From positions 1 through 56,491 of the IMG/VR virus record IMGVR_UViG_3300048834_000448: a stretch of DNA of 56,491 bases. One strand, 5' to 3'. The position numbers were made by a program, and so were the translations under genes. Below, one piece after another: positions 1 through 56,491 of the stretch. How positions within the stretch are numbered: position 1 is the first letter of the stretch; every line of letters begins with the position of its first letter. The notes beneath the pieces are model-generated. The model saw nothing but the letters and a program-made list of their open reading frames with translations. It did not search any database and was not told the origin of the DNA. Source of the DNA: a virus.

Positions 1-127
1 AACGCCGACTACTGCGCCGTCGCCAACGGGCTAGGGCTTCAGTCCCCGTCGGCGGAAGGGGCAAAGGGCGGGGTCATCAATGTCGTCAGAGAGACACTGG
101 ACTTTTCTCTGGGGAGCATCTTGCTTC
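1..127. repeat. Terminal direct repeat, left copy (contig overlap)
   Basis: Bases 1-127 are identical to 56365-56491. The repeat lies inside the DNA polymerase gene, and the reading frame continues exactly across the join. The length of 127 equals a common maximum assembler k-mer, so this is most simply an assembly overlap of a circular or circularly permuted molecule, not a biological terminal repeat. Confidence 0.95.
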
Positions 128-381
128 CCGATGAGAGAGGCCCTACGCTCAAACCAATCTGCTTCATCCACGACGAGATCGTGGGCGAAGTCAGAGACGA
201 TGACCTCGCTCACGACAGAGTGATGCGAGTTTGCAAGTTGATGGTGGACGCGATGCGGGTAGTGACCCCGGATGTGACACCGAAGGTAGAAGCGTGTCTG
301 ATGCGTCGATGGGACAAGGACGCTGAGGCCGTGTACGATGAAAACAACCGACTTGTCCCGTATGAATCGAAAGGAGCCTAA
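1..381 (+). CDS. polA: DNA polymerase family A, C-terminal part (split by contig end)
   Basis: This is the 3' end of the gene that begins at 54589. Base 127 equals base 56491 and the frame is kept, giving 718 residues in total. The segment carries motif C of family A polymerases, with His-Asp-Glu near residues 649-651 of the joined protein (bases 169-177); the two acidic residues help bind the catalytic metals. The stop is TAA at 379-381, and a Shine-Dalgarno AAGGAG inside the gene end serves the next gene at 384. It looks truncated only because of where the circle was opened. Confidence 0.9.
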   Translation, partial: NADYCAVANGLGLQSPSAEGAKGGVINVVRETLDFSLGSILLPDERGPTLKPICFIHDEIVGEVRDDDLAHDRVMRVCKLMVDAMRVVTPDVTPKVEACLMRRWDKDAEAVYDENNRLVPYESKGA

Positions 382-383
382 CA

Positions 384-818
384 ATGGCACGCAAGAAGAC
401 CGCGAAGAAGAGCCCGAAACGAAAGCCCGCCAAGAAGACCACCAAGAAGAAGGTCGCGAAGACAGCATCCCGGCCCCGCTCGACCCGAACCCCCCGCTCC
501 GGCGGCCCAGGCAAGATCTCCAAGGTCTCTGCCAAGGATGTGAACCCCGTCTACACCGGCACAGCCCGAGGATCTCAGTACGACGCCCTGTTCGAGCAGA
601 TGCAGGGCCTCGACCCGAGCAAGCCTGATGTGGTGCTGAAGGCGTACCCGCCCGATGGCGTGGACGCCCGCACCTATCAGTCCCGCGTCAACAGCACCAT
701 GCTCGCCCGCAAGTTCCAGCGGCCCAAGGGCTACACCTACTACAAGCGGGTGTGCGTCGATGAGCATGGCTTCCAGTATCTGGCGATCTCGATCACCCCC
801 GAGCGCAACTACGCCTGA
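384..818 (+). CDS. Basic protein with histone H1-like N-terminal tail
   Basis: 144 residues. The first ~35 residues are Lys/Ala/Pro/Thr rich with repeated KK and PAKK-type steps, like the tails of histone H1 and bacterial H1-like proteins, followed by an Arg/Ser/Thr/Pro stretch to ~50. The remainder is an unrecognised, probably globular domain with many aromatic residues near the end. The tail suggests non-specific binding of DNA or RNA, possibly compaction. It starts 2 nt after the DNA polymerase stop behind a good AAGGAG, so it is probably co-transcribed and coupled with the polymerase. A hairpin terminator follows. The function is inferred from composition only. Confidence 0.6.
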   Translation: MARKKTAKKSPKRKPAKKTTKKKVAKTASRPRSTRTPRSGGPGKISKVSAKDVNPVYTGTARGSQYDALFEQMQGLDPSKPDVVLKAYPPDGVDARTYQSRVNSTMLARKFQRPKGYTYYKRVCVDEHGFQYLAISITPERNYA

Positions 819-830
819 TCCAGCAGGAAG

Positions 831-867
831 CAAGACCCGCAGGGCGGCCCCCGCTCTCGGGTCTTTT
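831..867 (+). terminator. Rho-independent terminator
   Basis: An 8-bp stem, AAGACCCG (832-839) with CGGGTCTT (858-865), is followed by a short T-run. It lies directly after the H1-like gene and before the gene at 883, so it probably ends or attenuates the polymerase transcript. The loop of about 18 nt is long for a terminator. Confidence 0.6.
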
Positions 868-882
868 ACGAAGGAGACTGAG

Positions 883-1422
883 ATGAACAGAGCGGTTTGG
901 GAGGTTCTCCCTGTCGGCTACATTGCCTCGGCGTACACGAAAGGCGACACAGGCATCAACACCCGCAACTCGATGCTCCTGTGGGATCGCCTGCTGGACA
1001 CAGGAGAGGTGCTGCCGGTTTGTCCTTTGTGGTCGCACTTCCAGCACATCCTGATGCCAAGACCCTACGAGGACTGGCTTCGGTACGATCTGGCTCTCCT
1101 ACATCGCTACGACTTCATTATCCGCATTCGCGGCGAGTCGTCGGGCGCAGACAGGGAGGTTGAGTATTTCACTCAGGTGCTAAATCGCCCGGTGTTCTAT
1201 CTCGACAACAGAGACGCCCCTCTCGATGAAGTGATTGCTTGGGCGAGGGAGTGGACGAAGGAGAAGAGGGAGAACGAAAAGTTGATCTGGTTGCAGGATC
1301 AGGCCATCGAGAAACTCAACTCTCAGTATCCCGTCTCGACCGCTGACATCGACGACTGGCACGACGAGAGAAGGGCGAGGGGAGTGTTCACCGACATCGC
1401 TCAGCCGTGGTGGGCAAAGTGA
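883..1422 (+). CDS. Nucleoside 2-deoxyribosyltransferase-like protein (DUF1937/DUF4406 type)
   Basis: 179 residues from the ATG at 883, which has AAGGAG 7 nt upstream; in-frame starts further up would run into the preceding gene. The N-terminus (VGYIASAYT) resembles the first strand and loop of the nucleoside 2-deoxyribosyltransferase fold. The central GESSGADREVEYF resembles the catalytic loop of that family, where a Ser-Gly-X-X-X-E pattern contacts the nucleoside and carries the nucleophile. Family members exchange bases on deoxynucleosides or hydrolyse them. The C-terminal third is charged and helical. It sits with MazG, kinase and methyltransferase genes, consistent with nucleotide metabolism, but its substrate cannot be read from the sequence. 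Confidence 0.6.
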   Translation: MNRAVWEVLPVGYIASAYTKGDTGINTRNSMLLWDRLLDTGEVLPVCPLWSHFQHILMPRPYEDWLRYDLALLHRYDFIIRIRGESSGADREVEYFTQVLNRPVFYLDNRDAPLDEVIAWAREWTKEKRENEKLIWLQDQAIEKLNSQYPVSTADIDDWHDERRARGVFTDIAQPWWAK

Positions 1423-2042
1423 GCCGCAAACTCTGCATCGGCATCGACCCCGACCTCCACTCCTCTGGCATCGCTTTCGTAGCTGAGGACACCGGCGAAC
1501 TCGTCGGCGTGGCCGTTCTTCGAGAGATAGTCAAGAAGAAAGGCCGTGAGGCGTGCGTGGAAGCGGCGGTCCGCATCGCCGGGTTTCAGAAGTTGGAGTA
1601 CCCCTTCTACCCGTTCATCTGGGAAACCGAGTGGCCAGACAGCATATTTGCTGCTGCCGCCGTTGAGGGGCAGGAGGCCGTGTACGCCGCGAAGCACGGG
1701 GCAGGGCCCCGCCCGCTCATCCTGCTGGCCCATGTCTCGGGTGCATGGCTCAACGCCCTTGCGCCCATGACGGCCAACCTCTACCTTCCTGCCCCCGCCG
1801 AGTGGAAGGGTCAGGTGCCCAAGCACATCAAGCAGGGCCGCATCGCGGCGAAGATCGGCGTCGAGGTCGATGTGGTCTGCCCGAGCAGTCCCTACTGTGT
1901 GCCAAAAGACCCGAGCAAGATCCCCGGCGGCGACAAGATCAAGAAGGCCGAATGGAGCGAGGTGTTCGACGCCATTGGCTTGGCGTTGTACGCGAGAGAG
2001 CAATACATGAAAGAAGGGAAGAAGAATGTTCGCAGAGGTTGA
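1407..2042 (+). CDS. RuvC-like Holliday junction resolvase
   Basis: 211 residues with a GTG start at 1407 that overlaps the previous gene by 16 nt; a second GTG at 1419 is an equally plausible start. The N-terminus IGIDPDLHSSGIAF matches the first strand of the RNase H fold with the catalytic Asp of RuvC. Near the C-terminus, DAIGLALYA matches the last RuvC motif, which carries another catalytic Asp. Such phage enzymes cleave four-way junctions before packaging. Its stop overlaps the methyltransferase start, forming an operon. Family assignment rests on these two motifs and the overall size. Confidence 0.75.
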   Translation: MVGKVSRKLCIGIDPDLHSSGIAFVAEDTGELVGVAVLREIVKKKGREACVEAAVRIAGFQKLEYPFYPFIWETEWPDSIFAAAAVEGQEAVYAAKHGAGPRPLILLAHVSGAWLNALAPMTANLYLPAPAEWKGQVPKHIKQGRIAAKIGVEVDVVCPSSPYCVPKDPSKIPGGDKIKKAEWSEVFDAIGLALYAREQYMKEGKKNVRRG

Positions 2043-2940
2043 AACGGGAGAGTGTCTCGAAGTGATGCGCTCGCTCGATGCTGATTGCGTTGACGCGATC
2101 GTGACCGACCCACCCTACGGCCTCGCGTTCATGGGCAAGTCGTGGGATCACGCCGTACCCGGACCGGAGTTCTTCGCGGAGATGCTGCGGGTTGCCAAGC
2201 CCGGCGCGCACCTGCTGTCGTTCGGCGGGACGCGGCTGTACCACCGCACGACCTGCGCGATCGAGGACGCGGGCTGGGAAGTGCGCGACTGTTTGATGTG
2301 GCTGTACGGGAGCGGGTTCCCGAAAAGCCACAACGGGCCCTGGGGCGGCACGGCCCTCAAGCCCGCGTGGGAACCGATCGTCCTCGCGCGCAAGCCGCTA
2401 GTCGGCACGGTGGCGGCGAATGTGACGAAGCACGGCACGGGCGGGATGAACATTGATGGGTGCAGGATTCCATGTAGCGACAAACTTACTGCGCCACAAA
2501 GCGACCCGCACAAGCGAGGAATGCGTGCCGGAGAGTATTGCATTTCTACCCGCGATACTACAGCGATGCGCGACGCTCAACGGGAGAGCATTGAGCGGAC
2601 AGTGCTACTTGGCCGCTGGCCCGCGAACCTTGTGCTTGACGAGGGCGTGACGGACGCCGATTGGACCCGCTACTTCTACTCTGCTAAGGCCAACAAGAAG
2701 GACAGGGGAGAGGGAAACCACCACCCCACCGTCAAGCCCACCGACCTCATGCGCTGGCTCTGCCGCCTTATCACGCCCGAGGGCGGGACCGTGCTCGACC
2801 CGTTCTGCGGGTCCGGCTCCACGGGCAAGGCGGCTGTGCTTGAGGGCTTCGACTTTGTGGGCATCGAACGCGAGGCGGAATACGCCGAGATCGCCCGGGC
2901 ACGCATCGCAGATGCAATCAAACAGAAGGAGTCAAAGTAA
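2026..2940 (+). CDS. Orphan DNA methyltransferase (beta class, N4/N6)
   Basis: 304 residues. The catalytic DPPY motif is at residues 28-31 and the SAM-binding FCGSGSTG motif is near the C-terminus. The order catalytic motif first, SAM motif last is that of beta-class N6-adenine or N4-cytosine methyltransferases. HPTVKP before the SAM motif is typical of this class. Between the motifs lies a target-recognition region of about 190 residues. No restriction endonuclease gene is adjacent, so it probably protects phage DNA from host enzymes or marks it for other uses. The ATG lies inside the end of the RuvC-like gene, preceded by a GAAGGGAAGAAG purine tract. Confidence 0.88.
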   Translation: MFAEVETGECLEVMRSLDADCVDAIVTDPPYGLAFMGKSWDHAVPGPEFFAEMLRVAKPGAHLLSFGGTRLYHRTTCAIEDAGWEVRDCLMWLYGSGFPKSHNGPWGGTALKPAWEPIVLARKPLVGTVAANVTKHGTGGMNIDGCRIPCSDKLTAPQSDPHKRGMRAGEYCISTRDTTAMRDAQRESIERTVLLGRWPANLVLDEGVTDADWTRYFYSAKANKKDRGEGNHHPTVKPTDLMRWLCRLITPEGGTVLDPFCGSGSTGKAAVLEGFDFVGIEREAEYAEIARARIADAIKQKESK

Positions 2941-3521
2941 TGCTAAGTAGGGATTTCCTTGAGAGGTTCCAGATAGCGAACCTCATGCGAGTGGACGAGG
3001 CGTTCGCTCCGCTGAAGTCGTGGACCCCCTGTGACTGGATCGCGTGCCTTCAAGGCGAGATCGGCGAGGCCATCAACAAGGCCAAGAAGATCAAGCGGGT
3101 CGAGTCCGGGCTGGGCGACATCAACTCCGACGAACTGATGGCCCGGCTCAGGCACGACCTCGGCGAGGAACTTGCCGACTGCTTCGTGTACGCGATGCTG
3201 ATCGCTCATCAATGGCGGATTCATTCTTTCACTGTGTCTGGTTGTCTTCAGGGCGTAGACAACAACAGCAATCTTGAGTATTATCGCAAGACAGCCGGAA
3301 GCGGATTCAATGGCTTCATGCGACTGAGCATAGTCTGCAATAGCATGTTCGAGTATGAGTCCAACGGAGGATGCTATCGAGACTCTCGTGAAGATTATGT
3401 CTCTGAGGTGATCGTCTGGATCACCGTCCTTGCCGAACACCACGGCATCGACTTCGAGACCGCCATCATCGAGAAGTTCAACGAGACCTCATCCAAGTCA
3501 GGGAGCAAGATTTTCCTATGA
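2940..3521 (+). CDS. MazG-like nucleotide pyrophosphohydrolase
   Basis: 193 residues. QGEIGEAINKAKKI followed later by GEELADCFVYAML fits the EXXE ... EXXD metal-binding pattern of all-alpha NTP pyrophosphohydrolases. These enzymes hydrolyse (d)NTPs to monophosphates and diphosphate; phage versions may alter nucleotide or alarmone pools. An insert of about 55 residues after the second motif and a long C-terminal extension make it larger than minimal MazG domains. It overlaps the upstream stop by one base and the downstream start by four, so the three genes are translationally coupled. Confidence 0.75.
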   Translation: MLSRDFLERFQIANLMRVDEAFAPLKSWTPCDWIACLQGEIGEAINKAKKIKRVESGLGDINSDELMARLRHDLGEELADCFVYAMLIAHQWRIHSFTVSGCLQGVDNNSNLEYYRKTAGSGFNGFMRLSIVCNSMFEYESNGGCYRDSREDYVSEVIVWITVLAEHHGIDFETAIIEKFNETSSKSGSKIFL

Positions 3522-4093
3522 GACCGAATCTCATCTTCGTCATGGGTCCGACTTGCTCCGGCAAGAGTACCTTGTTGCAGATCGCCTCGCAGATGTCGCC
3601 CAGCGTCGGCCTTGTCGAGGTCGGCAAGATGCTCCGCGCCAAGTACCCGCCCTCTCACTTCGCGGGTCAGTGCAACCCCGCCCACACGGCGGGCGAGGCG
3701 TGGGATCTCTGTCGCTCCGAGGTGGACCGCCTGACCGAGGGCAGGAAGGGCATCATCCTCGTTGACGGCCAGCCGCGAGATCGGCACCATGTCGAGAAGA
3801 TCTACGAGCACTTCGTCCGCAAGGGCAAGTACAAGGTCCGCTTCATCCTCGTGGACGCGGAACTCGCCGAGCGAGAGCGTCGAGCCCGAGCGTCACGCTC
3901 CGGCGAAGACCTTGAGACCCTGGCCATTCCCCGTCTCACGAACGACATGATCTCGAACTACACGGTCATGGTCGAGATCATCAAGCAAGGCGGGAGCATC
4001 GAGGTCTTCGACTCCACGAACATGAAGCACATGTCCCCGTCTGACATGTTCGCTCCATTGATCCGCGACATCATCTTCAATGCGAAGGGCTGA
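3518..4093 (+). CDS. P-loop nucleotide kinase (adenylate/dNMP kinase-like)
   Basis: 191 residues. Walker A, GPTCSGKST, lies at residues 10-18. VDGQPRD near residue 84 resembles the NMP-binding segment 'DGFPR' of adenylate kinases. ERERRARASRSGEDLETLAIPRL resembles the lid region with its arginines. It probably phosphorylates nucleoside monophosphates for DNA synthesis; the specificity is unknown. The start ATG overlaps the MazG stop (ATGA-type overlap). Confidence 0.75.
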   Translation: MRPNLIFVMGPTCSGKSTLLQIASQMSPSVGLVEVGKMLRAKYPPSHFAGQCNPAHTAGEAWDLCRSEVDRLTEGRKGIILVDGQPRDRHHVEKIYEHFVRKGKYKVRFILVDAELAERERRARASRSGEDLETLAIPRLTNDMISNYTVMVEIIKQGGSIEVFDSTNMKHMSPSDMFAPLIRDIIFNAKG

Positions 4094-4095
4094 AC

Positions 4096-4407
4096 TTGGG
4101 CACGCAATTCCCCACACCACGAGATGCCAGCAACCATCTGCTGGCGGCGATCGACACCATCCTCGGCGACGGGTACAAGATCAAGGGCATCAAGCCCGAG
4201 GAGGTCATCATCGAGCACGAGCCGCCCGGCAACGACATGGCCCCGCTCGACGAACCGACCGGCCCCGTGCCCGATCAGTCCTTGGCCATCGCTCTGGGCA
4301 TGGGCAAGGGACAGGGCGATCTCTCCAACTGCTGCGGTGCTCTCACCGAGATGAAGGGCACCTGCAAGTATTGCATGAACTGCGGAAGTTCTGACGGATG
4401 CTCTTGA
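4096..4407 (+). CDS. Small protein with RNR-like C-terminal zinc ribbon
   Basis: 103 residues from a TTG start 2 nt after the kinase stop; no ATG gives the same reading frame near the N-terminus. Residues ~75-103 contain CCGALTEMKGTCKYCMNCGS plus a final Cys. This C-x-x-G ... G-x-C-x-x-C-x-x-CG-S pattern matches the Cys-rich tail of B12-dependent (class II, NrdJ) ribonucleotide reductases. No reductase gene is visible in the window, so the domain stands alone, behind ~70 residues of unknown character. It could act with a host reductase or be an unrelated zinc knuckle. Confidence 0.55.
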   Translation: MGTQFPTPRDASNHLLAAIDTILGDGYKIKGIKPEEVIIEHEPPGNDMAPLDEPTGPVPDQSLAIALGMGKGQGDLSNCCGALTEMKGTCKYCMNCGSSDGCS

Positions 4408-4408
4408 T

Positions 4409-5005
4409 TTAGATCCCGATCTCCGTCACATCCTTCTCTCGGAACCGACCGCCCATCCTCATCTTGACATACTCAGAGAAGTCCTTCTGAGCGATCCGGC
4501 CTGCCGCCTCGCGGAAGCCGGACATGCCGCCCCCTTCGTTCTCAAAGAACCGAGTGGGCGGTGTTCGTTTACGGATCTGCTTCGTGATGATGACCGGCGA
4601 ATCGTAAGGGTCGCCGCCCGCCTCGATCCACGCCTGACGCACCAGCCAAGCCCGCAGGAACTCCTCACGGCTCAGCGACCGCAGGGACGACCTACGGCGG
4701 GGCGTGGTGCCTTTGACGCCTCTGCGGGGATCGTTGCGGGGGTCTTTCCAGAAGACCATGTACGAGCCCTTCACGAAGGGCTTGCGGCCATCGTGGGCGT
4801 AGACCGCCCAGTAGTGCGGGATGCGGACCCTCGCCTCGATCGTGAACGCCGCCCGACTGCGGCGAGTCGAGCGAGCGACCTCAAGGTACATGGCCCGGGA
4901 CAGGGTACCGCTGACCGCACGGACGCGAGGGCGGGCGATCCGAAGGGCCGCCTCGCCCAGCCGTCTCGCCAACCTTCGCTGGAATCGAAGGTTGTCCAGT
5001 GTCAT
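4409..5005 (-). CDS. Probable head-tail joining / tail-terminator-like protein
   Basis: 198 residues. It is very basic in the first 60 residues and lies last in the portal operon, with an ATGA overlap to the gene upstream. A central region with the pattern IPHYWAVYAHDGRKPF, a basic loop, and a C-terminal TRFFENEG before a long helix is reminiscent of HK97 gp10-like tail completion proteins, which have a similar strand-loop-helix layout. The match is weak and based on appearance. It ends 1 nt from the convergent zinc-ribbon gene, with no terminator between. Confidence 0.4.
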   Translation of the reverse strand: MTLDNLRFQRRLARRLGEAALRIARPRVRAVSGTLSRAMYLEVARSTRRSRAAFTIEARVRIPHYWAVYAHDGRKPFVKGSYMVFWKDPRNDPRRGVKGTTPRRRSSLRSLSREEFLRAWLVRQAWIEAGGDPYDSPVIITKQIRKRTPPTRFFENEGGGMSGFREAAGRIAQKDFSEYVKMRMGGRFREKDVTEIGI

Positions 5006-5283
5006 CGAGATGCCTTCCGAAGAATGGTCAGGTCAGTGATGACGCCCTTGGCGATCGCGTAGTTGTGGATGTTCTCCTTGTTCTCCGCGCGAGGCCACTC
5101 GCTAGGGTCGGCGTGAACCCAGCAGTCGATGACATACGCCCTGGGCGTGATGACCCCGACCTTGCCGAAGATCAGGTATTCCACGGCATCGTCGTTGTTC
5201 TCGTGGTGGTCGAGGAACTTGATCTCCACCACATCACCGATTTGGGGAATGACCTTCTTGACTCGCCGTTTGGGCTTTCTCAT
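5002..5283 (-). CDS. Hypothetical small protein in portal operon
   Basis: 93 residues from the ATG at 5283, which overlaps the metallophosphoesterase stop as ATGA; the longer reading frame upstream lies inside that gene and is not used. The first ten residues are very basic (RKPKRRVKK). The body, with IGDVVEIKFLDH and VGVITPRAYVIDCWVHAD, looks like a small all-beta domain with a Lys/Arg tail. No family is recognised. Position suggests a structural or DNA-associated role in head assembly. Confidence 0.6.
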   Translation of the reverse strand: MRKPKRRVKKVIPQIGDVVEIKFLDHHENNDDAVEYLIFGKVGVITPRAYVIDCWVHADPSEWPRAENKENIHNYAIAKGVITDLTILRKASR

Positions 5284-6578
5284 TTGTCCCTCGCGTAAAC
5301 GCTGGCCATACCTGCGAAGCCGTGCTCCCCATAACGCCACACATCGGCGCAACGGACGGCGTTGTATCCCTGCTCGTGATGCCACGCATCAGACTGGGCC
5401 AGGGACGGGTTGATGCGGAAGGTCACTGAGCCCACCGAGTCCACGGTCACTTGGTCGATCTGCTTGCGGTGGTGCTTGTCTCCCGTGTGCCACTCGCGGC
5501 ATACGGCACCGTTCCAGTGCTCGGATGCCTCGTCGGCCATGATGCGGAATGTCTCTTTCGGGTTGATCTTGTCGCCGTGGGTGAAGCCCAGCAGCGTCTT
5601 GCCCCATGTGCGGTACTTCCGCACGCCCGGCCCGACATCGACGCTCACGCGGGGATCGTTCCTGTACCTCTGCTTGAGCCAGTGGCACAGATGCAAAGAG
5701 GCAACCATGTCGTGGTTGCCTCGCACCAGAAGGATCTCGATGTCGTCGCAGAACTCAAGAGACCTGTCCACCTGATGAGCGAGCACATCATGGCAGGCTC
5801 GGAGCACGCGAGGGTAGCGGGAGTCTTGATCGACGGTGACTCTGCCGCTGGATGTCTCGCCTCGGTAGTTGTCGAAGTGCATGAAGTCGTTGCCGACCGG
5901 GATCAGGATCTTCCCGATCTCGTAGCGACCGACATCATCGAGGATGTCGTCGACGGCGTTCTTGGCCCGCCGCCCGGCGATGTTGGTGTCGTAATCCTTG
6001 CCGACTTCCTCGCCCCAGCAGAGCGAGCCGATGTGCGCATCGTAGAGGCCGAAGACCGCCAACTGAGCCAGCGGCGTGATGTCCTTGATCGCACGCTTCT
6101 TCGGGGCCGGAAGCGGTTTGATCCGCTCGGCCAACACCTTGGCCACGGCCTCGACGCTCTCGGGGACGATCCGCTCGATCCAGATCTTCAACTGGCAGAG
6201 CGTGACCTTCTGGGCCGTCGCCGTCTCCTTGTCGCCCTTCTTGTAGAAGCCCTGCCACTGGTTGGGGCTCAGCCGCGTGACCCGCCAGCAGAGCGGGTCA
6301 AGGTCGTACTTCTTCAGGATGTCCTCGGGCGAGGGCATCTTGTAGTCGGTGAGTTCCAGCCAGCCGGTGCCGCTCTGGATGTCGATGTCCCCCTTGACGC
6401 CCACGGGCGGCGGGGTCTCCTCTCGCTTCTTCTCCACCCGCTCTGACGCGACGATTCTCGAACGGAGAGTGCTCGGGGGAATACCGAGAGCCCTGGCTGC
6501 CGCCGTGGGCGTGCCGTGCTTCTCCAACGCCTCGCGAGCCTCGATGAGCAACTCATCGGAAATTCCCGGGTTTGCCAT
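5280..6578 (-). CDS. Helix-turn-helix / metallophosphoesterase fusion
   Basis: 432 residues. Residues ~8-45 form a Psq-type HTH (TPTAAARALGIPPSTLRSRI). After a linker, residues ~170-430 carry the calcineurin-like phosphoesterase signature in order: DAHIGS, GNDFMH, GNHD, THGD and GDKHH. All expected metal ligands are visible, so it should be an active binuclear metal hydrolase of phosphomono- or diesters, perhaps a nuclease guided by the HTH. Such fusions occur in phage packaging regions, and here it sits 2 nt after the portal gene. Whether it acts on DNA during packaging is inference. Confidence 0.75.
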   Translation of the reverse strand: MANPGISDELLIEAREALEKHGTPTAAARALGIPPSTLRSRIVASERVEKKREETPPPVGVKGDIDIQSGTGWLELTDYKMPSPEDILKKYDLDPLCWRVTRLSPNQWQGFYKKGDKETATAQKVTLCQLKIWIERIVPESVEAVAKVLAERIKPLPAPKKRAIKDITPLAQLAVFGLYDAHIGSLCWGEEVGKDYDTNIAGRRAKNAVDDILDDVGRYEIGKILIPVGNDFMHFDNYRGETSSGRVTVDQDSRYPRVLRACHDVLAHQVDRSLEFCDDIEILLVRGNHDMVASLHLCHWLKQRYRNDPRVSVDVGPGVRKYRTWGKTLLGFTHGDKINPKETFRIMADEASEHWNGAVCREWHTGDKHHRKQIDQVTVDSVGSVTFRINPSLAQSDAWHHEQGYNAVRCADVWRYGEHGFAGMASVYARDK

Positions 6579-6580
6579 GC

Positions 6581-8017
6581 TTAGTCCTTTGTTCCGGCCT
6601 TCAGATCTCGGCCTTCGTTCTTGGCCTGCATGGGAGACTGTCTCATGCGAGAGACAGTATCCATTGTTCCGACATCAATCTCGTCGGTGATCTTCTTCAA
6701 CTCGAAATCTTCAGGGCTCAGGCCCTCGACCCCGAATCGCGGATCGGCGAGAGTAGAACCCAACGCCTGATAAAAAATCAACTGACGCTGCCTGATGCAG
6801 AGAAGTTGGAACGCCATGAGGGCGTTGGGCAGTTCGTTGGTCGCGCCCAACTTCCCGGGGATCTGGATGCCCGCGAGCAGCGGCGGGACCTTGTGGGCCG
6901 ACACGATGCCGGTGGCGAGGTTCTCTCGGCTGGACGAGAGTTTGTCGAGGGTGTCGGACGACTCGCCGATGCGCTCGATCTGGATGTCGGCGTTATCGCT
7001 GAACTCCGGGATCTGAAGGGCGAGGGTCTTGAAAGTGTTGCCCAAGCCGATGTGGTTCTTGAGCGCGTCGGTGATGGCCTTCCATTCCGTGTCCCCGAAC
7101 GAGATGCCCTTGAAGAACAGCATCATCTCCGGCACGCCTCGGTTCAGGTAGTAGTCGAAGTTGTGCTGCATCATCATCTGCATGAGTTCGATCGTGGCCA
7201 CACACGAGAGCCATGTAGGCCGACCGTACCAGCGATCCTTCGACGACGGCATTCTAATCTGGATGACCTCGGAGACCGAATCCCTATCGACCTCGCCGGA
7301 AGTGACCATCTGGATCTCTGCACTGAGTTCGGGGGAGGCCAGTCGTTGGAGGAACTCTTCCTTTTGGCCGAAGGGCGCAAAGCGGAGCGGAGTCAGGTCC
7401 ACCCCGTCGAAGCCCTCGACCTCGAAGTGGTGCGTGCCTCTGTTGTCTTCCAAGAAGATGTAGACTGATGGGGCCGGGATGTGGTGGATGCCGGTGATCT
7501 TCCCTTGGTCGTTGCGGACGATCTCCAAGTATCCGGCCCCGGTGTGCTCGAAGTCCTGACCGACTTGCAGCAGAGTATCCATCCAAGAGATTCTGCACAG
7601 AGGATTCAGAATCTTATCAACTTTGGCAAGAGTCTTCTCCGGCTCAGGGAGATCCCTTACTGAGAGCAGCGGAGGATCTCCTGCCAGAGTCAACTGCTTC
7701 ACCTTCTCACGGTACTCTTTCTCGGCCTCCGTCACGAAGCCCAGCCCCACGGTCGCCCCGACCTTGGCAGAGATACAAGCGGAGTGATACTCGTTAGCAT
7801 CGTCAAAGTCGATAACCGCCTGCATGTCGAAGGGGTGGTACCGGCGGCCAGGCATGGTGCCCTGCTTGGACGCCGCCTCCCGCTGGGCGGGAACCTCCTT
7901 GCGGAGCAGGGCGTTCAACAATGTGCCCTCTCGGGGCATCGGGAAGAGGTCTTTGTGCATTCTGGGCACTGCCAAAGTCCTCTGAACGGGTCCGTCGTTG
8001 GTGACTTGCTCTGCCAT
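6581..8017 (-). CDS. Phage portal protein
   Basis: 478 residues from the ATG at 8017; a TTG five codons upstream is the alternative. The block DRWYGRPTWLSC followed by helices rich in M and Q, then NYYL-like YYLNRGVPEMMLFFKG, and SAHKVPPLLAG near residue 390, are typical of the PBSX/HK97 portal family. The portal forms the dodecameric ring at the capsid vertex through which DNA enters. It is first in a four-gene minus-strand operon and divergent from the capsid genes, which is not the usual order. Confidence 0.85.
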   Translation of the reverse strand: MAEQVTNDGPVQRTLAVPRMHKDLFPMPREGTLLNALLRKEVPAQREAASKQGTMPGRRYHPFDMQAVIDFDDANEYHSACISAKVGATVGLGFVTEAEKEYREKVKQLTLAGDPPLLSVRDLPEPEKTLAKVDKILNPLCRISWMDTLLQVGQDFEHTGAGYLEIVRNDQGKITGIHHIPAPSVYIFLEDNRGTHHFEVEGFDGVDLTPLRFAPFGQKEEFLQRLASPELSAEIQMVTSGEVDRDSVSEVIQIRMPSSKDRWYGRPTWLSCVATIELMQMMMQHNFDYYLNRGVPEMMLFFKGISFGDTEWKAITDALKNHIGLGNTFKTLALQIPEFSDNADIQIERIGESSDTLDKLSSSRENLATGIVSAHKVPPLLAGIQIPGKLGATNELPNALMAFQLLCIRQRQLIFYQALGSTLADPRFGVEGLSPEDFELKKITDEIDVGTMDTVSRMRQSPMQAKNEGRDLKAGTKD

Positions 8018-8137
8018 GCTGGATGCCCTCAATGTGCTAGATATAGCAACTTGTTTTCTGGGACTAGAAACCGCCCGTGCGGATAGTATACTGCCTAGGC
8101 CACAAATCCAACTGCCCTCTTGCCTTGCGGAGACGAA
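8018..8137. promoter_or_regulatory. Divergent intergenic control region, portal versus capsid operons
   Basis: 120 bp between oppositely directed operons, so at least two promoters are expected here. It contains TGCTAGATATAGCA at 8035-8048 (arms TGCTA/TAGCA), identical to a site at 35085 in the large control region. On the plus side, TATACT at 8087-8092 is a -10-like hexamer without a good -35. On the minus side the repeat itself contains TATATC. GCGGAGA at 8127-8133 is the likely ribosome-binding site of the gene at 8138. Confidence 0.5.
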
Positions 8138-9235
8138 ATGGCAAAGTTCAAGATTGTCAAAGCCAGAGTATCATTTATCTCGCTTTGTCAGAGAGGCGCA
8201 AATCGTCTTCCTGTCATGTACAAGTCCGAGGACGATCTGGTGTACTTCGATCCGATCGTCAAGGCCGACATGGAGCAGGGCGAACTACTCGCCGTGGTCT
8301 ACGCCCCGAACTCTGTGGACTCGCAGGACGAGTACGCCGACGCCGAGACGATCCGCGACATGGCCCACAACTTCTCGAAGAGCGGCCTCGGTATCGACAT
8401 CAAGCACAACAACACGGCCCTCCCCAAGGAGCAGGCCCATGTGGCTGAGTCGTTCATCATCCAGAAGGGTGATCCTCGATTCGCCGAAATGAAAGACTAC
8501 AGCGGGAACCCGGTCGATGTGACCGGCGGCTGGGGCGTGGTCATCAAGATTGACGACCCCGATCTCAGAAAGCAATACCGCGAAGGAAAATGGCTCGGGG
8601 TCAGCATGGGCGGCCTCGCTATCAGAGAGGCCGTCAAGAGCGGCCAAGAAGGAGACCTCGATATGACCGCAGAAGAACTCAAGAAGGCACTGGCCGAGTC
8701 GGCCACCGCCACTGCCACCGCCACTGCCACCGCTGTCACCGCAGGTCTCACCGACCTGCTCAAGACGGCCAAACTCATCCCCGACCCGGCTGCGCCCGCC
8801 GACAAGAAGCCCGAGAACGCGGCCCCCGTGTTCAAGGGCGACATGTCCGATCCGGTCGCTCGCCGCAAGCATCTCCGCGATCTCAAGGTGCACGCCCTGA
8901 CCAAGGACAACGACCCGTCTACCCCCGAGGGCTTCGAGGCCATCGAGAAGGGCATGGAGGAGATCGACGCCGAGTTCGCCGACCTGAAGCCCGTCAACTC
9001 GCCCCTCACCCCCGCCGAGAAGTCCGCCGGTTGCGAAGACACCGACACCCCCGATGTCCGCGCCCTCAAGACCAAACTCTTCAAGGCGCAGGGTCGCAGC
9101 AACCAGACGAACACCGGCGACGCCCCCGCCCCCACCGGCAACTTCATGGACTCCACCGACAAGGACGAGCAGGAAGCCATCGCCCTCATGTCCAAGATGG
9201 CTCAGGACGACTACGGCACCCCGGCCAAGGTCTGA
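8138..9235 (+). CDS. XkdF-like putative prohead protease / scaffold
   Basis: 365 residues from the ATG at 8138. Residues ~45-165, with VYAPNSVDSQDEYAD, GIDIKHNN, VTGGWGVVIKIDDPDL and GKWLGVSMGG, match the XkdF-type domain of phage proteins, a proposed serine protease acting during head maturation. The following ~200 residues are Ala/Thr/Pro/Lys rich, low complexity (including an ATATATATAT run) and acidic, like a scaffold region. It precedes the decoration and capsid genes, as expected for a protease-scaffold fusion. The catalytic residues cannot be assigned with certainty. Confidence 0.7.
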   Translation: MAKFKIVKARVSFISLCQRGANRLPVMYKSEDDLVYFDPIVKADMEQGELLAVVYAPNSVDSQDEYADAETIRDMAHNFSKSGLGIDIKHNNTALPKEQAHVAESFIIQKGDPRFAEMKDYSGNPVDVTGGWGVVIKIDDPDLRKQYREGKWLGVSMGGLAIREAVKSGQEGDLDMTAEELKKALAESATATATATATAVTAGLTDLLKTAKLIPDPAAPADKKPENAAPVFKGDMSDPVARRKHLRDLKVHALTKDNDPSTPEGFEAIEKGMEEIDAEFADLKPVNSPLTPAEKSAGCEDTDTPDVRALKTKLFKAQGRSNQTNTGDAPAPTGNFMDSTDKDEQEAIALMSKMAQDDYGTPAKV

Positions 9236-9272
9236 TCTTCTCCCTCACCGCACCTCCTTCTGAAAGAATCGC

Positions 9273-9977
9273 ATGGCTTTCCAAAACAACAACCTGTACG
9301 CGGCTGGGACGACCAACAGTGCTCAGGCCGCCGTCATCCCCACCAGCATCCAGCCCAAGACCTTCGGTGCCGGTACTGGCACCCTCGTCCCCCTTCAGCC
9401 CCTCGCCTTCAATTCCTCGACCGGCTTCTGGGTTCCTTGGGACCCTGCGGTTGTGTCTGAGGAAGCCGACCTCGGCACCACCGGCACCGTCTCGGGCGGC
9501 ACCTTCACCATCACCGTCAACGGTGAGACCACCGCAGCCATCGCATACAACGCCACCGCAGCGACCATCGCGGCTGCCCTGCTCGCGCTCGGCGGCATCG
9601 ACCCTGGCGATGTGGTTGTCACCGGCGATATGCCTTCGTCGAACATTGCTTTCGGCGGTCAGTTCGTCGGCCAGAATGTCACGACCTCGGTGAACACCGC
9701 TTCCATCTCCGGCGGCGGCGCAGTCACTCTCCTCGCGACCAACGGCGTCGCGACCAACGGCGTCAACCTTATCGCGGGCTTCCTCTGGCCCAACGAACTC
9801 GAACTCAACGCCTCCGGCGAACTCATCGAGTCCGTTCTCATGGGCGGTCGCATCCTCTTCGACTCGATCCCGATCGTGTCGGGGCTCTACACCTCCAACC
9901 AACTCGCCGCCGCCCTCAAGGGCACCAATGTCCGCAAACTCGGATTCAACATCGAGGGTCTCCCCGGCTTCAACTAA
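9273..9977 (+). CDS. Head decoration protein
   Basis: 234 residues directly upstream of the major capsid gene. The C-terminus (ELNASGELIESVLMGGRILFDSIPI) and an N-terminal region with PLAFNSSTGFWVPWDPA resemble gpD-like capsid-stabilising proteins. Between them lies an inserted beta-rich Gly/Thr/Ala domain (~70-165), with GTVSGGTFTITVNGETTAAI, like an immunoglobulin-type surface domain. It probably binds the expanded capsid and displays the inserted domain outside. Assignment is by position and pattern. Confidence 0.6.
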   Translation: MAFQNNNLYAAGTTNSAQAAVIPTSIQPKTFGAGTGTLVPLQPLAFNSSTGFWVPWDPAVVSEEADLGTTGTVSGGTFTITVNGETTAAIAYNATAATIAAALLALGGIDPGDVVVTGDMPSSNIAFGGQFVGQNVTTSVNTASISGGGAVTLLATNGVATNGVNLIAGFLWPNELELNASGELIESVLMGGRILFDSIPIVSGLYTSNQLAAALKGTNVRKLGFNIEGLPGFN

Positions 9978-10026
9978 AGCCTGAAGTACCTCGTCTTCTC
10001 AAGCATTCCTTCACGGAGATTCCCTC

Positions 10027-11109
10027 ATGCCCCCGACCCCTACCGACTTCCTCAAGGTGCGCGCCATGACCGGCGCGGTCAACAAGGTTGACGCACCGAA
10101 CCAGTTCCTTCGGCGTCTGCTCTACTCCAACACCCAAGCCCTGAGTACCGAAGACATCGAGATCGCGTACTTCGAGGCTGGCCGCAAGACGGCTCCGTTC
10201 GTCTCTCGCGGTTCCGAGGCCCGTCTGCTCGAAGGCGTCGGCAGCCGTCTCGCCACCGTCGCGGCCCCGAACATGCGAGTCAAGATGGCCTTCACCGGCG
10301 ATCCGCTCCTGTTCACCCGCTACCCCGACACCAACATCTATGTGGATCAGAGCAGCGCGGCTGGTCAACTCTCCGCCGTTGGCCGGGCGATCAACCGAGA
10401 CCTCGCCTACATGGAGTCTCAGATCGTCAACACTGAGGAGTGGATGTGCTCGCAGGCCCTTCAGCAGGACATCATCTATCAGGTCGCCGACAACGACAAC
10501 TTCCGCATCACCTACCCCCGCAGCAGCGCGAACAACATCACGCTGCTCTCCGGTGAGGCGTGGGACAACGCTGACCCCACCCTGCCCCGCCCGCTGGCCA
10601 ACATCCACACCGTCAAGCGCATCATGTCCAACGCCGAGGGCTTGCAGATCACCGACGCGATCTGCGGCATCAACGCGGCCAACGCCATTCTCGAACTCGC
10701 GGAGTCCGGCAACCTCCCCGCGTTCAAGACCGACTCGGGCGTGTCCGCAGGCACCCTGACCTTCACCTCGCAGTTCGATCGCGACGGCGTGGTGTTCCTC
10801 GGCACGATGGGCGGCGTCCGCTTCTGGGAGTACAGCCGCACTGTCTCCCATAACGGCGTCACCACCTCGATGATCCGCGACGACTACATCGAGTTCGTCT
10901 CTACCTCCGCCGCTTCCGAGCGTGTCATGTACTACGGCGCGATCCCCGACATCGAGGCCATCGAAGGCCGCAAGGTCGTCGGTCGCCGCTTCGCCAAGTC
11001 TTGGGTCGAGAAAGACCCCGCCGCTCGCATCTTCCTCGTCCACACCCGCCCGCTCCCCGTCAACCGTCGCCCCGACGCTACCGTGTCCATGAAGGTCACG
11101 AATGTCTGA
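10027..11109 (+). CDS. Major capsid protein (capsid E family)
   Basis: 360 residues, a normal length for the lambda gpE-like family with HK97 fold. Recognisable features are the central GVRFWEYSRTV segment followed by YYGAIPDIEAIEG and a C-terminal HTRPLPVNRRPDA, which matches the conserved 'PLPVPxRPDA' ending of capsid E proteins. It follows the decoration gene and is closed by a strong terminator, as expected for the most abundant transcript. Confidence 0.9.
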   Translation: MPPTPTDFLKVRAMTGAVNKVDAPNQFLRRLLYSNTQALSTEDIEIAYFEAGRKTAPFVSRGSEARLLEGVGSRLATVAAPNMRVKMAFTGDPLLFTRYPDTNIYVDQSSAAGQLSAVGRAINRDLAYMESQIVNTEEWMCSQALQQDIIYQVADNDNFRITYPRSSANNITLLSGEAWDNADPTLPRPLANIHTVKRIMSNAEGLQITDAICGINAANAILELAESGNLPAFKTDSGVSAGTLTFTSQFDRDGVVFLGTMGGVRFWEYSRTVSHNGVTTSMIRDDYIEFVSTSAASERVMYYGAIPDIEAIEGRKVVGRRFAKSWVEKDPAARIFLVHTRPLPVNRRPDATVSMKVTNV

Positions 11110-11131
11110 TCGTCTGTTGCTCTCGTCGGGT

Positions 11132-11162
11132 CGCCCGGTCAGAAGTGACCGGGCGGCCTTTT
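11132..11162 (+). terminator. Strong rho-independent terminator after major capsid gene
   Basis: A perfect 10-bp stem, CGCCCGGTCA (11132-11141) and TGACCGGGCG (11146-11155), with loop GAAG, is followed by GCCTTTTCC. It starts 23 nt after the capsid stop and probably separates high capsid expression from the connector genes. Confidence 0.9.
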
Positions 11163-11192
11163 CCTGAACCTTTCAATGCACGGAGCAAAAGC

Positions 11193-11717
11193 ATGTCCAA
11201 GATCCAGTATGAAGTCTCTCCCGGCCACTCGCTGCTTATCGGAAATAAGCAGGAGACCATCGCCGCACGCGGTTCTGATCGTCTTCTCGTCGGTCCAGCC
11301 CTCATTCCCGAGGGCATCCTGAGCGAGAAGGACATCAAGAACAAACTCGCCTCAGGTGCTATCCGCCCGAAGGGCATGGAGGCGTATGACCCTCGCCGCG
11401 CTGAACTCCTCGTCGGCCACACCACCGACCTCAGCAAGGGCGAGGCCCCGCTGCGAGTCACCGAGCAGAAGGGTACCGACGCCCCCAAGACCACGACCCT
11501 CCCCAAGGTCAACTCGAAGCCGTCGAACTGGATTCTTGATCCTGAGAAGATCAAGGACAAGACCCTCGACGAACTGCTCGTGATGATCTCGGATCGCACC
11601 GACTCGGACGAAGAGATCGAGGCGACCCGTGGGTTCACTCAGGAGGAAGCCGTCCAGTGGCTCTCTCAGGACTTCTCTCGTACCTCCCCGGCCCTTCGCC
11701 TCGCTCGCAAGGACTGA
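11193..11717 (+). CDS. Hypothetical virion-module protein
   Basis: 174 residues from the ATG at 11193, with CGGAG upstream. It is rich in Lys, Asp, Glu and Ser. The N-terminus (SPGHSLLIGN, LLVGPALIPEGILSEKD) looks like a small beta domain, and the C-terminus ends in helices with TRGFTQEEAVQWL. No family is recognised. It lies between capsid and head-tail adaptor genes, where connector or assembly proteins are expected. Confidence 0.6.
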   Translation: MSKIQYEVSPGHSLLIGNKQETIAARGSDRLLVGPALIPEGILSEKDIKNKLASGAIRPKGMEAYDPRRAELLVGHTTDLSKGEAPLRVTEQKGTDAPKTTTLPKVNSKPSNWILDPEKIKDKTLDELLVMISDRTDSDEEIEATRGFTQEEAVQWLSQDFSRTSPALRLARKD

Positions 11718-11723
11718 TCGCTC

Positions 11724-12248
11724 ATGGCCACCGCCCCGCTCTTCAACACGCTCGAAGTTCTGAAGGCAGGCTTGCGTCTGTCCGGTGCAACACAACCGGA
11801 CTTTGACGCGATACTCGACCGCACCTTGCTAGAGGTGCGCGTCGGTTTCTACGACAAGTTGGGTGAGTCATTGATCTCATCCATCCTCACTACAACGCTC
11901 GTTGCTTCGCCCACCACCCCGGCGCAGATCGCTCGAACCAAGGCTTCGATCGTCGAGGTGCTCTGGGCGAAGTATTTCCTGCTGCTCGAACTCCCCACCA
12001 TGTTCATGGACTCTTCGGGGCAGGCCGAGCAGGTCTGGAACCAAGAGGGCCTCATCAGGGAGAGCACCACCAGCAAGACCAACAAGTTGCGGGAAGACCT
12101 CTCTGCCCGCATCGACATGATGCTCGACGAACTCTCTGGCATCGCAACTACAGGAGGCGTTCGTGCAACCACAATCGAGCCCGGCCCACCTGATCCTCTC
12201 CGTCCCCGGGAATCAATTTCTCTCTTTAGAACTCACAACCTCACATGA
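11724..12248 (+). CDS. Probable head-tail adaptor (connector) protein
   Basis: 174 residues, mostly alpha-helical (residues ~5-135), followed by a Pro-rich tail. Size, helical content and location between capsid and tail tube fit gp6/gp15-type adaptors that bind the portal ring. The stop overlaps the next start by 4 nt. No diagnostic motif was seen, so the role is by gene order. Confidence 0.45.
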   Translation: MATAPLFNTLEVLKAGLRLSGATQPDFDAILDRTLLEVRVGFYDKLGESLISSILTTTLVASPTTPAQIARTKASIVEVLWAKYFLLLELPTMFMDSSGQAEQVWNQEGLIRESTTSKTNKLREDLSARIDMMLDELSGIATTGGVRATTIEPGPPDPLRPRESISLFRTHNLT

Positions 12249-12691
12249 GTCAAAGACTTCGTATTCAAGCCGCCGTCGTAGAGACTCTCAGAGCCACTAC
12301 TTTCCCCGTCGTCGTGTACGCGAGCGACGGGACGCCTTCAACCACCGTGGTGGAGGACACGACGGAAACCTTGGTCGAGACCCCTATTCTTCCGATCCTG
12401 TGCAATGAAGTGTCCAGCATCTTCGAGGAAGACCTGCTCTACAAGCGGGGCGTGAAAGACAAGAAGAACAGTTGGACCTTCGAGGTCCGCCTTCGCTTCA
12501 ACCGGGAAGTGCTGCTGGAAGACTTCGAGGAGGCGTGGATTGCTCGCCCCTACACCCTGCCTGCCGAAGGCGACCTGCCTCCCGTGACCCTCAGACTTCA
12601 GACCGCAGAAATCGAGCACCCCGTCCAGCAGGGCGGGACAAACGGCACCATCGCAAAATACACCTTCGAGGCCGAGCAAGGCCGAGGATAA
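12245..12691 (+). CDS. Probable tail completion / neck protein
   Basis: 148 residues starting MSQRLRIQAAVVETL. The N-terminal helix is followed by alternating strands containing WTFEVRLRFNREVLLEDFEEAW. Length and position just before the tail tube gene suit a tail-terminator-like protein that caps the tube. It is translationally coupled to the adaptor gene. Role inferred from order. Confidence 0.45.
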   Translation: MSQRLRIQAAVVETLRATTFPVVVYASDGTPSTTVVEDTTETLVETPILPILCNEVSSIFEEDLLYKRGVKDKKNSWTFEVRLRFNREVLLEDFEEAWIARPYTLPAEGDLPPVTLRLQTAEIEHPVQQGGTNGTIAKYTFEAEQGRG

Positions 12692-12709
12692 CTTTCAGGA
12701 GACTCATCC

Positions 12710-13534
12710 ATGCCCGGCAGAAACCAAACTGGCGTTCCCAACACCGAAGACTACACCCTTGGCAGAGGCATCGTGCTCTTTGCCCCTCTGGTCAGCAACA
12801 TCCCCGGCGCGTACCGAGACCTCGGCAACGCTCCCGAGTTCAACATCTCGATCGAGACCGAGACGGTCGAGCACCAGTCCTCACGACAGGGCCTCCGAGT
12901 CGTGGACAAGGAAGTGGTGATCTCGCAGAAACTCAGCCTCAGTCTGACGCTCGACGAGTTGAACCACGAGAACCTCGCCCTCGTGTTCTCCGGCGAATCG
13001 ACCACCTTCACGAACCCGGCCATCGCAGGCTTCGCCGAGCACGAGATGATCGCGGCTGTCGAACTCGGTCGCCACTACGACATCAAGAACGCCGCAGGTG
13101 CTCGCGCGTACGATGTGCTCACCGCCGATCTCCTCGTCGAGAACGCCGACACCCCTGGCGTGCTCGTGGAGAACACCGACTACACCCTCGATTCGGCCAC
13201 CGGCACGCTCTTCTTCCTGTCGAGCGCGACAGGCATCTCAGCGGGCGAGGCCGTGGATGTCACCCTCACCGCCCGCCCCGCCGCAGGCACCGTCGATGAG
13301 GTTCGCGGCCTCTCCACCTCTGCGGTGGTCGGTGCCCTCAAGTTCATCTCGATCAACCCCGCCAACGCGGATAAGAAGGTCGAGTACCAGTTCCACCAGG
13401 TCTCTCTCAAGCCCACCGGCGACTTCTCGCTCATCAGCGACGAGTTCACCACCATGACCCTCGAAGGTGCCGCCGAGCGCAACCTGATCGCCAGCCCGCT
13501 CTCGCCGACCCTGACCGTCCGCACGGTCGTCTAA
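12710..13534 (+). CDS. Major tail tube protein
   Basis: 274 residues. Features include FNISIETETVEHQSSRQGLRVVDKEVV followed by LSLTLDELNHENLALVFSG, a pattern common in siphovirus tail tube proteins. Near the C-terminus is a strand-rich segment with QFHQVSLKPTGDFSLISDEF. A middle segment of ~60 residues with VLVENADTPGVLVENTDYTLD looks like a beta insertion. The gene precedes the frameshifted chaperones and tape measure, the usual place, and is followed by a terminator. Confidence 0.8.
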   Translation: MPGRNQTGVPNTEDYTLGRGIVLFAPLVSNIPGAYRDLGNAPEFNISIETETVEHQSSRQGLRVVDKEVVISQKLSLSLTLDELNHENLALVFSGESTTFTNPAIAGFAEHEMIAAVELGRHYDIKNAAGARAYDVLTADLLVENADTPGVLVENTDYTLDSATGTLFFLSSATGISAGEAVDVTLTARPAAGTVDEVRGLSTSAVVGALKFISINPANADKKVEYQFHQVSLKPTGDFSLISDEFTTMTLEGAAERNLIASPLSPTLTVRTVV

Positions 13535-13548
13535 CACCCCTACAATTT

Positions 13549-13577
13549 CCGGTCCCTTTATTGGGATCGGATTTTTT
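13549..13577 (+). terminator. Rho-independent terminator after tail tube gene
   Basis: The stem CCGGTCCC (13549-13556) pairs with GGGATCGG (13563-13570) through one G-U pair, with a 6-nt loop, followed by ATTTTTTC. It lies 15 nt after the tail tube stop and would reduce transcription into the chaperone and tape measure genes, matching the stoichiometry. Confidence 0.85.
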
Positions 13578-13596
13578 CACCCAAAGGAGCAGACAG

Positions 13597-14268
13597 ATGA
13601 GCAGTTGGAAAGACAAGTTGAACTTCGGCGAGCCCACGAGCATCGAGCACGAGATCGCTCCCGGCAAGAGCGTCAAGTTCTTCCCCGTGAGCGTGAAGAC
13701 GCTCTTCAAGATGCAGGCGTTCATCAAGCCGCTGAGCAAGGCTCTTGTGGCTCTCACATCCGACAACAGCCGTGACGCTGGCCGGATGATGAGGGATATC
13801 GGCCAGCCGTTTCTCCTGCCCAACGGCAGGCCCTTCGAGCAGACAATGCCCGACGGCAGCAAGTCCGTGCTCCGCGACACCGAGACCATCATCGAGGCGA
13901 TCACTCCCGAACTCGCCGCCCTGCGGGACGGCCAGAAGTCCAAGGCCGTCGAGGAACTCGTCGAGGCCCTGATGCTCGACAGCAACCTCAAATCGCTCGC
14001 GGAGATCGTCACCGACTCCATGCGGTTCGACAAGGGCACCGCCCCGCCGCCCGATGAGATACTGGACCAATTGCCCTTCCCGGTGTTCTGCGAGTGCGTG
14101 GTCGGTGTCATCAAGGCCAACAAGGGAGTGTTCGAGCCCCTGGGAAAACTGATGGCCCCGACGCTCGAAAGAATTCAGGCAAGCGTCGGCCAGCGGGTAG
14201 GCGACCGGGCCGAGGGTCCGAGCCTGAAGATCAATCAGGATGGCGAGACCTCTCCGACACCCTCGTAA
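13597..14268 (+). CDS. Tail assembly chaperone (gpG-like)
   Basis: 223 residues from the ATG at 13597, which has AAAGGAG upstream; the reading frame is open further 5' but passes through the terminator. The protein is mainly helical and acidic in the second half. Location directly before the tape measure gene and a -1 slippery site at 14142 identify it as the upstream partner of the frameshifted chaperone pair (lambda G/GT type), which coats the tape measure during tail assembly. Confidence 0.8.
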   Translation: MSSWKDKLNFGEPTSIEHEIAPGKSVKFFPVSVKTLFKMQAFIKPLSKALVALTSDNSRDAGRMMRDIGQPFLLPNGRPFEQTMPDGSKSVLRDTETIIEAITPELAALRDGQKSKAVEELVEALMLDSNLKSLAEIVTDSMRFDKGTAPPPDEILDQLPFPVFCECVVGVIKANKGVFEPLGKLMAPTLERIQASVGQRVGDRAEGPSLKINQDGETSPTPS

Positions 14269-14516
14269 TGCTGGCCGAAAGAGGCCATGCTATGGAATGG
14301 CTTCTTGACCTCGATGTGAAGTCCTTTTGGGCTCTCTCCAAATCTTCTGAAAGGGTCAATGCGGCTAACACGATTCAGCAAACCTTGGGCCTTCGAGTCG
14401 CTTCGCAGGGAACGGCCAAGGTGCTGAAAGACTGGCTCAAGCCATTCAGAGAAAAGGTGGAAGTCGCAGGTGACTCTGCAAGAGACTTCCTCAGCAAGTT
14501 CGGAGAGGGATTCTAA
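13597..14516 (+). CDS. Tail assembly chaperone fusion by -1 frameshift (gpGT-like)
   Basis: A -1 slip at GGGAAAA (14142-14148) moves ribosomes from the G frame to the downstream frame, which is open to TAA at 14514-14516. The product would have 184 G-residues plus 122 T-residues (306 aa). The T part has a basic linker (KNSGKRRPAGRRPGRG) and then a helical domain with MEWLLDLDVKSFWALSKSSERVNAANTI. The T frame has no good start of its own near the overlap. The fusion is expected to recruit tail tube protein to the tape measure. Confidence 0.85.
14142..14148 (+). other. -1 programmed ribosomal frameshift site
   Basis: GGGAAAA is read as ..G GGA AAA in the zero frame, the canonical X XXY YYZ phase. 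Slipping back one base continues in exactly the frame that stays open to 14516. Lambda uses the close relative GGGAAAG at the same position between genes G and T. Confidence 0.85.
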
Positions 14517-17500
14517 TGACTATCGACCGTGGCGGCCTTGATTACCCGATCATCGTCAGAGACAAATTCGCCAAGCCGCTCGATCGCTTCATCGCGAAGA
14601 TCGACAAGGCGAGAGCGTCCTACGACAGGTTCAAGGCTTCCACGGTCGATGTTGCTTCTTCGGCTGGCGTCGAGAAACTCAACACCGCTGCCGAGAAAAC
14701 CGACAAGTCGATGTCGAAGTTGTCTCGGTCCTCGACGCAACTCTCGCAGAGCACCAAGCAACTCACCCGTCAGGAAGAGAATAGACGCCGGGGCATCGAA
14801 CGACTGAACAAGGAGGCCCGCACCCGCGAGGTCTCCGAGCAGCGGGCACTCGTCTCCGCTCGTCGCCAGTTCCAGTTCCAGCGTCAGACCGCCTCCGCTC
14901 TCCGCGCCCGCGTGGCCGCCGAGGAGCAGGTCACTCGCGTCATCGACCGCAAGGCCCAGCGTGAGCAGGTCTACCGCGTCCTTCAGGAACGCGGGCTCGC
15001 GACCGACAAGAAGATCCGGCAGGAACTCGGCCTGCTCACCACGGCGGAGAAGCGGCTGCAAGCCGCCCAGCGTCAGCGTCGGTCGGTCGTCGATTCGCTC
15101 CGCAAGGCGCAGGCCGAGGCGAGCAACCAGAGAATCCGCCAGATCCGCGCCGAGACTCAGGCCCTCAACATCCTCAACCGAGCGAAGATCACCGAGGCGA
15201 GGAACGACATCCTCCGCGCCCGTGGTCGCGAAGACCTGATCCCTGGTGCTCGCCGAGCGTCCGCCGTCGAGACGCCTCAGAAGACCATCACGCTCTTCGA
15301 TCGGCTGAAGGCCCGACTGTCCGACACCGACAACCAAGCCAACCGCGTGGCGTTCACCTTCCGCCGCCTCTTCGGCATCCTCGCGGCCTTCACGATCGCC
15401 CGTCAGGCCGTCGCCGCGTTCGCAGGGTCCGTCCGCTCCCTCGTGGACGCGAGTGCTCAGATCGAGACCACGGCCCTGGGCATCGCCTCGGTGCTCGTGT
15501 CGGTCGCTGACATCCGGGACGCCAGCGGCGCGGCGGTGGATGCCGTCAAGGGCCTCGCGATCGCTCAGGGCGAGGCTCGGCGTCAGACCCAGTTGCTCCG
15601 CAAGGACGCCCTTGCCACGACCGCTACCTTCGAGGAACTCGTCGAGGCGTTTCAGGTCGGCCTTGCCCCCGGCCTGCGGTCGGGCCTCGATGTGGATCAG
15701 ATCCGCGTCTTCACCCGCCAGATCTCCTTGGCCGCCGCTGCCATCGGTCTCGAACAGCGTCAGTTGGCCGAAGAAATCCGCTCGATCCTCGGCGGCACGA
15801 TCAGCACCCGCAACACCCGCATCGCCACGGCCCTCGGCATCACGAACGACGAGATCCGTCAGGCCCGCCAGACCGGCACACTCTTTGAGTTCTTGCAGGA
15901 ACGCTTCAAGGGCTTCGATGCCGCAGGTGCTCAGGCAGCCGACACCTTCCGAGGTCTTGTCGGTCGCGTGCGAGACGGCTTCCGCCTGCTGCTCGCGGAA
16001 GGCGGCGTTGACTTCTTCGAGGAGATCAAGAACACTCTCAGAGACTCTCTGAATGCCGTTCAGTCTCTCAATGCCTCTACAGGCGAACTGCAACTCAACC
16101 CCGTCTTCGTCGAGGCTGTGCGTCTGGTCACGAACGGCCTGAAGAACGCCGTTTCCGAGTTCCGCGAGTTCACTTCTTCCATTGGAAGTTCCGAGTTGGT
16201 GGCATTCGCCAAAGAAGTGGGAGGGGCTTTCTCTCTCACCGCCTCACTCATCAGCACAATCGTGCAAGGAGTCGTGCAGGGCCTTCGCGTAGCGGGCAGA
16301 TTGGTCTCAGGTATTCGTCGGGCGGTCAGAATTGTTTCTGATCTGTTCCAGTTCGACACCGGCAATTTCGAGTTCATCCTGAAGACCCTGATCTCCATCG
16401 CCACTGTGGCCACGGCCATCAACGCTGTCTTCTTCATTGCGGCCCTCCCGCTGAAGGCCATCGTGCTCGCGGTCTCTACGATCCAGGGCGTGCTCTCCGC
16501 CATCATTCCGCTGGTATCTCTGCTGGCCAGAGGCGTGGCCCTTGTCGGCGTGGCCGCCGCCGCGAACCCGATCATCCTGATCCTCACCGTGGTCTTGGGT
16601 CTCGTGGCTTTCCTTGCTTACCAGTTCGGCCTCCTCGACGGAGTGCTCCGTACTGTCGGCAAGACTATCAACAATGTCTTCTCTTCTGCTGAGAAGAAAG
16701 TCACTACCCTCATCGGCAAAGTGACCAAGGAGACGGAAGTTGGCCTTGAGGGCATCATCCTCAACACGAGTCAGGCCCTCGACAAGATCGGCGACAAGGT
16801 TGCCGAACTCTTCAACGACATCCGCAATCTCTCCGAGCAGACGAGCATTGAGTTCGTCTTCGACGCCCAGTTCAACTTCGACTCCCCGTTCATCCGCATC
16901 GCCAACGACCTCCGCAAGGCCAGAAAACTTGAATCCGACCTGCGAAGAGAGGCCGATCAGGAGGCTCAGTCTTCTTTTGAGTCTTTCGTTGATTTGCAAA
17001 CGAGAGCAAACCGGATCTCCCGAGAACTTGCCACCGCAGGTTTCGGCAAGCCTGACTTGGAGACCGCTCAGGCGTTGCTCGAACTTGAGAAGGGTCGTCT
17101 CAAGCAGTTCAAGGATATCGAGACCGTAATTGACAGCCTGCGGGCCAAACTCACGGAGACCTCCGACCTCTCTGTGCTCGGGAAATTCCCTACGGGGCAA
17201 GAGATCTTGGATCTCAGAAAGAGGGACGAACTCCAAAAGGATCAGACCAGAAGCCTGATTGCACAGTTGGAGGTCAAGAAGGATCTTCTGAAAGCAGACG
17301 CGGACAGGGCAAGAATCAACGAACTCTTGCTCTCGGAATTCATCCGTGCCGAAGGCGGTGCCAGGGCCGCCAGAGATCAGGACAAGAAGGCGGTGGAGGC
17401 TCGCCTCTCCCTTGAGGGCGCGTTGCTGGCCAACGCTATCGCTCGCTCCCGCGTCGAACTTCAGACGGCCAACAATACCCTCCGGGAGGAACTGGCCCGT

Positions 17501-18727
17501 GAGAATGCCGTCAACCTTCGCTCCCGCGAACTGACTCTGGCCCGACTGTCGAACGACTTCGCCTCGGAGCGTCTGATCCTTGCTCAGCAGGCGGTGAATG
17601 CCGCTCAGTTCGAGACGGACATCCGCCTCGCGGGGCTTCAGGCTTCTCTCGATCAGACCGAAGCATCCCTCGCCCTCACCCAGTCCGAGATCGGTCGTCT
17701 CAAGGCACTCGAAGCGTCAGGCGATCTCGTAGATGGGCAGGCCCAAGCACTTCAGCAGGCAATCTTCTTCGAGCAGCAATTGCTCGAAAGCCGCACGCTC
17801 CTGAACGATCAGATCGAACTCACGAAGATGAAGACCGCCGAGCAGAACCTTCTGCTCGAAGAACAACTCCGCTTCCAGCAGTTGGCCGTCGCCAACCCCA
17901 TCGGTGCGGCGTTCGTTGACAGTCTCGCTCAATCCTTCGCCGATGCGTCGGACCTCTTCACTCGCTTCCGCGACATCTTCCTCTCCGGCGTCAACGGCCT
18001 CGCCGAGGAGATCTCCTCCGCCATCGTGGATGCCTTCGACCCAGGGGCGGACACCAGCATCCGCGAGCGTCTGGCCTCCTTCCTGCGGGGCATCGCCCAG
18101 CAGATCATCGCGACGCTGCTTCAGATCGCCATCACCGCCGCGATCCTCAACGCTCTCTCGGGCGGCATCCTCGGCGCAACGATCGGCTCGTTCGCCGGGC
18201 AGGCCCTCGGTCGAGGGTTCAACGACGGCGGGCCGATCACCTCCGCCGACAGGCCCAAGGCCCAGCGTCGTCACCTGTCGCACGCCCGTGCTCGCGGCTA
18301 CGCCAGCGGCGGGATGCCCGGTCGTCCGAAGAACCTCCACCCGAGCGACAAGATCCCCATCTGGACCGCCGCGAACGAGTGGGTCATCAGGGCGAAGAGC
18401 GCGGCGAAGGCTGGCTGGGACGCGATGAGCGTCATCAACAACGGGAACTTCGAGGCCCCGCTGCTCCGCGCCGCTCTTGGGCTCTCGTCCTCCCCCGTCG
18501 CAGGGGCCGCTGTGGCCGCTTCCCGTGGCCCTGGCTTCGCGGACGGGGGAAGAATCGCCCCCGCCGCCGCAGACCGAGGGGTGGGCTCTGGTGCCCCGAG
18601 CGTGGTAGGGGCCGTGGTTGCCCCCACGAACGAGAACTTCTCGCGTATGCTTGAGGGTGGGTCGGCAGCGATGCGGCAGTTTGTCATCGAGCACGCTGAA
18701 GAATTCCGCTCTTGGATCGGAGTCTGA
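14516..18727 (+). CDS. Tail tape measure protein
   Basis: 1403 residues, the longest gene here. Residues ~1-265 are charged, Gln/Arg-rich coiled coil. Hydrophobic segments occur around 280-310 and 635-715, typical of tape measures that help DNA cross the membrane. A second long coiled coil runs from ~810 to 1150. A hydrophobic Gly/Ala region near 1190-1240 leads to a Gly-rich C-terminus with the common DGGPI and PSDKIPIWTAANEWVIRAKSA patterns, near the processing region of such proteins. At ~0.15 nm per residue it predicts a tail of about 210 nm. It overlaps the chaperone stop by one base. Confidence 0.93.
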   Translation: MTIDRGGLDYPIIVRDKFAKPLDRFIAKIDKARASYDRFKASTVDVASSAGVEKLNTAAEKTDKSMSKLSRSSTQLSQSTKQLTRQEENRRRGIERLNKEARTREVSEQRALVSARRQFQFQRQTASALRARVAAEEQVTRVIDRKAQREQVYRVLQERGLATDKKIRQELGLLTTAEKRLQAAQRQRRSVVDSLRKAQAEASNQRIRQIRAETQALNILNRAKITEARNDILRARGREDLIPGARRASAVETPQKTITLFDRLKARLSDTDNQANRVAFTFRRLFGILAAFTIARQAVAAFAGSVRSLVDASAQIETTALGIASVLVSVADIRDASGAAVDAVKGLAIAQGEARRQTQLLRKDALATTATFEELVEAFQVGLAPGLRSGLDVDQIRVFTRQISLAAAAIGLEQRQLAEEIRSILGGTISTRNTRIATALGITNDEIRQARQTGTLFEFLQERFKGFDAAGAQAADTFRGLVGRVRDGFRLLLAEGGVDFFEEIKNTLRDSLNAVQSLNASTGELQLNPVFVEAVRLVTNGLKNAVSEFREFTSSIGSSELVAFAKEVGGAFSLTASLISTIVQGVVQGLRVAGRLVSGIRRAVRIVSDLFQFDTGNFEFILKTLISIATVATAINAVFFIAALPLKAIVLAVSTIQGVLSAIIPLVSLLARGVALVGVAAAANPIILILTVVLGLVAFLAYQFGLLDGVLRTVGKTINNVFSSAEKKVTTLIGKVTKETEVGLEGIILNTSQALDKIGDKVAELFNDIRNLSEQTSIEFVFDAQFNFDSPFIRIANDLRKARKLESDLRREADQEAQSSFESFVDLQTRANRISRELATAGFGKPDLETAQALLELEKGRLKQFKDIETVIDSLRAKLTETSDLSVLGKFPTGQEILDLRKRDELQKDQTRSLIAQLEVKKDLLKADADRARINELLLSEFIRAEGGARAARDQDKKAVEARLSLEGALLANAIARSRVELQTANNTLREELARENAVNLRSRELTLARLSNDFASERLILAQQAVNAAQFETDIRLAGLQASLDQTEASLALTQSEIGRLKALEASGDLVDGQAQALQQAIFFEQQLLESRTLLNDQIELTKMKTAEQNLLLEEQLRFQQLAVANPIGAAFVDSLAQSFADASDLFTRFRDIFLSGVNGLAEEISSAIVDAFDPGADTSIRERLASFLRGIAQQIIATLLQIAITAAILNALSGGILGATIGSFAGQALGRGFNDGGPITSADRPKAQRRHLSHARARGYASGGMPGRPKNLHPSDKIPIWTAANEWVIRAKSAAKAGWDAMSVINNGNFEAPLLRAALGLSSSPVAGAAVAASRGPGFADGGRIAPAAADRGVGSGAPSVVGAVVAPTNENFSRMLEGGSAAMRQFVIEHAEEFRSWIGV

Positions 18728-18730
18728 TAG

Positions 18731-21700
18731 ATGTCATTCGAGGTGCCCTACCCTGCTTGGTGGATCTGGACAACGCCCGGCATCGAGGCGGTGTTTGACC
18801 ACGCCATCTTCAGCAATCCGAAGGTGCCGATCTTCTTGCGGCTGCGAGCAGATCGAACAGGTGCCCTGACTCAGACATTCCCTCCTTTCGACGACGCCGG
18901 AATCTCCCCGTACAGCGGCACAGGCCAGTACACTGCTCAGACCATCTACGGTGTCGGAGATTCCATCCCTACGATGGAGGCCCGTGCCGCTCTCGCAGGA
19001 GAGTCCCTAGGTAAGCGGACATACGACTGGATCAAGTGCATCCGTGCAGGGTATCCCGACAAGCCTATTTCGCTCTTTTGGCAAAACTTCGGCAATGTGC
19101 AGTCGGACGATGTGACTGACTGGAACAACTCAGTGTCTTTCTTGCGATCGGCCACCGACGCTATGACAGACAACGGGGCTATCGCGACTTCTGCGATCCT
19201 CAACAACCCATTCAGTGCTCAGGCCAGAAACCTGAATCGTATTGTGACTCAAGCCGCAGCAGACTTCCTCGACGCCAACCTGAGCGAAGACGATAAGAAC
19301 GCCGTGGTTCGTCTCCACTTCGATGTGGAACAAGGGTACGCCTTCGGAGGCATCCTCGGAGACGGAGATGACGGGTGGCTTCCCGCCCTCGTGCGAGGGA
19401 CCGCCCATGCGAGCGACATCGCTCGCTACGAGAACGAGGACATCTTTCACGACGGCACTCGTGGCTGGACCCTGAAAGAACTCTACGAGCGAGACTACGA
19501 CGCTCTCATGGCGGAGATTCAGGTCATCCCCGCCGGAGGTACAGGCACCGCCCCCGCTACGGCGGCGATGCTTCTCAATGAAGAGCCCTTCGACGCCACA
19601 GCAGGCATCCAATCCTACTCAAACTCTGTGATCCGTGATTGGGCTCGCCGAAGCATCTACGACCTGACCAGAGCGTACTGCATCGAGTATTCGATCATCC
19701 AACCTCTGAAGGAGGTCTTCCCCAACGCATTGTCGAGCGAATGGGGGGTGTGCCAGTCCGCGCAAGATATCAGTGAGACTACGCTTCGAGACCCTGTTAG
19801 ATACAGCAGCACAGACCGCTACTACGAATCTAACAGATATCAGGCCGACCATCCCCTCGACTACAACAACATCATCCTGTACCTCCCCGATACACACCCT
19901 GTCGGGGATTTCGGCCCGCTCATGCCCGATGTTTATTCGGGCCTATCAGAAACGATCGAAGATTTCCCAGAGGCGATTGTCAGGGCTTGGAGTGAGAATA
20001 CTCGAAGAGCGATCGCCGGGTCTCCTAAGCCGTTCATCCCTTGGGTAGATTTCCCTGGCCGAACCAGAGAGATCTCCACCTTCTCGGGGTCTTCGCTCGG
20101 AGACTACACCCGGACGACCACGGATTGGCTTGCTCAGAACAGGGCACTGCTCAGCCGCGGCGTCACCGAAATCCTGATGTGGAATATCATCAGTGCTTCC
20201 GCAACCGAAGAACAATACTCTACTCTGCTAACTACCGTAGACGCCCTTATCACACAACTTGCGGAAGAGGTGGCCGACGCCACTCAGATGTTCCCGGGCG
20301 ATGCCGTGCCTTCGACCATTCAGCCAAACAACGACGGCGGAGATGCTTGGGCGTTCGCCGAACTCTTCCTGTGTGATTGGTCTTCGTCTGTTCGAGTTTC
20401 GAGGACATACACGACAAACATCACCTCGGCTCGCAGTGCTGCTGAACAGAGATACTCTCTCTTCGACAAACCGATCATGTCGCAAGAGACTACCATCCTC
20501 GCGGGCGGGGGATCTTCCCCTGAGAGGCAGGTCAGTTCTCTCAAGGCAATCGCTCAGCGTCTCACGAAAGCCCGAGGCTATTGGCCCATCTACTCTGACG
20601 AGTTGACCGTGGCCTCCGTCGCGGAGACTGGCGACACGCACATCGAGTTTTCTGGGCTCGGCCTCCGTCGCGTGGAGGCGGGCTCCTACATCGTGGTGCT
20701 TCGCGGATCAGAAGACGAGAACTATTTTCCGCACGACTCTGACTTCCTTGTGATGCAAGTAGTCTCTGTGGCGGGAGATCTCGCCGAAGTGGCTTCTCTG
20801 GGATCTGAGATCCCAGCAGGGACCAAAGCGTACCCCCTGATGCTCTCTCGCGTGGATCTCTCGGTCGGCGGGCAGGCGTTCACCGACGCTCTGATCGAGA
20901 TGAAGGTGCAACTCTCCGAGCAGCCGGGCGATATGCAAACGCGGACGATGGCCGATGCAAACACGGTCCCTTCTGGCGTACAAACCGGCCTATTCGGGCT
21001 CCCGATCTTCGTCCCTGCCCTTGCCGCCAACGAGAACTGGACATGGGGCTTCGTGCGCCGCGGCGAATCCTCGACCACAGGCATCACGAGCGAGACGGAG
21101 ACCTACGGCTCTCGCGGCCTCTACACCTCTTCATTCTTGAACCGCTCGCTCACCCGCGAGGATGCGTTTGCTCTCATCCGCTTCTTTGACTCTCGCCGAG
21201 GCCGGGCATTTCCCTTCTGGTATCTCGACCCACTGAGCGAGTACCGCGCTTGGACCGGCGTGACCTCCGGCACGAGCATCATGGCCCGCGTCGGCGGCAT
21301 CAAGGCCGACAACGACCTGAAGCCGTACCTCTACATCACCAAGACAGACGGCACGACACTCATTGCCGATGTCTCCTCGTACACGCTTGTAGAAGATGAC
21401 CTCTTCACGATCGCCTTCGATGATATCGGAGAGTCCCCCGCCGCAGATGAGATCACCAAGATCGGCGTGGCGTACCTGTCCCGCTTCGACTCTGACACGC
21501 TCACCGAGCAGTGGGCTACGACAGAGATCATGGACGCCTCGATCTCAGTGGTCGAACTGGAAAACGAGAAGAACCTGACCATCCAGTACATCGACGCGGG
21601 CGAGACGATGGATCTGCTGACACAGTGGACGGCGGGAAGTTGCTTTGCCCCCGAAGAGCCCATCCCCGAGGGCATCTACTGTGGCCCCGAGTATTCCTCG

Positions 21701-22924
21701 CCCCTGTCCCCCGAACTGTGGCGGTATGTGCCTGATAGCGGGGTCTGGGAAGATCTCTCCGGCCTCATCACTACGGGAGTGTCTTTCTACGATCCTTGGG
21801 TTCGTGCCTTCAACATGAGCCGCTTCGACGACAAGGCCATCTACCTTTGCGGCAATGTGAAGCGAATCGGCAAGGGCGGTGATCTCTGCGAAATCATCCG
21901 CTTGTCGAGTTCGGGTATGCAGTTGCTTGGCATGAACTCCTCCACGATCTGCAACAACCCCTACGCTCCCGACTACCCCGGGCTGGTCCACTGTCTTCAG
22001 GTTCATGGCAGCGAGTGGTACGCGGCCATGTCCTTCACCATCGGGGTGCCTGCCGATTTCACTAACCGAATCGTCATCTTCAGACTCAATGAGGAAGACA
22101 ATTGGGAAGTATTCGCTACATCGGATGTTCTGAATGCCGTCACCCCCCTGAGGTTCCGTTCCAAGGAGGACACAGACAACCTCTATCTATGCTGCGATAA
22201 CGCCCTCTATGAGGTCTCCTCCGGCACCTTCGTTGACATGGGGTTCGAGTTCGAGGTCAACGATCTCATCCCCTACATGACGAATGACGAACTCTGGATG
22301 ACTGGTGCTGTGCCAGACGGATCAGGATCGAACTACGGCGGAGGCGTCGGCCTCATCGACGGAGTGGGCATGTTGTCTCAGCGAGGCGGGGGGTTCTTCA
22401 ACAACCTCGCCACTACAGATGCTAATGTTAGACCTCTGATCGCATATCCGTCCGGCTCGTATACTGTAGGCCCTTCTCTCTACTACAACGGTGCTTACTA
22501 TGTCTGTGCTAAGAGCGGGCATGTGTTCTACCCGAATGACACTGCCTTGGTTGCATACCTGACAGACTACGCGGGCACTCTACCCAACGGCACAGGCAAC
22601 GCCACGCTCGGCACTTTCTCAGGCGGTCGCGACTGGACCCAATCGCAGGTCTTTCCAGCAGACACAGTATCTAACTCATACCCGCAAGACATGTGCGAGT
22701 ACAAGGGAAAGATGTTCGTGTGTGGCAAGTTCAGAAAGATCAGGTCCGCCACAAACAACGCCGAGCACTTCGCCTGTAACAACAGCGAGTCCATCGACCG
22801 CGATGCGGTCTGGGCACCTGTGGCCGGTGCCCCCTCCTTCAGGAACAATATGGCCTTCTGCTGTGCGTATACTCACGACTGGACTGCCTGCACCAACACG
22901 CACGATAGGGGCCACCTCGCATGA
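18731..22924 (+). CDS. Large modular tail-tip protein with glycosidase-like barrel and repeat C-terminus
   Basis: 1397 residues immediately after the tape measure. Residues ~100-520 look like a glycoside-hydrolase-type TIM barrel: ISLFWQNFG, HFDVEQGYAF (residues ~196-205, possible acid residues), FIPWVDFPGR and RGVTEILMWN sit where strand ends are expected. Residues ~520-960 contain a tail-type domain with LTREDAFALIRFFDSRRGRAFPFWYLDP, similar to distal-tail (DUF2460-like) proteins. The last ~380 residues have repeated short strands with Gly/Trp/Tyr and phrases such as FDDKAIYLCGNVKRIGKGG and YKGKMFVCGKFRKIRS, suggesting a beta-propeller. It may bind or cut host surface glycans. The fold calls are by eye. 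Confidence 0.6.
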   Translation: MSFEVPYPAWWIWTTPGIEAVFDHAIFSNPKVPIFLRLRADRTGALTQTFPPFDDAGISPYSGTGQYTAQTIYGVGDSIPTMEARAALAGESLGKRTYDWIKCIRAGYPDKPISLFWQNFGNVQSDDVTDWNNSVSFLRSATDAMTDNGAIATSAILNNPFSAQARNLNRIVTQAAADFLDANLSEDDKNAVVRLHFDVEQGYAFGGILGDGDDGWLPALVRGTAHASDIARYENEDIFHDGTRGWTLKELYERDYDALMAEIQVIPAGGTGTAPATAAMLLNEEPFDATAGIQSYSNSVIRDWARRSIYDLTRAYCIEYSIIQPLKEVFPNALSSEWGVCQSAQDISETTLRDPVRYSSTDRYYESNRYQADHPLDYNNIILYLPDTHPVGDFGPLMPDVYSGLSETIEDFPEAIVRAWSENTRRAIAGSPKPFIPWVDFPGRTREISTFSGSSLGDYTRTTTDWLAQNRALLSRGVTEILMWNIISASATEEQYSTLLTTVDALITQLAEEVADATQMFPGDAVPSTIQPNNDGGDAWAFAELFLCDWSSSVRVSRTYTTNITSARSAAEQRYSLFDKPIMSQETTILAGGGSSPERQVSSLKAIAQRLTKARGYWPIYSDELTVASVAETGDTHIEFSGLGLRRVEAGSYIVVLRGSEDENYFPHDSDFLVMQVVSVAGDLAEVASLGSEIPAGTKAYPLMLSRVDLSVGGQAFTDALIEMKVQLSEQPGDMQTRTMADANTVPSGVQTGLFGLPIFVPALAANENWTWGFVRRGESSTTGITSETETYGSRGLYTSSFLNRSLTREDAFALIRFFDSRRGRAFPFWYLDPLSEYRAWTGVTSGTSIMARVGGIKADNDLKPYLYITKTDGTTLIADVSSYTLVEDDLFTIAFDDIGESPAADEITKIGVAYLSRFDSDTLTEQWATTEIMDASISVVELENEKNLTIQYIDAGETMDLLTQWTAGSCFAPEEPIPEGIYCGPEYSSPLSPELWRYVPDSGVWEDLSGLITTGVSFYDPWVRAFNMSRFDDKAIYLCGNVKRIGKGGDLCEIIRLSSSGMQLLGMNSSTICNNPYAPDYPGLVHCLQVHGSEWYAAMSFTIGVPADFTNRIVIFRLNEEDNWEVFATSDVLNAVTPLRFRSKEDTDNLYLCCDNALYEVSSGTFVDMGFEFEVNDLIPYMTNDELWMTGAVPDGSGSNYGGGVGLIDGVGMLSQRGGGFFNNLATTDANVRPLIAYPSGSYTVGPSLYYNGAYYVCAKSGHVFYPNDTALVAYLTDYAGTLPNGTGNATLGTFSGGRDWTQSQVFPADTVSNSYPQDMCEYKGKMFVCGKFRKIRSATNNAEHFACNNSESIDRDAVWAPVAGAPSFRNNMAFCCAYTHDWTACTNTHDRGHLA

Positions 22925-23799
22925 GTCAGAGCACGCTTCAGACCGCCGCCGCAGCCCAATTCACCCAGTTGGTGGAGTTCACATGGGGAGAATCCAATGT
23001 CTCTCGCTACTGCCGCTGGAACACGGCACTGACCATCGACTCGCTCGTGTACTCGCCGGACCCCCTCCTGACCTTCAAGACCCTCAAGGCCCTCGACGGC
23101 GGCACGAGCGAGACGGACGGCGAGTTGGCGATGTCCTCCAAGAAGCAGCCGCTCGCCAATGCCGTGCGGCCCTTCCGCCATGCCAAGATCACGGTGAGAG
23201 TTTACGAGTACGCCCCGCTCGAAGGGCTGGCCTCGAAGCGACTGATCTATGTCGGCAAGGTCGGCAAGGTGAGGGCGAAGCGTCGGGCTTCAGGCACGCT
23301 TATCAAGGCGACTATCAAGGGCATCAAGACCGAGTTGAATGTCCGCCGCGTCGGCCTCCAATGCACTTCAACTTGCCAGAACATTTTCGGCGACTCAGAC
23401 TGCGGATTTGACCTTGCAGCGAACACCATCGCTGGAACGGTCAGTGCGTTGAATGTCGATGGCATCAACACAAGAATCGCCATTGACTTCGCAGACTCGC
23501 CCAATCTCGGCAACGACCGCTTCGCTCGCGGCGTGGTGCGAGTGGACGGGCTGAGTCTCACGATCCGCCAGGTGTTCAGCGAAGGCACGAACCCCGATCC
23601 CACTGCCGTCATCGACCTGAAGGATGTTCCTCCTCCCGAGTGGGAAGGTGCCGCGTGCGCGTTCGTGCCAGGCTGTCGCCTTCGCCTCGAAGATTGCCGC
23701 GAAGCGTTCAGAGACAGGGAATCTCAGTTCCTCGCACTCGGGTACGCGATGGTCCCGTACAACCCCAACTTCTACGATGCCCCGGGCGGTGATGCTTGA
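22921..23799 (+). CDS. GTA-like tail hub protein (DUF2163 / BR0599 family)
   Basis: 292 residues. Residues ~140-165 hold paired cysteines and FGDSDCGFDL. Near the C-terminus, FVPGCRLRLEDCREAF and a final YNPNFYDAPGG match the DUF2163-type Cys-rich tail protein found in gene transfer agents and related siphoviruses of Alphaproteobacteria. The family forms part of the baseplate hub and may bind metal through the cysteines. The start overlaps the previous stop by 4 nt, and the following two genes complete a GTA-like tail-tip set. Confidence 0.75.
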   Translation: MSQSTLQTAAAAQFTQLVEFTWGESNVSRYCRWNTALTIDSLVYSPDPLLTFKTLKALDGGTSETDGELAMSSKKQPLANAVRPFRHAKITVRVYEYAPLEGLASKRLIYVGKVGKVRAKRRASGTLIKATIKGIKTELNVRRVGLQCTSTCQNIFGDSDCGFDLAANTIAGTVSALNVDGINTRIAIDFADSPNLGNDRFARGVVRVDGLSLTIRQVFSEGTNPDPTAVIDLKDVPPPEWEGAACAFVPGCRLRLEDCREAFRDRESQFLALGYAMVPYNPNFYDAPGGDA

Positions 23800-24308
23800 C
23801 TCGCTTCAAGACCGAGCAGTTCAAGTGGTACTCGCTTCCTGCGGAGATCGAGAAGAGGATCAATATCTTCGCCGACTACTGGCGAGGGACGCCGTACATG
23901 CCGGGCGTTCGCGTCAAAGGCGTCGGGGTCGATTGCGCCCAACTCGTGCCCTCATTCTTGGACTTCATGTACCAGAACGAGGGAGAGACGCCCATTCCCC
24001 GCATGTCGGGCGATGTAGGCGTCCACAACCACCGGGCGGCGTGGGGCACCGTCAAGGCGGTGCGTCTGGGCTACCCGTCCTTCGTGGTCAGGGACAACAC
24101 GATCGAGCCCGGCGACATCATCATCACCCGCTCCACGGCTGACTGGGAAGGGCCTGCCCGCCACGGGCACGCTATGATCGCCATGCCCATGCACGGGACG
24201 GCGTTGCACGCGATCCCGCTGGGCGGAGTGACCGTCACCAGCCTCGCCGTGACCCGGGGAGGGATCGTTCGAGTGTACCGCCTGAAGGAGAAGCACAGAT
24301 GGGCCTAG
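23796..24308 (+). CDS. NlpC/P60-family cell-wall peptidase, tail-associated
   Basis: 170 residues from a TTG at 23796 overlapping the previous stop. The catalytic Cys47 lies in GVGVDCAQL, and His123/His125 lie in ARHGHAMIAM; this Cys ... His arrangement and length match tail-associated NlpC/P60 peptidases (GTA gp14 type), which cut peptidoglycan cross-links during DNA entry. The next gene starts within its last 10 bases. Active by appearance; the third catalytic residue was not assigned. Confidence 0.8.
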   Translation: MTRFKTEQFKWYSLPAEIEKRINIFADYWRGTPYMPGVRVKGVGVDCAQLVPSFLDFMYQNEGETPIPRMSGDVGVHNHRAAWGTVKAVRLGYPSFVVRDNTIEPGDIIITRSTADWEGPARHGHAMIAMPMHGTALHAIPLGGVTVTSLAVTRGGIVRVYRLKEKHRWA

Positions 24309-26578
24309 TCGTCGGCGCAGCCATCGCAATCGGCCTGCTGTTCCTCTCACGCCTCCTGTACAAGCCCCCGAAGGGCAACACAGGCGGGCTCGGGGAGGAT
24401 CAACCTCCCTCGATCTCCACCCGTGGTGCGTGGATCGGCCTTCACTTCGGCATCGTCAAGAGCGAGCGAGTCGTCATCGGCTGGACGGGCGCACGCGAGG
24501 TCCGCAAGGAGAGCGTCCCGGGAGGCGGAGGCGGCAAGGGCGGAGGCGGCTCTGCTCCCAAGCAGGATGTCTACTACGAAGAAACTGTGCATTGGCTCGG
24601 CATCGGTCCCGCGAGATCGTTGCACGAAATCCGAATGAACGGCAAAATCATCTGGCAAGGGCCGATCTTCGCTGACGACACTCCCTCCGGCACCGAGATC
24701 ACCATCGGCACCGAAGGCACCTTCGTCATCTACTGGGGCGAGGCGGATCAGCCCGTCAACACATACCTCGCGACGACCGACAAACTCGGCTTCGCCAGCA
24801 GACACCCCCGCATCGCCTACATCATGTGGAAGCCTCTCCGCTACGGAACATCTCCTACCCAGCCTCAGATGGAGTATGTGGTGGGTTGGAGTTGTGCCGG
24901 TTCTTCGTTGCAAGAGTCCGACTATCTGCTCGATGACGGCACTACTTCCGGCGTCAATCCTGCCCACATCCTCCACGCCCTCGCCAATGGCGGCAAGTTC
25001 GTCGGTGCGGGTCTGGCCTTGAACGAGATCGACAACGACTCCCTCGAAGCCCTCGGGGCCTTGATGCAAGCCGAACACCTTCCCGCCAACTTCAGCATCG
25101 AGGAAGGCCCCGAAGTCGCCCGAGCGTTCCAGCAAGTCTTGCAGGACTGCGGCGTGATGATGCCCGTGAGCGATGGTCGCTTGTTTTTCATCCCTCAGCG
25201 GTACGACGCCGATGCGGATGTGCCCGTGCTCGGCGACGATGTGATCCTCCCTCCCGACATCGAGCAGGAGAACGACCACTACCCCGTTGGCGTCACCCGC
25301 CCTGTGTTCACCTTCAAGGACGAGCAGGGCTTCAACTACCGCGAGCAGGACATCTCACTGAACGATTCGGGGCAGGAGACCGACCTTGGCCTCTCGACCT
25401 CCGAGCGAGTGCTTCTGACGACCTTCACCGCCCTGTCCGTGGCGTCCAAGGCGGCGAGGCGTCGCTGGCAGGAAACCTCGGTCATCGGGGAATACAAACT
25501 CAACGCCACTCGCGGGGCACGCCTGCTCCTGCCAGGGCAGCCGTTCATCCGCGAGGGCCTCGGGCAGTTCCGCGTGATCGGCATCAAGTCGTCCGATGAA
25601 GGGCCTGAGACCGAGATCGACTGTGTGCTCGATGTCTACGCCCTCCCAGACATCGAAGACGCTCTCTCTGGCGTCGGCGGGGGCGGGGTGGTATTGGCGG
25701 CGGCAGAGGACATCGCCTTCGACTTCTTCGAGATCCCGCCCGAACTTCAGACCGGCGCGACCGTCGAGGTCGGCGTCTTCCGTCTGCGGGCGCACAACCA
25801 GATCTTCTCGGCGAGCATCTACCTCTCGACCAACAACACGACCTACACACAGGTCGCCGACCAGACCCACTCGCAGGGCGGCCTGATCGAGGAGGATCTG
25901 ACCGACCTCACCGAAGATGTCATCGTGGATGGCCCTCGCTTCGAGCCTGAGAACGACGACATGGAACAGGCCCTCGACCTGTCCTCCGACACGACGGCGT
26001 GGCAGAGCGGCAAGCAGGTGGCCATGCTGAAGAACTCCACGGGCGTGAAGGAGTTATTCTTCGTTCAGCGGTTCACGCCCATCGACGAGGACGACTGGCT
26101 GGCGTCCACGGGGTACTCTGACGGCGATGTTGTGCGTCCGACCGGGGCCTCGGGCCTTCGCTTCATCGCGACCACGACGGGCTCCTCGGCAGGTACAGAG
26201 CCCGACTGGCCCACGGAGGTGGGCGAGACCGTTATCGACGGCGGGATCATCTGGGAGGCCCACCGCTTCTCGTACCGCCCGCAGAACATGATCCGCGCCC
26301 GCTACAACTCCGAGAAGACCTACTTCGACGAGGGCGATCGCCTCTTCATTGCTGACGCGGACGACATTTCCCCGCTCACGATCGACGGGCTTGGCCCGGG
26401 GCAGACATTGTATGTCAAGACCGCCCCCAGAACTTCGTCTTCCCAGATTGATGTGGCTACAGTCACCCCTGTCAGCGGCATGATCTTCGGCGACCCGCTC
26501 GACACGAATGTGTATCGCGTGACCGATGATGGGAATGTCCGCAGCACTGACACAGGCAACACCAGAATCGCAGACTGA
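24299..26578 (+). CDS. Central tail hub / tip attachment protein
   Basis: 759 residues. It begins with a hydrophobic segment (3-20), then a Gly-rich loop near 77-92. The pattern VYYEETVHWLGIGPARSLHEIRMNGKIIW and later PEVARAFQQVLQDCGVMMPVSDGRLFFIP is seen in GTA-like and lambda J-like tail tip proteins. A C-terminal module around 595-650 with GDVVRPTGASGLRFIATTTGSSAGTEPDWPT (given here in two parts: GDVVRPTGASG and LRFIATTTGSSAGTEPDWP) resembles carbohydrate-binding repeats in phage tips. It completes the order DUF2163, peptidase, hub. Confidence 0.7.
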   Translation: MGLVVGAAIAIGLLFLSRLLYKPPKGNTGGLGEDQPPSISTRGAWIGLHFGIVKSERVVIGWTGAREVRKESVPGGGGGKGGGGSAPKQDVYYEETVHWLGIGPARSLHEIRMNGKIIWQGPIFADDTPSGTEITIGTEGTFVIYWGEADQPVNTYLATTDKLGFASRHPRIAYIMWKPLRYGTSPTQPQMEYVVGWSCAGSSLQESDYLLDDGTTSGVNPAHILHALANGGKFVGAGLALNEIDNDSLEALGALMQAEHLPANFSIEEGPEVARAFQQVLQDCGVMMPVSDGRLFFIPQRYDADADVPVLGDDVILPPDIEQENDHYPVGVTRPVFTFKDEQGFNYREQDISLNDSGQETDLGLSTSERVLLTTFTALSVASKAARRRWQETSVIGEYKLNATRGARLLLPGQPFIREGLGQFRVIGIKSSDEGPETEIDCVLDVYALPDIEDALSGVGGGGVVLAAAEDIAFDFFEIPPELQTGATVEVGVFRLRAHNQIFSASIYLSTNNTTYTQVADQTHSQGGLIEEDLTDLTEDVIVDGPRFEPENDDMEQALDLSSDTTAWQSGKQVAMLKNSTGVKELFFVQRFTPIDEDDWLASTGYSDGDVVRPTGASGLRFIATTTGSSAGTEPDWPTEVGETVIDGGIIWEAHRFSYRPQNMIRARYNSEKTYFDEGDRLFIADADDISPLTIDGLGPGQTLYVKTAPRTSSSQIDVATVTPVSGMIFGDPLDTNVYRVTDDGNVRSTDTGNTRIAD

Positions 26579-26586
26579 GGAATCAA

Positions 26587-26892
26587 ATGGCACTGAACAG
26601 AATCTCTGACATGACCGCGATCGGATCTTCCCTGCGAAGCAACTCGCTGGTGGAGATCTCCCTTGACGGTGCCGGTTCCCGAAAGGCGACTGTCGCCGAG
26701 ATCCTCGCCGGTCTCGGGATCGCTACATCGACAGTCGCCGGTCTCGGGGCCGCTACCACCGCGAACATCTTCAAGTACGCCACCGATGGCCGCAAGAGCG
26801 GCGAAGGTGTCGGCGTCGGCACCGGCGTGATGGTTCGATCCACTGGATCGGTTTGGCAGACTCTCGATGCGGCCACCACGGTCGCGGCCTGA
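26587..26892 (+). CDS. Small tail-module protein, unknown
   Basis: 101 residues, low complexity, rich in Gly, Ala, Thr and Ser, with a repeated GLG-AT-STVAGLGAATTA stretch around residues 41-60 and DGRKSGEGVGVGTGVMVRSTG near 67. The composition resembles short fibre or collar accessory proteins found after tail tip genes. No family is recognised. It is followed by a terminator that closes the tail operon. Confidence 0.55.
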   Translation: MALNRISDMTAIGSSLRSNSLVEISLDGAGSRKATVAEILAGLGIATSTVAGLGAATTANIFKYATDGRKSGEGVGVGTGVMVRSTGSVWQTLDAATTVAA

Positions 26893-26908
26893 TTCGATTG
26901 TCTGCTCC

Positions 26909-26947
26909 GCCCCTCGTCGCCCATGTTTGCGGTGGCGAGGGGTTTTT
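26909..26947 (+). terminator. Rho-independent terminator closing the tail operon
   Basis: CCCCTCGTCGCC (26910-26921) pairs with GGCGAGGGG (26934-26942) through a bulge, followed directly by TTTTT (26943-26947). It lies ~20 nt after the stop of the last tail gene. Confidence 0.85.
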
Positions 26948-26994
26948 CTTCTGCCTAGAATGGCATCACGCAACACCCTTACAAGGAGCCTCAA

Positions 26995-27267
26995 ATGAGC
27001 AGCACAACTCTGTATCTCTGGGATCGAACCAAGCAGAAGGCCGGTTCTGCCTTCACGCTCGACCGCTCGAAGATCCGTCAGAACAAAAACGGCAACCCCG
27101 ACATCCGCCTCCGCTACAACAAGCAGGGCGCGGCCAATGTCGAGGGCACCGTCGTCACGATGCAGGACGGCACCGAGTTCACGCTGGCGAACAACCCCGC
27201 CGAAGTCCGCCGCGCCCTCGGCGTGGTCGAGGCCGAGCCCAAAGGCTCAGCCGCCAAGCCCGTCTGA
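26995..27267 (+). CDS. Small hypothetical protein
   Basis: 90 residues with a good AAGGAG before the ATG. It is basic in the first half (RTKQKAG, RSKIRQNKNG) and beta-like in the middle. It stands alone between two terminators, with its 3' end overlapping the convergent zinc-ribbon gene by 21 nt. Not recognised; may be a virion accessory protein. Confidence 0.6.
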   Translation: MSSTTLYLWDRTKQKAGSAFTLDRSKIRQNKNGNPDIRLRYNKQGAANVEGTVVTMQDGTEFTLANNPAEVRRALGVVEAEPKGSAAKPV

Positions 27268-27498
27268 TCCCTCGGGACGAGAGAGAAGAGACCCTACCGA
27301 GGTGGGGTCTTTTTTCATGCGCTCGGCGATCGCCTTGGCCCCGCCGCCGTGAGATCCATCGTCGTAGACCACGAGCACCACCGAGGTGCAGATCCCCTTG
27401 CAGGCGGCGCATTTCCTTCGCTGGGAAACACACCCTGGACCCGCCTGATAGGTGTGGGTGACTTTCAAGAACGGCTTCTTGCAGTTGGGGCATTCCAT
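27247..27498 (-). CDS. Small NrdR-like zinc-ribbon protein
   Basis: 83 residues. The start CPNCKKPFLKVTHTY, then RRKCAACKG, forms a four-cysteine zinc ribbon of the kind at the N-terminus of NrdR and in Ogr-like phage activators; the ATP-cone of NrdR is absent. The C-terminal half is Gly/Lys rich and probably unstructured. It is the last gene of the terminase operon, 2 nt after the TerL stop. A DNA-binding or transcription role is possible but unproven. Confidence 0.6.
   Translation of the reverse strand: MECPNCKKPFLKVTHTYQAGPGCVSQRRKCAACKGICTSVVLVVYDDGSHGGGAKAIAERMKKDPTSVGSLLSRPEGSDGLGG
27286..27316 (+). terminator. Rho-independent terminator between convergent genes
   Basis: AGACCC (27289-27294) pairs with GGGTCT (27305-27310), with further pairing towards the loop, followed by TTTTTTC. 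It lies inside the 3' end of the minus-strand zinc-ribbon gene and ends the plus-strand transcript of the gene at 26995. Confidence 0.75.
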
Positions 27499-27500
27499 CG

Positions 27501-28901
27501 TCAGTTCCTCGTCGCGATCTTAGCGTTGGCGGGCACCCCATCATAGAACGCCAGAACGCACCCGTCCGCTCGGTCAGGCGACTCGAACCCTCTTTTTGTG
27601 TAGTCGTCTTTTGACTCAAGAATCAACTTGCCCTTGAGGTTCGTGTAGTATTGTCTCGTAGAGAGTTGTTGAAGCAGTAGCCTGTCCTTGGGAATGTAGC
27701 AATGTTGCTTCTTTACTCGCTTGGCCATGTTGAACCACGCCTGCGAGATCCTGTTGGCGAAGCCCATCTCCGACGACGCTCCCTGCGAGTGGAACTCCAA
27801 CACCCGCTTGCCGCCCGTGTAGAAGTGCCTCATCATGGCCTGACCCATACCGCCCGCGTCCGCAACGAAGGTGGTCTCGGTGTTGCCCCAGCCCGCGTCC
27901 TCCTGCATCCTGAACGCCATGTCGAGGGCGTCGTTGGGGTCGATGCGAGCGCGGCAGAAGTGCTCTACGATCGCAGCACCTTGACGGCGGAAGATGGCGT
28001 TCTCATCGCCGCCGAAGCGGGCGAAGTCGATGCCGAACTGGCGGATGGTCTTGCCTTCGGGATGCACACGGGTCATCGGCACGAGCAGTTTCTTGTCGGT
28101 GCATCGTTCGAGATCCTCGGATGACATCACACAGTTCGGGTCAGAGTGCGGGAACTCGCCCTGCACGCGCACGCGATAGACATCGCTCTCCCTGCCGAAC
28201 TCCTCCTCGATCTCCTTGTTTCTCGCAGGGTCGAACCACTCGGAGCGAGGCGTGTCTTCGGCGTTCCATGTGAAGCACTCCCACTTGTGACGCTGGGAGT
28301 TGAAGCAGTCGAAGAAGGGGCTGTCGCGAGCGTTGGGGTTGCCGATCTGAAGGAACACCGCGCCGGGGTTCGAGAGCGTGCCTCGGTACTGCTCGTAGAT
28401 CGGTCGCGAGATGCCGGACGCTTCCTCGAAGAACACATGCATGTTCTTGTTGTGCTGGCCCTGCGCGTTCTCGGGCTTCGTCGCGGTGTTCAGCAGGCAG
28501 CCCCAGTCGCGGGCGTGCTGCCCACACACCCCGAAGCCCATGCCTGTGACCTCGAAGATCCTGGCGATGCTGGGATCGGCTCCTCGCAGGGTGCGGTTGA
28601 TCTCGGCCAGCCAGACATCGCGGCACTGCTTCATCGTCGGGGCGGTGAGCACGACCTTGGAATAAGGCGACTCGATGGAGAGCCACAGGGCCGCCCAGCC
28701 CGAGGCGGTGGTCTTCCCCGGCCCCTGACCCGATTTGACCGCGATCCTCGGCGAGCCCTTGCCCTGACGGGCCAACTGGACAGCAAGGAGCAACTCACGC
28801 TGCTGCTCCGTGGGCTCTACATTCAGGGCCTTGCAGAACTCGAAGATGTCAGCGGAGATCCTTCCGTAGAGTTCGGAGAATTGTCTGGCGTTTCTCTTCA
28901 T
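27501..28901 (-). CDS. terL: Terminase large subunit
   Basis: 466 residues. Walker A (VKSGQGPGKTT) is near residues 55-65, Walker B with the following catalytic Glu (MHVFFEEAS) near 154-162, and the nuclease domain begins with FGIDFARFGGDENA, with a late SPDRADGCVLAF carrying further acidic residues. It drives ATP-dependent packaging and cuts concatemers. The ATG at 28901 overlaps the upstream stop as ATGA and is preferred over a GTG at 28925. It lies 20 kb from the portal gene. Confidence 0.92.
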   Translation of the reverse strand: MKRNARQFSELYGRISADIFEFCKALNVEPTEQQRELLLAVQLARQGKGSPRIAVKSGQGPGKTTASGWAALWLSIESPYSKVVLTAPTMKQCRDVWLAEINRTLRGADPSIARIFEVTGMGFGVCGQHARDWGCLLNTATKPENAQGQHNKNMHVFFEEASGISRPIYEQYRGTLSNPGAVFLQIGNPNARDSPFFDCFNSQRHKWECFTWNAEDTPRSEWFDPARNKEIEEEFGRESDVYRVRVQGEFPHSDPNCVMSSEDLERCTDKKLLVPMTRVHPEGKTIRQFGIDFARFGGDENAIFRRQGAAIVEHFCRARIDPNDALDMAFRMQEDAGWGNTETTFVADAGGMGQAMMRHFYTGGKRVLEFHSQGASSEMGFANRISQAWFNMAKRVKKQHCYIPKDRLLLQQLSTRQYYTNLKGKLILESKDDYTKRGFESPDRADGCVLAFYDGVPANAKIATRN

Positions 28902-29206
28902 CTTCCGGTCTGGGACGCTCTCCACAGTTCAAGAGATGTGATGTCCTCTTGGAGTTCCTTTCGCTCTTCCTTGCTTATGAGAATCTCTTGCTTGAGATCT
29001 TGCACCACAGACTCTCGCTGCTCGCTGAGCGCGACCGCGAGGGAGAGGTTGTTGACGGAGACGCTCAGAGAGCCCATCTGCTCTCGCAAGTCACTGTAGG
29101 TGGCCGCCGCAATCGCAAGCATGACAGTGACCACGAGGGACAAGGCCCAACTGATGGATCTGTCGATGCGAGGGTCTCTGAAAATGCGAGTCTTTTCATC
29201 AGCCAT
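28898..29206 (-). CDS. Small membrane protein with coiled coil (holin-like candidate)
   Basis: 102 residues. The N-terminal 17 residues are charged, one membrane segment follows at ~18-37 (SWALSLVVTVMLAIAAATYS), and then a heptad-like coiled coil to ~95. One TM plus coiled coil resembles phage holin-associated or XhlA-type proteins. It lies between the appendage protein and TerL genes, overlapping both by a few bases. Involvement in lysis is only suggested. Confidence 0.5.
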   Translation of the reverse strand: MADEKTRIFRDPRIDRSISWALSLVVTVMLAIAAATYSDLREQMGSLSVSVNNLSLAVALSEQRESVVQDLKQEILISKEERKELQEDITSLELWRASQTGR

Positions 29207-32171
29207 TGAAAATCTTTCCGAAAAACCCTAGCGAAGTGCCAGGAGAAAAGAAACGAGAATTGGGGTTGAACACGCCAGGGATGGGGTCTTCCTCCACCGG
29301 CTGGAACGCGCCTGCCGCGAGCGGGGCGGCACGATTCATCGCCGTGCCGTTGATGTCGAAGCGGAAGTTGGTGGGGCGAGTCGTGACGGTGAGGGCGTTG
29401 CCGCCTTCGGCTGGCGTGAAGTCCAGACCCGCATAATCGGTCAGGCCCCAGTCCTCGGGATCATTGCTGGTGAGGACGATCGAGCCGTCCGATTCCACGA
29501 CGCTTCCGTATGCGCCGTCGTCGTCAGTGACATTGCCGCCAAGCACGACTTCCGGGGCAAGCGTCAACTTGGACCGCAACTCCCCGATGGTGTTGAGCAG
29601 AGAGTTCTGGACAAGTATCTTCCTGCCGCCCTCGTTTTCAGCCGCCCCTTCGTCTCGGATAAAAATGCACGATGCCTCGTCAACACAGAACACGATCTGG
29701 CAGTTGGTAGTCTCGGCCTCGATCTGGTAGCCGGGCTGGTTGCCGATGTCGTTGCGGTAGTTGAACGCGCAGCCGAGGCCGACCACGGTGTTGTTGTGCA
29801 GCAGCGTGTTGTACGCGGTGCCGTTGTCCGCGTTGTTCTCGATGCGGTTATAACAGGCAACACCGCGACGGCTTACATTAGCCGCGTCGAGCGAGTACCA
29901 GTGGAAGCAGTCAAAGTGCGGGTCTACGGGCCACGCGGCGTCCACACCATCCGCGTTGTCGTGGATGTAGTTGCGACCAGCGAGCAGGCCGCGATAGCCC
30001 GCCTGCATGAATGTGCCGGAGTCGGTGAGTTCGTTGTTCCAACAGATCGCATCGAGGACGCCACGATCCTCGACGCCATCGTTGAAGTAGTTCCATGCGA
30101 AGCCGCGATAGGTGCCGGTGATGACGCACCCTATGGCATACACATAGTCGCCGTCGGTGCCGTCGGTCTGCTGCGTGTTGCCCGCCGCCATGTCCTTGCG
30201 TCCGTTCAGCGGCGACAGGACCGTGCACACCCGTTCCTCGTCCTCACCGGGAGACCCGCCACCATCGTTCCACTGGTAGATGGTGTTCGTCTGGTCTCGC
30301 GTAATGCGGTAATACTCGAAGTTGCCACGACGAGCGACATTGGCGCCAAGGCCAGCGTTGCTGTAGGTGACATCGGTTTCGTCGAGACCGTCGGCGGGCC
30401 GGAGCATGATAAGATGCTCGTGCGCCGTTCCGGTGCCGCCCGGTCGGAAGTTCATCTCCGTGTACGGATATGTTCCCGCCGCGTGGATCAGTTCAACCGG
30501 CTTGGTGGTCGCGCGAACGGCTGTGACAAGAGCGGCGGCAGCGGTCGTTGCGTAGGGATTGCCGCTTGAGCCGTCGCCGGTAGTGTCGTTTCCCGTGGGC
30601 GACAGGTGAATCTGGAGCGGATCGGCGTGCTTGAGGATCGTGAGCGTCGGGAACGCGGTGCCGTCCGCATCTGCGGTGATCCAGTTGTCGTCGTAGTCCT
30701 GAACCTCCCAAGTCCAGTCGATCTCCGTTCCGTCAGACTCGGACGACAGCCCGCCCAGTTCGCCGCCCCAGAACTCGCCGTATCCGTCATCGCCGAGGTA
30801 TGCAAAGGGCTGCACCCACGCCGACGCTGACATTGTGTGAGTGTTCGCCGTGGAGACAGATCCGCCGTGTGGCGTGAACGCAACGCTCTTGGGGGTGGAT
30901 GTGCCGCCCTCGAAGAACTTGAAGCGGATGGCCTTGATGCCGTGCCACTCGTCCATAGCGAACACATTGACCGGGGTGGTGTCCACCTTCACGGGCCGCT
31001 TGTGCAGCGTGGCCGAGACCACGATCGGGGCGGGGGCAAAGCGGGTGAGTTCGTTGCCAGCGGTGAGCGCGCTGCTGTTGGTGATGTTTGCTGTGGCGTT
31101 GGTCGTACCCTCTGAGTAGAAGGCGTCGGGCGTGCTGTCGTCCTGCCACAGCCGCTCGGCGATCGTGTAGGTCAGCGTCTCGTCTGCGAAGATGCGACCG
31201 CCCAGCGAGTAGGTGCCGAGCACATTGCCCGTGCCGCCGTCCACCGCGAGCGAGTCGGGGCCGTCGGGGTCAAGGTGAAGACGGTCGTAGCCGCTCGTGC
31301 TGCCGTTGAGTTTGATGAGGGCCCGAGCGGTCCAGTCGGTGTTCGCGGTGAGCGTGCCGATGCTCTCGCCGTCGTCGCCCCACTCGACCTCAACCGTCTC
31401 GCCGGTCGAGGGGATCGTGAAGTCGTCCACGCCCTTGCGAAGGTCGGCGTCGAGACCGGGGGAAGAGTCCACCCAGAACATGCCAGTGCCGGTGCCTCCG
31501 GGAGACACATGGAAGTTGCTGGCGGTCTCGTCAAGAAGTCCGGCGTCGCCGCCCGTAGGCACTCCCGAGATCTGGTCAAGGCGAACATTCCACACGAGGT
31601 TTGTGGGCAACGCTCGGAGGGCGGACTGCTTGTTGGCAAGCATGGCCTGCAAGTTCGCGGCAGACGGGGCCACATCCCAGAACGCGAAGTCCTGCATGTA
31701 GAAATCGCCGACAGCGGAGACGACACTTGTGTTGCCCAGTCTCCATGTGGTGTTGTCGGCACGGCCTGTAGCGGCGAGGTCGTGCGTCGCCGAGGCGGGA
31801 GTGGACGCCCCGCCTGACTCGCTCCACAAGTATGCCTCTTGGTCTGTATGATTGACGCGCAACGCAACGCCAAACCACTCGTCATCCGGCACGGCAAAAC
31901 TAGACCCTACGGAGACATAAGCATCGGCGTTGGTGGGGTCTACCATGTACCACTGGAAGGTGCCGTCAGTGTTGCGGACCAATTTGACCCGCTCATCACC
32001 GCCCGCGCTGATGATGTCCACCTGAGCAGAGGGGTCTACATCCGCTGCACTGTTGATGTAGAACCACGCCGCCACAGCGAAGCCGTCTGCTTGTGCGATG
32101 GACGAGGCGGCGGTGTTCGCATCCGTGACATAGTTCTGATTGCCCGACGCGATCGGGAAGTGGATCGACAT
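29199..32171 (-). CDS. Large receptor-binding appendage: LamG-like plus right-handed beta-helix
   Basis: 990 residues. Residues ~1-190 have the strand pattern of a LamG/concanavalin-like jelly roll (FAVAAWFYINS, DEWFGVALRVNH, DFYMQDFAFWDVAPS). Residues ~190-530 are beta-rich. From ~535, HLSPTGNDTTGDGSSGNPYAT opens a pectate-lyase-type right-handed beta-helix, with repeated short strands such as NNELTDSGTF, GRNYIHDNADGV and LLHNNTVVGLG to ~900. This layout fits a tail fibre, spike or head fibre that binds or degrades polysaccharide. Its position next to the terminase rather than the tail module is unusual. Confidence 0.65.
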   Translation of the reverse strand: MSIHFPIASGNQNYVTDANTAASSIAQADGFAVAAWFYINSAADVDPSAQVDIISAGGDERVKLVRNTDGTFQWYMVDPTNADAYVSVGSSFAVPDDEWFGVALRVNHTDQEAYLWSESGGASTPASATHDLAATGRADNTTWRLGNTSVVSAVGDFYMQDFAFWDVAPSAANLQAMLANKQSALRALPTNLVWNVRLDQISGVPTGGDAGLLDETASNFHVSPGGTGTGMFWVDSSPGLDADLRKGVDDFTIPSTGETVEVEWGDDGESIGTLTANTDWTARALIKLNGSTSGYDRLHLDPDGPDSLAVDGGTGNVLGTYSLGGRIFADETLTYTIAERLWQDDSTPDAFYSEGTTNATANITNSSALTAGNELTRFAPAPIVVSATLHKRPVKVDTTPVNVFAMDEWHGIKAIRFKFFEGGTSTPKSVAFTPHGGSVSTANTHTMSASAWVQPFAYLGDDGYGEFWGGELGGLSSESDGTEIDWTWEVQDYDDNWITADADGTAFPTLTILKHADPLQIHLSPTGNDTTGDGSSGNPYATTAAAALVTAVRATTKPVELIHAAGTYPYTEMNFRPGGTGTAHEHLIMLRPADGLDETDVTYSNAGLGANVARRGNFEYYRITRDQTNTIYQWNDGGGSPGEDEERVCTVLSPLNGRKDMAAGNTQQTDGTDGDYVYAIGCVITGTYRGFAWNYFNDGVEDRGVLDAICWNNELTDSGTFMQAGYRGLLAGRNYIHDNADGVDAAWPVDPHFDCFHWYSLDAANVSRRGVACYNRIENNADNGTAYNTLLHNNTVVGLGCAFNYRNDIGNQPGYQIEAETTNCQIVFCVDEASCIFIRDEGAAENEGGRKILVQNSLLNTIGELRSKLTLAPEVVLGGNVTDDDGAYGSVVESDGSIVLTSNDPEDWGLTDYAGLDFTPAEGGNALTVTTRPTNFRFDINGTAMNRAAPLAAGAFQPVEEDPIPGVFNPNSRFFSPGTSLGFFGKIFNG

Positions 32172-32205
32172 TTACGCCTCCTGTCAGGTTTCGTGTCAGA
32201 AAAAC

Positions 32206-32604
32206 TCAGGCAGAGAGGGGAGGGGTTCTCGTCGCCGAGCCCTCACGCGAGATGTGGACGGAGACGATCGTGCCGGAGGCGATGTTGCCCTTGAAGCGAA
32301 GATCAATCTCTTTCAGACCCTTGGTATTCAGGATGAAGGCGATCGAGGTCGAGCCGAAGGTATGGACCTTCTCATCAAGGACGAAGGCACCGTCCGCGTC
32401 GGGGCTCACCATGTCGTAGGCGTCGTCTTCTTGGTAGACGCGGGGGAGCAGCGTCAGGGAAGTCAGGCTCCCTTGGGTAGTCTTCACCAACACGACGATC
32501 TGATCGTTGTTGCCTACATTGATCCTGCCGGTGCTGACAGTATCGTTATAAGCATCGGTGATTGACTGAGTAGACATCACCTGTTCAGGAGAGTTTGCGC
32601 CCAT
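32206..32604 (-). CDS. Hypothetical virion-associated protein
   Basis: 132 residues, mostly beta-strand patterns (QIVVLVKTT, SIAFILNTKGLKEIDLRFKG, TIVSVHIS). It begins about 35 nt before the appendage gene and is the first gene after a minus-strand terminator, so it may start the appendage-terminase operon. The beta-sandwich-like pattern would suit a collar or fibre-attachment protein. No family recognised. The ATG at 32604 is used; an ATG nine codons later is possible. Confidence 0.5.
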   Translation of the reverse strand: MGANSPEQVMSTQSITDAYNDTVSTGRINVGNNDQIVVLVKTTQGSLTSLTLLPRVYQEDDAYDMVSPDADGAFVLDEKVHTFGSTSIAFILNTKGLKEIDLRFKGNIASGTIVSVHISREGSATRTPPLSA

Positions 32605-32650
32605 AAGACCGTCCTCACAAGGGAGTTATTTGACCTTGGTAGGATAGGCC

Positions 32651-32687
32651 AAAGAAAAACGCCCGTCAACCGGAGGTCAACGGGCGT
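32651..32687 (-). terminator. Rho-independent terminator, minus strand
   Basis: Read on the minus strand, ACGCCCGT pairs with ACGGGCGT (plus positions 32680-32687 and 32659-32666), followed by TTTTTCTTT (plus 32650-32658). It ends transcripts from the two genes at 32780-34505 before the appendage operon. Confidence 0.88.
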
Positions 32688-32779
32688 CTAGGAGGTCGGT
32701 GGGCAGGTCTCTCAGGAATTCTGTGGGCCGCAAGGCGACCCGATTGAGAGTTCGGAGGCTGTCCGCACCGCCTCTGCGG

Positions 32780-33310
32780 TCATGCTGAGGGCGTTCGCGC
32801 CGCCTCGGAGGTCAGGGCGAGCGTGTTGTTCTGAGCCGTGGCGAAGGTTTCGAGGGTCTCCGAGCGGCCCTGGTTATAGGCGACCTCCTCACGCTTCTGG
32901 CCTCTCAGGAAGCCGAAGATGAGGGCACCGACGCCGCCGAGCCCCGCTGTCCCGAGCCACGGGAGCAGGATGCCCTCGACTTGCGTGCCGATCCCCTCAC
33001 CGAGATTGTTCCACTGCTGGGCGACAGGGGCCGACCGTTCGAGGTTCTTGGTCCACTGGCTGTCGGTGGCCTTGACCTGAGCGACCCACTCCTCGTAAGC
33101 CCTCACGGACTTGTTGTGTGAGGTCGTGGCGGGCAGGCCGAGGTCCACCTGCGCCTGACGGGGGATGTCCGAGCGGGCGATGTCGCCGCCGTTGAAGAAC
33201 ATGCAGCCCGCGAGGCTGGCGATCACGACGATGAGAGAGGCGTACATGCCGATCGAGGCCCATGTTCTGGGCTGGGTGGCTGGCGCATCAGGGATAGGTG
33301 TCTGGTCCAT
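32780..33310 (-). CDS. Membrane protein with lipobox-like segment and two hydrophobic regions
   Basis: 176 residues from the ATG at 33310; the longer frame upstream overlaps the neighbouring gene. A hydrophobic segment at ~21-38 ends in SLAGC, a possible lipoprotein cleavage site, but it is preceded by ~20 mostly uncharged residues. A second hydrophobic region (~112-140, GILLPWLGTAGLGGVGALIFGFL) follows a helical, soluble middle. It could be part of the lysis system (holin or spanin-like) or a membrane anchor. Followed by a terminator. Confidence 0.5.
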   Translation of the reverse strand: MDQTPIPDAPATQPRTWASIGMYASLIVVIASLAGCMFFNGGDIARSDIPRQAQVDLGLPATTSHNKSVRAYEEWVAQVKATDSQWTKNLERSAPVAQQWNNLGEGIGTQVEGILLPWLGTAGLGGVGALIFGFLRGQKREEVAYNQGRSETLETFATAQNNTLALTSEAARTPSA

Positions 33311-33317
33311 AGGGATC

Positions 33318-34505
33318 TCACTGTTCTGAGACGATCTCGCGCCGCCCGACGCTGGGCGAGTCGCCGTCTCCATCCTCAAGCATAGCCAGGTTCTGCTCGC
33401 GTTCAAGTCGCCGCTTCTCTGCGCCCTCGGAGATGATGGAAATGATGTCTTTGACCACATCATTCGTCTTGATTTTGTTGATTCCGAGTGCCACAGAGAG
33501 TGCCTTGAGCCCCTTGACCTCGTTGGAGAGGTCTAGAGACTCTCTGCACCGGCCAATGAAGTCCTCGTACCGCAAAACCATGATGGCCCGGTGCTCTTCT
33601 TCGTCGCCTTCGAGCATCTCGCGGCACTTTGCCTTCACCATCTTGAAGAGATTCTCGGTTTCGTAAGGCAAAAGGCCGAATCTGTCCATGAGAGACTGTC
33701 TTGCCTCTCTCAGGGTGCCTGAGACGATCAATTTCTCTGCTTCTTCGACCAAAGCCTGCTCGAAATAGACAATCTGCGACCTCGCGGGCCATGCTTCGCG
33801 CATCGAGTTGATGTCGAGGAGGGGGTAGAGGCCCAATCGAGGGTCGAATTCCTCCGCGATCTTGCCTTTGCCCATGCCCATCGCCACCGCGAGGGAGTTC
33901 ACGACGACGCTCCACAGGCGCAGGAGGCGGTCGAGGGAGGGGTCGTAGTTGTCGTTGAGGGTCCGTTCGCCCTCAGGGGAGACCTTCCAGTACGCGCACG
34001 GCGGCTCGGGCGGCACGAGGGCCAGTCCTTGGATCTCTCTCAGGTAGTCCTCGAACCACTGGCCGTAGTTCGGCCCGAGGTCGTCGGCCATCTCCATCGC
34101 TTTCAGGGCCTCGGGGCTCGCGTGGCTGCGGCTCAGCGCGCCCTGCGACATCCTGAAGGGTTCGGGGGTGTACCAGCCGTCGAATTGTCGGTCTGACCGG
34201 ACCTCGAAGAGTTGCTCGTCGGCGGCGATCAGGTCTCTGAGGATGGCGATTTCTCGGGTGAGTCGCCATGCGTAGAGGGTTCTCGCGAGCACCGTGTCCT
34301 CCGGCGGCGTCATCGCTCGTTCGATGGCGTCGCTGAAGATCGAGAGCACATGAGCCGAGTGCCTGGCCTGGTTCCAGTCCTCTCGGGTGACATCTCGCGG
34401 GTCTTGGCCCACGCGATCGAGCATCATCCTCATCTCTGAGAAGGATAGATCCTCGGCGGCGGGGCGAGCGAACGGCGATCGCAGGATGGCTTTCTCGTCA
34501 GACAT
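33318..34505 (-). CDS. Hypothetical protein, possibly packaging-associated
   Basis: 395 residues from the ATG at 34505; in-frame codons further 5' would run into the repeat-rich control region. The sequence is soluble, mostly helical and acidic. A C-terminal block (LRYEDFIGRCRESLDLSNEVKGLKALSVAL and NDVVKDIISIISEG, quoted in part) resembles helical segments of some phage small terminase or regulator proteins, but no HTH is clear. As first gene leftward from the control region in the strand that encodes TerL, a small-terminase role is a reasonable guess only. Confidence 0.45.
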   Translation of the reverse strand: MSDEKAILRSPFARPAAEDLSFSEMRMMLDRVGQDPRDVTREDWNQARHSAHVLSIFSDAIERAMTPPEDTVLARTLYAWRLTREIAILRDLIAADEQLFEVRSDRQFDGWYTPEPFRMSQGALSRSHASPEALKAMEMADDLGPNYGQWFEDYLREIQGLALVPPEPPCAYWKVSPEGERTLNDNYDPSLDRLLRLWSVVVNSLAVAMGMGKGKIAEEFDPRLGLYPLLDINSMREAWPARSQIVYFEQALVEEAEKLIVSGTLREARQSLMDRFGLLPYETENLFKMVKAKCREMLEGDEEEHRAIMVLRYEDFIGRCRESLDLSNEVKGLKALSVALGINKIKTNDVVKDIISIISEGAEKRRLEREQNLAMLEDGDGDSPSVGRREIVSEQ

Positions 34506-34532
34506 CAAGGGCAGAATAGCAGGGACGCCTCC

Positions 34533-34605
34533 GCTAGTAAAGCCACGCCTATGGCGTCGATCGCTAGTAAAGCCGAGACAACTAAGTGAGGTCGTTAGTA
34601 AAGTC
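34533..34605. repeat. Three phased TAGTAAAG repeats
   Basis: GCTAGTAAAGCC at 34533 and 34563 and GTTAGTAAAGTC at 34594 share a core of NTAGTAAAGNC and are spaced 30 and 31 bp apart, near three helical turns. They lie just upstream of the leftward gene at 34505 and look like binding sites for one regulator on one face of the DNA. Confidence 0.65.
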
Positions 34606-34640
34606 TGCATATTCCGCAGGAATTGCATAACAAAGACAAC

Positions 34641-34682
34641 GCTATTTCTCGGTTTTCTTCGGAAGACAGGTCTATTTCTCGG
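34641..34682. repeat. Pair of CTATTTCTCGG direct repeats
   Basis: GCTATTTCTCGG (34641-34652) and TCTATTTCTCGG (34671-34682) are again 30 bp apart, continuing the spacing of the TAGTAAAG repeats to the left. Confidence 0.6.
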
Positions 34683-34750
34683 CAAACAGCGAAACTATAG
34701 GTATCACTGCACTCCCGTGAAATTTTTAGGTCTGGGATTTTTTGGGGTCT

Positions 34751-34778
34751 TTGATATGAAGTAGGGCACTCTTATACT
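34751..34778 (+). promoter_or_regulatory. Candidate sigma70-like promoter
   Basis: TTGATA (34751-34756) and TATACT (34773-34778) are separated by 16 bp, with a T-rich stretch upstream. It points rightward, towards the small-gene block. It is the best promoter match noticed in the control region. Confidence 0.5.
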
Positions 34779-34813
34779 CGAAAAAGGCTCCACGTAGCGG
34801 CCTTGCTAGTAAG

Positions 34814-34853
34814 TACTAACTAACATCTAAGTTAGTTAGTACTAACTAACATC
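34814..34853. repeat. 20-bp perfect palindrome with flanking direct repeat
   Basis: GTTAGTTAGTACTAACTAAC at 34831-34850 equals its own reverse complement. TACTAACTAACATC occurs at 34814-34827 and again at 34840-34853, so an extra half-site stands to the left. It is not followed by a T-run, and it lies about 40 bp downstream of the TTGATA/TATACT pair, suggesting an operator. Confidence 0.75.
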
Positions 34854-34884
34854 GCTCCCCCCACGAATAGGGTGTCCTTGCCAG

Positions 34885-34903
34885 TGTTAGGTAGACCCTA
34901 ACA
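34885..34903. repeat. Inverted repeat TGTTAGG-N5-CCTAACA
   Basis: Seven-base arms with a 5-bp spacer. The GTTAG core is shared with the 20-bp palindrome, so both may bind the same dimeric protein. Confidence 0.6.
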
Positions 34904-34916
34904 GATGCGACAGGAC

Positions 34917-34967
34917 AACCCCTAGTTTCACTGTAGCGACCCGGTGCGCAGAATAACCCCTAGTTTC
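34917..34967. repeat. Direct repeats AACCCCTAGTTTC
   Basis: Thirteen identical bases at 34917-34929 and 34955-34967, 38 bp apart. A related TAGTTTCATCGTAG occurs near 35481. Confidence 0.6.
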
Positions 34968-35084
34968 GCCGTTATGCAAGGCTAGTGTATACTAACATCG
35001 GTTTATCGCGTGAACGGACAATCAACCTATGGTAAAGTGCATTATACAGTATAAATTTATGCAATTGCATATGAATATACAATA

Positions 35085-35098
35085 TGCTAGATATAGCA
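35085..35098. promoter_or_regulatory. Operator-like 14-mer TGCTAGATATAGCA
   Basis: Arms TGCTA/TAGCA flank GATA. The same 14 bases occur at 8035-8048 before the portal/capsid operons. It sits at the right edge of an AT-rich stretch (35035-35098). Two identical copies at the two main divergent control regions suggest a shared regulator. Confidence 0.6.
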
Positions 35099-35150
35099 CA
35101 TTGCCGATACCCTAGGTTGAATGCTCCTCCCCTACGCGATACCTATAGGC

Positions 35151-35549
35151 GCGCACAGACACGCACAGACCGCCCGTGCGCCAGTATTCCCGGCCATTCG
35201 GCCATGCTACTAGGCGTTTCCCTTACCCAAGTGCGGCCATATCCCATGGGATACCATCCAGCGCACAGCGCACAGATCTGTATATTGTTGCTATCACTAG
35301 AATACCACAATAGGGGGTATATGCCATATACCATACGCCCTATGGTAACAATAGTCGAGAAGTGTGCGCTGTGCGCCGGCACTTATCCTTATGCCTCACA
35401 AGCACTTAGAGGCGCACAGGCCCAAATAGCGCGCTGTGCGCGCCCCCCAGTATTCCCGCCCGCCAGGGGGCCATAAAGGGTAGTTTCATCGTAGAGTGGC
35501 GTTCTGGAGCGCACATGGCCGATACGCTATGCCTGTGCGCGCTGTGCGC
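35151..35549. repeat. Cluster of GCGCACAG / CTGTGCGC octamers
   Basis: Exact or one-off copies: GCGCACAG at 35151, 35261, 35268 and 35412; ACGCACAG at 35161; CTGTGCGC at 35369, 35434, 35533 and 35542; a partial copy at 35509. Forward copies dominate the left and inverted copies the right. Iteron-like clusters of this density usually mark replication origins or multi-site regulation. Confidence 0.65.
35316..35332. repeat. Inverted repeat GGTATAT-GCC-ATATACC
   Basis: Seven-base perfect arms with a 3-bp spacer, inside the octamer cluster. Flanking ATAGGG and CCCTAT extend the symmetry imperfectly. Confidence 0.5.
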
Positions 35550-35624
35550 CGGTCGAGGTGAGGAATTCTCGATTATCTTGAAGTCTTCCCTTGCATCGAA
35601 CCGAAAGATACTGTACTTTGATCC

Positions 35625-35663
35625 TGAATCCCTCCTCACTCCCTGATAAGGAAGAAGAAAGCA
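35625..35663 (+). repeat. Start-associated leader repeat, family 1, partial copy
   Basis: This copy shares CTCCTCACTCCCTGATAAGG and a following GAAGA-purine run with the copies at 35906 and 36240, and like them ends at a start codon. AAGGAAGA is the likely ribosome-binding site. The 5' half of the repeat is missing here. Confidence 0.7.
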
Positions 35664-35870
35664 ATGAAGCAATGCACAGCCTGTAGCGGGCCGCTAACCC
35701 TCTCCCCTTCCGCAAAGGATCGCGCCGCCAAGTATGGCGGGAAGCCCTCAGACTACTCCCGATTGTTCTACGGGCGCACTGGGGGCATGTGCTCCCCATG
35801 CTTCCTAGCGAAGCGGGAAGCCGATACACTCGCCCTTGTGCGCCGCCTGAGCCCGACTGAGCCCGCCTGA
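35664..35870 (+). CDS. Small Cys-rich protein, first gene of rightward block
   Basis: 68 residues. CTACSGP at residues 4-10 and MCSPC at ~42-46 give two CxxC pairs, probably a zinc ribbon. The last residues (LSPTEPA) and the stop are encoded by CCTGAGCCCG repeat units that continue past the gene, so its end is repeat-derived. It starts after a family 1 leader. Not recognised further; codon use differs from the structural genes, with more ATA, CTA and AGG. Confidence 0.6.
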   Translation: MKQCTACSGPLTLSPSAKDRAAKYGGKPSDYSRLFYGRTGGMCSPCFLAKREADTLALVRRLSPTEPA

Positions 35871-35910
35871 GCCCGCCTGAGCCCTACGCGCCTGAGCCCG
35901 CCTGAGCCTA
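35846..35910. repeat. CCTGAGCCCG repeat array after first small gene
   Basis: Five or six imperfect copies of a CCTGAGCCCG-type unit run from inside the 3' end of the gene into the intergenic space. Each unit carries TGA in one frame. Confidence 0.75.
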
Positions 35911-35970
35911 GCGGCACAGGTACGGGTATTCACGAATCCTCCTCACTCCCTTGATAAGGAAGAGCAAGCA
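35906..35970 (+). repeat. Start-associated leader repeat, family 1, copy A
   Basis: 65 bp ending at the start codon of the next gene. It begins GCCTAGCGGCACAGGT and ends with a GATAAGGAAGAGCAAGCA-type ribosome-binding segment. It is nearly identical to 36240-36303, differing by one substitution and one extra T. Similarity continues into the first codons (Met-Glu-Ser-Asn). Confidence 0.85.
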
Positions 35971-36210
35971 ATGGAAAGCAACAGGAGCACGGTACGGGAA
36001 GCAATAGCCTCTGGCAGGGCTTCCGCGCGGATGGTAGCGGGCAATACCTACGCGAGGGTCTATCGGGAGATGCAACGGCGCAATCCAGGCGGATGGGAAT
36101 TCGGCGCGGATCGTACTACCCTCGCCATAAGCCTTCCCGGTTGGCTGCGCGCACTGGACCGCGCTTCCTATATAGACGCCCGTAGTAAGGCGGAAGCCCT
36201 ACCCGCCTGA
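35971..36210 (+). CDS. Hypothetical small basic protein
   Basis: 79 residues, MESN start shared with the gene at 36304. Rich in Arg and Ala; helical (REAIASGRASARM, YREMQRRN). No family recognised. Uses AGG and ATA codons freely. The stop lies in a CCCGCCTGAGCC unit as in neighbours. Confidence 0.55.
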   Translation: MESNRSTVREAIASGRASARMVAGNTYARVYREMQRRNPGGWEFGADRTTLAISLPGWLRALDRASYIDARSKAEALPA

Positions 36211-36245
36211 GCCTACCAGCCTGAGCCTACCCGCCTGGAGCCTAG
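36204..36245. repeat. CCTGAGCCTACCCG repeat array, short
   Basis: About three imperfect units following the stop of the gene at 35971 and running into the next leader. Supplies the gene's stop codon. Confidence 0.7.
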
Positions 36246-36303
36246 CGGCACAGGTCCGGGTATTCACGAATCCTCCTCACTCCCTGATAAGGAAGAGCAA
36301 GCA
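36240..36303 (+). repeat. Start-associated leader repeat, family 1, copy B
   Basis: 64 bp ending at the ATG at 36304. Near-identical to copy A over its whole length, including the ribosome-binding segment. Confidence 0.85.
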
Positions 36304-36567
36304 ATGGAAAGCAATACCCTCCAATACGCTCAGGTCGATAAGGTCCGGGTACACGGAAGCCCTCGCCCTAGACTGGACGCATATGGCTATACCGTGCGCG
36401 CGGGCTCTCCCACTACCCTACAAGTGCGCTTGCAAGGGGAGGCCCGATGGAGGCGCGTCTATTGCTTGCAATTCTCCAATGCGGGCTCTTTCTTCCTTCA
36501 CCATAAGGGCGGTAGGTTATTCGTCCGGGATAGCGATATCCCGCCGTACAGCGAATTGCTCGCCTGA
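36304..36567 (+). CDS. Hypothetical small protein
   Basis: 87 residues, starting MESN. Beta-rich pattern (TVRAGSPTTLQVRLQGEARWRRVYCLQF) ending in RLFVRDSDIPPYSELLA. Not recognised. The first codons belong to the leader repeat, and the stop to the tandem array that follows, so the whole unit looks like a cassette. Confidence 0.55.
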   Translation: MESNTLQYAQVDKVRVHGSPRPRLDAYGYTVRAGSPTTLQVRLQGEARWRRVYCLQFSNAGSFFLHHKGGRLFVRDSDIPPYSELLA

Positions 36568-36654
36568 GCCTACCCGCCTGAGCCTACCCGCCTGAGCCTA
36601 CCCGCCTGAGCCCGCCTGAGCCCGCCTGAGCCCGCCTGAGCCCGCCTGAGCCTA
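36563..36654. repeat. Tandem array: 3 x CCTGAGCCTACCCG then 4 x CCTGAGCCCG
   Basis: Perfect tandem units of 14 bp at 36563, 36577 and 36591, then of 10 bp at 36605, 36615, 36625 and 36635, with a last unit running into CCTAGCGGCACAGGT. The array begins at the stop codon region of the upstream gene. About 230 bp from 36568 to 36798 hold no gene, only repeats. Confidence 0.92.
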
Positions 36655-36730
36655 GCGGCACAGGTCCGGGTATTCCCGCCTTCCTTATCTTCCCGCCTGA
36701 GCCTAGCGGCAAAGGGCGGGGATTCTCTCC

Positions 36731-36798
36731 CCGGACTGTCTGAGCCTAGCGTATAGGCCCGGACTGTCTGAGGACTGGACTCGGAAGGATACCAGACA
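36731..36798 (+). repeat. Start-associated leader repeat, family 2, copy 1
   Basis: Begins CCGGACTGTCTGAGCCTAGC, has a second GGACTGTCTGAG, then a GGACTCGGAAGGAT segment with the ribosome-binding site, and ends at the ATG at 36799. The CTGAGCCTAGCG core is also part of family 1, linking the two families. Confidence 0.85.
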
Positions 36799-37263
36799 AT
36801 GGCCGATAATGAGACTATGCCCGCTTTCATTGCCCGCAACCTGAGCAACCGGAAGCATATCCGGCCCGCCCTTGTAGCGTTCCGGGACGCTATCAAGGCG
36901 GTAGAGGGGAAGACCGCCGGGCAGATATCCGATGCCGCTATGGCGGACCTGAAGCGGACCGCCGCCGCGCTTGAATCGGCGCAAGAAGCGGTAGGTTGCG
37001 GGTCCGCCGTCTACCTTCCCCGATATCAGACAATGGAGCACGGCGGAAAGAAGCCCCGGTATACGGCAGACTACGCCGATGATATGGTCGCTCAGATAGA
37101 AGGGGAAATTCACAATCTGGACACGCTGGACGGCTACGAATGGGAAGCACTAGACGCGGCGCAAGCGGCATACTTCGCCCTATTAGATACCCTGCCCGCG
37201 TCTATTAGGATGGCCTACACTCATCGGAACGGCCACATATCCTCGCGACCGCTTGCCATCTGA
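36799..37263 (+). CDS. Hypothetical helical protein
   Basis: 154 residues, strongly helical and Ala-rich (DAIKAVEGKTAGQISDAAM, LKRTAAALESAQEAV), with a helical C-terminal half around IEGEIHNLDTLDGYEWEALD. No catalytic motif or family recognised. It stands between two family 2 leaders. Soluble and mildly acidic. Confidence 0.6.
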   Translation: MADNETMPAFIARNLSNRKHIRPALVAFRDAIKAVEGKTAGQISDAAMADLKRTAAALESAQEAVGCGSAVYLPRYQTMEHGGKKPRYTADYADDMVAQIEGEIHNLDTLDGYEWEALDAAQAAYFALLDTLPASIRMAYTHRNGHISSRPLAI

Positions 37264-37390
37264 GCCCGCCCGGACTCGCTCAGCGTTTGACAGTCTAAAC
37301 CGGACTGCCTACGCTTTCAGAATCTCCCGGACTGTCTGAGCCTAGCGTATGGGCTGGACTGTCTGAGGACTGGAATCAGAAGGATACCGT
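37261..37390 (+). repeat. Stop- and start-associated repeat, family 2, copy 2
   Basis: Starts with the stop codon of the upstream gene. 37261-37319 is nearly identical to 37844-37902, and 37327-37390 is the family 2 leader (CCGGACTGTCTGAGCCTAGC ... GGAAGGAT) ending at an ATG. Contains a promoter-like TTGACA (37287-37292) and TACGCT (37310-37315). Confidence 0.85.
37287..37315 (+). promoter_or_regulatory. Candidate promoter inside repeat (copy 2)
   Basis: A perfect -35 TTGACA, 17-bp spacer and TACGCT as a weak -10. The same pair occurs at 37870-37898. Confidence 0.5.
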
Positions 37391-37846
37391 ATGTCTAAAC
37401 TCTCTGATAGCATCCGATACGATAGCCTTGTGGGCGGATACCTCGCCTGCGCCGTCTTCTGTGGGATTGATGAAGAGCACCCGTTATTTATTCACGGCGG
37501 GCGCGATGAAGACTTTCACAACCCGGGACTATTCCTAGACTCTTCCATACGGCGGGCTCAGGCGGACTGTGCCGAATTCATGACGCGAGCCCGCCCGATA
37601 CTGGAACGCTACGCCGAATTACATGAGGACTGCGCCGAAGAAATCGAGGCGATTTCTGAGCAGGATTTCGGGATGAATTTCTGGTATGACCGGAACGGGC
37701 ACGGGACTGGTTTCTGGGACCGCGCCCGGGAATGGGGGGTGCCTGAGGGAATGCTAGAAGAATTGTCACAGGCCGCTAAGGCTTTCGGGGAATGCTACGC
37801 CGAATTCACAACCCCGGACCGCCGCGCGCGTTTGTGCCTCGCCTGA
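37391..37846 (+). CDS. Conserved phage hypothetical protein
   Basis: 151 residues. MNFWYDRNGHGTGFWDRARE (residues ~97-116) matches a motif common in unrelated phage hypothetical proteins ('D..L.RNGHG.GFWDRG'), function unknown. The N-terminal half is acidic and helical (AHDFL-like CAEFMTRARPILERYAE). Behind a family 2 leader; stop provided by the next repeat. Confidence 0.65.
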   Translation: MSKLSDSIRYDSLVGGYLACAVFCGIDEEHPLFIHGGRDEDFHNPGLFLDSSIRRAQADCAEFMTRARPILERYAELHEDCAEEIEAISEQDFGMNFWYDRNGHGTGFWDRAREWGVPEGMLEELSQAAKAFGECYAEFTTPDRRARLCLA

Positions 37847-37976
37847 GCCCGCCCGGACTCGCTCAGCGTTTGACAGTCTAAACCGGACTGTCTACGCTTT
37901 CTGGAATCTCTCGGACTGTCTGAGCGAGCGTATCGCCCTGGACTGTCTGAAGTCTGGACTTGGAAGGATTAGGACA
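37844..37976 (+). repeat. Stop- and start-associated repeat, family 2, copy 3
   Basis: Begins at the upstream stop codon. Near-identical first ~58 bp to copy 2, followed by the family 2 leader (TCGGACTGTCTGAGCGAGCG ... GGAAGGATTAGGACA) and the ATG at 37977. Confidence 0.85.
37870..37898 (+). promoter_or_regulatory. Candidate promoter inside repeat (copy 3)
   Basis: TTGACA (37870-37875), 17-bp spacer, TACGCT (37893-37898), identical hexamers and spacing to copy 2. Confidence 0.5.
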
Positions 37977-38543
37977 ATGGCTAAGAAGATTGAACCCCTC
38001 GCCAATCCCTACCGTTCGCGCACGCTCGCCAAGGCGAAGCGAAACATGGAAGACCCCCGACTTGCCTATGACTACAACCGGGTGAGGTCTTTCGTCCCCA
38101 GGCAACATAACGCCCGCAACCTCTCCCCCGATAAAGAGACGGTGCAGCAGTGGGGGTATATTTGTCGGGCGAAAGACTACGACGGGAAGACGATCCAACA
38201 GGAGGCGATCAATCTTCGATGGTATATGGGCCGCAGCAAGGCCGCCAGCGTCGTGTATTGCTCCGTCTGGGTCAATCCGCCCAGGGGGACTCGATTCGGC
38301 TACGCGGGCTCTGACAGCGAGCCCAATCCCCTTATGTGGGATCGGCACCCTAGCGGGTACGGGAACGCGGGCGGCGGGGGCTATGACAAATTCAGCGCGG
38401 CCGCTTGTGGGGCGATCCGCTCGGCGGGATTCAACCTTGAAGGCCACTTTGCCGGGTATGGCGAGGCCGCGATCAAAGCGGCGGTTATGGCCGTCGCCGA
38501 CTACATGGGCCTTCCGCTCGATGGTTTGATTGTCCAGCACTGA
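37977..38543 (+). CDS. Conserved phage hypothetical protein
   Basis: 188 residues. The stretch VYCSVWVNPP, then SGYGNAGGGGYDKFSAAACGAI and a Gly-rich GFNLEGHFAGYGEAAIKAAV tail resembles a widespread phage/prophage protein of unknown function with the pattern 'SG.GkA.G.GYhK.SAA...Ai..AG'. The N-terminus is basic. Its codon use is closer to the main genome than that of the genes before it. Confidence 0.65.
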   Translation: MAKKIEPLANPYRSRTLAKAKRNMEDPRLAYDYNRVRSFVPRQHNARNLSPDKETVQQWGYICRAKDYDGKTIQQEAINLRWYMGRSKAASVVYCSVWVNPPRGTRFGYAGSDSEPNPLMWDRHPSGYGNAGGGGYDKFSAAACGAIRSAGFNLEGHFAGYGEAAIKAAVMAVADYMGLPLDGLIVQH

Positions 38544-38560
38544 AATACGCGCCGGTCGCT

Positions 38561-38574
38561 GAGCGGAAACGCTC
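38561..38574 (+). other. Small hairpin GAGCG-GAAA-CGCTC
   Basis: A five-base perfect stem closed by a GAAA tetraloop lies 18 nt after the stop codon at 38541-38543, at the place where the TTGACA-bearing segment occurs in copies 2 and 3. No T-run follows, so it is not a standard terminator; it may stabilise the transcript. Confidence 0.45.
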
Positions 38575-38596
38575 GCGGCTGGTTTCAACACTTGCC

Positions 38597-38661
38597 CCGG
38601 ACTGTCTGAGCGAGCGTATCGCCTGGACTGTCTAGGGTCTGGACTCGGAAGGATTAGGACA
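38597..38661 (+). repeat. Start-associated leader repeat, family 2, copy 4
   Basis: CCGGACTGTCTGAGCGAGCG through GGACTCGGAAGGATTAGGAC, ending at the ATG at 38662. Closest to copy 3. The 58-bp upstream half seen in copies 2 and 3 is absent here. Confidence 0.85.
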
Positions 38662-38904
38662 ATGACTGTTAGCGAACTGATGCAGGTACTTCAAGAGGGC
38701 ATAGACAAAGGCAAGTGGTACAAAGGCACTCGGGTAGTCACATACAACCATTGCGCCGATGACGGGACCACCTACGGCGACCCCGACCCCGAGCGAGATA
38801 CGCTCATCCAGAAGGGCGGCAAGGGACCGCTAGGGAACGCGAGCCCGTATGTAGGCCCTGAAGGATACCCCAAGGCCGATCGCGTGGCCGTCGTAGTGCT
38901 TTGA
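38662..38904 (+). CDS. Hypothetical small protein
   Basis: 80 residues. N-terminal helix (MTVSELMQVLQEGIDKG) then a beta-like, Gly/Pro-rich rest with a hydrophobic end (DRVAVVVL). It resembles short phage proteins with a 'DVV.Y..C.DG' pattern but is not assigned. Last gene preceded by a family 2 leader. Confidence 0.55.
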   Translation: MTVSELMQVLQEGIDKGKWYKGTRVVTYNHCADDGTTYGDPDPERDTLIQKGGKGPLGNASPYVGPEGYPKADRVAVVVL

Positions 38905-38945
38905 GTATCCAATTACCGAACGACTGACACAGGACAACAGACACC

Positions 38946-39512
38946 ATGCGAGTAGACTTCACGATCGAACAAGTTGATGCACTCGCTCAGGGCTTGCGCC
39001 TCGGCGACTTCGAGCCCCGAGCCGTCTACCTCGAATTCGACGACCGGGACGGCGACCTCACCGATACCGATGTCCCTGAGGACTGGCCGGGGGCCTTGCA
39101 GGACGCACTATTCGAGGACGCGAGCGACAAGCCCGAGACCCGACTACCTGGCGTTCACGCGGAGAGGATCACCGCTACGCTGCTGGCGGTGGATGAGGCC
39201 CTGTATGCCCTCGACGCAACCGACCTGCGGGACCGCGTGCGCCACGCCCTGCGGGACTTGGGCGAGGACATCCCGCCCGTGCGCGTCGAGGACTTCATGG
39301 AGCGACTTCTGCGGCTCCGGGTATGGTTCGCCGGACTCGACCGTGTAGCCCTCGTAGACAACGGCGAAGAGCCCGCCGTCTACTATGCCAACGGCGCAGA
39401 GGGCGACGAGGGCGAGGTCGTCGGGTACTACTCCCTCTCGGACCCGGACCGACTGACGGCTGAGGCGATGGATCGGGATTGGACCAAACACCAAGCGAAG
39501 AAAGAAGGATGA
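38946..39512 (+). CDS. Hypothetical acidic protein
   Basis: 188 residues, rich in Asp and Glu (e.g. EFDDRDGDLTDTDVPEDW) with alternating helices; strongly negative overall. Acidic phage proteins of this kind sometimes mimic DNA, but no specific family is seen. Good GC-rich codon use like the main genome. It starts a run of tightly packed small genes. Confidence 0.6.
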   Translation: MRVDFTIEQVDALAQGLRLGDFEPRAVYLEFDDRDGDLTDTDVPEDWPGALQDALFEDASDKPETRLPGVHAERITATLLAVDEALYALDATDLRDRVRHALRDLGEDIPPVRVEDFMERLLRLRVWFAGLDRVALVDNGEEPAVYYANGAEGDEGEVVGYYSLSDPDRLTAEAMDRDWTKHQAKKEG

Positions 39513-39515
39513 GCG

Positions 39516-39833
39516 ATGGACCCGCTGCAACGACTGAAAGACGACATCGACGCACACACCCCCGCGACCCAGCCCGACGCCCCGGCGTGCGCAGACGCGA
39601 CCGCGAACGAGGCCGCGACGACCGACTACCAGCGGCGCAAGGAACGCCGGAACATCATGACGACTCGCGGCGAGTATTTCGTCGAGGCGTGTATGGACTG
39701 GCGGGACGGTGCGCCCAACCTCGTGATGGTCCGGGTGCTCGTGGACAACCCGAGCAACGAAGCGTGCGAAGAGATCGAGGCCGCGATCGAAGCGGACTTG
39801 GAGGACTGGTGGAAGATGGGCCAGCCATGCTGA
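39516..39833 (+). CDS. Hypothetical small protein
   Basis: 105 residues. The first ~45 residues are Ala/Thr/Asp rich and probably disordered. The second half is a compact acidic domain (VEACMDWRDGAPNLVMVRVLVDNP, then helices). The start is 4 nt after the upstream stop. An internal ATG at 39657 (MTTRGEYFVE) would give the compact domain alone. Confidence 0.55.
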   Translation: MDPLQRLKDDIDAHTPATQPDAPACADATANEAATTDYQRRKERRNIMTTRGEYFVEACMDWRDGAPNLVMVRVLVDNPSNEACEEIEAAIEADLEDWWKMGQPC

Positions 39834-40015
39834 GAGTGCGCCGAGTAGACAGGAAACTGTACGAGGTCAGCCAAGGGGACTCCCGGCATAAGCCCGGGGA
39901 CCGCATCACCGCCCCGCTCCTGTGCGCGTACTTGATGACGGGGAAGAAGATACGGATAGAGAAAGTTTCACCTTTAGACAAGTTGACCGGACCATCCGAC
40001 CGATCTAGACTCTGA
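39827..40015 (+). CDS. Hypothetical small basic protein
   Basis: 62 residues starting inside the last codons of the previous gene. Basic (LRVRRVDRKL, GKKIRIEKVS). No motif seen. Translation is probably coupled to the upstream gene. Confidence 0.45.
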   Translation: MLRVRRVDRKLYEVSQGDSRHKPGDRITAPLLCAYLMTGKKIRIEKVSPLDKLTGPSDRSRL

Positions 40016-40065
40016 CGCAAACGGGAATTTCCCCGAAGACCAACGACTCAACCAAGGAGCATACC

Positions 40066-40296
40066 ATGAGCGACAAGAACACCCCCGCCCGCATCGAGTA
40101 CCCGTCCGAAACTCCCGCCTACTACGGCATCCGTGAACGCTCCGGCGTCCGGGTCTCCCGCACCCTCTTCGGCCCCTTCGAGACCGCCGAGGCGGCGCAG
40201 GGGGCCATGAGCGACGGCATCCAGCCAGGGGACCGCCTCATCGTCCTGCTCGGGCAGGCGGAGAGCGACAAGACCCTGAGCGTCCAGTTCACCTGA
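40066..40296 (+). CDS. Hypothetical small protein
   Basis: 76 residues, AAGGAG upstream. Beta-rich pattern (YYGIRERSGVRVSRTLFGPFETAEAAQ); looks like a small ubiquitin- or PilZ-sized domain, not assigned. The following 230 bp hold no clear gene but several hairpins. Confidence 0.55.
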   Translation: MSDKNTPARIEYPSETPAYYGIRERSGVRVSRTLFGPFETAEAAQGAMSDGIQPGDRLIVLLGQAESDKTLSVQFT

Positions 40297-40450
40297 TCCC
40301 GTTCTGACGAGCCCGCAAGGGCGAAACGCGGGGACAGCCCGCGTCAACGGGTACAGCGACCTGCCCTTGAAAACGGCAGGACTGCTAGCGTCGGCGGCAA
40401 CCGCCGCGGCCCGCTTCGATCGACCTTGCCGGGCCGATCGGGGTTTCCAT
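40297..40450 (+). ncRNA. Candidate structured RNA (hairpin series)
   Basis: Successive perfect stems: GCCC/GGGC around a GCAA tetraloop (40311-40322), CGCGGG/CCCGCG (40327-40343), CCTGCC/GGCAGG (40360-40380), CGGCGG/CCGCCG (40392-40406), and a weaker GATCG/CGATC pairing (40418-40439) followed by GGGGTTT, which resembles an intrinsic terminator. No open frame of note. Could be a small RNA or a long structured leader of the gene at 40530. The family is unknown. Confidence 0.45.
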
Positions 40451-40458
40451 CCGAAGTC

Positions 40459-40476
40459 AGGAGGTGCGAGATGTGA
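40459..40476 (+). promoter_or_regulatory. Strong Shine-Dalgarno before a start-stop ATGTGA
   Basis: AGGAGG (40459-40464), six bases, then ATG TGA (40471-40476). A full-consensus site placed at ideal distance before a one-codon frame is unusual and may hold or release ribosomes. Confidence 0.45.
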
Positions 40477-40482
40477 CAGGCA

Positions 40483-40533
40483 ATGACTGTGGACACACTC
40501 TGGCGGTGTGAGAGCATCGCCCGAGTTTTATGA
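40483..40533 (+). CDS. Possible 16-residue leader peptide
   Basis: ATG at 40483, 7 bases after the start-stop, encodes MTVDTLWRCESIARVL and stops with a TGA overlapping the start of the next gene (ATGA). If translated, it would couple initiation of the gene at 40530. No independent support; too short for coding statistics. Confidence 0.3.
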   Translation: MTVDTLWRCESIARVL

Positions 40534-40784
40534 GGAACGAAACCGTAATCTCGTGGCAGCCTTTGGACGAACCAGCGTCCCCGACTCTTCCCACCTTCGT
40601 CAGTGAGGATGAGGGGAACCACTCGCAGGACCATCTCGTGCATCTCGTGGTCGAGCCGGTGGACTGGTTCGCGGTGCGAGGGCCAGGAGACGAAGGCAGC
40701 ATCCCGACACCATCGAGCGCGTTGCTCGGCATCGCGGGACTGCTGCTGCTGGCGATCAAACGACGGACAAGGAGCAAGCAATGA
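40530..40784 (+). CDS. Small protein with PEP-CTERM-like C-terminal anchor
   Basis: 84 residues, no N-terminal signal peptide. The C-terminus has SIPTPSSALLGIAGLLLL followed by AIKRRTRSKQ, matching the layout of PEP-CTERM sorting signals: Pro-X-Pro-Ser, a short hydrophobic helix, then basic residues. The family usually has Pro-Glu-Pro; Pro-Thr-Pro variants are known in some groups. Without a signal peptide it may simply be a tail-anchored membrane protein. The stop overlaps the next start. Confidence 0.5.
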   Translation: MRNETVISWQPLDEPASPTLPTFVSEDEGNHSQDHLVHLVVEPVDWFAVRGPGDEGSIPTPSSALLGIAGLLLLAIKRRTRSKQ

Positions 40785-41422
40785 AACAGGGAACGAAGAT
40801 CAGTTTTCTTTCGACCGCGACCGGCAAGCAGGAGGTCGGCGAGTTGATCGACCAGCAAGGCGGGCCTGACGGCATCACCTACGCTTGGCGGTGGGACGGC
40901 AACGAGGAGGGTTTCCATCACGACACCGCCCCGACGAACACCGTCAGGGCGGTAGGGCAGCCCTCCGCCGTCTCTGTCGGCGTCGAGGTGCCCGAGGGCG
41001 TCGTGCAGGTCTCAGGCGACATGGAGCACCTGCGGGAGCATTTCGCCCCGTTCACCGGGGCCATCGACGCCGCCCGCCGAGCCATACTCAAGGAGTACGC
41101 CGCCGCATACTGTCAGCGGACAGGGCTGGACCCCGCCGAGGTCGAGTTGATCCAGTCGGTCAAGGACGACGGCAGCGTAGGCCTGCGGTTCGTGCCCAAG
41201 GAAGAAGGGGACGCCACGGCGTTTGATGCGGGGGCTCAGGCCGTCATGGCTCGGCTCAGCGTCGTGATCGAGGATCGGATGGCTCACGCATCGCCGCAGT
41301 GCCGCGTCTCTGCGGTGCTCCGAGGCATCATGCACGAGATGAATGCTTCGTTTGCGCCGACTGCGATGCGACTCAAGGCACAGGAGATTGTGAAAGAGCA
41401 GAAGGAAAGGACTGGAAAGTGA
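40781..41422 (+). CDS. Hypothetical protein
   Basis: 213 residues. The N-terminal ~60 residues are beta-like (KISFLSTATGKQEVGELID, YAWRWDG). The remainder is helical, with CQRTGLDPAEVELIQSV and a C-terminal helix ending in Lys/Glu residues. No family recognised. Coupled by ATGA to the gene upstream and by GTGA to the small membrane protein downstream. Confidence 0.6.
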   Translation: MKQGTKISFLSTATGKQEVGELIDQQGGPDGITYAWRWDGNEEGFHHDTAPTNTVRAVGQPSAVSVGVEVPEGVVQVSGDMEHLREHFAPFTGAIDAARRAILKEYAAAYCQRTGLDPAEVELIQSVKDDGSVGLRFVPKEEGDATAFDAGAQAVMARLSVVIEDRMAHASPQCRVSAVLRGIMHEMNASFAPTAMRLKAQEIVKEQKERTGK

Positions 41423-41616
41423 CAGACATCATTCTTTGGGCAGCGTTCTCAGCCCAGACAATCTTCATCCTCGCGTTGCTCGGCGCGTCGCGCAAGCAAT
41501 TGAATGATAGTGTGGAGAAGAATGGTATGTTTGCCTCGGTGGCGGGATACATTATCTCGGCGGCACTCATTCTGTCTCCTAGCGTGGCTTTCTTCTACCT
41601 CCTCATCAACAGGTGA
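41419..41616 (+). CDS. Small two-TM membrane protein (holin candidate)
   Basis: 65 residues from GTG at 41419, with GAAGGAAAGG upstream and a GTGA overlap with the previous stop. Two hydrophobic helices (~4-20 and ~39-62) are joined by a charged loop (GASRKQLNDSVEKNG). Size and topology suit a class II holin, but many small phage membrane proteins look the same and no lysin is adjacent. Confidence 0.5.
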   Translation: MTDIILWAAFSAQTIFILALLGASRKQLNDSVEKNGMFASVAGYIISAALILSPSVAFFYLLINR

Positions 41617-41619
41617 TCT

Positions 41620-41802
41620 ATGTCAGATAAGCAGCCATGCAGCCACACCATCATCCGCAATCGCCGGGAGACCGCGTGCATCAAGGGCGCGCACTACGAG
41701 CACGAGGGCCGATGGTACTGTGCTCACCACTACCCGCCCAAGGTCGAGGAGATTCGGTTGAAGCGTCTCGCGGCAAGGGCCGCGAAGAAGGAGCAGCCAT
41801 GA
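41620..41802 (+). CDS. Small Cys/His protein
   Basis: 60 residues with Cys7, His9, Cys20, His25, His28, Cys34, His36-37 spread over the first 40, a possible zinc-binding set, then a basic helix (EEIRLKRLAARAAKKEQ). Unknown function. Overlaps the next gene by ATGA. Confidence 0.5.
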   Translation: MSDKQPCSHTIIRNRRETACIKGAHYEHEGRWYCAHHYPPKVEEIRLKRLAARAAKKEQP

Positions 41803-42104
41803 CACTCATCGAAACGGTACGCGGCGTCGAGGGCGCGGAAGAGGCGTTGGCGAAGCGGGGGCTGCGGTATGCACCAGAACTAGACCGCCACACATTTACG
41901 CTGAGGAACTGGGTTGCGCTCGACATAGGGCAGCGAATCCCGGAAGAGTTGGCCGAGACCGTCATCCTCGGTATCGCGGGGAGGATACTTAGCAATCTGT
42001 CCTCACGGCCCCCTTTATCAACTCGAACCAAGGTACGCACAAGATGGAAGTGGGCTTATAGGGTGGGAGGTCTTGTCTCGAAGGAGAAGTGTCTGGTCAA
42101 CTAA
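41799..42104 (+). CDS. Hypothetical protein
   Basis: 101 residues from the ATG at 41799, with AAGGAG upstream. Helical first half (ETVRGVEGAEEALAKRGL); the rest is basic and less regular, ending VSKEKCLVN. Not recognised. The stretch 42105-42173 holds only a ribosome-binding site (AAGGAG) for the next gene. Confidence 0.45.
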   Translation: MTLIETVRGVEGAEEALAKRGLRYAPELDRHTFTLRNWVALDIGQRIPEELAETVILGIAGRILSNLSSRPPLSTRTKVRTRWKWAYRVGGLVSKEKCLVN

Positions 42105-42173
42105 ACCAGGACTCCACCCCACTTACCTCCACGCCGCCCTCGCGATGATCGTGGCAAAACACAAGGAGCAGCC

Positions 42174-42425
42174 ATGACCGCACGCTGGCAATACGAGGTC
42201 TTCGAGGGAGGATCTCGCGGCTCGGGCAAGGCCATCAACTACTACCTGAAGCGTGTCGGCGTCAGCGAGCGACACACCCTCACAGCAGACTGTGAGTTCA
42301 TGTACCGGGACGGCTGGGGTCCGCCTATCGTCCCCGCGACGCGGCGACTCAAGGCGTACAGTCAGCGTGGGCTGGCGGAGCGTGCGATGTCGATTGCGAT
42401 CGCCGAAGCGGATGCGGGATTATGA
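42174..42425 (+). CDS. Hypothetical small protein
   Basis: 83 residues; basic, with a beta-like first part (WQYEVFEGGSRGSGKAINYYL) and a C-terminal helix (ERAMSIAIAEAD). No family recognised. ATGA overlap with the short zinc protein that follows. Confidence 0.5.
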   Translation: MTARWQYEVFEGGSRGSGKAINYYLKRVGVSERHTLTADCEFMYRDGWGPPIVPATRRLKAYSQRGLAERAMSIAIAEADAGL

Positions 42426-42592
42426 ACCTTCGCTTGACATCTGATACACCGACGCTTAGACTCCCCTGCCCAGAGTGCAAAGGACTCGGGCGTGTGGAGG
42501 CCCCGGACACCTTCTGTGTCCGAGGACAGCCGCTTGGGATTCGAGGTGCGGTGATCCCGTGCCCTAAGTGCAAAGGAAAGAAGTATGTTTGA
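42422..42592 (+). CDS. Small DnaJ-type zinc-motif protein
   Basis: 56 residues, starting at the ATGA overlap. CPECKGLG (residues ~16-23) and CPKCKGKK (~46-53) are two CxxCxG motifs as in DnaJ-type zinc centres, separated by ~22 residues. Such mini-proteins are common in phages and of unknown use. The end overlaps the next gene by 8 nt. Confidence 0.6.
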   Translation: MNLRLTSDTPTLRLPCPECKGLGRVEAPDTFCVRGQPLGIRGAVIPCPKCKGKKYV

Positions 42593-43175
42593 CCGATACA
42601 TCGAAGATCTGAAGAGAGCATACCCGGGTGCCAAGATCACAGTGTTACATGACGCGATCTTCGTAGGCGAGCCCTCTAAGGGTGTGGAAGCAGAGATCGA
42701 AGCGTATCAACGAGGCTTGGCAGGCGTTTATATGGCTAACATCAGAATGAAGAAGGAGATTCATTACATGGCAATGAAGCACGAAAGCAGTCCGTTTGTC
42801 TCTCGCAATGTCAAGCAGGACTCGACTGTTGGCATATATAGCAAAAAGACATGGAAACACGAAGAGACGCCGGAAGAGTTCCGGTTCTTGAAGCACAGCG
42901 AAGCCAACAACCCTCAAGCGGGCGGACTGCGCCCTGTAGTGTACCTCAAGAAGCACTTTTGGGCTGAGGATGTCGGGCACTCGATCTTCATCCGTCGCAG
43001 GGAGAAGTCGGAGTTCCGCCAGGGATGGGAGGCGGCGATCGACCACCTTACCTCACCTCACGACGGTAAATCTGCGAGGGTGTACTATACTGATCCTCTG
43101 CTAGATATGCCTACGGTGGCCTTCTTTGTGGAAGAAGAAAAAAAAAGCGTGCCCGCGATGAGGTGGTACCAATGA
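42585..43175 (+). CDS. Hypothetical protein
   Basis: 196 residues, soluble, mixed alpha/beta, with many Lys/Glu/His/Phe residues. Features such as FLKHSEANNPQAGG and YLKKHFWAEDVGHSIFIRRR are seen but not linked to a family. Slightly lower GC than its neighbours. The stop overlaps the ligase start. Confidence 0.55.
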   Translation: MFDRYIEDLKRAYPGAKITVLHDAIFVGEPSKGVEAEIEAYQRGLAGVYMANIRMKKEIHYMAMKHESSPFVSRNVKQDSTVGIYSKKTWKHEETPEEFRFLKHSEANNPQAGGLRPVVYLKKHFWAEDVGHSIFIRRREKSEFRQGWEAAIDHLTSPHDGKSARVYYTDPLLDMPTVAFFVEEEKKSVPAMRWYQ

Positions 43176-44101
43176 AATCCGTCATCCTCGCCCCTAACGA
43201 ACAAATCGAATTCGACGACCCTCGTATTCGCTATCCGATGCTCGGCTCCGTCAAGTTCGACGGCACGCGATGCGTCTGTGTGGACGGCGAACTCCTGACG
43301 CGGAACATGAAGCCGCAGAAGAACAAGAACCTCTACCGGCACCTTGCGCCGATGGTGGCCGCGAGCAAGCGACTAGGGCTGGTCTTCGACATGGAGTTGT
43401 ACGACCACACGCTGTCCTGCCACGGGGACCACACCTCGATCCTCGCGGCGCACGACAAGCCCATCCCCGAGAGCATGATCGCCCACTACTTCGACTGCAT
43501 CCCGATCGAAGACTGGCGACGAGGCTCTGGCGGGCACCCGTTCAGTGAGCGGATCGCTCGGGCGTGGGATGTCGCGTTCGGCGAGCCGTGGATTCAGCCG
43601 GTGGCGCACAGGCCCATCAAGCACGAGCAGGACGCCCGCTTCACCTTTGCCGACGCGGTGGGCCTCGGGTACGAGGGCATCATGCTCCGTTGCCCGAACG
43701 GCCTGTACAAGCATGGCCGGGCCACCATCAAGGAGTCGAACATCCTCAAGTTCAAGGCGTTCGAGACGATGGACGGCGAGATCATCGAGGTCATGCAGCG
43801 TCGGAAGATGAAGGACGGCCTGGACCGCACGCTCACGCCGACCGGGCACATGGAGCGAATCCACACCAAGGACTCCTTCGACCTCGATGAGATGGTCGGC
43901 GCGTTCAAGGTCCGCTTCGAGGACGGCACGGTGTCCGAGGCCAACTACGGTCGCGGCTTCGACCACGAGACGCGGCGCAAGCACTGGGAGGAGAGAGTGT
44001 CGCTCGTGGGGAGGTGTGTCGAGGTCCGGCACCTTCCCCACGGTGCGAAGGACGGCGTGCGTATTGGGACTCTGGTTCGCTTCCGCCCGGATAAGGAGTG
44101 A
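43172..44101 (+). CDS. ATP-dependent DNA ligase
   Basis: 309 residues from the ATG at 43172 (ATGA overlap); a GTG at 43163 is an alternative. Motif I is VKFDGTR with the AMP-accepting Lys28; motif III resembles VFDMELYD (~70-77); motif IV is YEGIMLR (~166); motif V is LKFKAF (~190). The C-terminal ~90 residues form the OB-fold, with the expected late GTLVRFRPDK. A small T7/T3-type ligase sealing nicks during replication. Confidence 0.9.
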   Translation: MKSVILAPNEQIEFDDPRIRYPMLGSVKFDGTRCVCVDGELLTRNMKPQKNKNLYRHLAPMVAASKRLGLVFDMELYDHTLSCHGDHTSILAAHDKPIPESMIAHYFDCIPIEDWRRGSGGHPFSERIARAWDVAFGEPWIQPVAHRPIKHEQDARFTFADAVGLGYEGIMLRCPNGLYKHGRATIKESNILKFKAFETMDGEIIEVMQRRKMKDGLDRTLTPTGHMERIHTKDSFDLDEMVGAFKVRFEDGTVSEANYGRGFDHETRRKHWEERVSLVGRCVEVRHLPHGAKDGVRIGTLVRFRPDKE

Positions 44102-44104
44102 GGT

Positions 44105-44380
44105 ATGACACAGCCCTTCAAGTTTCCTGTCTACCACCCCCACATCGACAGAGATATGGTGGAAGGGTACTGGTTCTCGAAAAGCACCCTGAATCAGATA
44201 TCGGATTCAATGGCGACAGATCTGAACAGGCTGACTACGGTGCGGAAGTGCGTTGAGTTATCTTTCGGGAATGTCCCTGTGTCTTTGGCTTGTATGAATG
44301 CGATTTACGAACCAGACGAAGAAAAAGACAAGGTGTTGATCGAGTTGTTCGAGGCCCTGACCGAAGAAAGTCCAACATGA
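44105..44380 (+). CDS. Hypothetical small protein
   Basis: 91 residues, 3 nt after the ligase stop. Acidic with two helices (LNQISDSMATDLNRLTTV and DEEKDKVLIELFEALTEES). No motif. Likely co-expressed with the ligase. Confidence 0.5.
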   Translation: MTQPFKFPVYHPHIDRDMVEGYWFSKSTLNQISDSMATDLNRLTTVRKCVELSFGNVPVSLACMNAIYEPDEEKDKVLIELFEALTEESPT

Positions 44381-44691
44381 ACACCACAACCTGCTCTGAG
44401 GGACAGCCTCTTGTGCCTGTGTCTCTTCAGGAATTGCAAAGACTTTCGCACGACTTCCCTAAGTCCAGATATATCGGGGTGGCGATGCGGCGAGAGACAG
44501 CGATAGATCTGACGCTCCACAAGAAGGCAGAGGGGATGACTTGGTTGGATCTGATGGGTTTCCCGGTGCATTTCACCGAGGCTGTGCCAGAGGGACAGAT
44601 TGTGCCTGTGCTTCGCTTGACCCTGATGGGCAGGGAGTTATCTCTGAGTCAGTCTTTCAACCTCATGCTTATTATGAGAGAGCAGGAATAA
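44377..44691 (+). CDS. Hypothetical small protein
   Basis: 104 residues from the ATG overlapping the previous stop. Mixed; central VAMRRETAIDLTLHKKAEGMTW and C-terminal SFNLMLIMREQE. Not recognised. Confidence 0.5.
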   Translation: MNTTTCSEGQPLVPVSLQELQRLSHDFPKSRYIGVAMRRETAIDLTLHKKAEGMTWLDLMGFPVHFTEAVPEGQIVPVLRLTLMGRELSLSQSFNLMLIMREQE

Positions 44692-44694
44692 GTC

Positions 44695-45027
44695 ATGGAA
44701 AGCAAACTCTACATCGACGGCAAAGAGGTAGGAAATCTCAAAGACATCACGCTTGTGACTAGCGAGGCACTCAAGACCGCCGCTGAGGAACTTGCAGAGG
44801 AGCAAGGAGTCGTCCTACCTTGCAAACTTGTGACGATCAAGGAAACACTCTCTTGTAGTTCTTTGACTGTTGCAGAGTTCCAGAAGGCTGTGGATGCCGC
44901 GGTAGACAAGATGAGGTCATTGAAGACCCGCTACAAAGACCACTACAATCCTCCTTCTAAGGCAAGCGAGAGCACAGGCCGTAAGATTGGCGGCAAGACC
45001 TACAAGATCAGAAAGAGGGCACGATGA
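44695..45027 (+). CDS. Hypothetical small protein
   Basis: 110 residues. MESKLYIDGKEVGNLKDITL looks like a short beta-sheet start, then helices and a basic C-terminus (SKASESTGRKIGGKTYKIRKRAR) that may bind nucleic acid. ATGA overlap with the next gene. Confidence 0.5.
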   Translation: MESKLYIDGKEVGNLKDITLVTSEALKTAAEELAEEQGVVLPCKLVTIKETLSCSSLTVAEFQKAVDAAVDKMRSLKTRYKDHYNPPSKASESTGRKIGGKTYKIRKRAR

Positions 45028-45290
45028 GCGACAAGAGACCCGAAATCCGAGCGACATGTAAGGAGTGCGATGGTCGAGGCACTGTCTACGACACAGACCC
45101 TCACCACGGAGCGATCATTGCGAGCACCATAGAAGAGTGCCCTAAGTGCCACGGCAGCAAGAAGGCATCCCGTCCTATGTCCAACGACGAGTGGTTGGAG
45201 GCTCTTGAGATCCGCGTTCGAGCGATTGAGTCCCGGGAGCGTTGGCGCAAAGTGGTCCACCGGCACACAGAAAGAGAAGAGGACGAATGA
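45024..45290 (+). CDS. Small DnaJ-type zinc-motif protein
   Basis: 88 residues. CKECDGRGTV (residues ~12-21) and CPKCHGSKK (~39-47) are paired CxxCxG motifs of DnaJ type. A helical, charged C-terminus follows. Second such protein in this gene run (compare 42422). Confidence 0.6.
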   Translation: MSDKRPEIRATCKECDGRGTVYDTDPHHGAIIASTIEECPKCHGSKKASRPMSNDEWLEALEIRVRAIESRERWRKVVHRHTEREEDE

Positions 45291-45454
45291 AACGCATCTT
45301 CAACACACGCTGGGGCTACCTGCCTCGCGGCTCAGAGAACCTCTCCTCCGTCCCCGATCGCTGGTGGATCGGCCCTCGCGGCGCGACATCCAGCGGCCTG
45401 TGGGCTCGGCGGTGGGGCCGGGTCTTCCGCGAGGTCATTCGCGCCCGCCATTGA
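45287..45454 (+). CDS. Hypothetical very small protein
   Basis: 55 residues, basic, rich in Trp, Arg and Gly. Starts in the ATGA overlap. No motif; reality supported mainly by coupling and spacing before the replication module. Confidence 0.4.
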   Translation: MKRIFNTRWGYLPRGSENLSSVPDRWWIGPRGATSSGLWARRWGRVFREVIRARH

Positions 45455-45502
45455 TTCCCGCCGTTTTCACCCCTAGTGTCTCCGACCTGCTGGGAGTCCT
45501 CG

Positions 45503-48127
45503 ATGCCCTTGCCCTCGTATGGCGTAGCACCACGCGCCCAATTTGATGGTTGCGACAACGAGGAGCACCTTCTGTCCGTGCCCAGGATGGCGATGGCCTC
45601 GTTCGAGGACGCCTTCCTCCGCCCGTGGCTGACGGACGCGCACTTCGTCTGCTACGCCCCGCATGGGACGCCTGACGACCTGCACCCGTTCCCCCGCATC
45701 AACAAGCCCGCCCTGAGCAAGGTCCGCGAGCACGGCATCGAGTTGATGTCGCACACGATCGCTCTGGATTGGGACACCCCCGAGCACCTGCCTTGGGCGA
45801 AATCGAAGAGCACCTTCGACGATTTCCTCGCGTCGTTTGAGCGGGCTTGCATCGCCTGCCCGATGCTGGCCTCCCCGAATGTCCTGTACACGACGCGGGC
45901 TGGGGTGCGGCTCGTCTACATCCTCGATACGCTGACGCCGGTGGACCAGATCGAGGCGCACCACAGGTGGCTCGTTCACGAGTGTCGAGCGGCCGGCTTC
46001 ATGGTCGATGAACTGGTGGATTGGACCCGTCTCTTCCGCCTGCCGATGGTGGAGCGAGACGGAGAGCCCACCTACACCGATCCCGCCTACCTGATCATGG
46101 TCGATGAGCGTGTCCGCCTCCCCGTCGCCCAGATGGGTCAGGCGTCGAAGGGCTCAGGCCCGCAGGTCTACGGACCCATCCGGCACTTCGACGAGGATCA
46201 GCCCTCCCCCGAGGAGGCCCGGGAACTGATCGAGACGATCGTTGATGGCCGAGCGAGGATGACCGAGTGGCTCAAGGAGGCCCGCCGCCGCCTGAAGGGC
46301 CGCGAGTCGTGGGAGGTGCTCTTCGAGCACAAACCCCTCGCGCCCGAGGGCCAGCGAGACTCAACGATCCACGCCCTCGTGGGTCAGGTCGTGGCGATGG
46401 TCTACTCCATCGAAGGCACGACGCCTCAGCACATCTACGGGCTGTTCCTCCCCGCCGTCGAGCAACTCGAACCCGACGCGCAGACACCGGACTGGACCGC
46501 CGTGCTTTGGTCGGCGGTCGGACGCCTCTGGGTCAAGGAAGAGGCCAAAGAACACACAGCGAAAGAGAAAGAGCGGGAGCAGTTGGTGAAGCGGCGACGC
46601 TCCGCCGATGTGATCGTGAACGGAATGCTCGAATGGTGCGAGCATGAGGGCCTGTACCAAGACGACATCGACGCGAGGATCTGGGCCGAGGGGCACTTCA
46701 TCGCATCGACAGGCAACAACTACTACCTTATCAATCCCGATGGCACTTTCCGGGCACAGTCTTACTCGCCGTCGCAGTTGATCTCCGCCATCCGCAAGCA
46801 CATCCCCGAGATGATACCGACCAAGCAGCAAGGTGAGGACGGGGCGTGGCGAGAGATCCCGGTGCAGACCCTCGTGAATCGCTACGCCACCGTAGTGAAC
46901 TCTGTTGAGTACAAGCCGGGGTTGGAGAAGGGCTACATCAAGGACATCGACGGACCCAACGCCACCTTGATGCTTCCGTGCTACACGCTGAATAAGCGAC
47001 TCCTGCCGACCTACGACTCTGAGGTTGATGATTGGCTGAAGACGATGTTCGGCCAAGGGTACAAGGATGTCTGCCGATGGATCGCGTGGGCTCTCGCGTT
47101 TGATGAGGGCGACATCTGCGCCCTGTCGGTCGTGGGCTCGCCAGGAGCAGGCAAGAAACTCCTCGTGCAGGGCCTCGCGGAATGCCTCACCTCGCCCGAC
47201 CTCGCGACCGACAAGGATCTCGTGGGCTCGTACCAGTACGGTCTCCTTCGCAGCCCGTTCCTCAGTGTCAACGAAGGGTGGACCACGGGCTTCGGAGGGA
47301 AGCACGCCGCCGATCGCTTCCGCGAGATCGTCTCGGGTGACTACATCGAGGTCGATCGCAAGTACAAAGAGCCCGTGCGAATCAAGTCTTCGATGCGCGT
47401 GATCTTCACCGCCAACAATCTCGAAGTCATCCGGATGCTGGCGGACAAGCGAGACCTGACCGAGGCCGACCGCGAGGCGTTGGCCGTGCGGCTCATGCAC
47501 TTCGATGTCGGGGAGCGAGCGAGCAACTGGCTGCGGGTCAAGGGCGGCATGGCGTTCACCGCGAAGGAAGGCCGACGCTGGATCTCCCCGCCCGGTGGAG
47601 GCGAGAGCGACTTCATCGTGGCCAAGCACTTCCTGTGGTTGCATCAGAACCGCCATCAGTACAAGAAGGACGCGAGATTGCTGGTCGAAGGCAGCGGCGC
47701 GAAGGATCTCATGTTCGAGATGCAGACCCAGGTGGGATCTTCCCCGCTGGTGATCGAGACGATCCTGAACATGCTGGACCGCCGCGAGACAATCGACGGG
47801 CTGGTGATCCGCCAGAAGCACGAGGTCTTCGTCACGACCCATGCGGTGGTCGAATACTTCCGCACTCACCTGAGCGGTAAGGTCAGGGACAACCTGACCA
47901 CCCACAAGGTCGCCTCCGTGCTGCAAGGTCTTGTCAAGGAAGACGCGAAGTATCCCTTCGTCATCGAGGGCCACCCCAAAGCCGGTCGCCGACGCTGGCA
48001 CAAGTTGGATGTCCACAAGATCCTGGCGGCGGGCGAAAGGCACGGATTCAGATCCGAGAGACTTGAAAAGATCACTGAAGAAGATATTATGATGCGAGCG
48101 ATGAAGGGCATCCTCCTAGACGACTGA
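45503..48127 (+). CDS. Primase-helicase: AEP primase N-terminus plus SF3 helicase
   Basis: 874 residues from the ATG at 45503, with GGGAG 6 nt upstream; a GTG at 45476 is the in-frame alternative. ALDWD at residues 87-91 fits the hDhD metal motif of archaeo-eukaryotic primases, and VDWTRLFRLP near 174 fits the later conserved region. Walker A (GSPGAGKK, 545-552), SVNEGW as Walker B position and IFTANN (~632) as motif C match SF3 helicases of D5/VirE type. The protein should prime and unwind at the origin. It is the central replication gene of the module. Confidence 0.82.
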   Translation: MPLPSYGVAPRAQFDGCDNEEHLLSVPRMAMASFEDAFLRPWLTDAHFVCYAPHGTPDDLHPFPRINKPALSKVREHGIELMSHTIALDWDTPEHLPWAKSKSTFDDFLASFERACIACPMLASPNVLYTTRAGVRLVYILDTLTPVDQIEAHHRWLVHECRAAGFMVDELVDWTRLFRLPMVERDGEPTYTDPAYLIMVDERVRLPVAQMGQASKGSGPQVYGPIRHFDEDQPSPEEARELIETIVDGRARMTEWLKEARRRLKGRESWEVLFEHKPLAPEGQRDSTIHALVGQVVAMVYSIEGTTPQHIYGLFLPAVEQLEPDAQTPDWTAVLWSAVGRLWVKEEAKEHTAKEKEREQLVKRRRSADVIVNGMLEWCEHEGLYQDDIDARIWAEGHFIASTGNNYYLINPDGTFRAQSYSPSQLISAIRKHIPEMIPTKQQGEDGAWREIPVQTLVNRYATVVNSVEYKPGLEKGYIKDIDGPNATLMLPCYTLNKRLLPTYDSEVDDWLKTMFGQGYKDVCRWIAWALAFDEGDICALSVVGSPGAGKKLLVQGLAECLTSPDLATDKDLVGSYQYGLLRSPFLSVNEGWTTGFGGKHAADRFREIVSGDYIEVDRKYKEPVRIKSSMRVIFTANNLEVIRMLADKRDLTEADREALAVRLMHFDVGERASNWLRVKGGMAFTAKEGRRWISPPGGGESDFIVAKHFLWLHQNRHQYKKDARLLVEGSGAKDLMFEMQTQVGSSPLVIETILNMLDRRETIDGLVIRQKHEVFVTTHAVVEYFRTHLSGKVRDNLTTHKVASVLQGLVKEDAKYPFVIEGHPKAGRRRWHKLDVHKILAAGERHGFRSERLEKITEEDIMMRAMKGILLDD

Positions 48128-48144
48128 GACAAGGACGATAGACA

Positions 48145-48966
48145 ATGAACATGGAAACAATCCCCGTGCTCGACCACGGCGAGGTCGAGTACATCGACAG
48201 CATGGGCTCTGACCTGAGCATCGTGCGAGCGGCCAAGGTCTCCTACGGGACCGGGCAGCCGGACCCCTCTCCCGAGGAACAGCGTCGGCTGATCCGCTAC
48301 CTCATGCGGCACCGCCACACCTCGCCGTTCGAGATGGCCGAGGTGCAGATCCGCCTGAAGATGCCGATCTTCGTCGCTCGCCAGTGGGTGCGTCACCGCA
48401 CCGCCAGCATCAACGAGGTCAGCGCACGCTACAAGGAAGTGCCCGATGACTATCACATGCCCGAGGTTTGGCGAGGGCAGGCCAAGATCAACAAGCAAGG
48501 CAGCGAGGGCGTTGTCACTCACGGCATAAAGTTGTTCTACGGGGCAAAAGTAGATTTTGTGGCGGAGGAAGCAGCGTTTGCCGAATATCAAGGCCGACTC
48601 GCTTCTGGTGTCGCCCGCGAGCAAGCACGCGGCTGTCTGCCCCTCTCCACCTACACCGAGTTCGTGTGGAAGATGGACCTGCACAACCTCATGCACTTCC
48701 TCAAACTCCGCCTCGACTCGCACGCGCAGGAAGAGACCCGATTGTTCGCTCAGGCGGTCGCTAGCATCGTCAAGCAACTCTTCCCGATCTCGTGGGAGGC
48801 GTTCGAGGATTACTCACTGAACGCCATCACTCTTTCCGTAGAAGATCAGCGAAGGTTGTCTTCCCTTCTCTCTGGCGATCCTTCTAAGTATTCCAATCCG
48901 GGCGACCTGAACTGCTCCGAGCACCGCGAGTTCGAGGCCAAAGTCGAGAAGATGCACCATGCCTGA
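48145..48966 (+). CDS. thyX: Flavin-dependent thymidylate synthase ThyX
   Basis: 273 residues. RHRTASINEVSARY at 83-96 is the ThyX signature (RHRxxSxNExSxR). It converts dUMP to dTMP with FAD, NADPH and methylene-tetrahydrofolate. Other expected features are the early AARVSY-like AAKVSYG (~30) and the C-terminal NLMHFLKLR region. It supplies dTMP for phage DNA. Length is normal. It overlaps the nuclease gene start by 8 nt. Confidence 0.95.
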   Translation: MNMETIPVLDHGEVEYIDSMGSDLSIVRAAKVSYGTGQPDPSPEEQRRLIRYLMRHRHTSPFEMAEVQIRLKMPIFVARQWVRHRTASINEVSARYKEVPDDYHMPEVWRGQAKINKQGSEGVVTHGIKLFYGAKVDFVAEEAAFAEYQGRLASGVAREQARGCLPLSTYTEFVWKMDLHNLMHFLKLRLDSHAQEETRLFAQAVASIVKQLFPISWEAFEDYSLNAITLSVEDQRRLSSLLSGDPSKYSNPGDLNCSEHREFEAKVEKMHHA

Positions 48967-50965
48967 AACCGAAGCCAAAGTCCACTGGAAAGAGAAGAGG
49001 AAGCGGAAGGAGATCCGCACCTCTGCCTCTCAGCACGAGACCTTCGATTCCTGCGCCCGCAAGTGGTGGCTGTCGAAGGTTCGCGGGCTCGATGTCTTCC
49101 AGTCCACGCACGCTCAGGTCTTCGGCACCGTGCTCCACGCCGTCTGCGAGCGATTCCTTCTCGCCGACGATCTCGGTCGCGACGACAGGGGCGAGCCCGT
49201 GGACCTCTACCCCGAAGGATGGCACATCGCCACCAATGACTACACGGGCGAGGTGGACGGGGAGATCAACCCGGCAGAGCAGGACCAGATCAAGCGACTC
49301 GTGGCCAAGGCCATCGAGTCCGGCGTACTCGAACGCAAGCCAGGCCGCGAGGTCGAGAAGGCGTTTCGTCGCCCGATCCTCAATGTCAACGGCACAAACA
49401 TCCAGATGGAGGGGTTCATCGACCTCGTGTGCGTTGAGTCCGCATTGGTCGAGGACCACAAGACCAGCAAGAATCCTCGCTACTTCAAGTCTCCCAACAA
49501 ACTCCGGGAGAACTTGCAGATGCTCATCTATGCGAAGCAAGTCCTCCACGAGCGACGCGAGCGAGGGCTTCCCGACCCGCCGCAGATCACCCTTCGGCAC
49601 AACCAGTATTGCACCGACCTCGCCACCCCGGTCGTCCGCAAGACCGAGTGCTCCATCACCCCCGAGGAAGTCGATCGGGAGTGGGAGCAGAAGGTCATCG
49701 AGAACGCCCGCAAGATGGAGAAGTACCGCAGAGAAGCGGATCGGTGGAGCGACATCCCCGAGCCCAAGGATCTGTCCAAGGCGTGCAACTCGTATGGCGG
49801 CTGCAAGTTCGCCACGATCTGCTTTGGGCAGGCAACCGAAGATTCTTTTGAGAAGAGACTGGAAGAGAGCAAAGCAGGGGAATACACTCCCCTGACGGTA
49901 AACGCATCCCTCTATGACGAGAAAGGACAGATTTCGATGAGCAGCCTCAAAGAACGCATGGCCCAGATGAAGAAGAACCAGCAGGATGTCGCCGCCGCTG
50001 TGAGCGACGCTCCCCCGGCGAACATCAATCCTCCCGCCCCTCCCCAGCAGCCCGCCGCTGCGGCTGCCCCGGCTCAGGCGAAGGTCGCCCCTGCGGCTAC
50101 GGCCACTATGACCGGGGCTCTTCCCGCGACGCTGGATCTGACCAACCTCGGCACCGCGAAGGACGGCACGCCTCTGGTCGTCCCGCCGTGGGTCGATGCG
50201 GCCAACCCCGCCTCGAATGTGAACAACGGTCTGGGCCTCAATGAGCAGGGCGGGCCGGACGCGATCAGCAACTTCAAGGCCCGGCAGCGTGGCCTGCCCA
50301 CCGCAGACCAGTTCGACCTCGAAGTGTTCGGCGAAGGTCTGGTCATCTGGACCGGCAAGGACGGCACCCCGTTGGCCGGGCAGCAGGGCGTCAGCCCCTT
50401 CAGCCTCGCGGCCATTGCGGGCAATGAGGTCGCTCAGGAGCGTGTCGCTCCCCCGGCTGCCTCGAAGCCCGTCCAGCAGCCTGCGAAGGCACCTGAGCCC
50501 GCTCCTGCCCCGGAGCCGGAGCCCGAGCCCGAGCCCGAGCCCGAGCCGGACGACAGCGAGATGACCTCCTCGGAAGACGAACTCGCGGAGGCCGCCAAGG
50601 CCAAGGCCAAGGGAGGCCGTCCGAAGAAGGGGTTTATCTTCGCCATCAACTGCTACGCATCCCCCGAGGCGTTCACCCGTGGATCGGGCTACAAGGCCCA
50701 CGACCTCCACGGCTGTCTCGAAGAGGTCAAGGAACTCATCCTCTCCAAGCACCGCGAGACCCGCAAGGACATCAACGCCTTCGAGGAACTCGACCCCTTC
50801 CGCCGCCGCGATGAAGTGGCGTCCTACGCCCGCAGCCTCATGGAGCGGTTCGGTTCTGACATCGTGATCGTCACCGGCGTCGGCACCGGAGCGTGCGAGA
50901 TGAAGTCTCTCGTGGATGCGCTGAAGCCCCTCGCGTCGGTTGTCCTCGCTCCGGTGAGTTGCTGA
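48959..50965 (+). CDS. PD-(D/E)XK nuclease (Cas4/RecB-like) with long C-terminal extension
   Basis: 668 residues. Residues ~20-300 contain the RecB/Cas4-type elements in order: a Cys in SCARKWWL, GTVLHAVCERF, the catalytic GFIDLV and VEDHKTSK, a QxxxYA-type LQMLIYAKQV, and late cysteines in CNSYGGCKFATIC that may hold a 4Fe-4S cluster. Residues ~340-560 are Pro/Ala/Glu rich linker with an EPEP run, and ~565-668 form a separate alpha/beta domain. It probably degrades or resects DNA in recombination. The extension is not recognised. Confidence 0.75.
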   Translation: MPETEAKVHWKEKRKRKEIRTSASQHETFDSCARKWWLSKVRGLDVFQSTHAQVFGTVLHAVCERFLLADDLGRDDRGEPVDLYPEGWHIATNDYTGEVDGEINPAEQDQIKRLVAKAIESGVLERKPGREVEKAFRRPILNVNGTNIQMEGFIDLVCVESALVEDHKTSKNPRYFKSPNKLRENLQMLIYAKQVLHERRERGLPDPPQITLRHNQYCTDLATPVVRKTECSITPEEVDREWEQKVIENARKMEKYRREADRWSDIPEPKDLSKACNSYGGCKFATICFGQATEDSFEKRLEESKAGEYTPLTVNASLYDEKGQISMSSLKERMAQMKKNQQDVAAAVSDAPPANINPPAPPQQPAAAAAPAQAKVAPAATATMTGALPATLDLTNLGTAKDGTPLVVPPWVDAANPASNVNNGLGLNEQGGPDAISNFKARQRGLPTADQFDLEVFGEGLVIWTGKDGTPLAGQQGVSPFSLAAIAGNEVAQERVAPPAASKPVQQPAKAPEPAPAPEPEPEPEPEPEPDDSEMTSSEDELAEAAKAKAKGGRPKKGFIFAINCYASPEAFTRGSGYKAHDLHGCLEEVKELILSKHRETRKDINAFEELDPFRRRDEVASYARSLMERFGSDIVIVTGVGTGACEMKSLVDALKPLASVVLAPVSC

Positions 50966-50967
50966 AC

Positions 50968-51483
50968 ATGAAGAGCACAAACCGAAAAGATCGAAACATC
51001 AAGGGGATGCTGACTTACGGTATGTTGGGTGTCTTTTTGACCGCTATGACCTTCGCCTTGGCGTATCCGATCTACTCGGATCTTCGCGAAGCCTATGGAT
51101 ATGAGAAATTCCGTCGAGACGAGATAATTCAGACCTTGGAGGAGATGAACGCTCCTCCGCTCTGGGAAGCCATCGTCATGGTGGAGTCAGGCGGGGACCT
51201 GAATGCCGTCGGCCAAGACGGCGAACTCGGGCCGATGCAGATTCGCCCGATCATGGTCGAGGAGGTCAATCGCGTCAGCGGCAAGAGATTCACTCTTGAA
51301 GATCGAACTTCAATGCAAGAGTCAATCCGCATGTTCGAGACCTACACGACCTATTGGAACGCCGTCACCAAGGACAACTCCCTTGAAGGGGCGGCAAGGC
51401 GATGGAACGGCGGGCCTCTGGGCCACCGCAAGGATTCGACCCTCCCTTACTGGGAGAAGGTCAAGGCTCAGTTGGAACGATGA
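50968..51483 (+). CDS. Membrane-anchored lytic transglycosylase (SLT-like)
   Basis: 171 residues from the ATG at 50968. One N-terminal membrane segment (~14-34) follows a basic start. IVMVESGGD with Glu73 as catalytic acid, and GPMQIRPIM (~88-96), match the SLT/lysozyme-like fold of lytic transglycosylases. It could serve as a signal-anchor endolysin. No other free endolysin was found, so it is the best candidate for host lysis, though placed in the replication block. It overlaps the helicase start by ATGA. Confidence 0.75.
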   Translation: MKSTNRKDRNIKGMLTYGMLGVFLTAMTFALAYPIYSDLREAYGYEKFRRDEIIQTLEEMNAPPLWEAIVMVESGGDLNAVGQDGELGPMQIRPIMVEEVNRVSGKRFTLEDRTSMQESIRMFETYTTYWNAVTKDNSLEGAARRWNGGPLGHRKDSTLPYWEKVKAQLER

Positions 51484-53630
51484 TCGAGCCCGGCGAGGGA
51501 GACTTCGCCGGTTTCTTTATGAGCATGGAACGCTTGAGAAAACTGAAAGAGAACCAGTCTCTCTTCGCACCGAAGGAAGTGATCCACGAGCCGGTCACTC
51601 CGATGGCGAAGTTGGCTATGAAGCAGGCGTTCGCCGACTCCCCGGACGGCAAGAAGATCCGCTACGCCGAGGTAGACCGCATCGCGGCCCTCGCCGTCAC
51701 CTGCGAGATGTCCCCCGCCGAGGTCGATGAATACTCCAAGGAGACCATGCTGGCCGAGGCGTACAACGCCGGAGCAAGGCTCTTCCCGACCCAGGCCAAC
51801 GCCAACTACTCCGTCCGCATGTACGAGGGCTTGCTAGGTCCGATCGGCGTGGGTTGGGGGAAGACCCTCATCAACCTGATGACCGCTCATTGGGCGTACA
51901 ACAACGGCCACGATCACATGATGCTCATGCTGCCCCCGGAGGTGCTGACCCAGTTGGTCGGGACCGACATCGCGTGGGCTCGCAAGCGGGTGCCTCTCGG
52001 GTTCCCGATCCATGTGCTCGGCGGCAAGCCGATGGTCTACCGCAGGGCGTTGGCGAAGTCTCGCAAGAAGGGCCTGTACATCATGCCCTACTCCCTCCTG
52101 TCTCAGAAGGACGGAGAAGAGAACCTCTTCGAGATTGATCCCACGATCATCATGCTCGACGAGGCCCACCGCGTCGCCCGCGAGACCGCCGCACGCGCCA
52201 AGCGGATCATGCGGTTCCTCGAAGAGAAGAACCCCAAACTCACCGCGGTGTCCGGCACGATCACCAGCAAGTCCGTCATGGACTACTACCCGCTCGCCAG
52301 GGCCGCCCTGAAGCAGAACTGCCCGCTGCCGCTGACATCCTCCCTCGCCCGCGAGTGGGGTGCCATCATCGACGCGACGGCTGACGACTGGGAAGAGCGT
52401 CCCGGGGAGATCCGCTCAGGTGCAGGCCCCATCGAACCCCTCGTGCTCTGGGCGCGTCGCAAGTTCCCCGACCACGACATCCCCACCTCCCGCGACGGAT
52501 TCCGCGACGCATACCGCCTGCGGCTGACGACCTGCCCCGGCGTGGTGACATCAGGCGACGCCGACATCGCGTGCTCTCTGCTGATCCACAACATTCCGGT
52601 GAAGAAGTATCAGGAGAGGAAGGGCTGGAAGGAACTGAAAGAACTGATCGACAAGATCGAGTTGATGTGGCTCACGCCCAACAACGATGAGATCGACTGC
52701 GCGATCCACAAGTGGAAGTGGCTCTACGAACTCTCTGCGGGCTTCTACAACGAGTTGGTCTGGCCCGAAGTCCCCGACCTCGCGAAGCAGAAGACCATCC
52801 GCGAGAACGAGGCCGAAGACCTTCTGAAGATCTCGCAGGACCACCACGCCCTCGGGCAGATCTACCACAAAGAGTTGCGGATGTGGCTTGAGACTTATTC
52901 GAGGATCAACCTCGACTCGCCCATGCTCGTCGGTGCCGACATGGCCCGCAACGGCGATAAGAATGTTGGCACGAGTCTGTACCTCGCGTGGAAAGAGTGG
53001 AAGGACGCCGATTTCGAGGGCCGCGTCGAGCGAGACTCCCGCGCCGTCCGGGTGTGCGACTTCAAGATCCACGCGGCAACCGAGTGGGCCAAGTCCCTGC
53101 CCAAGGACGAGGGTGCGGTGCTCTGGGTCTGGAACAAGGAGATCGGCAGGTGGCTCTACGACTATCTGCTGGCGGCGGGGCTGGACGCCCTACACGCTCC
53201 CGCCGGGGCCAACGAGGCGATCACGGACCCCGCGAACGGCAAGAAGAAAATCGTGGCGTCCTTGACTTCACACGGAACGGGTAAGAACCTTCAGCACTTC
53301 CAGAACCAGTGTATGCTTCAGTGGCCCCGCCCGGCCAAGACCGCCGAGCAGTTGCTAGGCCGACTGCACCGCAACGGCCAGCAGGCTGACGAGATCGCGG
53401 CGGTGACTTTCAATACCTTGGAGCAGGACGATGTGAACTTCGCCGCTTGCCTGAACGACGCCCTCTACATACACTTGACGACCGGCGTTCGCCAGAAGAT
53501 GATCTACGCATCCTACAACCCCATGCCCGTGATCTTCCCACCCGCTGTACTAAAGAGACGAGGCATGGAGAATGTGCGGATGCTGAACGAAGAGCAAGAA
53601 GCGTTCCGTAGAGAACGATTTGGTGTTTGA
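51480..53630 (+). CDS. SF2 DNA helicase
   Basis: 716 residues. Walker A is IGVGWGKTL (~126-134), the DEAH box is MLDEAHR (~224-230), motif III is AVSGTITSK, and motif VI is QLLGRLHRNGQ near the C-terminus (~623-633), the last resembling SNF2-like helicases. An insertion of ~170 residues lies between the two RecA-like lobes. It could act in replication restart or recombination with the nuclease encoded upstream. Confidence 0.8.
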   Translation: MIEPGEGDFAGFFMSMERLRKLKENQSLFAPKEVIHEPVTPMAKLAMKQAFADSPDGKKIRYAEVDRIAALAVTCEMSPAEVDEYSKETMLAEAYNAGARLFPTQANANYSVRMYEGLLGPIGVGWGKTLINLMTAHWAYNNGHDHMMLMLPPEVLTQLVGTDIAWARKRVPLGFPIHVLGGKPMVYRRALAKSRKKGLYIMPYSLLSQKDGEENLFEIDPTIIMLDEAHRVARETAARAKRIMRFLEEKNPKLTAVSGTITSKSVMDYYPLARAALKQNCPLPLTSSLAREWGAIIDATADDWEERPGEIRSGAGPIEPLVLWARRKFPDHDIPTSRDGFRDAYRLRLTTCPGVVTSGDADIACSLLIHNIPVKKYQERKGWKELKELIDKIELMWLTPNNDEIDCAIHKWKWLYELSAGFYNELVWPEVPDLAKQKTIRENEAEDLLKISQDHHALGQIYHKELRMWLETYSRINLDSPMLVGADMARNGDKNVGTSLYLAWKEWKDADFEGRVERDSRAVRVCDFKIHAATEWAKSLPKDEGAVLWVWNKEIGRWLYDYLLAAGLDALHAPAGANEAITDPANGKKKIVASLTSHGTGKNLQHFQNQCMLQWPRPAKTAEQLLGRLHRNGQQADEIAAVTFNTLEQDDVNFAACLNDALYIHLTTGVRQKMIYASYNPMPVIFPPAVLKRRGMENVRMLNEEQEAFRRERFGV

Positions 53631-53665
53631 GTTTGACAGTGTTAGAAGCATGAAAGGAGATTGTC

Positions 53666-54214
53666 ATGGGTAAGAGTTTGTTTTCCAGTGTTGACCCTCA
53701 GAAGATCAGCGTCGGTGCCAATTACATGAAGGCTGGCGAGTATTGGGCGCGCATCGACAAGACGCTCGTGACCAAGAATCGCAAGGGCGAAGACATCGCG
53801 GTGATCGAAACCACGATCGTCCGAACCTTCGGAGAGTGTCAGAACAGAGTCGGTGAGACTGTGGCCAAGGTCGTGAAGGAGAAGGGCGACTACTTCTTCA
53901 ACGATACCGCCGCGTTCGCGTGCGCTATGCTCGGCGAGAACCCCAAGTCCATGAGTAAGGCCGACCTCGAAGAGTTGCTCGCGGGCACCTTCGAGGCAGC
54001 GGACGGTCGCGGCCCCTTCACAGGGCTCGTGGTCCATGTCGTCGCCACGGACACGAAGACCAAGACGGGCGGAGACTTCACCAGGATCGACTGGAAGGGC
54101 GAGGTCAACCCCAACAAGGTCATCGAGACCCTGAAGCCCGAAGATGTCTCTCGCTTCTGGCCCAACGGTGAACTCGCTGTCTTTGCCTCTAAGCCTGAGT
54201 ATCAGGCGGCCTAA
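53666..54214 (+). CDS. Possible single-stranded-DNA-binding protein
   Basis: 182 residues, preceded by AAAGGAG. Beta-rich OB-like pattern: GEYWARIDKTLVTKNRKGEDIAVIETTIVRTF at the start and GLVVHVVATDTKTKTGGDFTRIDW later (each quoted in full frame only by position), with acidic and aromatic residues at the end. Such DUF669/SSB-like phage proteins are often found between helicase and polymerase genes. Assignment is by position and fold impression. Confidence 0.45.
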   Translation: MGKSLFSSVDPQKISVGANYMKAGEYWARIDKTLVTKNRKGEDIAVIETTIVRTFGECQNRVGETVAKVVKEKGDYFFNDTAAFACAMLGENPKSMSKADLEELLAGTFEAADGRGPFTGLVVHVVATDTKTKTGGDFTRIDWKGEVNPNKVIETLKPEDVSRFWPNGELAVFASKPEYQAA

Positions 54215-54331
54215 CAGACGGCACCCAAGGGGCGCGGTCTAACGACCGCGTGAGGCTAGCCGGACTGTTCATCGGGGCGATCTACGCATCGACCCCTACA
54301 AAGCCTGCTCCGGGCGTAAAACGGAGCAATT
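54215..54331 (+). ncRNA. Hairpin-rich non-coding stretch upstream of tRNA
   Basis: No gene. Three clear stems: CGCGGTC/GACCGCG with TAAC loop (54233-54250), GGGGCGAT/ATCG-A-CCCC with one bulge (54274-54296), and GCTCCG/CGGAGC with a 9-nt loop (54307-54327). None is followed by a T-run. Together with the elements to the right, this could be one long structured RNA or a processed tRNA leader. Confidence 0.45.
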
Positions 54332-54398
54332 GCCTCTGTCGTCTAAGTAAGACCAAGAGACTCTTTCTGAAATCTCGGTGCGAGTCCGAGCAGAGGCA
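54332..54398 (+). tRNA. tRNA-like element with defective anticodon arm
   Basis: 67 nt. The acceptor stem GCCTCTG/CAGAGGC is perfect, the D stem is GTCT/AGAC, and the T stem CTCGG/CCGAG encloses TGCGAGT. Only 20 nt lie between D and T stems and they form no 5-bp stem with 7-nt loop, so no anticodon can be assigned. It ends 3 nt before the tRNA-Arg. A decayed tRNA or a tRNA mimic. Confidence 0.5.
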
Positions 54399-54401
54399 TT
54401 A

Positions 54402-54475
<74 letters not shown>

Positions 54476-54588
54476 TTTGCCGCCTGCTCCTTACAGGCGA
54501 GCGTCCCGCCGTCAGACACCCTTGACGGTCTCTCGGAAATACGCGCCGAGAGTTATCCCGGTGGCGGGGACGCCTGCCGCCGGGGTTT
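54476..54588 (+). ncRNA. Four-hairpin leader before DNA polymerase
   Basis: Successive stems: CGCCTG/CAGGCG (54481-54499), CCGTCA/TGACGG (54509-54528), CTCTCGG/CCGAGAG (54530-54552) and GGCGG/CCGCC (54563-54581). The last is followed by GGGGTTT and then the polymerase ATG, with no clear Shine-Dalgarno. It may be a structured 5' leader controlling the polymerase, or the end of a longer RNA. Confidence 0.5.
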
Positions 54589-56491
54589 ATGGAAGACACC
54601 CTCAAGATCCTCGGCTTTGACTTCGAGACCCTGCTGATCGGCCCGCAGCGGATCGCCCCGCCAGCGGTCTGTCTCTCGGCCTACGACGGCGAGGATTCTG
54701 TGCTGTACGGTCGCGTGGAACTAGACGACATGCACGCCCTGCTCGATGTCATCTTCGACTACGAGGACGGAGGCACGATCAGGGCCGCCCACAACCTCTC
54801 CTTCGACGCGGCGGTGGCCTGCACCGAGAGGCCCGACCTGATTCCCGCCATCTGGGATCTCCTCGACCGGGGCCTGCTGCAATGCACTCAGGTCCGCGAG
54901 AAATTGCTGAACCTCTGCGAGGGCGGGCATGTCGATTACATCGAGGGCAAGGACGGCGTGAATGTCAAGGTCAAATACTCCTTGGCCTCTCTCGTCATGC
55001 AATACTTCGACAAAGATATCTCCGTCTCGAAGACCGGCGACGACGCATGGCGTCTGAACTACGGGATGCTCTGGGACACGCCCGTGGGCGAGTATCCCGA
55101 CGCCGCCAGCGAGTACGCCATCGAGGACTCGATCTGGGCCGTCAGGGTGTGGCACGCGCAAGAGCGTCGCCGCCATGATGTGCTCGCGGCCTGTGGCCGA
55201 GACCCGTTCAAGACGCTTGCCTTCCAGACGAAGGCCGCGTTCGCCCTCCACATGATGACCTGCTGGGGCATGGCCATCGACCCCGAGGCCAAGGCCAAGA
55301 TCGAAGCGACCGTCAAGGACTGCCTGCGCCCCGAGAATCTGAGGCACCTTCTCGATGAGGGAATTCTGATTCCCGAGGTGCCCGAGATGCCTTACAAGAA
55401 CGGGGCCAAGGACGCCGACGGCAATCCGAAGATGAAAGCGGCTGTGCCTGAGAAGATCGCCCAGAGCAAGTTTCGCGAGTTCGTAAAGAAGGTCGTCGAG
55501 GACGCCGGGCAGGAGGTCAAGATGACCTCGCCCTCGTCGAGGTTCCCTGACGGTCAGGTGAGCATCGCGGCGGAGTACATCGAAGAGATCTCCTCGCTCC
55601 ATCCGCTGTTGCAGGAGTACGCCGATCGTCAGTCGTTGCAGAAGATCGTCGGCACCGAACTGCCTCGCATGTGCTGGGAGGGTGAGACCGCCGCTGTGGT
55701 GCATCCCTGCTACGATGTGCTGAAGAATACGGGGCGGACCTCATCGTTCGCGGTGGACATGTACCCGTCCTTCAACTGCCAGAATGTGGCGAGGCCCCTC
55801 AAGGCCCCCAACGGCGAGATGATTTCGGTGCGAGGGTGCTTCGTGCCTCGTCCGGGCAACCTGCTCGTCTCCATCGACTACGCGGGCATGGAACTCGGTA
55901 CGCTGGGTCAGGTCTGCCTGAACTTGCTGGGCCGCTCGGTCCACGCCGAGAAGATCAATGCTGGCTACGACCTTCACTCGTTCCTCGCGGCTCAGATCGC
56001 CCGTAAGACCGACGACTCGTTCGGCCAGAAGGCGTCGTCGGACAAGGACGAGGCATACCAGCAGTTCATGGCCCTTCGCAAGGGCTCCGAGGAAGAGCAG
56101 AAGTGGGCCAAGCACTTCCGCAACCTCTCGAAGCCCACAGGACTGGGCTACCCTGGCGGCCTCGGCGCAGAGACCTTCGTGGCGTATGCCAAGGCCACCT
56201 ACGGCGTTCTCATCGACCTCGCCACGGCCAAGATGCTGAAGGAGATTTGGCTTGAGACTTACGATGAGATGCCCGACTACTTCAAGTACATCAACTCCCA
56301 ACTCATAGACCCCCGCAACACCGACAAGTACCACTACGACACGCCGATGGGCCTGTACCGCCCGAACGCCGACTACTGCGCCGTCGCCAACGGGCTAGGG
56401 CTTCAGTCCCCGTCGGCGGAAGGGGCAAAGGGCGGGGTCATCAATGTCGTCAGAGAGACACTGGACTTTTCTCTGGGGAGCATCTTGCTTC
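54589..56491 (+). CDS. polA: DNA polymerase family A, N-terminal part (continues at base 1)
   Basis: 634 codons here, and 718 residues when joined to bases 128-381. The N-terminal 3'-5' exonuclease has DFET (11-14), HNLSFDAA (~68) and YAIEDSIWAV (~176). Motif A is SIDYAGMELG with Asp430. Motif B is RNLSKPTGLGYPGG with Arg511, Lys515 and, at the place of E. coli Phe762, Leu519. Motif C lies at the window start. No 5'-3' exonuclease domain. Leu at the 762 position is linked in viral surveys with slower or more accurate enzymes. The likely start is the ATG at 54589, whose ribosome-binding site is weak and masked by hairpins. Confidence 0.9.
   Translation, partial: MEDTLKILGFDFETLLIGPQRIAPPAVCLSAYDGEDSVLYGRVELDDMHALLDVIFDYEDGGTIRAAHNLSFDAAVACTERPDLIPAIWDLLDRGLLQCTQVREKLLNLCEGGHVDYIEGKDGVNVKVKYSLASLVMQYFDKDISVSKTGDDAWRLNYGMLWDTPVGEYPDAASEYAIEDSIWAVRVWHAQERRRHDVLAACGRDPFKTLAFQTKAAFALHMMTCWGMAIDPEAKAKIEATVKDCLRPENLRHLLDEGILIPEVPEMPYKNGAKDADGNPKMKAAVPEKIAQSKFREFVKKVVEDAGQEVKMTSPSSRFPDGQVSIAAEYIEEISSLHPLLQEYADRQSLQKIVGTELPRMCWEGETAAVVHPCYDVLKNTGRTSSFAVDMYPSFNCQNVARPLKAPNGEMISVRGCFVPRPGNLLVSIDYAGMELGTLGQVCLNLLGRSVHAEKINAGYDLHSFLAAQIARKTDDSFGQKASSDKDEAYQQFMALRKGSEEEQKWAKHFRNLSKPTGLGYPGGLGAETFVAYAKATYGVLIDLATAKMLKEIWLETYDEMPDYFKYINSQLIDPRNTDKYHYDTPMGLYRPNADYCAVANGLGLQSPSAEGAKGGVINVVRETLDFSLGSILL
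56365..56491. repeat. Terminal direct repeat, right copy (contig overlap)
   Basis: Identical to bases 1-127. See the left copy. Confidence 0.95.

Follow-up and report, generated by a model that had tools for sequence, protein, structure and literature searches.

Two-hairpin repeats as probable RNA-level separators of small genes in a siphovirus-like tailed phage

Our results suggest that the repeats between the small genes of one genomic island act, on balance, as gene separators at the level of RNA; the island would hold early accessory genes, and the separators would allow independent expression and play a role in recombination. The island lies in a virus record of 56,491 bases, the whole of which was analysed and is called the window here. 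In the gaps that carry the second of two repeat families (family 2), the stop codon of one gene is followed by a hairpin (hairpin A), a leader hairpin (hairpin B), a Shine-Dalgarno (SD) sequence and the ATG of the next gene. Insulation by hairpins is the best-supported function of this arrangement.

The window encodes portal, major head, major tail, tape measure and tail assembly proteins, and also a ligase, a thymidylate synthase, an exonuclease and a helicase. By this structural and replication gene content the phage is a siphovirus-like tailed phage. Among the ORFs scanned, T4-type markers were absent and the PHROG matches were portal, tape measure and tail proteins; with regard to the idea of an integron gene cassette, no integrase was found in the same scan, which covered part of the window's ORFs. 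Searches for relatives returned no DNA match to 34.5-41.5 kb among 50,697 phage records, and the portal, tail-assembly, primase and gene-37391 proteins led to no close relative in IMG/VR. The major head protein reaches about 25% identity at most, to diverse phages, and among 200 genomes of the order to which an Azoarcus genome belongs it revealed no close relative. Rfam recognized just a tRNA within the window. Strong hairpins cluster at 54500-54620, adjoining a tRNA-Arg gene (54402-54475), and an 84-aa ORF at 40530-40784 ends in SIPTPSSALLGIAGLLLLAIKRRTRSKQ, which by eye resembles a PEP-CTERM sorting signal.

Seven small genes separated by repeats make up the island, at 35664-38904 (Table 1), and their codon use and GC3 are shifted. 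Comparison of the seven proteins gave just marginal matches, none of them convincing as paralogy. Position is what suggests that the island is expressed early. The AT-richer non-coding region upstream of it probably controls, to judge by its sequence, the rightward early genes. Near-perfect palindromes of TAGTTAGTACTAACTAAC lie within that region at 34804-34851, and together with them it is a possible origin or control region.

Table 1. Features of the island and its upstream region, in window coordinates
Feature	Position	Strand	Details
Non-coding region	34686-35663	.	~1 kb; 50% GC; palindromes, sigma-70-like matches
Island gene 1	35664-35870	+	68 aa; phrog_8738, unknown function
Family-1 stop-proximal hairpin, copy 1	35897-35926	+	CCCG.CCTG.A.GCC[TAGC]GGC.A.CAGG.TA.CGGG
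Island gene 2	35971-36210	+	79 aa
Family-1 hairpin, copy 2	36231-36260	+	
Island gene 3	36304-36567	+	87 aa; weak phrog_3436
14-nt and 10-nt tandem repeats	36561-36652	+	CGCCTGAGCCTACC / CCCGCCTGAG; TGA per unit; over gene 3 stop
Family-1 hairpins, copies 3 and 4	36641-36721	+	36641-36670 and 36692-36721; hairpin A position before 36799
Family-2 leader 1	36731-36798	+	hairpin B 36732-36770; SD GGAAGGAT 36783-36790
Island gene 4	36799-37263	+	154 aa; no family
58/59-nt block 1	37260-37318	+	hairpin A 37282-37315; TTGACA 37287-37292 and TACGCT 37310-37315 in arms
Family-2 leader 2	37327-37390	+	hairpin B 37328-37365; SD AAGGAT 37380-37385
Island gene 5 (37391)	37391-37846	+	151 aa; phrog_1915, FWxxRNGHGxGFWD family; homologues in many phages
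58/59-nt block 2	37843-37901	+	hairpin A 37865-37898; TTGACA-N17-TACGCT 37870-37898
Family-2 leader 3	37911-37976	+	hairpin B 37911-37950; SD GGAAGGAT 37962-37969
Island gene 6	37977-38543	+	188 aa
Non-homologous hairpin A	38551-38583	+	GAAA tetraloop; in place of 58-nt block; z -4.0
Family-2 leader 4	38597-38661	+	hairpin B 38597-38635; SD GGAAGGAT 38647-38654
Island gene 7	38662-38904	+	80 aa; last gene with repeat leader

The initial annotation reported four leaders ending at the start codons of the genes at 36799, 37391, 37977 and 38662, and all four are present there. About 48 alignment columns are identical in every leader. Three details are corrected here: the leader before 37977 reads TCGGACTG at its 5' end, the one before 37391 reads CAGAAGGAT at its 3' end, and the SD lies 5-9 nt upstream of the ATG. 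The core CTGAGCCTAGCG, with at most one mismatch, occurs five times, always within 35.9-37.4 kb, where shuffles predict 0.35 occurrences; CTGAGCGAGCG replaces it in the leaders before 37977 and 38662. A covariance model of the leader scored the four copies at 62-66 bits, and no comparable repeat family was found elsewhere in the window. The shuffle count, the restriction to the island and the model scores thus place the repeats far beyond chance. The next matches to the model, at 14.6 bits, fall in the 58-nt blocks upstream of two leaders, so these blocks may hold a diverged leader copy. A common origin had been proposed for the two repeat families; because both show the short core and the stop-hairpin-leader plan, such an origin is plausible for the core. 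In IMG/VR, exact 21-mer, 15-mer and 18-mer searches with the repeats and a gapped search with the GGACTGTCT pair gave none or unrelated matches.

The leader folds into three short helices, CGGAC.T.GTCTG.A.GCCTA[GCGTA]TAGGC.C.CGGAC.T.GTCTG. Where copies differ, this fold is preserved (GCCTA/TAGGC, GCCTA/TGGGC, GCGA/TCGC). In hairpin B, 98.1% of alignment cells are paired in register, compared with 16-44% when the partner is slid by 1-3 columns. One pair is changed on both sides (U-A, U-G, G-C), another alternates between G-C and G-U, and a single cell is broken. In a simulation, seven stem changes left at most one broken pair with P ~0.001, or 0.02 when substitutions only were counted. With four sequences the covariation is not decisive, as 70 of 500 shuffles match the observed value, and the individual leaders and family-1 hairpins are mildly more stable than their composition predicts (z -0.6 to -2.4). 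The G-U pairs, and the GAAA (GNRA) loop of the hairpin A before 38662, sit on the gene strand, which favours RNA over DNA as the level at which the repeats act.

Two near-identical blocks at a stop codon had also been described, and they were recovered here: 58 of 59 positions (98%) are identical, and each block starts one base before the TGA. Both contain hairpin A in the form AGCGT-tt-GACAGTCTaaaccGGACTGTC-t-ACGCT (z -3.7 and -5.1). The gap before 38662 has no such block; a GAAA-looped hairpin of unrelated sequence takes its place, and none of 300 shuffles was as stable as this hairpin or as hairpin A of the second block. Before 36799 the position is filled by family-1 hairpins, CCCG.CCTG.A.GCC[TAGC]GGC.A.CAGG.TC.CGGG. 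Three unrelated sequences therefore occupy the hairpin A position across the gaps, which argues that the hairpin is kept and its sequence is not. The tails that follow (TTTC, TTTCAAC and TATTC) lack the proper U tract of an intrinsic terminator, and a terminator scan found no terminator-like site in the gaps. Tandem repeats of 10 and 14 nt, with a TGA in each unit, end three genes (35843-35908, 36198-36244 and 36561-36652) and resemble slippage-prone expansions of the family-1 hairpin's 5' arm.

Gene 37391 offers a view of the arrangement beyond the window. Phages of Caulobacter, Brevundimonas, Rhodobacter, Pseudomonas, Cronobacter and Erythrobacter carry phrog_1915 homologues of it, as do 266 confirmed IMG/VR stretches. 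We surveyed 83 phrog_1915 loci with at least three usable gaps against dinucleotide shuffles; some of these loci are related pairs (L059/L062, L133/L134), and one or two carry a homologue of another island gene. A start-associated repeat was common to at least three genes in 14 loci and to at least two genes in 27, and to none in the shuffles, and its sequence differs from phage to phage. One locus, L086, has the same two-hairpin plan as the window: eight copies of a constant hairpin leader with SD and ATG stand behind site-specific post-stop hairpins, and two of the eight flank the phrog_1915 gene. The units of L126 open with the TGA stop of the phrog_1915 gene and continue through a hairpin up to the SD. 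The stems of L114 and L134 vary from copy to copy and all still pair. The repeats of L119, L066, L059 and L060 are promoter-like, with or without a terminator. Post-stop hairpins of the phrog_1915 gene with z below -3 show a modest excess (6 of 71 versus 1 of 71 controls, P 0.048). A long repeat with a 15-nt period, in 25 registers, lies directly after the phrog_1915 homologue of L126 (3536-4150).

Two Caulobacter phages illustrate how such a unit might behave as a cassette. A two-gene unit that holds a phrog_1915 homologue is single in phage C1 and present twice in tandem in BL47, with a period of 1429 bp (L059 1957-4952 versus L062 1957-3523). BL47 1-3523 aligns to C1 1-3523, and BL47 3450-6357 aligns to C1 2021-4929; the 74-bp overlap of the two alignments is the repeated terminator-promoter separator. 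From these alignments we infer a recombination event within the separator that either duplicated the unit or removed one copy. The possible system for inserting small accessory genes, raised in the initial annotation, draws indirect support from these phages. For the window this is an analogy, not a proof, drawn from another phage group.

The principal alternative, which we regard as possible, is that the 58-nt block is a host sigma-70 promoter, giving two genes an early promoter each, in the manner of T4 PeSLs. The hexamers TTGACA-N17-TACGCT of the initial annotation are indeed present at 37287-37315 and 37870-37898, with a perfect TTGACA, a 17-nt spacer and a TAxxxT, and the predicted starts (~37322 and ~37905) fall right at leader hairpin B. 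Promoter-like repeats accompany the phrog_1915 family elsewhere, with several copies of TTGACT-16-TAGAAT in L119 and TTGAC repeats with hairpins in L066 and L059. However, both hexamers are arms of hairpin A and are accounted for by it, the -10 matches at 3 of 6 positions and is rejected by a consensus scan, and the two near-identical copies amount to one event. The window contains TTGACA 15 times, and a search with spacers of N16-18 found a third TTGACA-N17-TANNNT at 42434, inside the listed ORF 42422-42592. The proposed unit of stop, promoter, leader and ribosome-binding site exists in two of the four gaps, the site being missing from the other two. The earlier idea of a ready-made gene separator thus holds better for two RNA hairpins with an SD than for a promoter unit, and its embedded promoters are present as hexamers that are weak as promoters.

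The gaps could also form a DNA operator array, in which near-palindromic CGGACTGTCTG units bind a regulator of the phage, either a repressor or an activator, and the RNA hairpin is incidental. The stoperators of phage L5 are binding sites for a phage regulator, and ESAS are thought to be likewise. There are two or three of the near-palindromic CGGACTGTCTG units per gap, and they are confined to the island. We nevertheless consider this unlikely, since a constant difference between the half-sites is a G-U pair in RNA and a mismatch in DNA, pairing survives the changes in the central stem, and the layout is kept in gaps with unrelated hairpins. Still less probable is that the gaps are neutral debris of gene-plus-gap duplication or slippage with no role, as the tandem arrays of 10 and 14 nt in the family-1 gaps and the resemblance of the 58-nt blocks to recent copies might suggest, because the seven island proteins are not paralogues, the leaders stop exactly at the SD and start codon, stem pairing is kept, and other phages have arrived at the same plan with different sequences.

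The repeats belong with the PeSL-like intergenic regulatory repeats of tailed viruses, namely T4 PeSLs and those of HF2, HGTV-1 and SAS/ESAS. A less common trait is the use of two hairpins, a variable one at the stop and a constant one at the start, together with the recurrence of this arrangement in unrelated phages. PeSLs (promoter-early stem-loops) are described as mobile regulatory cassettes of T4-type phages (Arbiol 2010 and Comeau 2014, as related in PMC4503421 and PMC3950731). Like them, the window has repeated stem-loops in several near-identical copies between small variable or early genes, and the gene shuffling to which these accounts tie PeSLs would be a further likeness. Unlike them, it has no proven promoter, TTGACA-N17-TACGCT standing in two of four gaps inside a hairpin, and it has a second constant leader hairpin beside the SD; its repeats differ from PeSLs in sequence, nor, by the ORFs scanned, is the genome that of a T4-type myovirus.

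Halovirus HF2 resembles the window in carrying two intergenic repeat classes in one tailed virus; its class I (58 bp) and class II repeats are shown promoters with a TATA box (PMC8707807), whereas those of the window are hairpins without a demonstrated promoter. In HGTV-1 a TATA-like box with an inverted repeat precedes most ORFs on one side of the genome, and its authors draw the comparison with PeSLs (PMC3950731); in contrast to the window, this is an archaeal virus and its motif is promoter-like. The SAS of cluster K mycobacteriophages is a 13-bp GGGATAGGAGCCC located 3-8 nt before start codons, about half of the copies being extended by an upstream inverted repeat, ESAS (PMC3203893). These repeats and those of the window alike stand directly at the start codons of small non-structural genes, but GGGATAGGAGCCC is absent from the window leaders, which read GGAAGGAT, and departures between copies do not support RNA pairing in SAS/ESAS (PMC3203893) but do support it in the window.

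The separators of Caulobacter and Brevundimonas phages (Dolichocephalovirinae; L059, L060 and L062) flank the homologue of gene 37391, as in the window, and likewise place a hairpin and a leader between small genes, with the unit duplicated in BL47. They have U-tract terminators, GTTAAC inverted repeats and TTGACt promoter-like boxes of their own and no sequence similarity to the window. Our search of the literature on intergenic hairpin repeats in phages found nothing beyond these systems.

The leader core, searched as GGACTGTCTGAGCN{1,2}AGCGTA, had 12 matches in a collection of bacterial and archaeal genomes, and 10 of the 12 fell in one element. This element, GAGGACTGTCTGAGC-[variable hairpin]-CGAGTTCCGCAG, sits on long location-specific stems, mostly between genes, in Azoarcus, Thauera, other Proteobacteria, Eggerthellaceae and Atopobiaceae. 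Each of six genomes holds 3-34 copies, and the reversed pattern had 0; five of its loci match no Rfam family. The element often forms inverted pairs ~170 nt apart and occurs in distant phyla (L148-L171; for example L150 5970-6110). The phage leader shares the 5' half only of the element, a match whose chance is of the order of 0.001 by a rough estimate and which we treat as a lead, not a result. A broader proposal, which we hold to be rather improbable, is that two-hairpin separators are a general, repeatedly invented device making accessory genes interchangeable expression units, with the window leader built from the bacterial GAGGACTGTCTGAGC-hairpin-CGAGTTCCGCAG core.

We then propose a model for the RNA-level separators. 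Hairpin A starts at or near the stop of each small gene, its sequence free to vary, and the next gene opens with the constant leader hairpin B, which a strong SD immediately follows. In the RNA, hairpin A would shield or end the upstream message, and hairpin B would shield the downstream message or yield a processed 5' end. With termination, processing or stabilisation of this kind in the cell, hairpins at both message ends would let each gene be expressed independently of its neighbours. Since neighbouring separators are near-identical, they would also provide homology for recombination in the phage of the window, by which genes could be duplicated, deleted or swapped. In this way the separators probably make every small gene a unit that functions by itself and can be exchanged or duplicated.

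Repeats of the kind known from T4, HF2 and mycobacteriophages are therefore found again, in unrelated sequences, around a single family of small genes that many phages share. The duplication junction between BL47 and C1, lying inside separators, makes the recombination idea directly testable. Together, these observations lead to the testable idea that phages may add small genes without disturbing their neighbours by means of a hairpin at each end.
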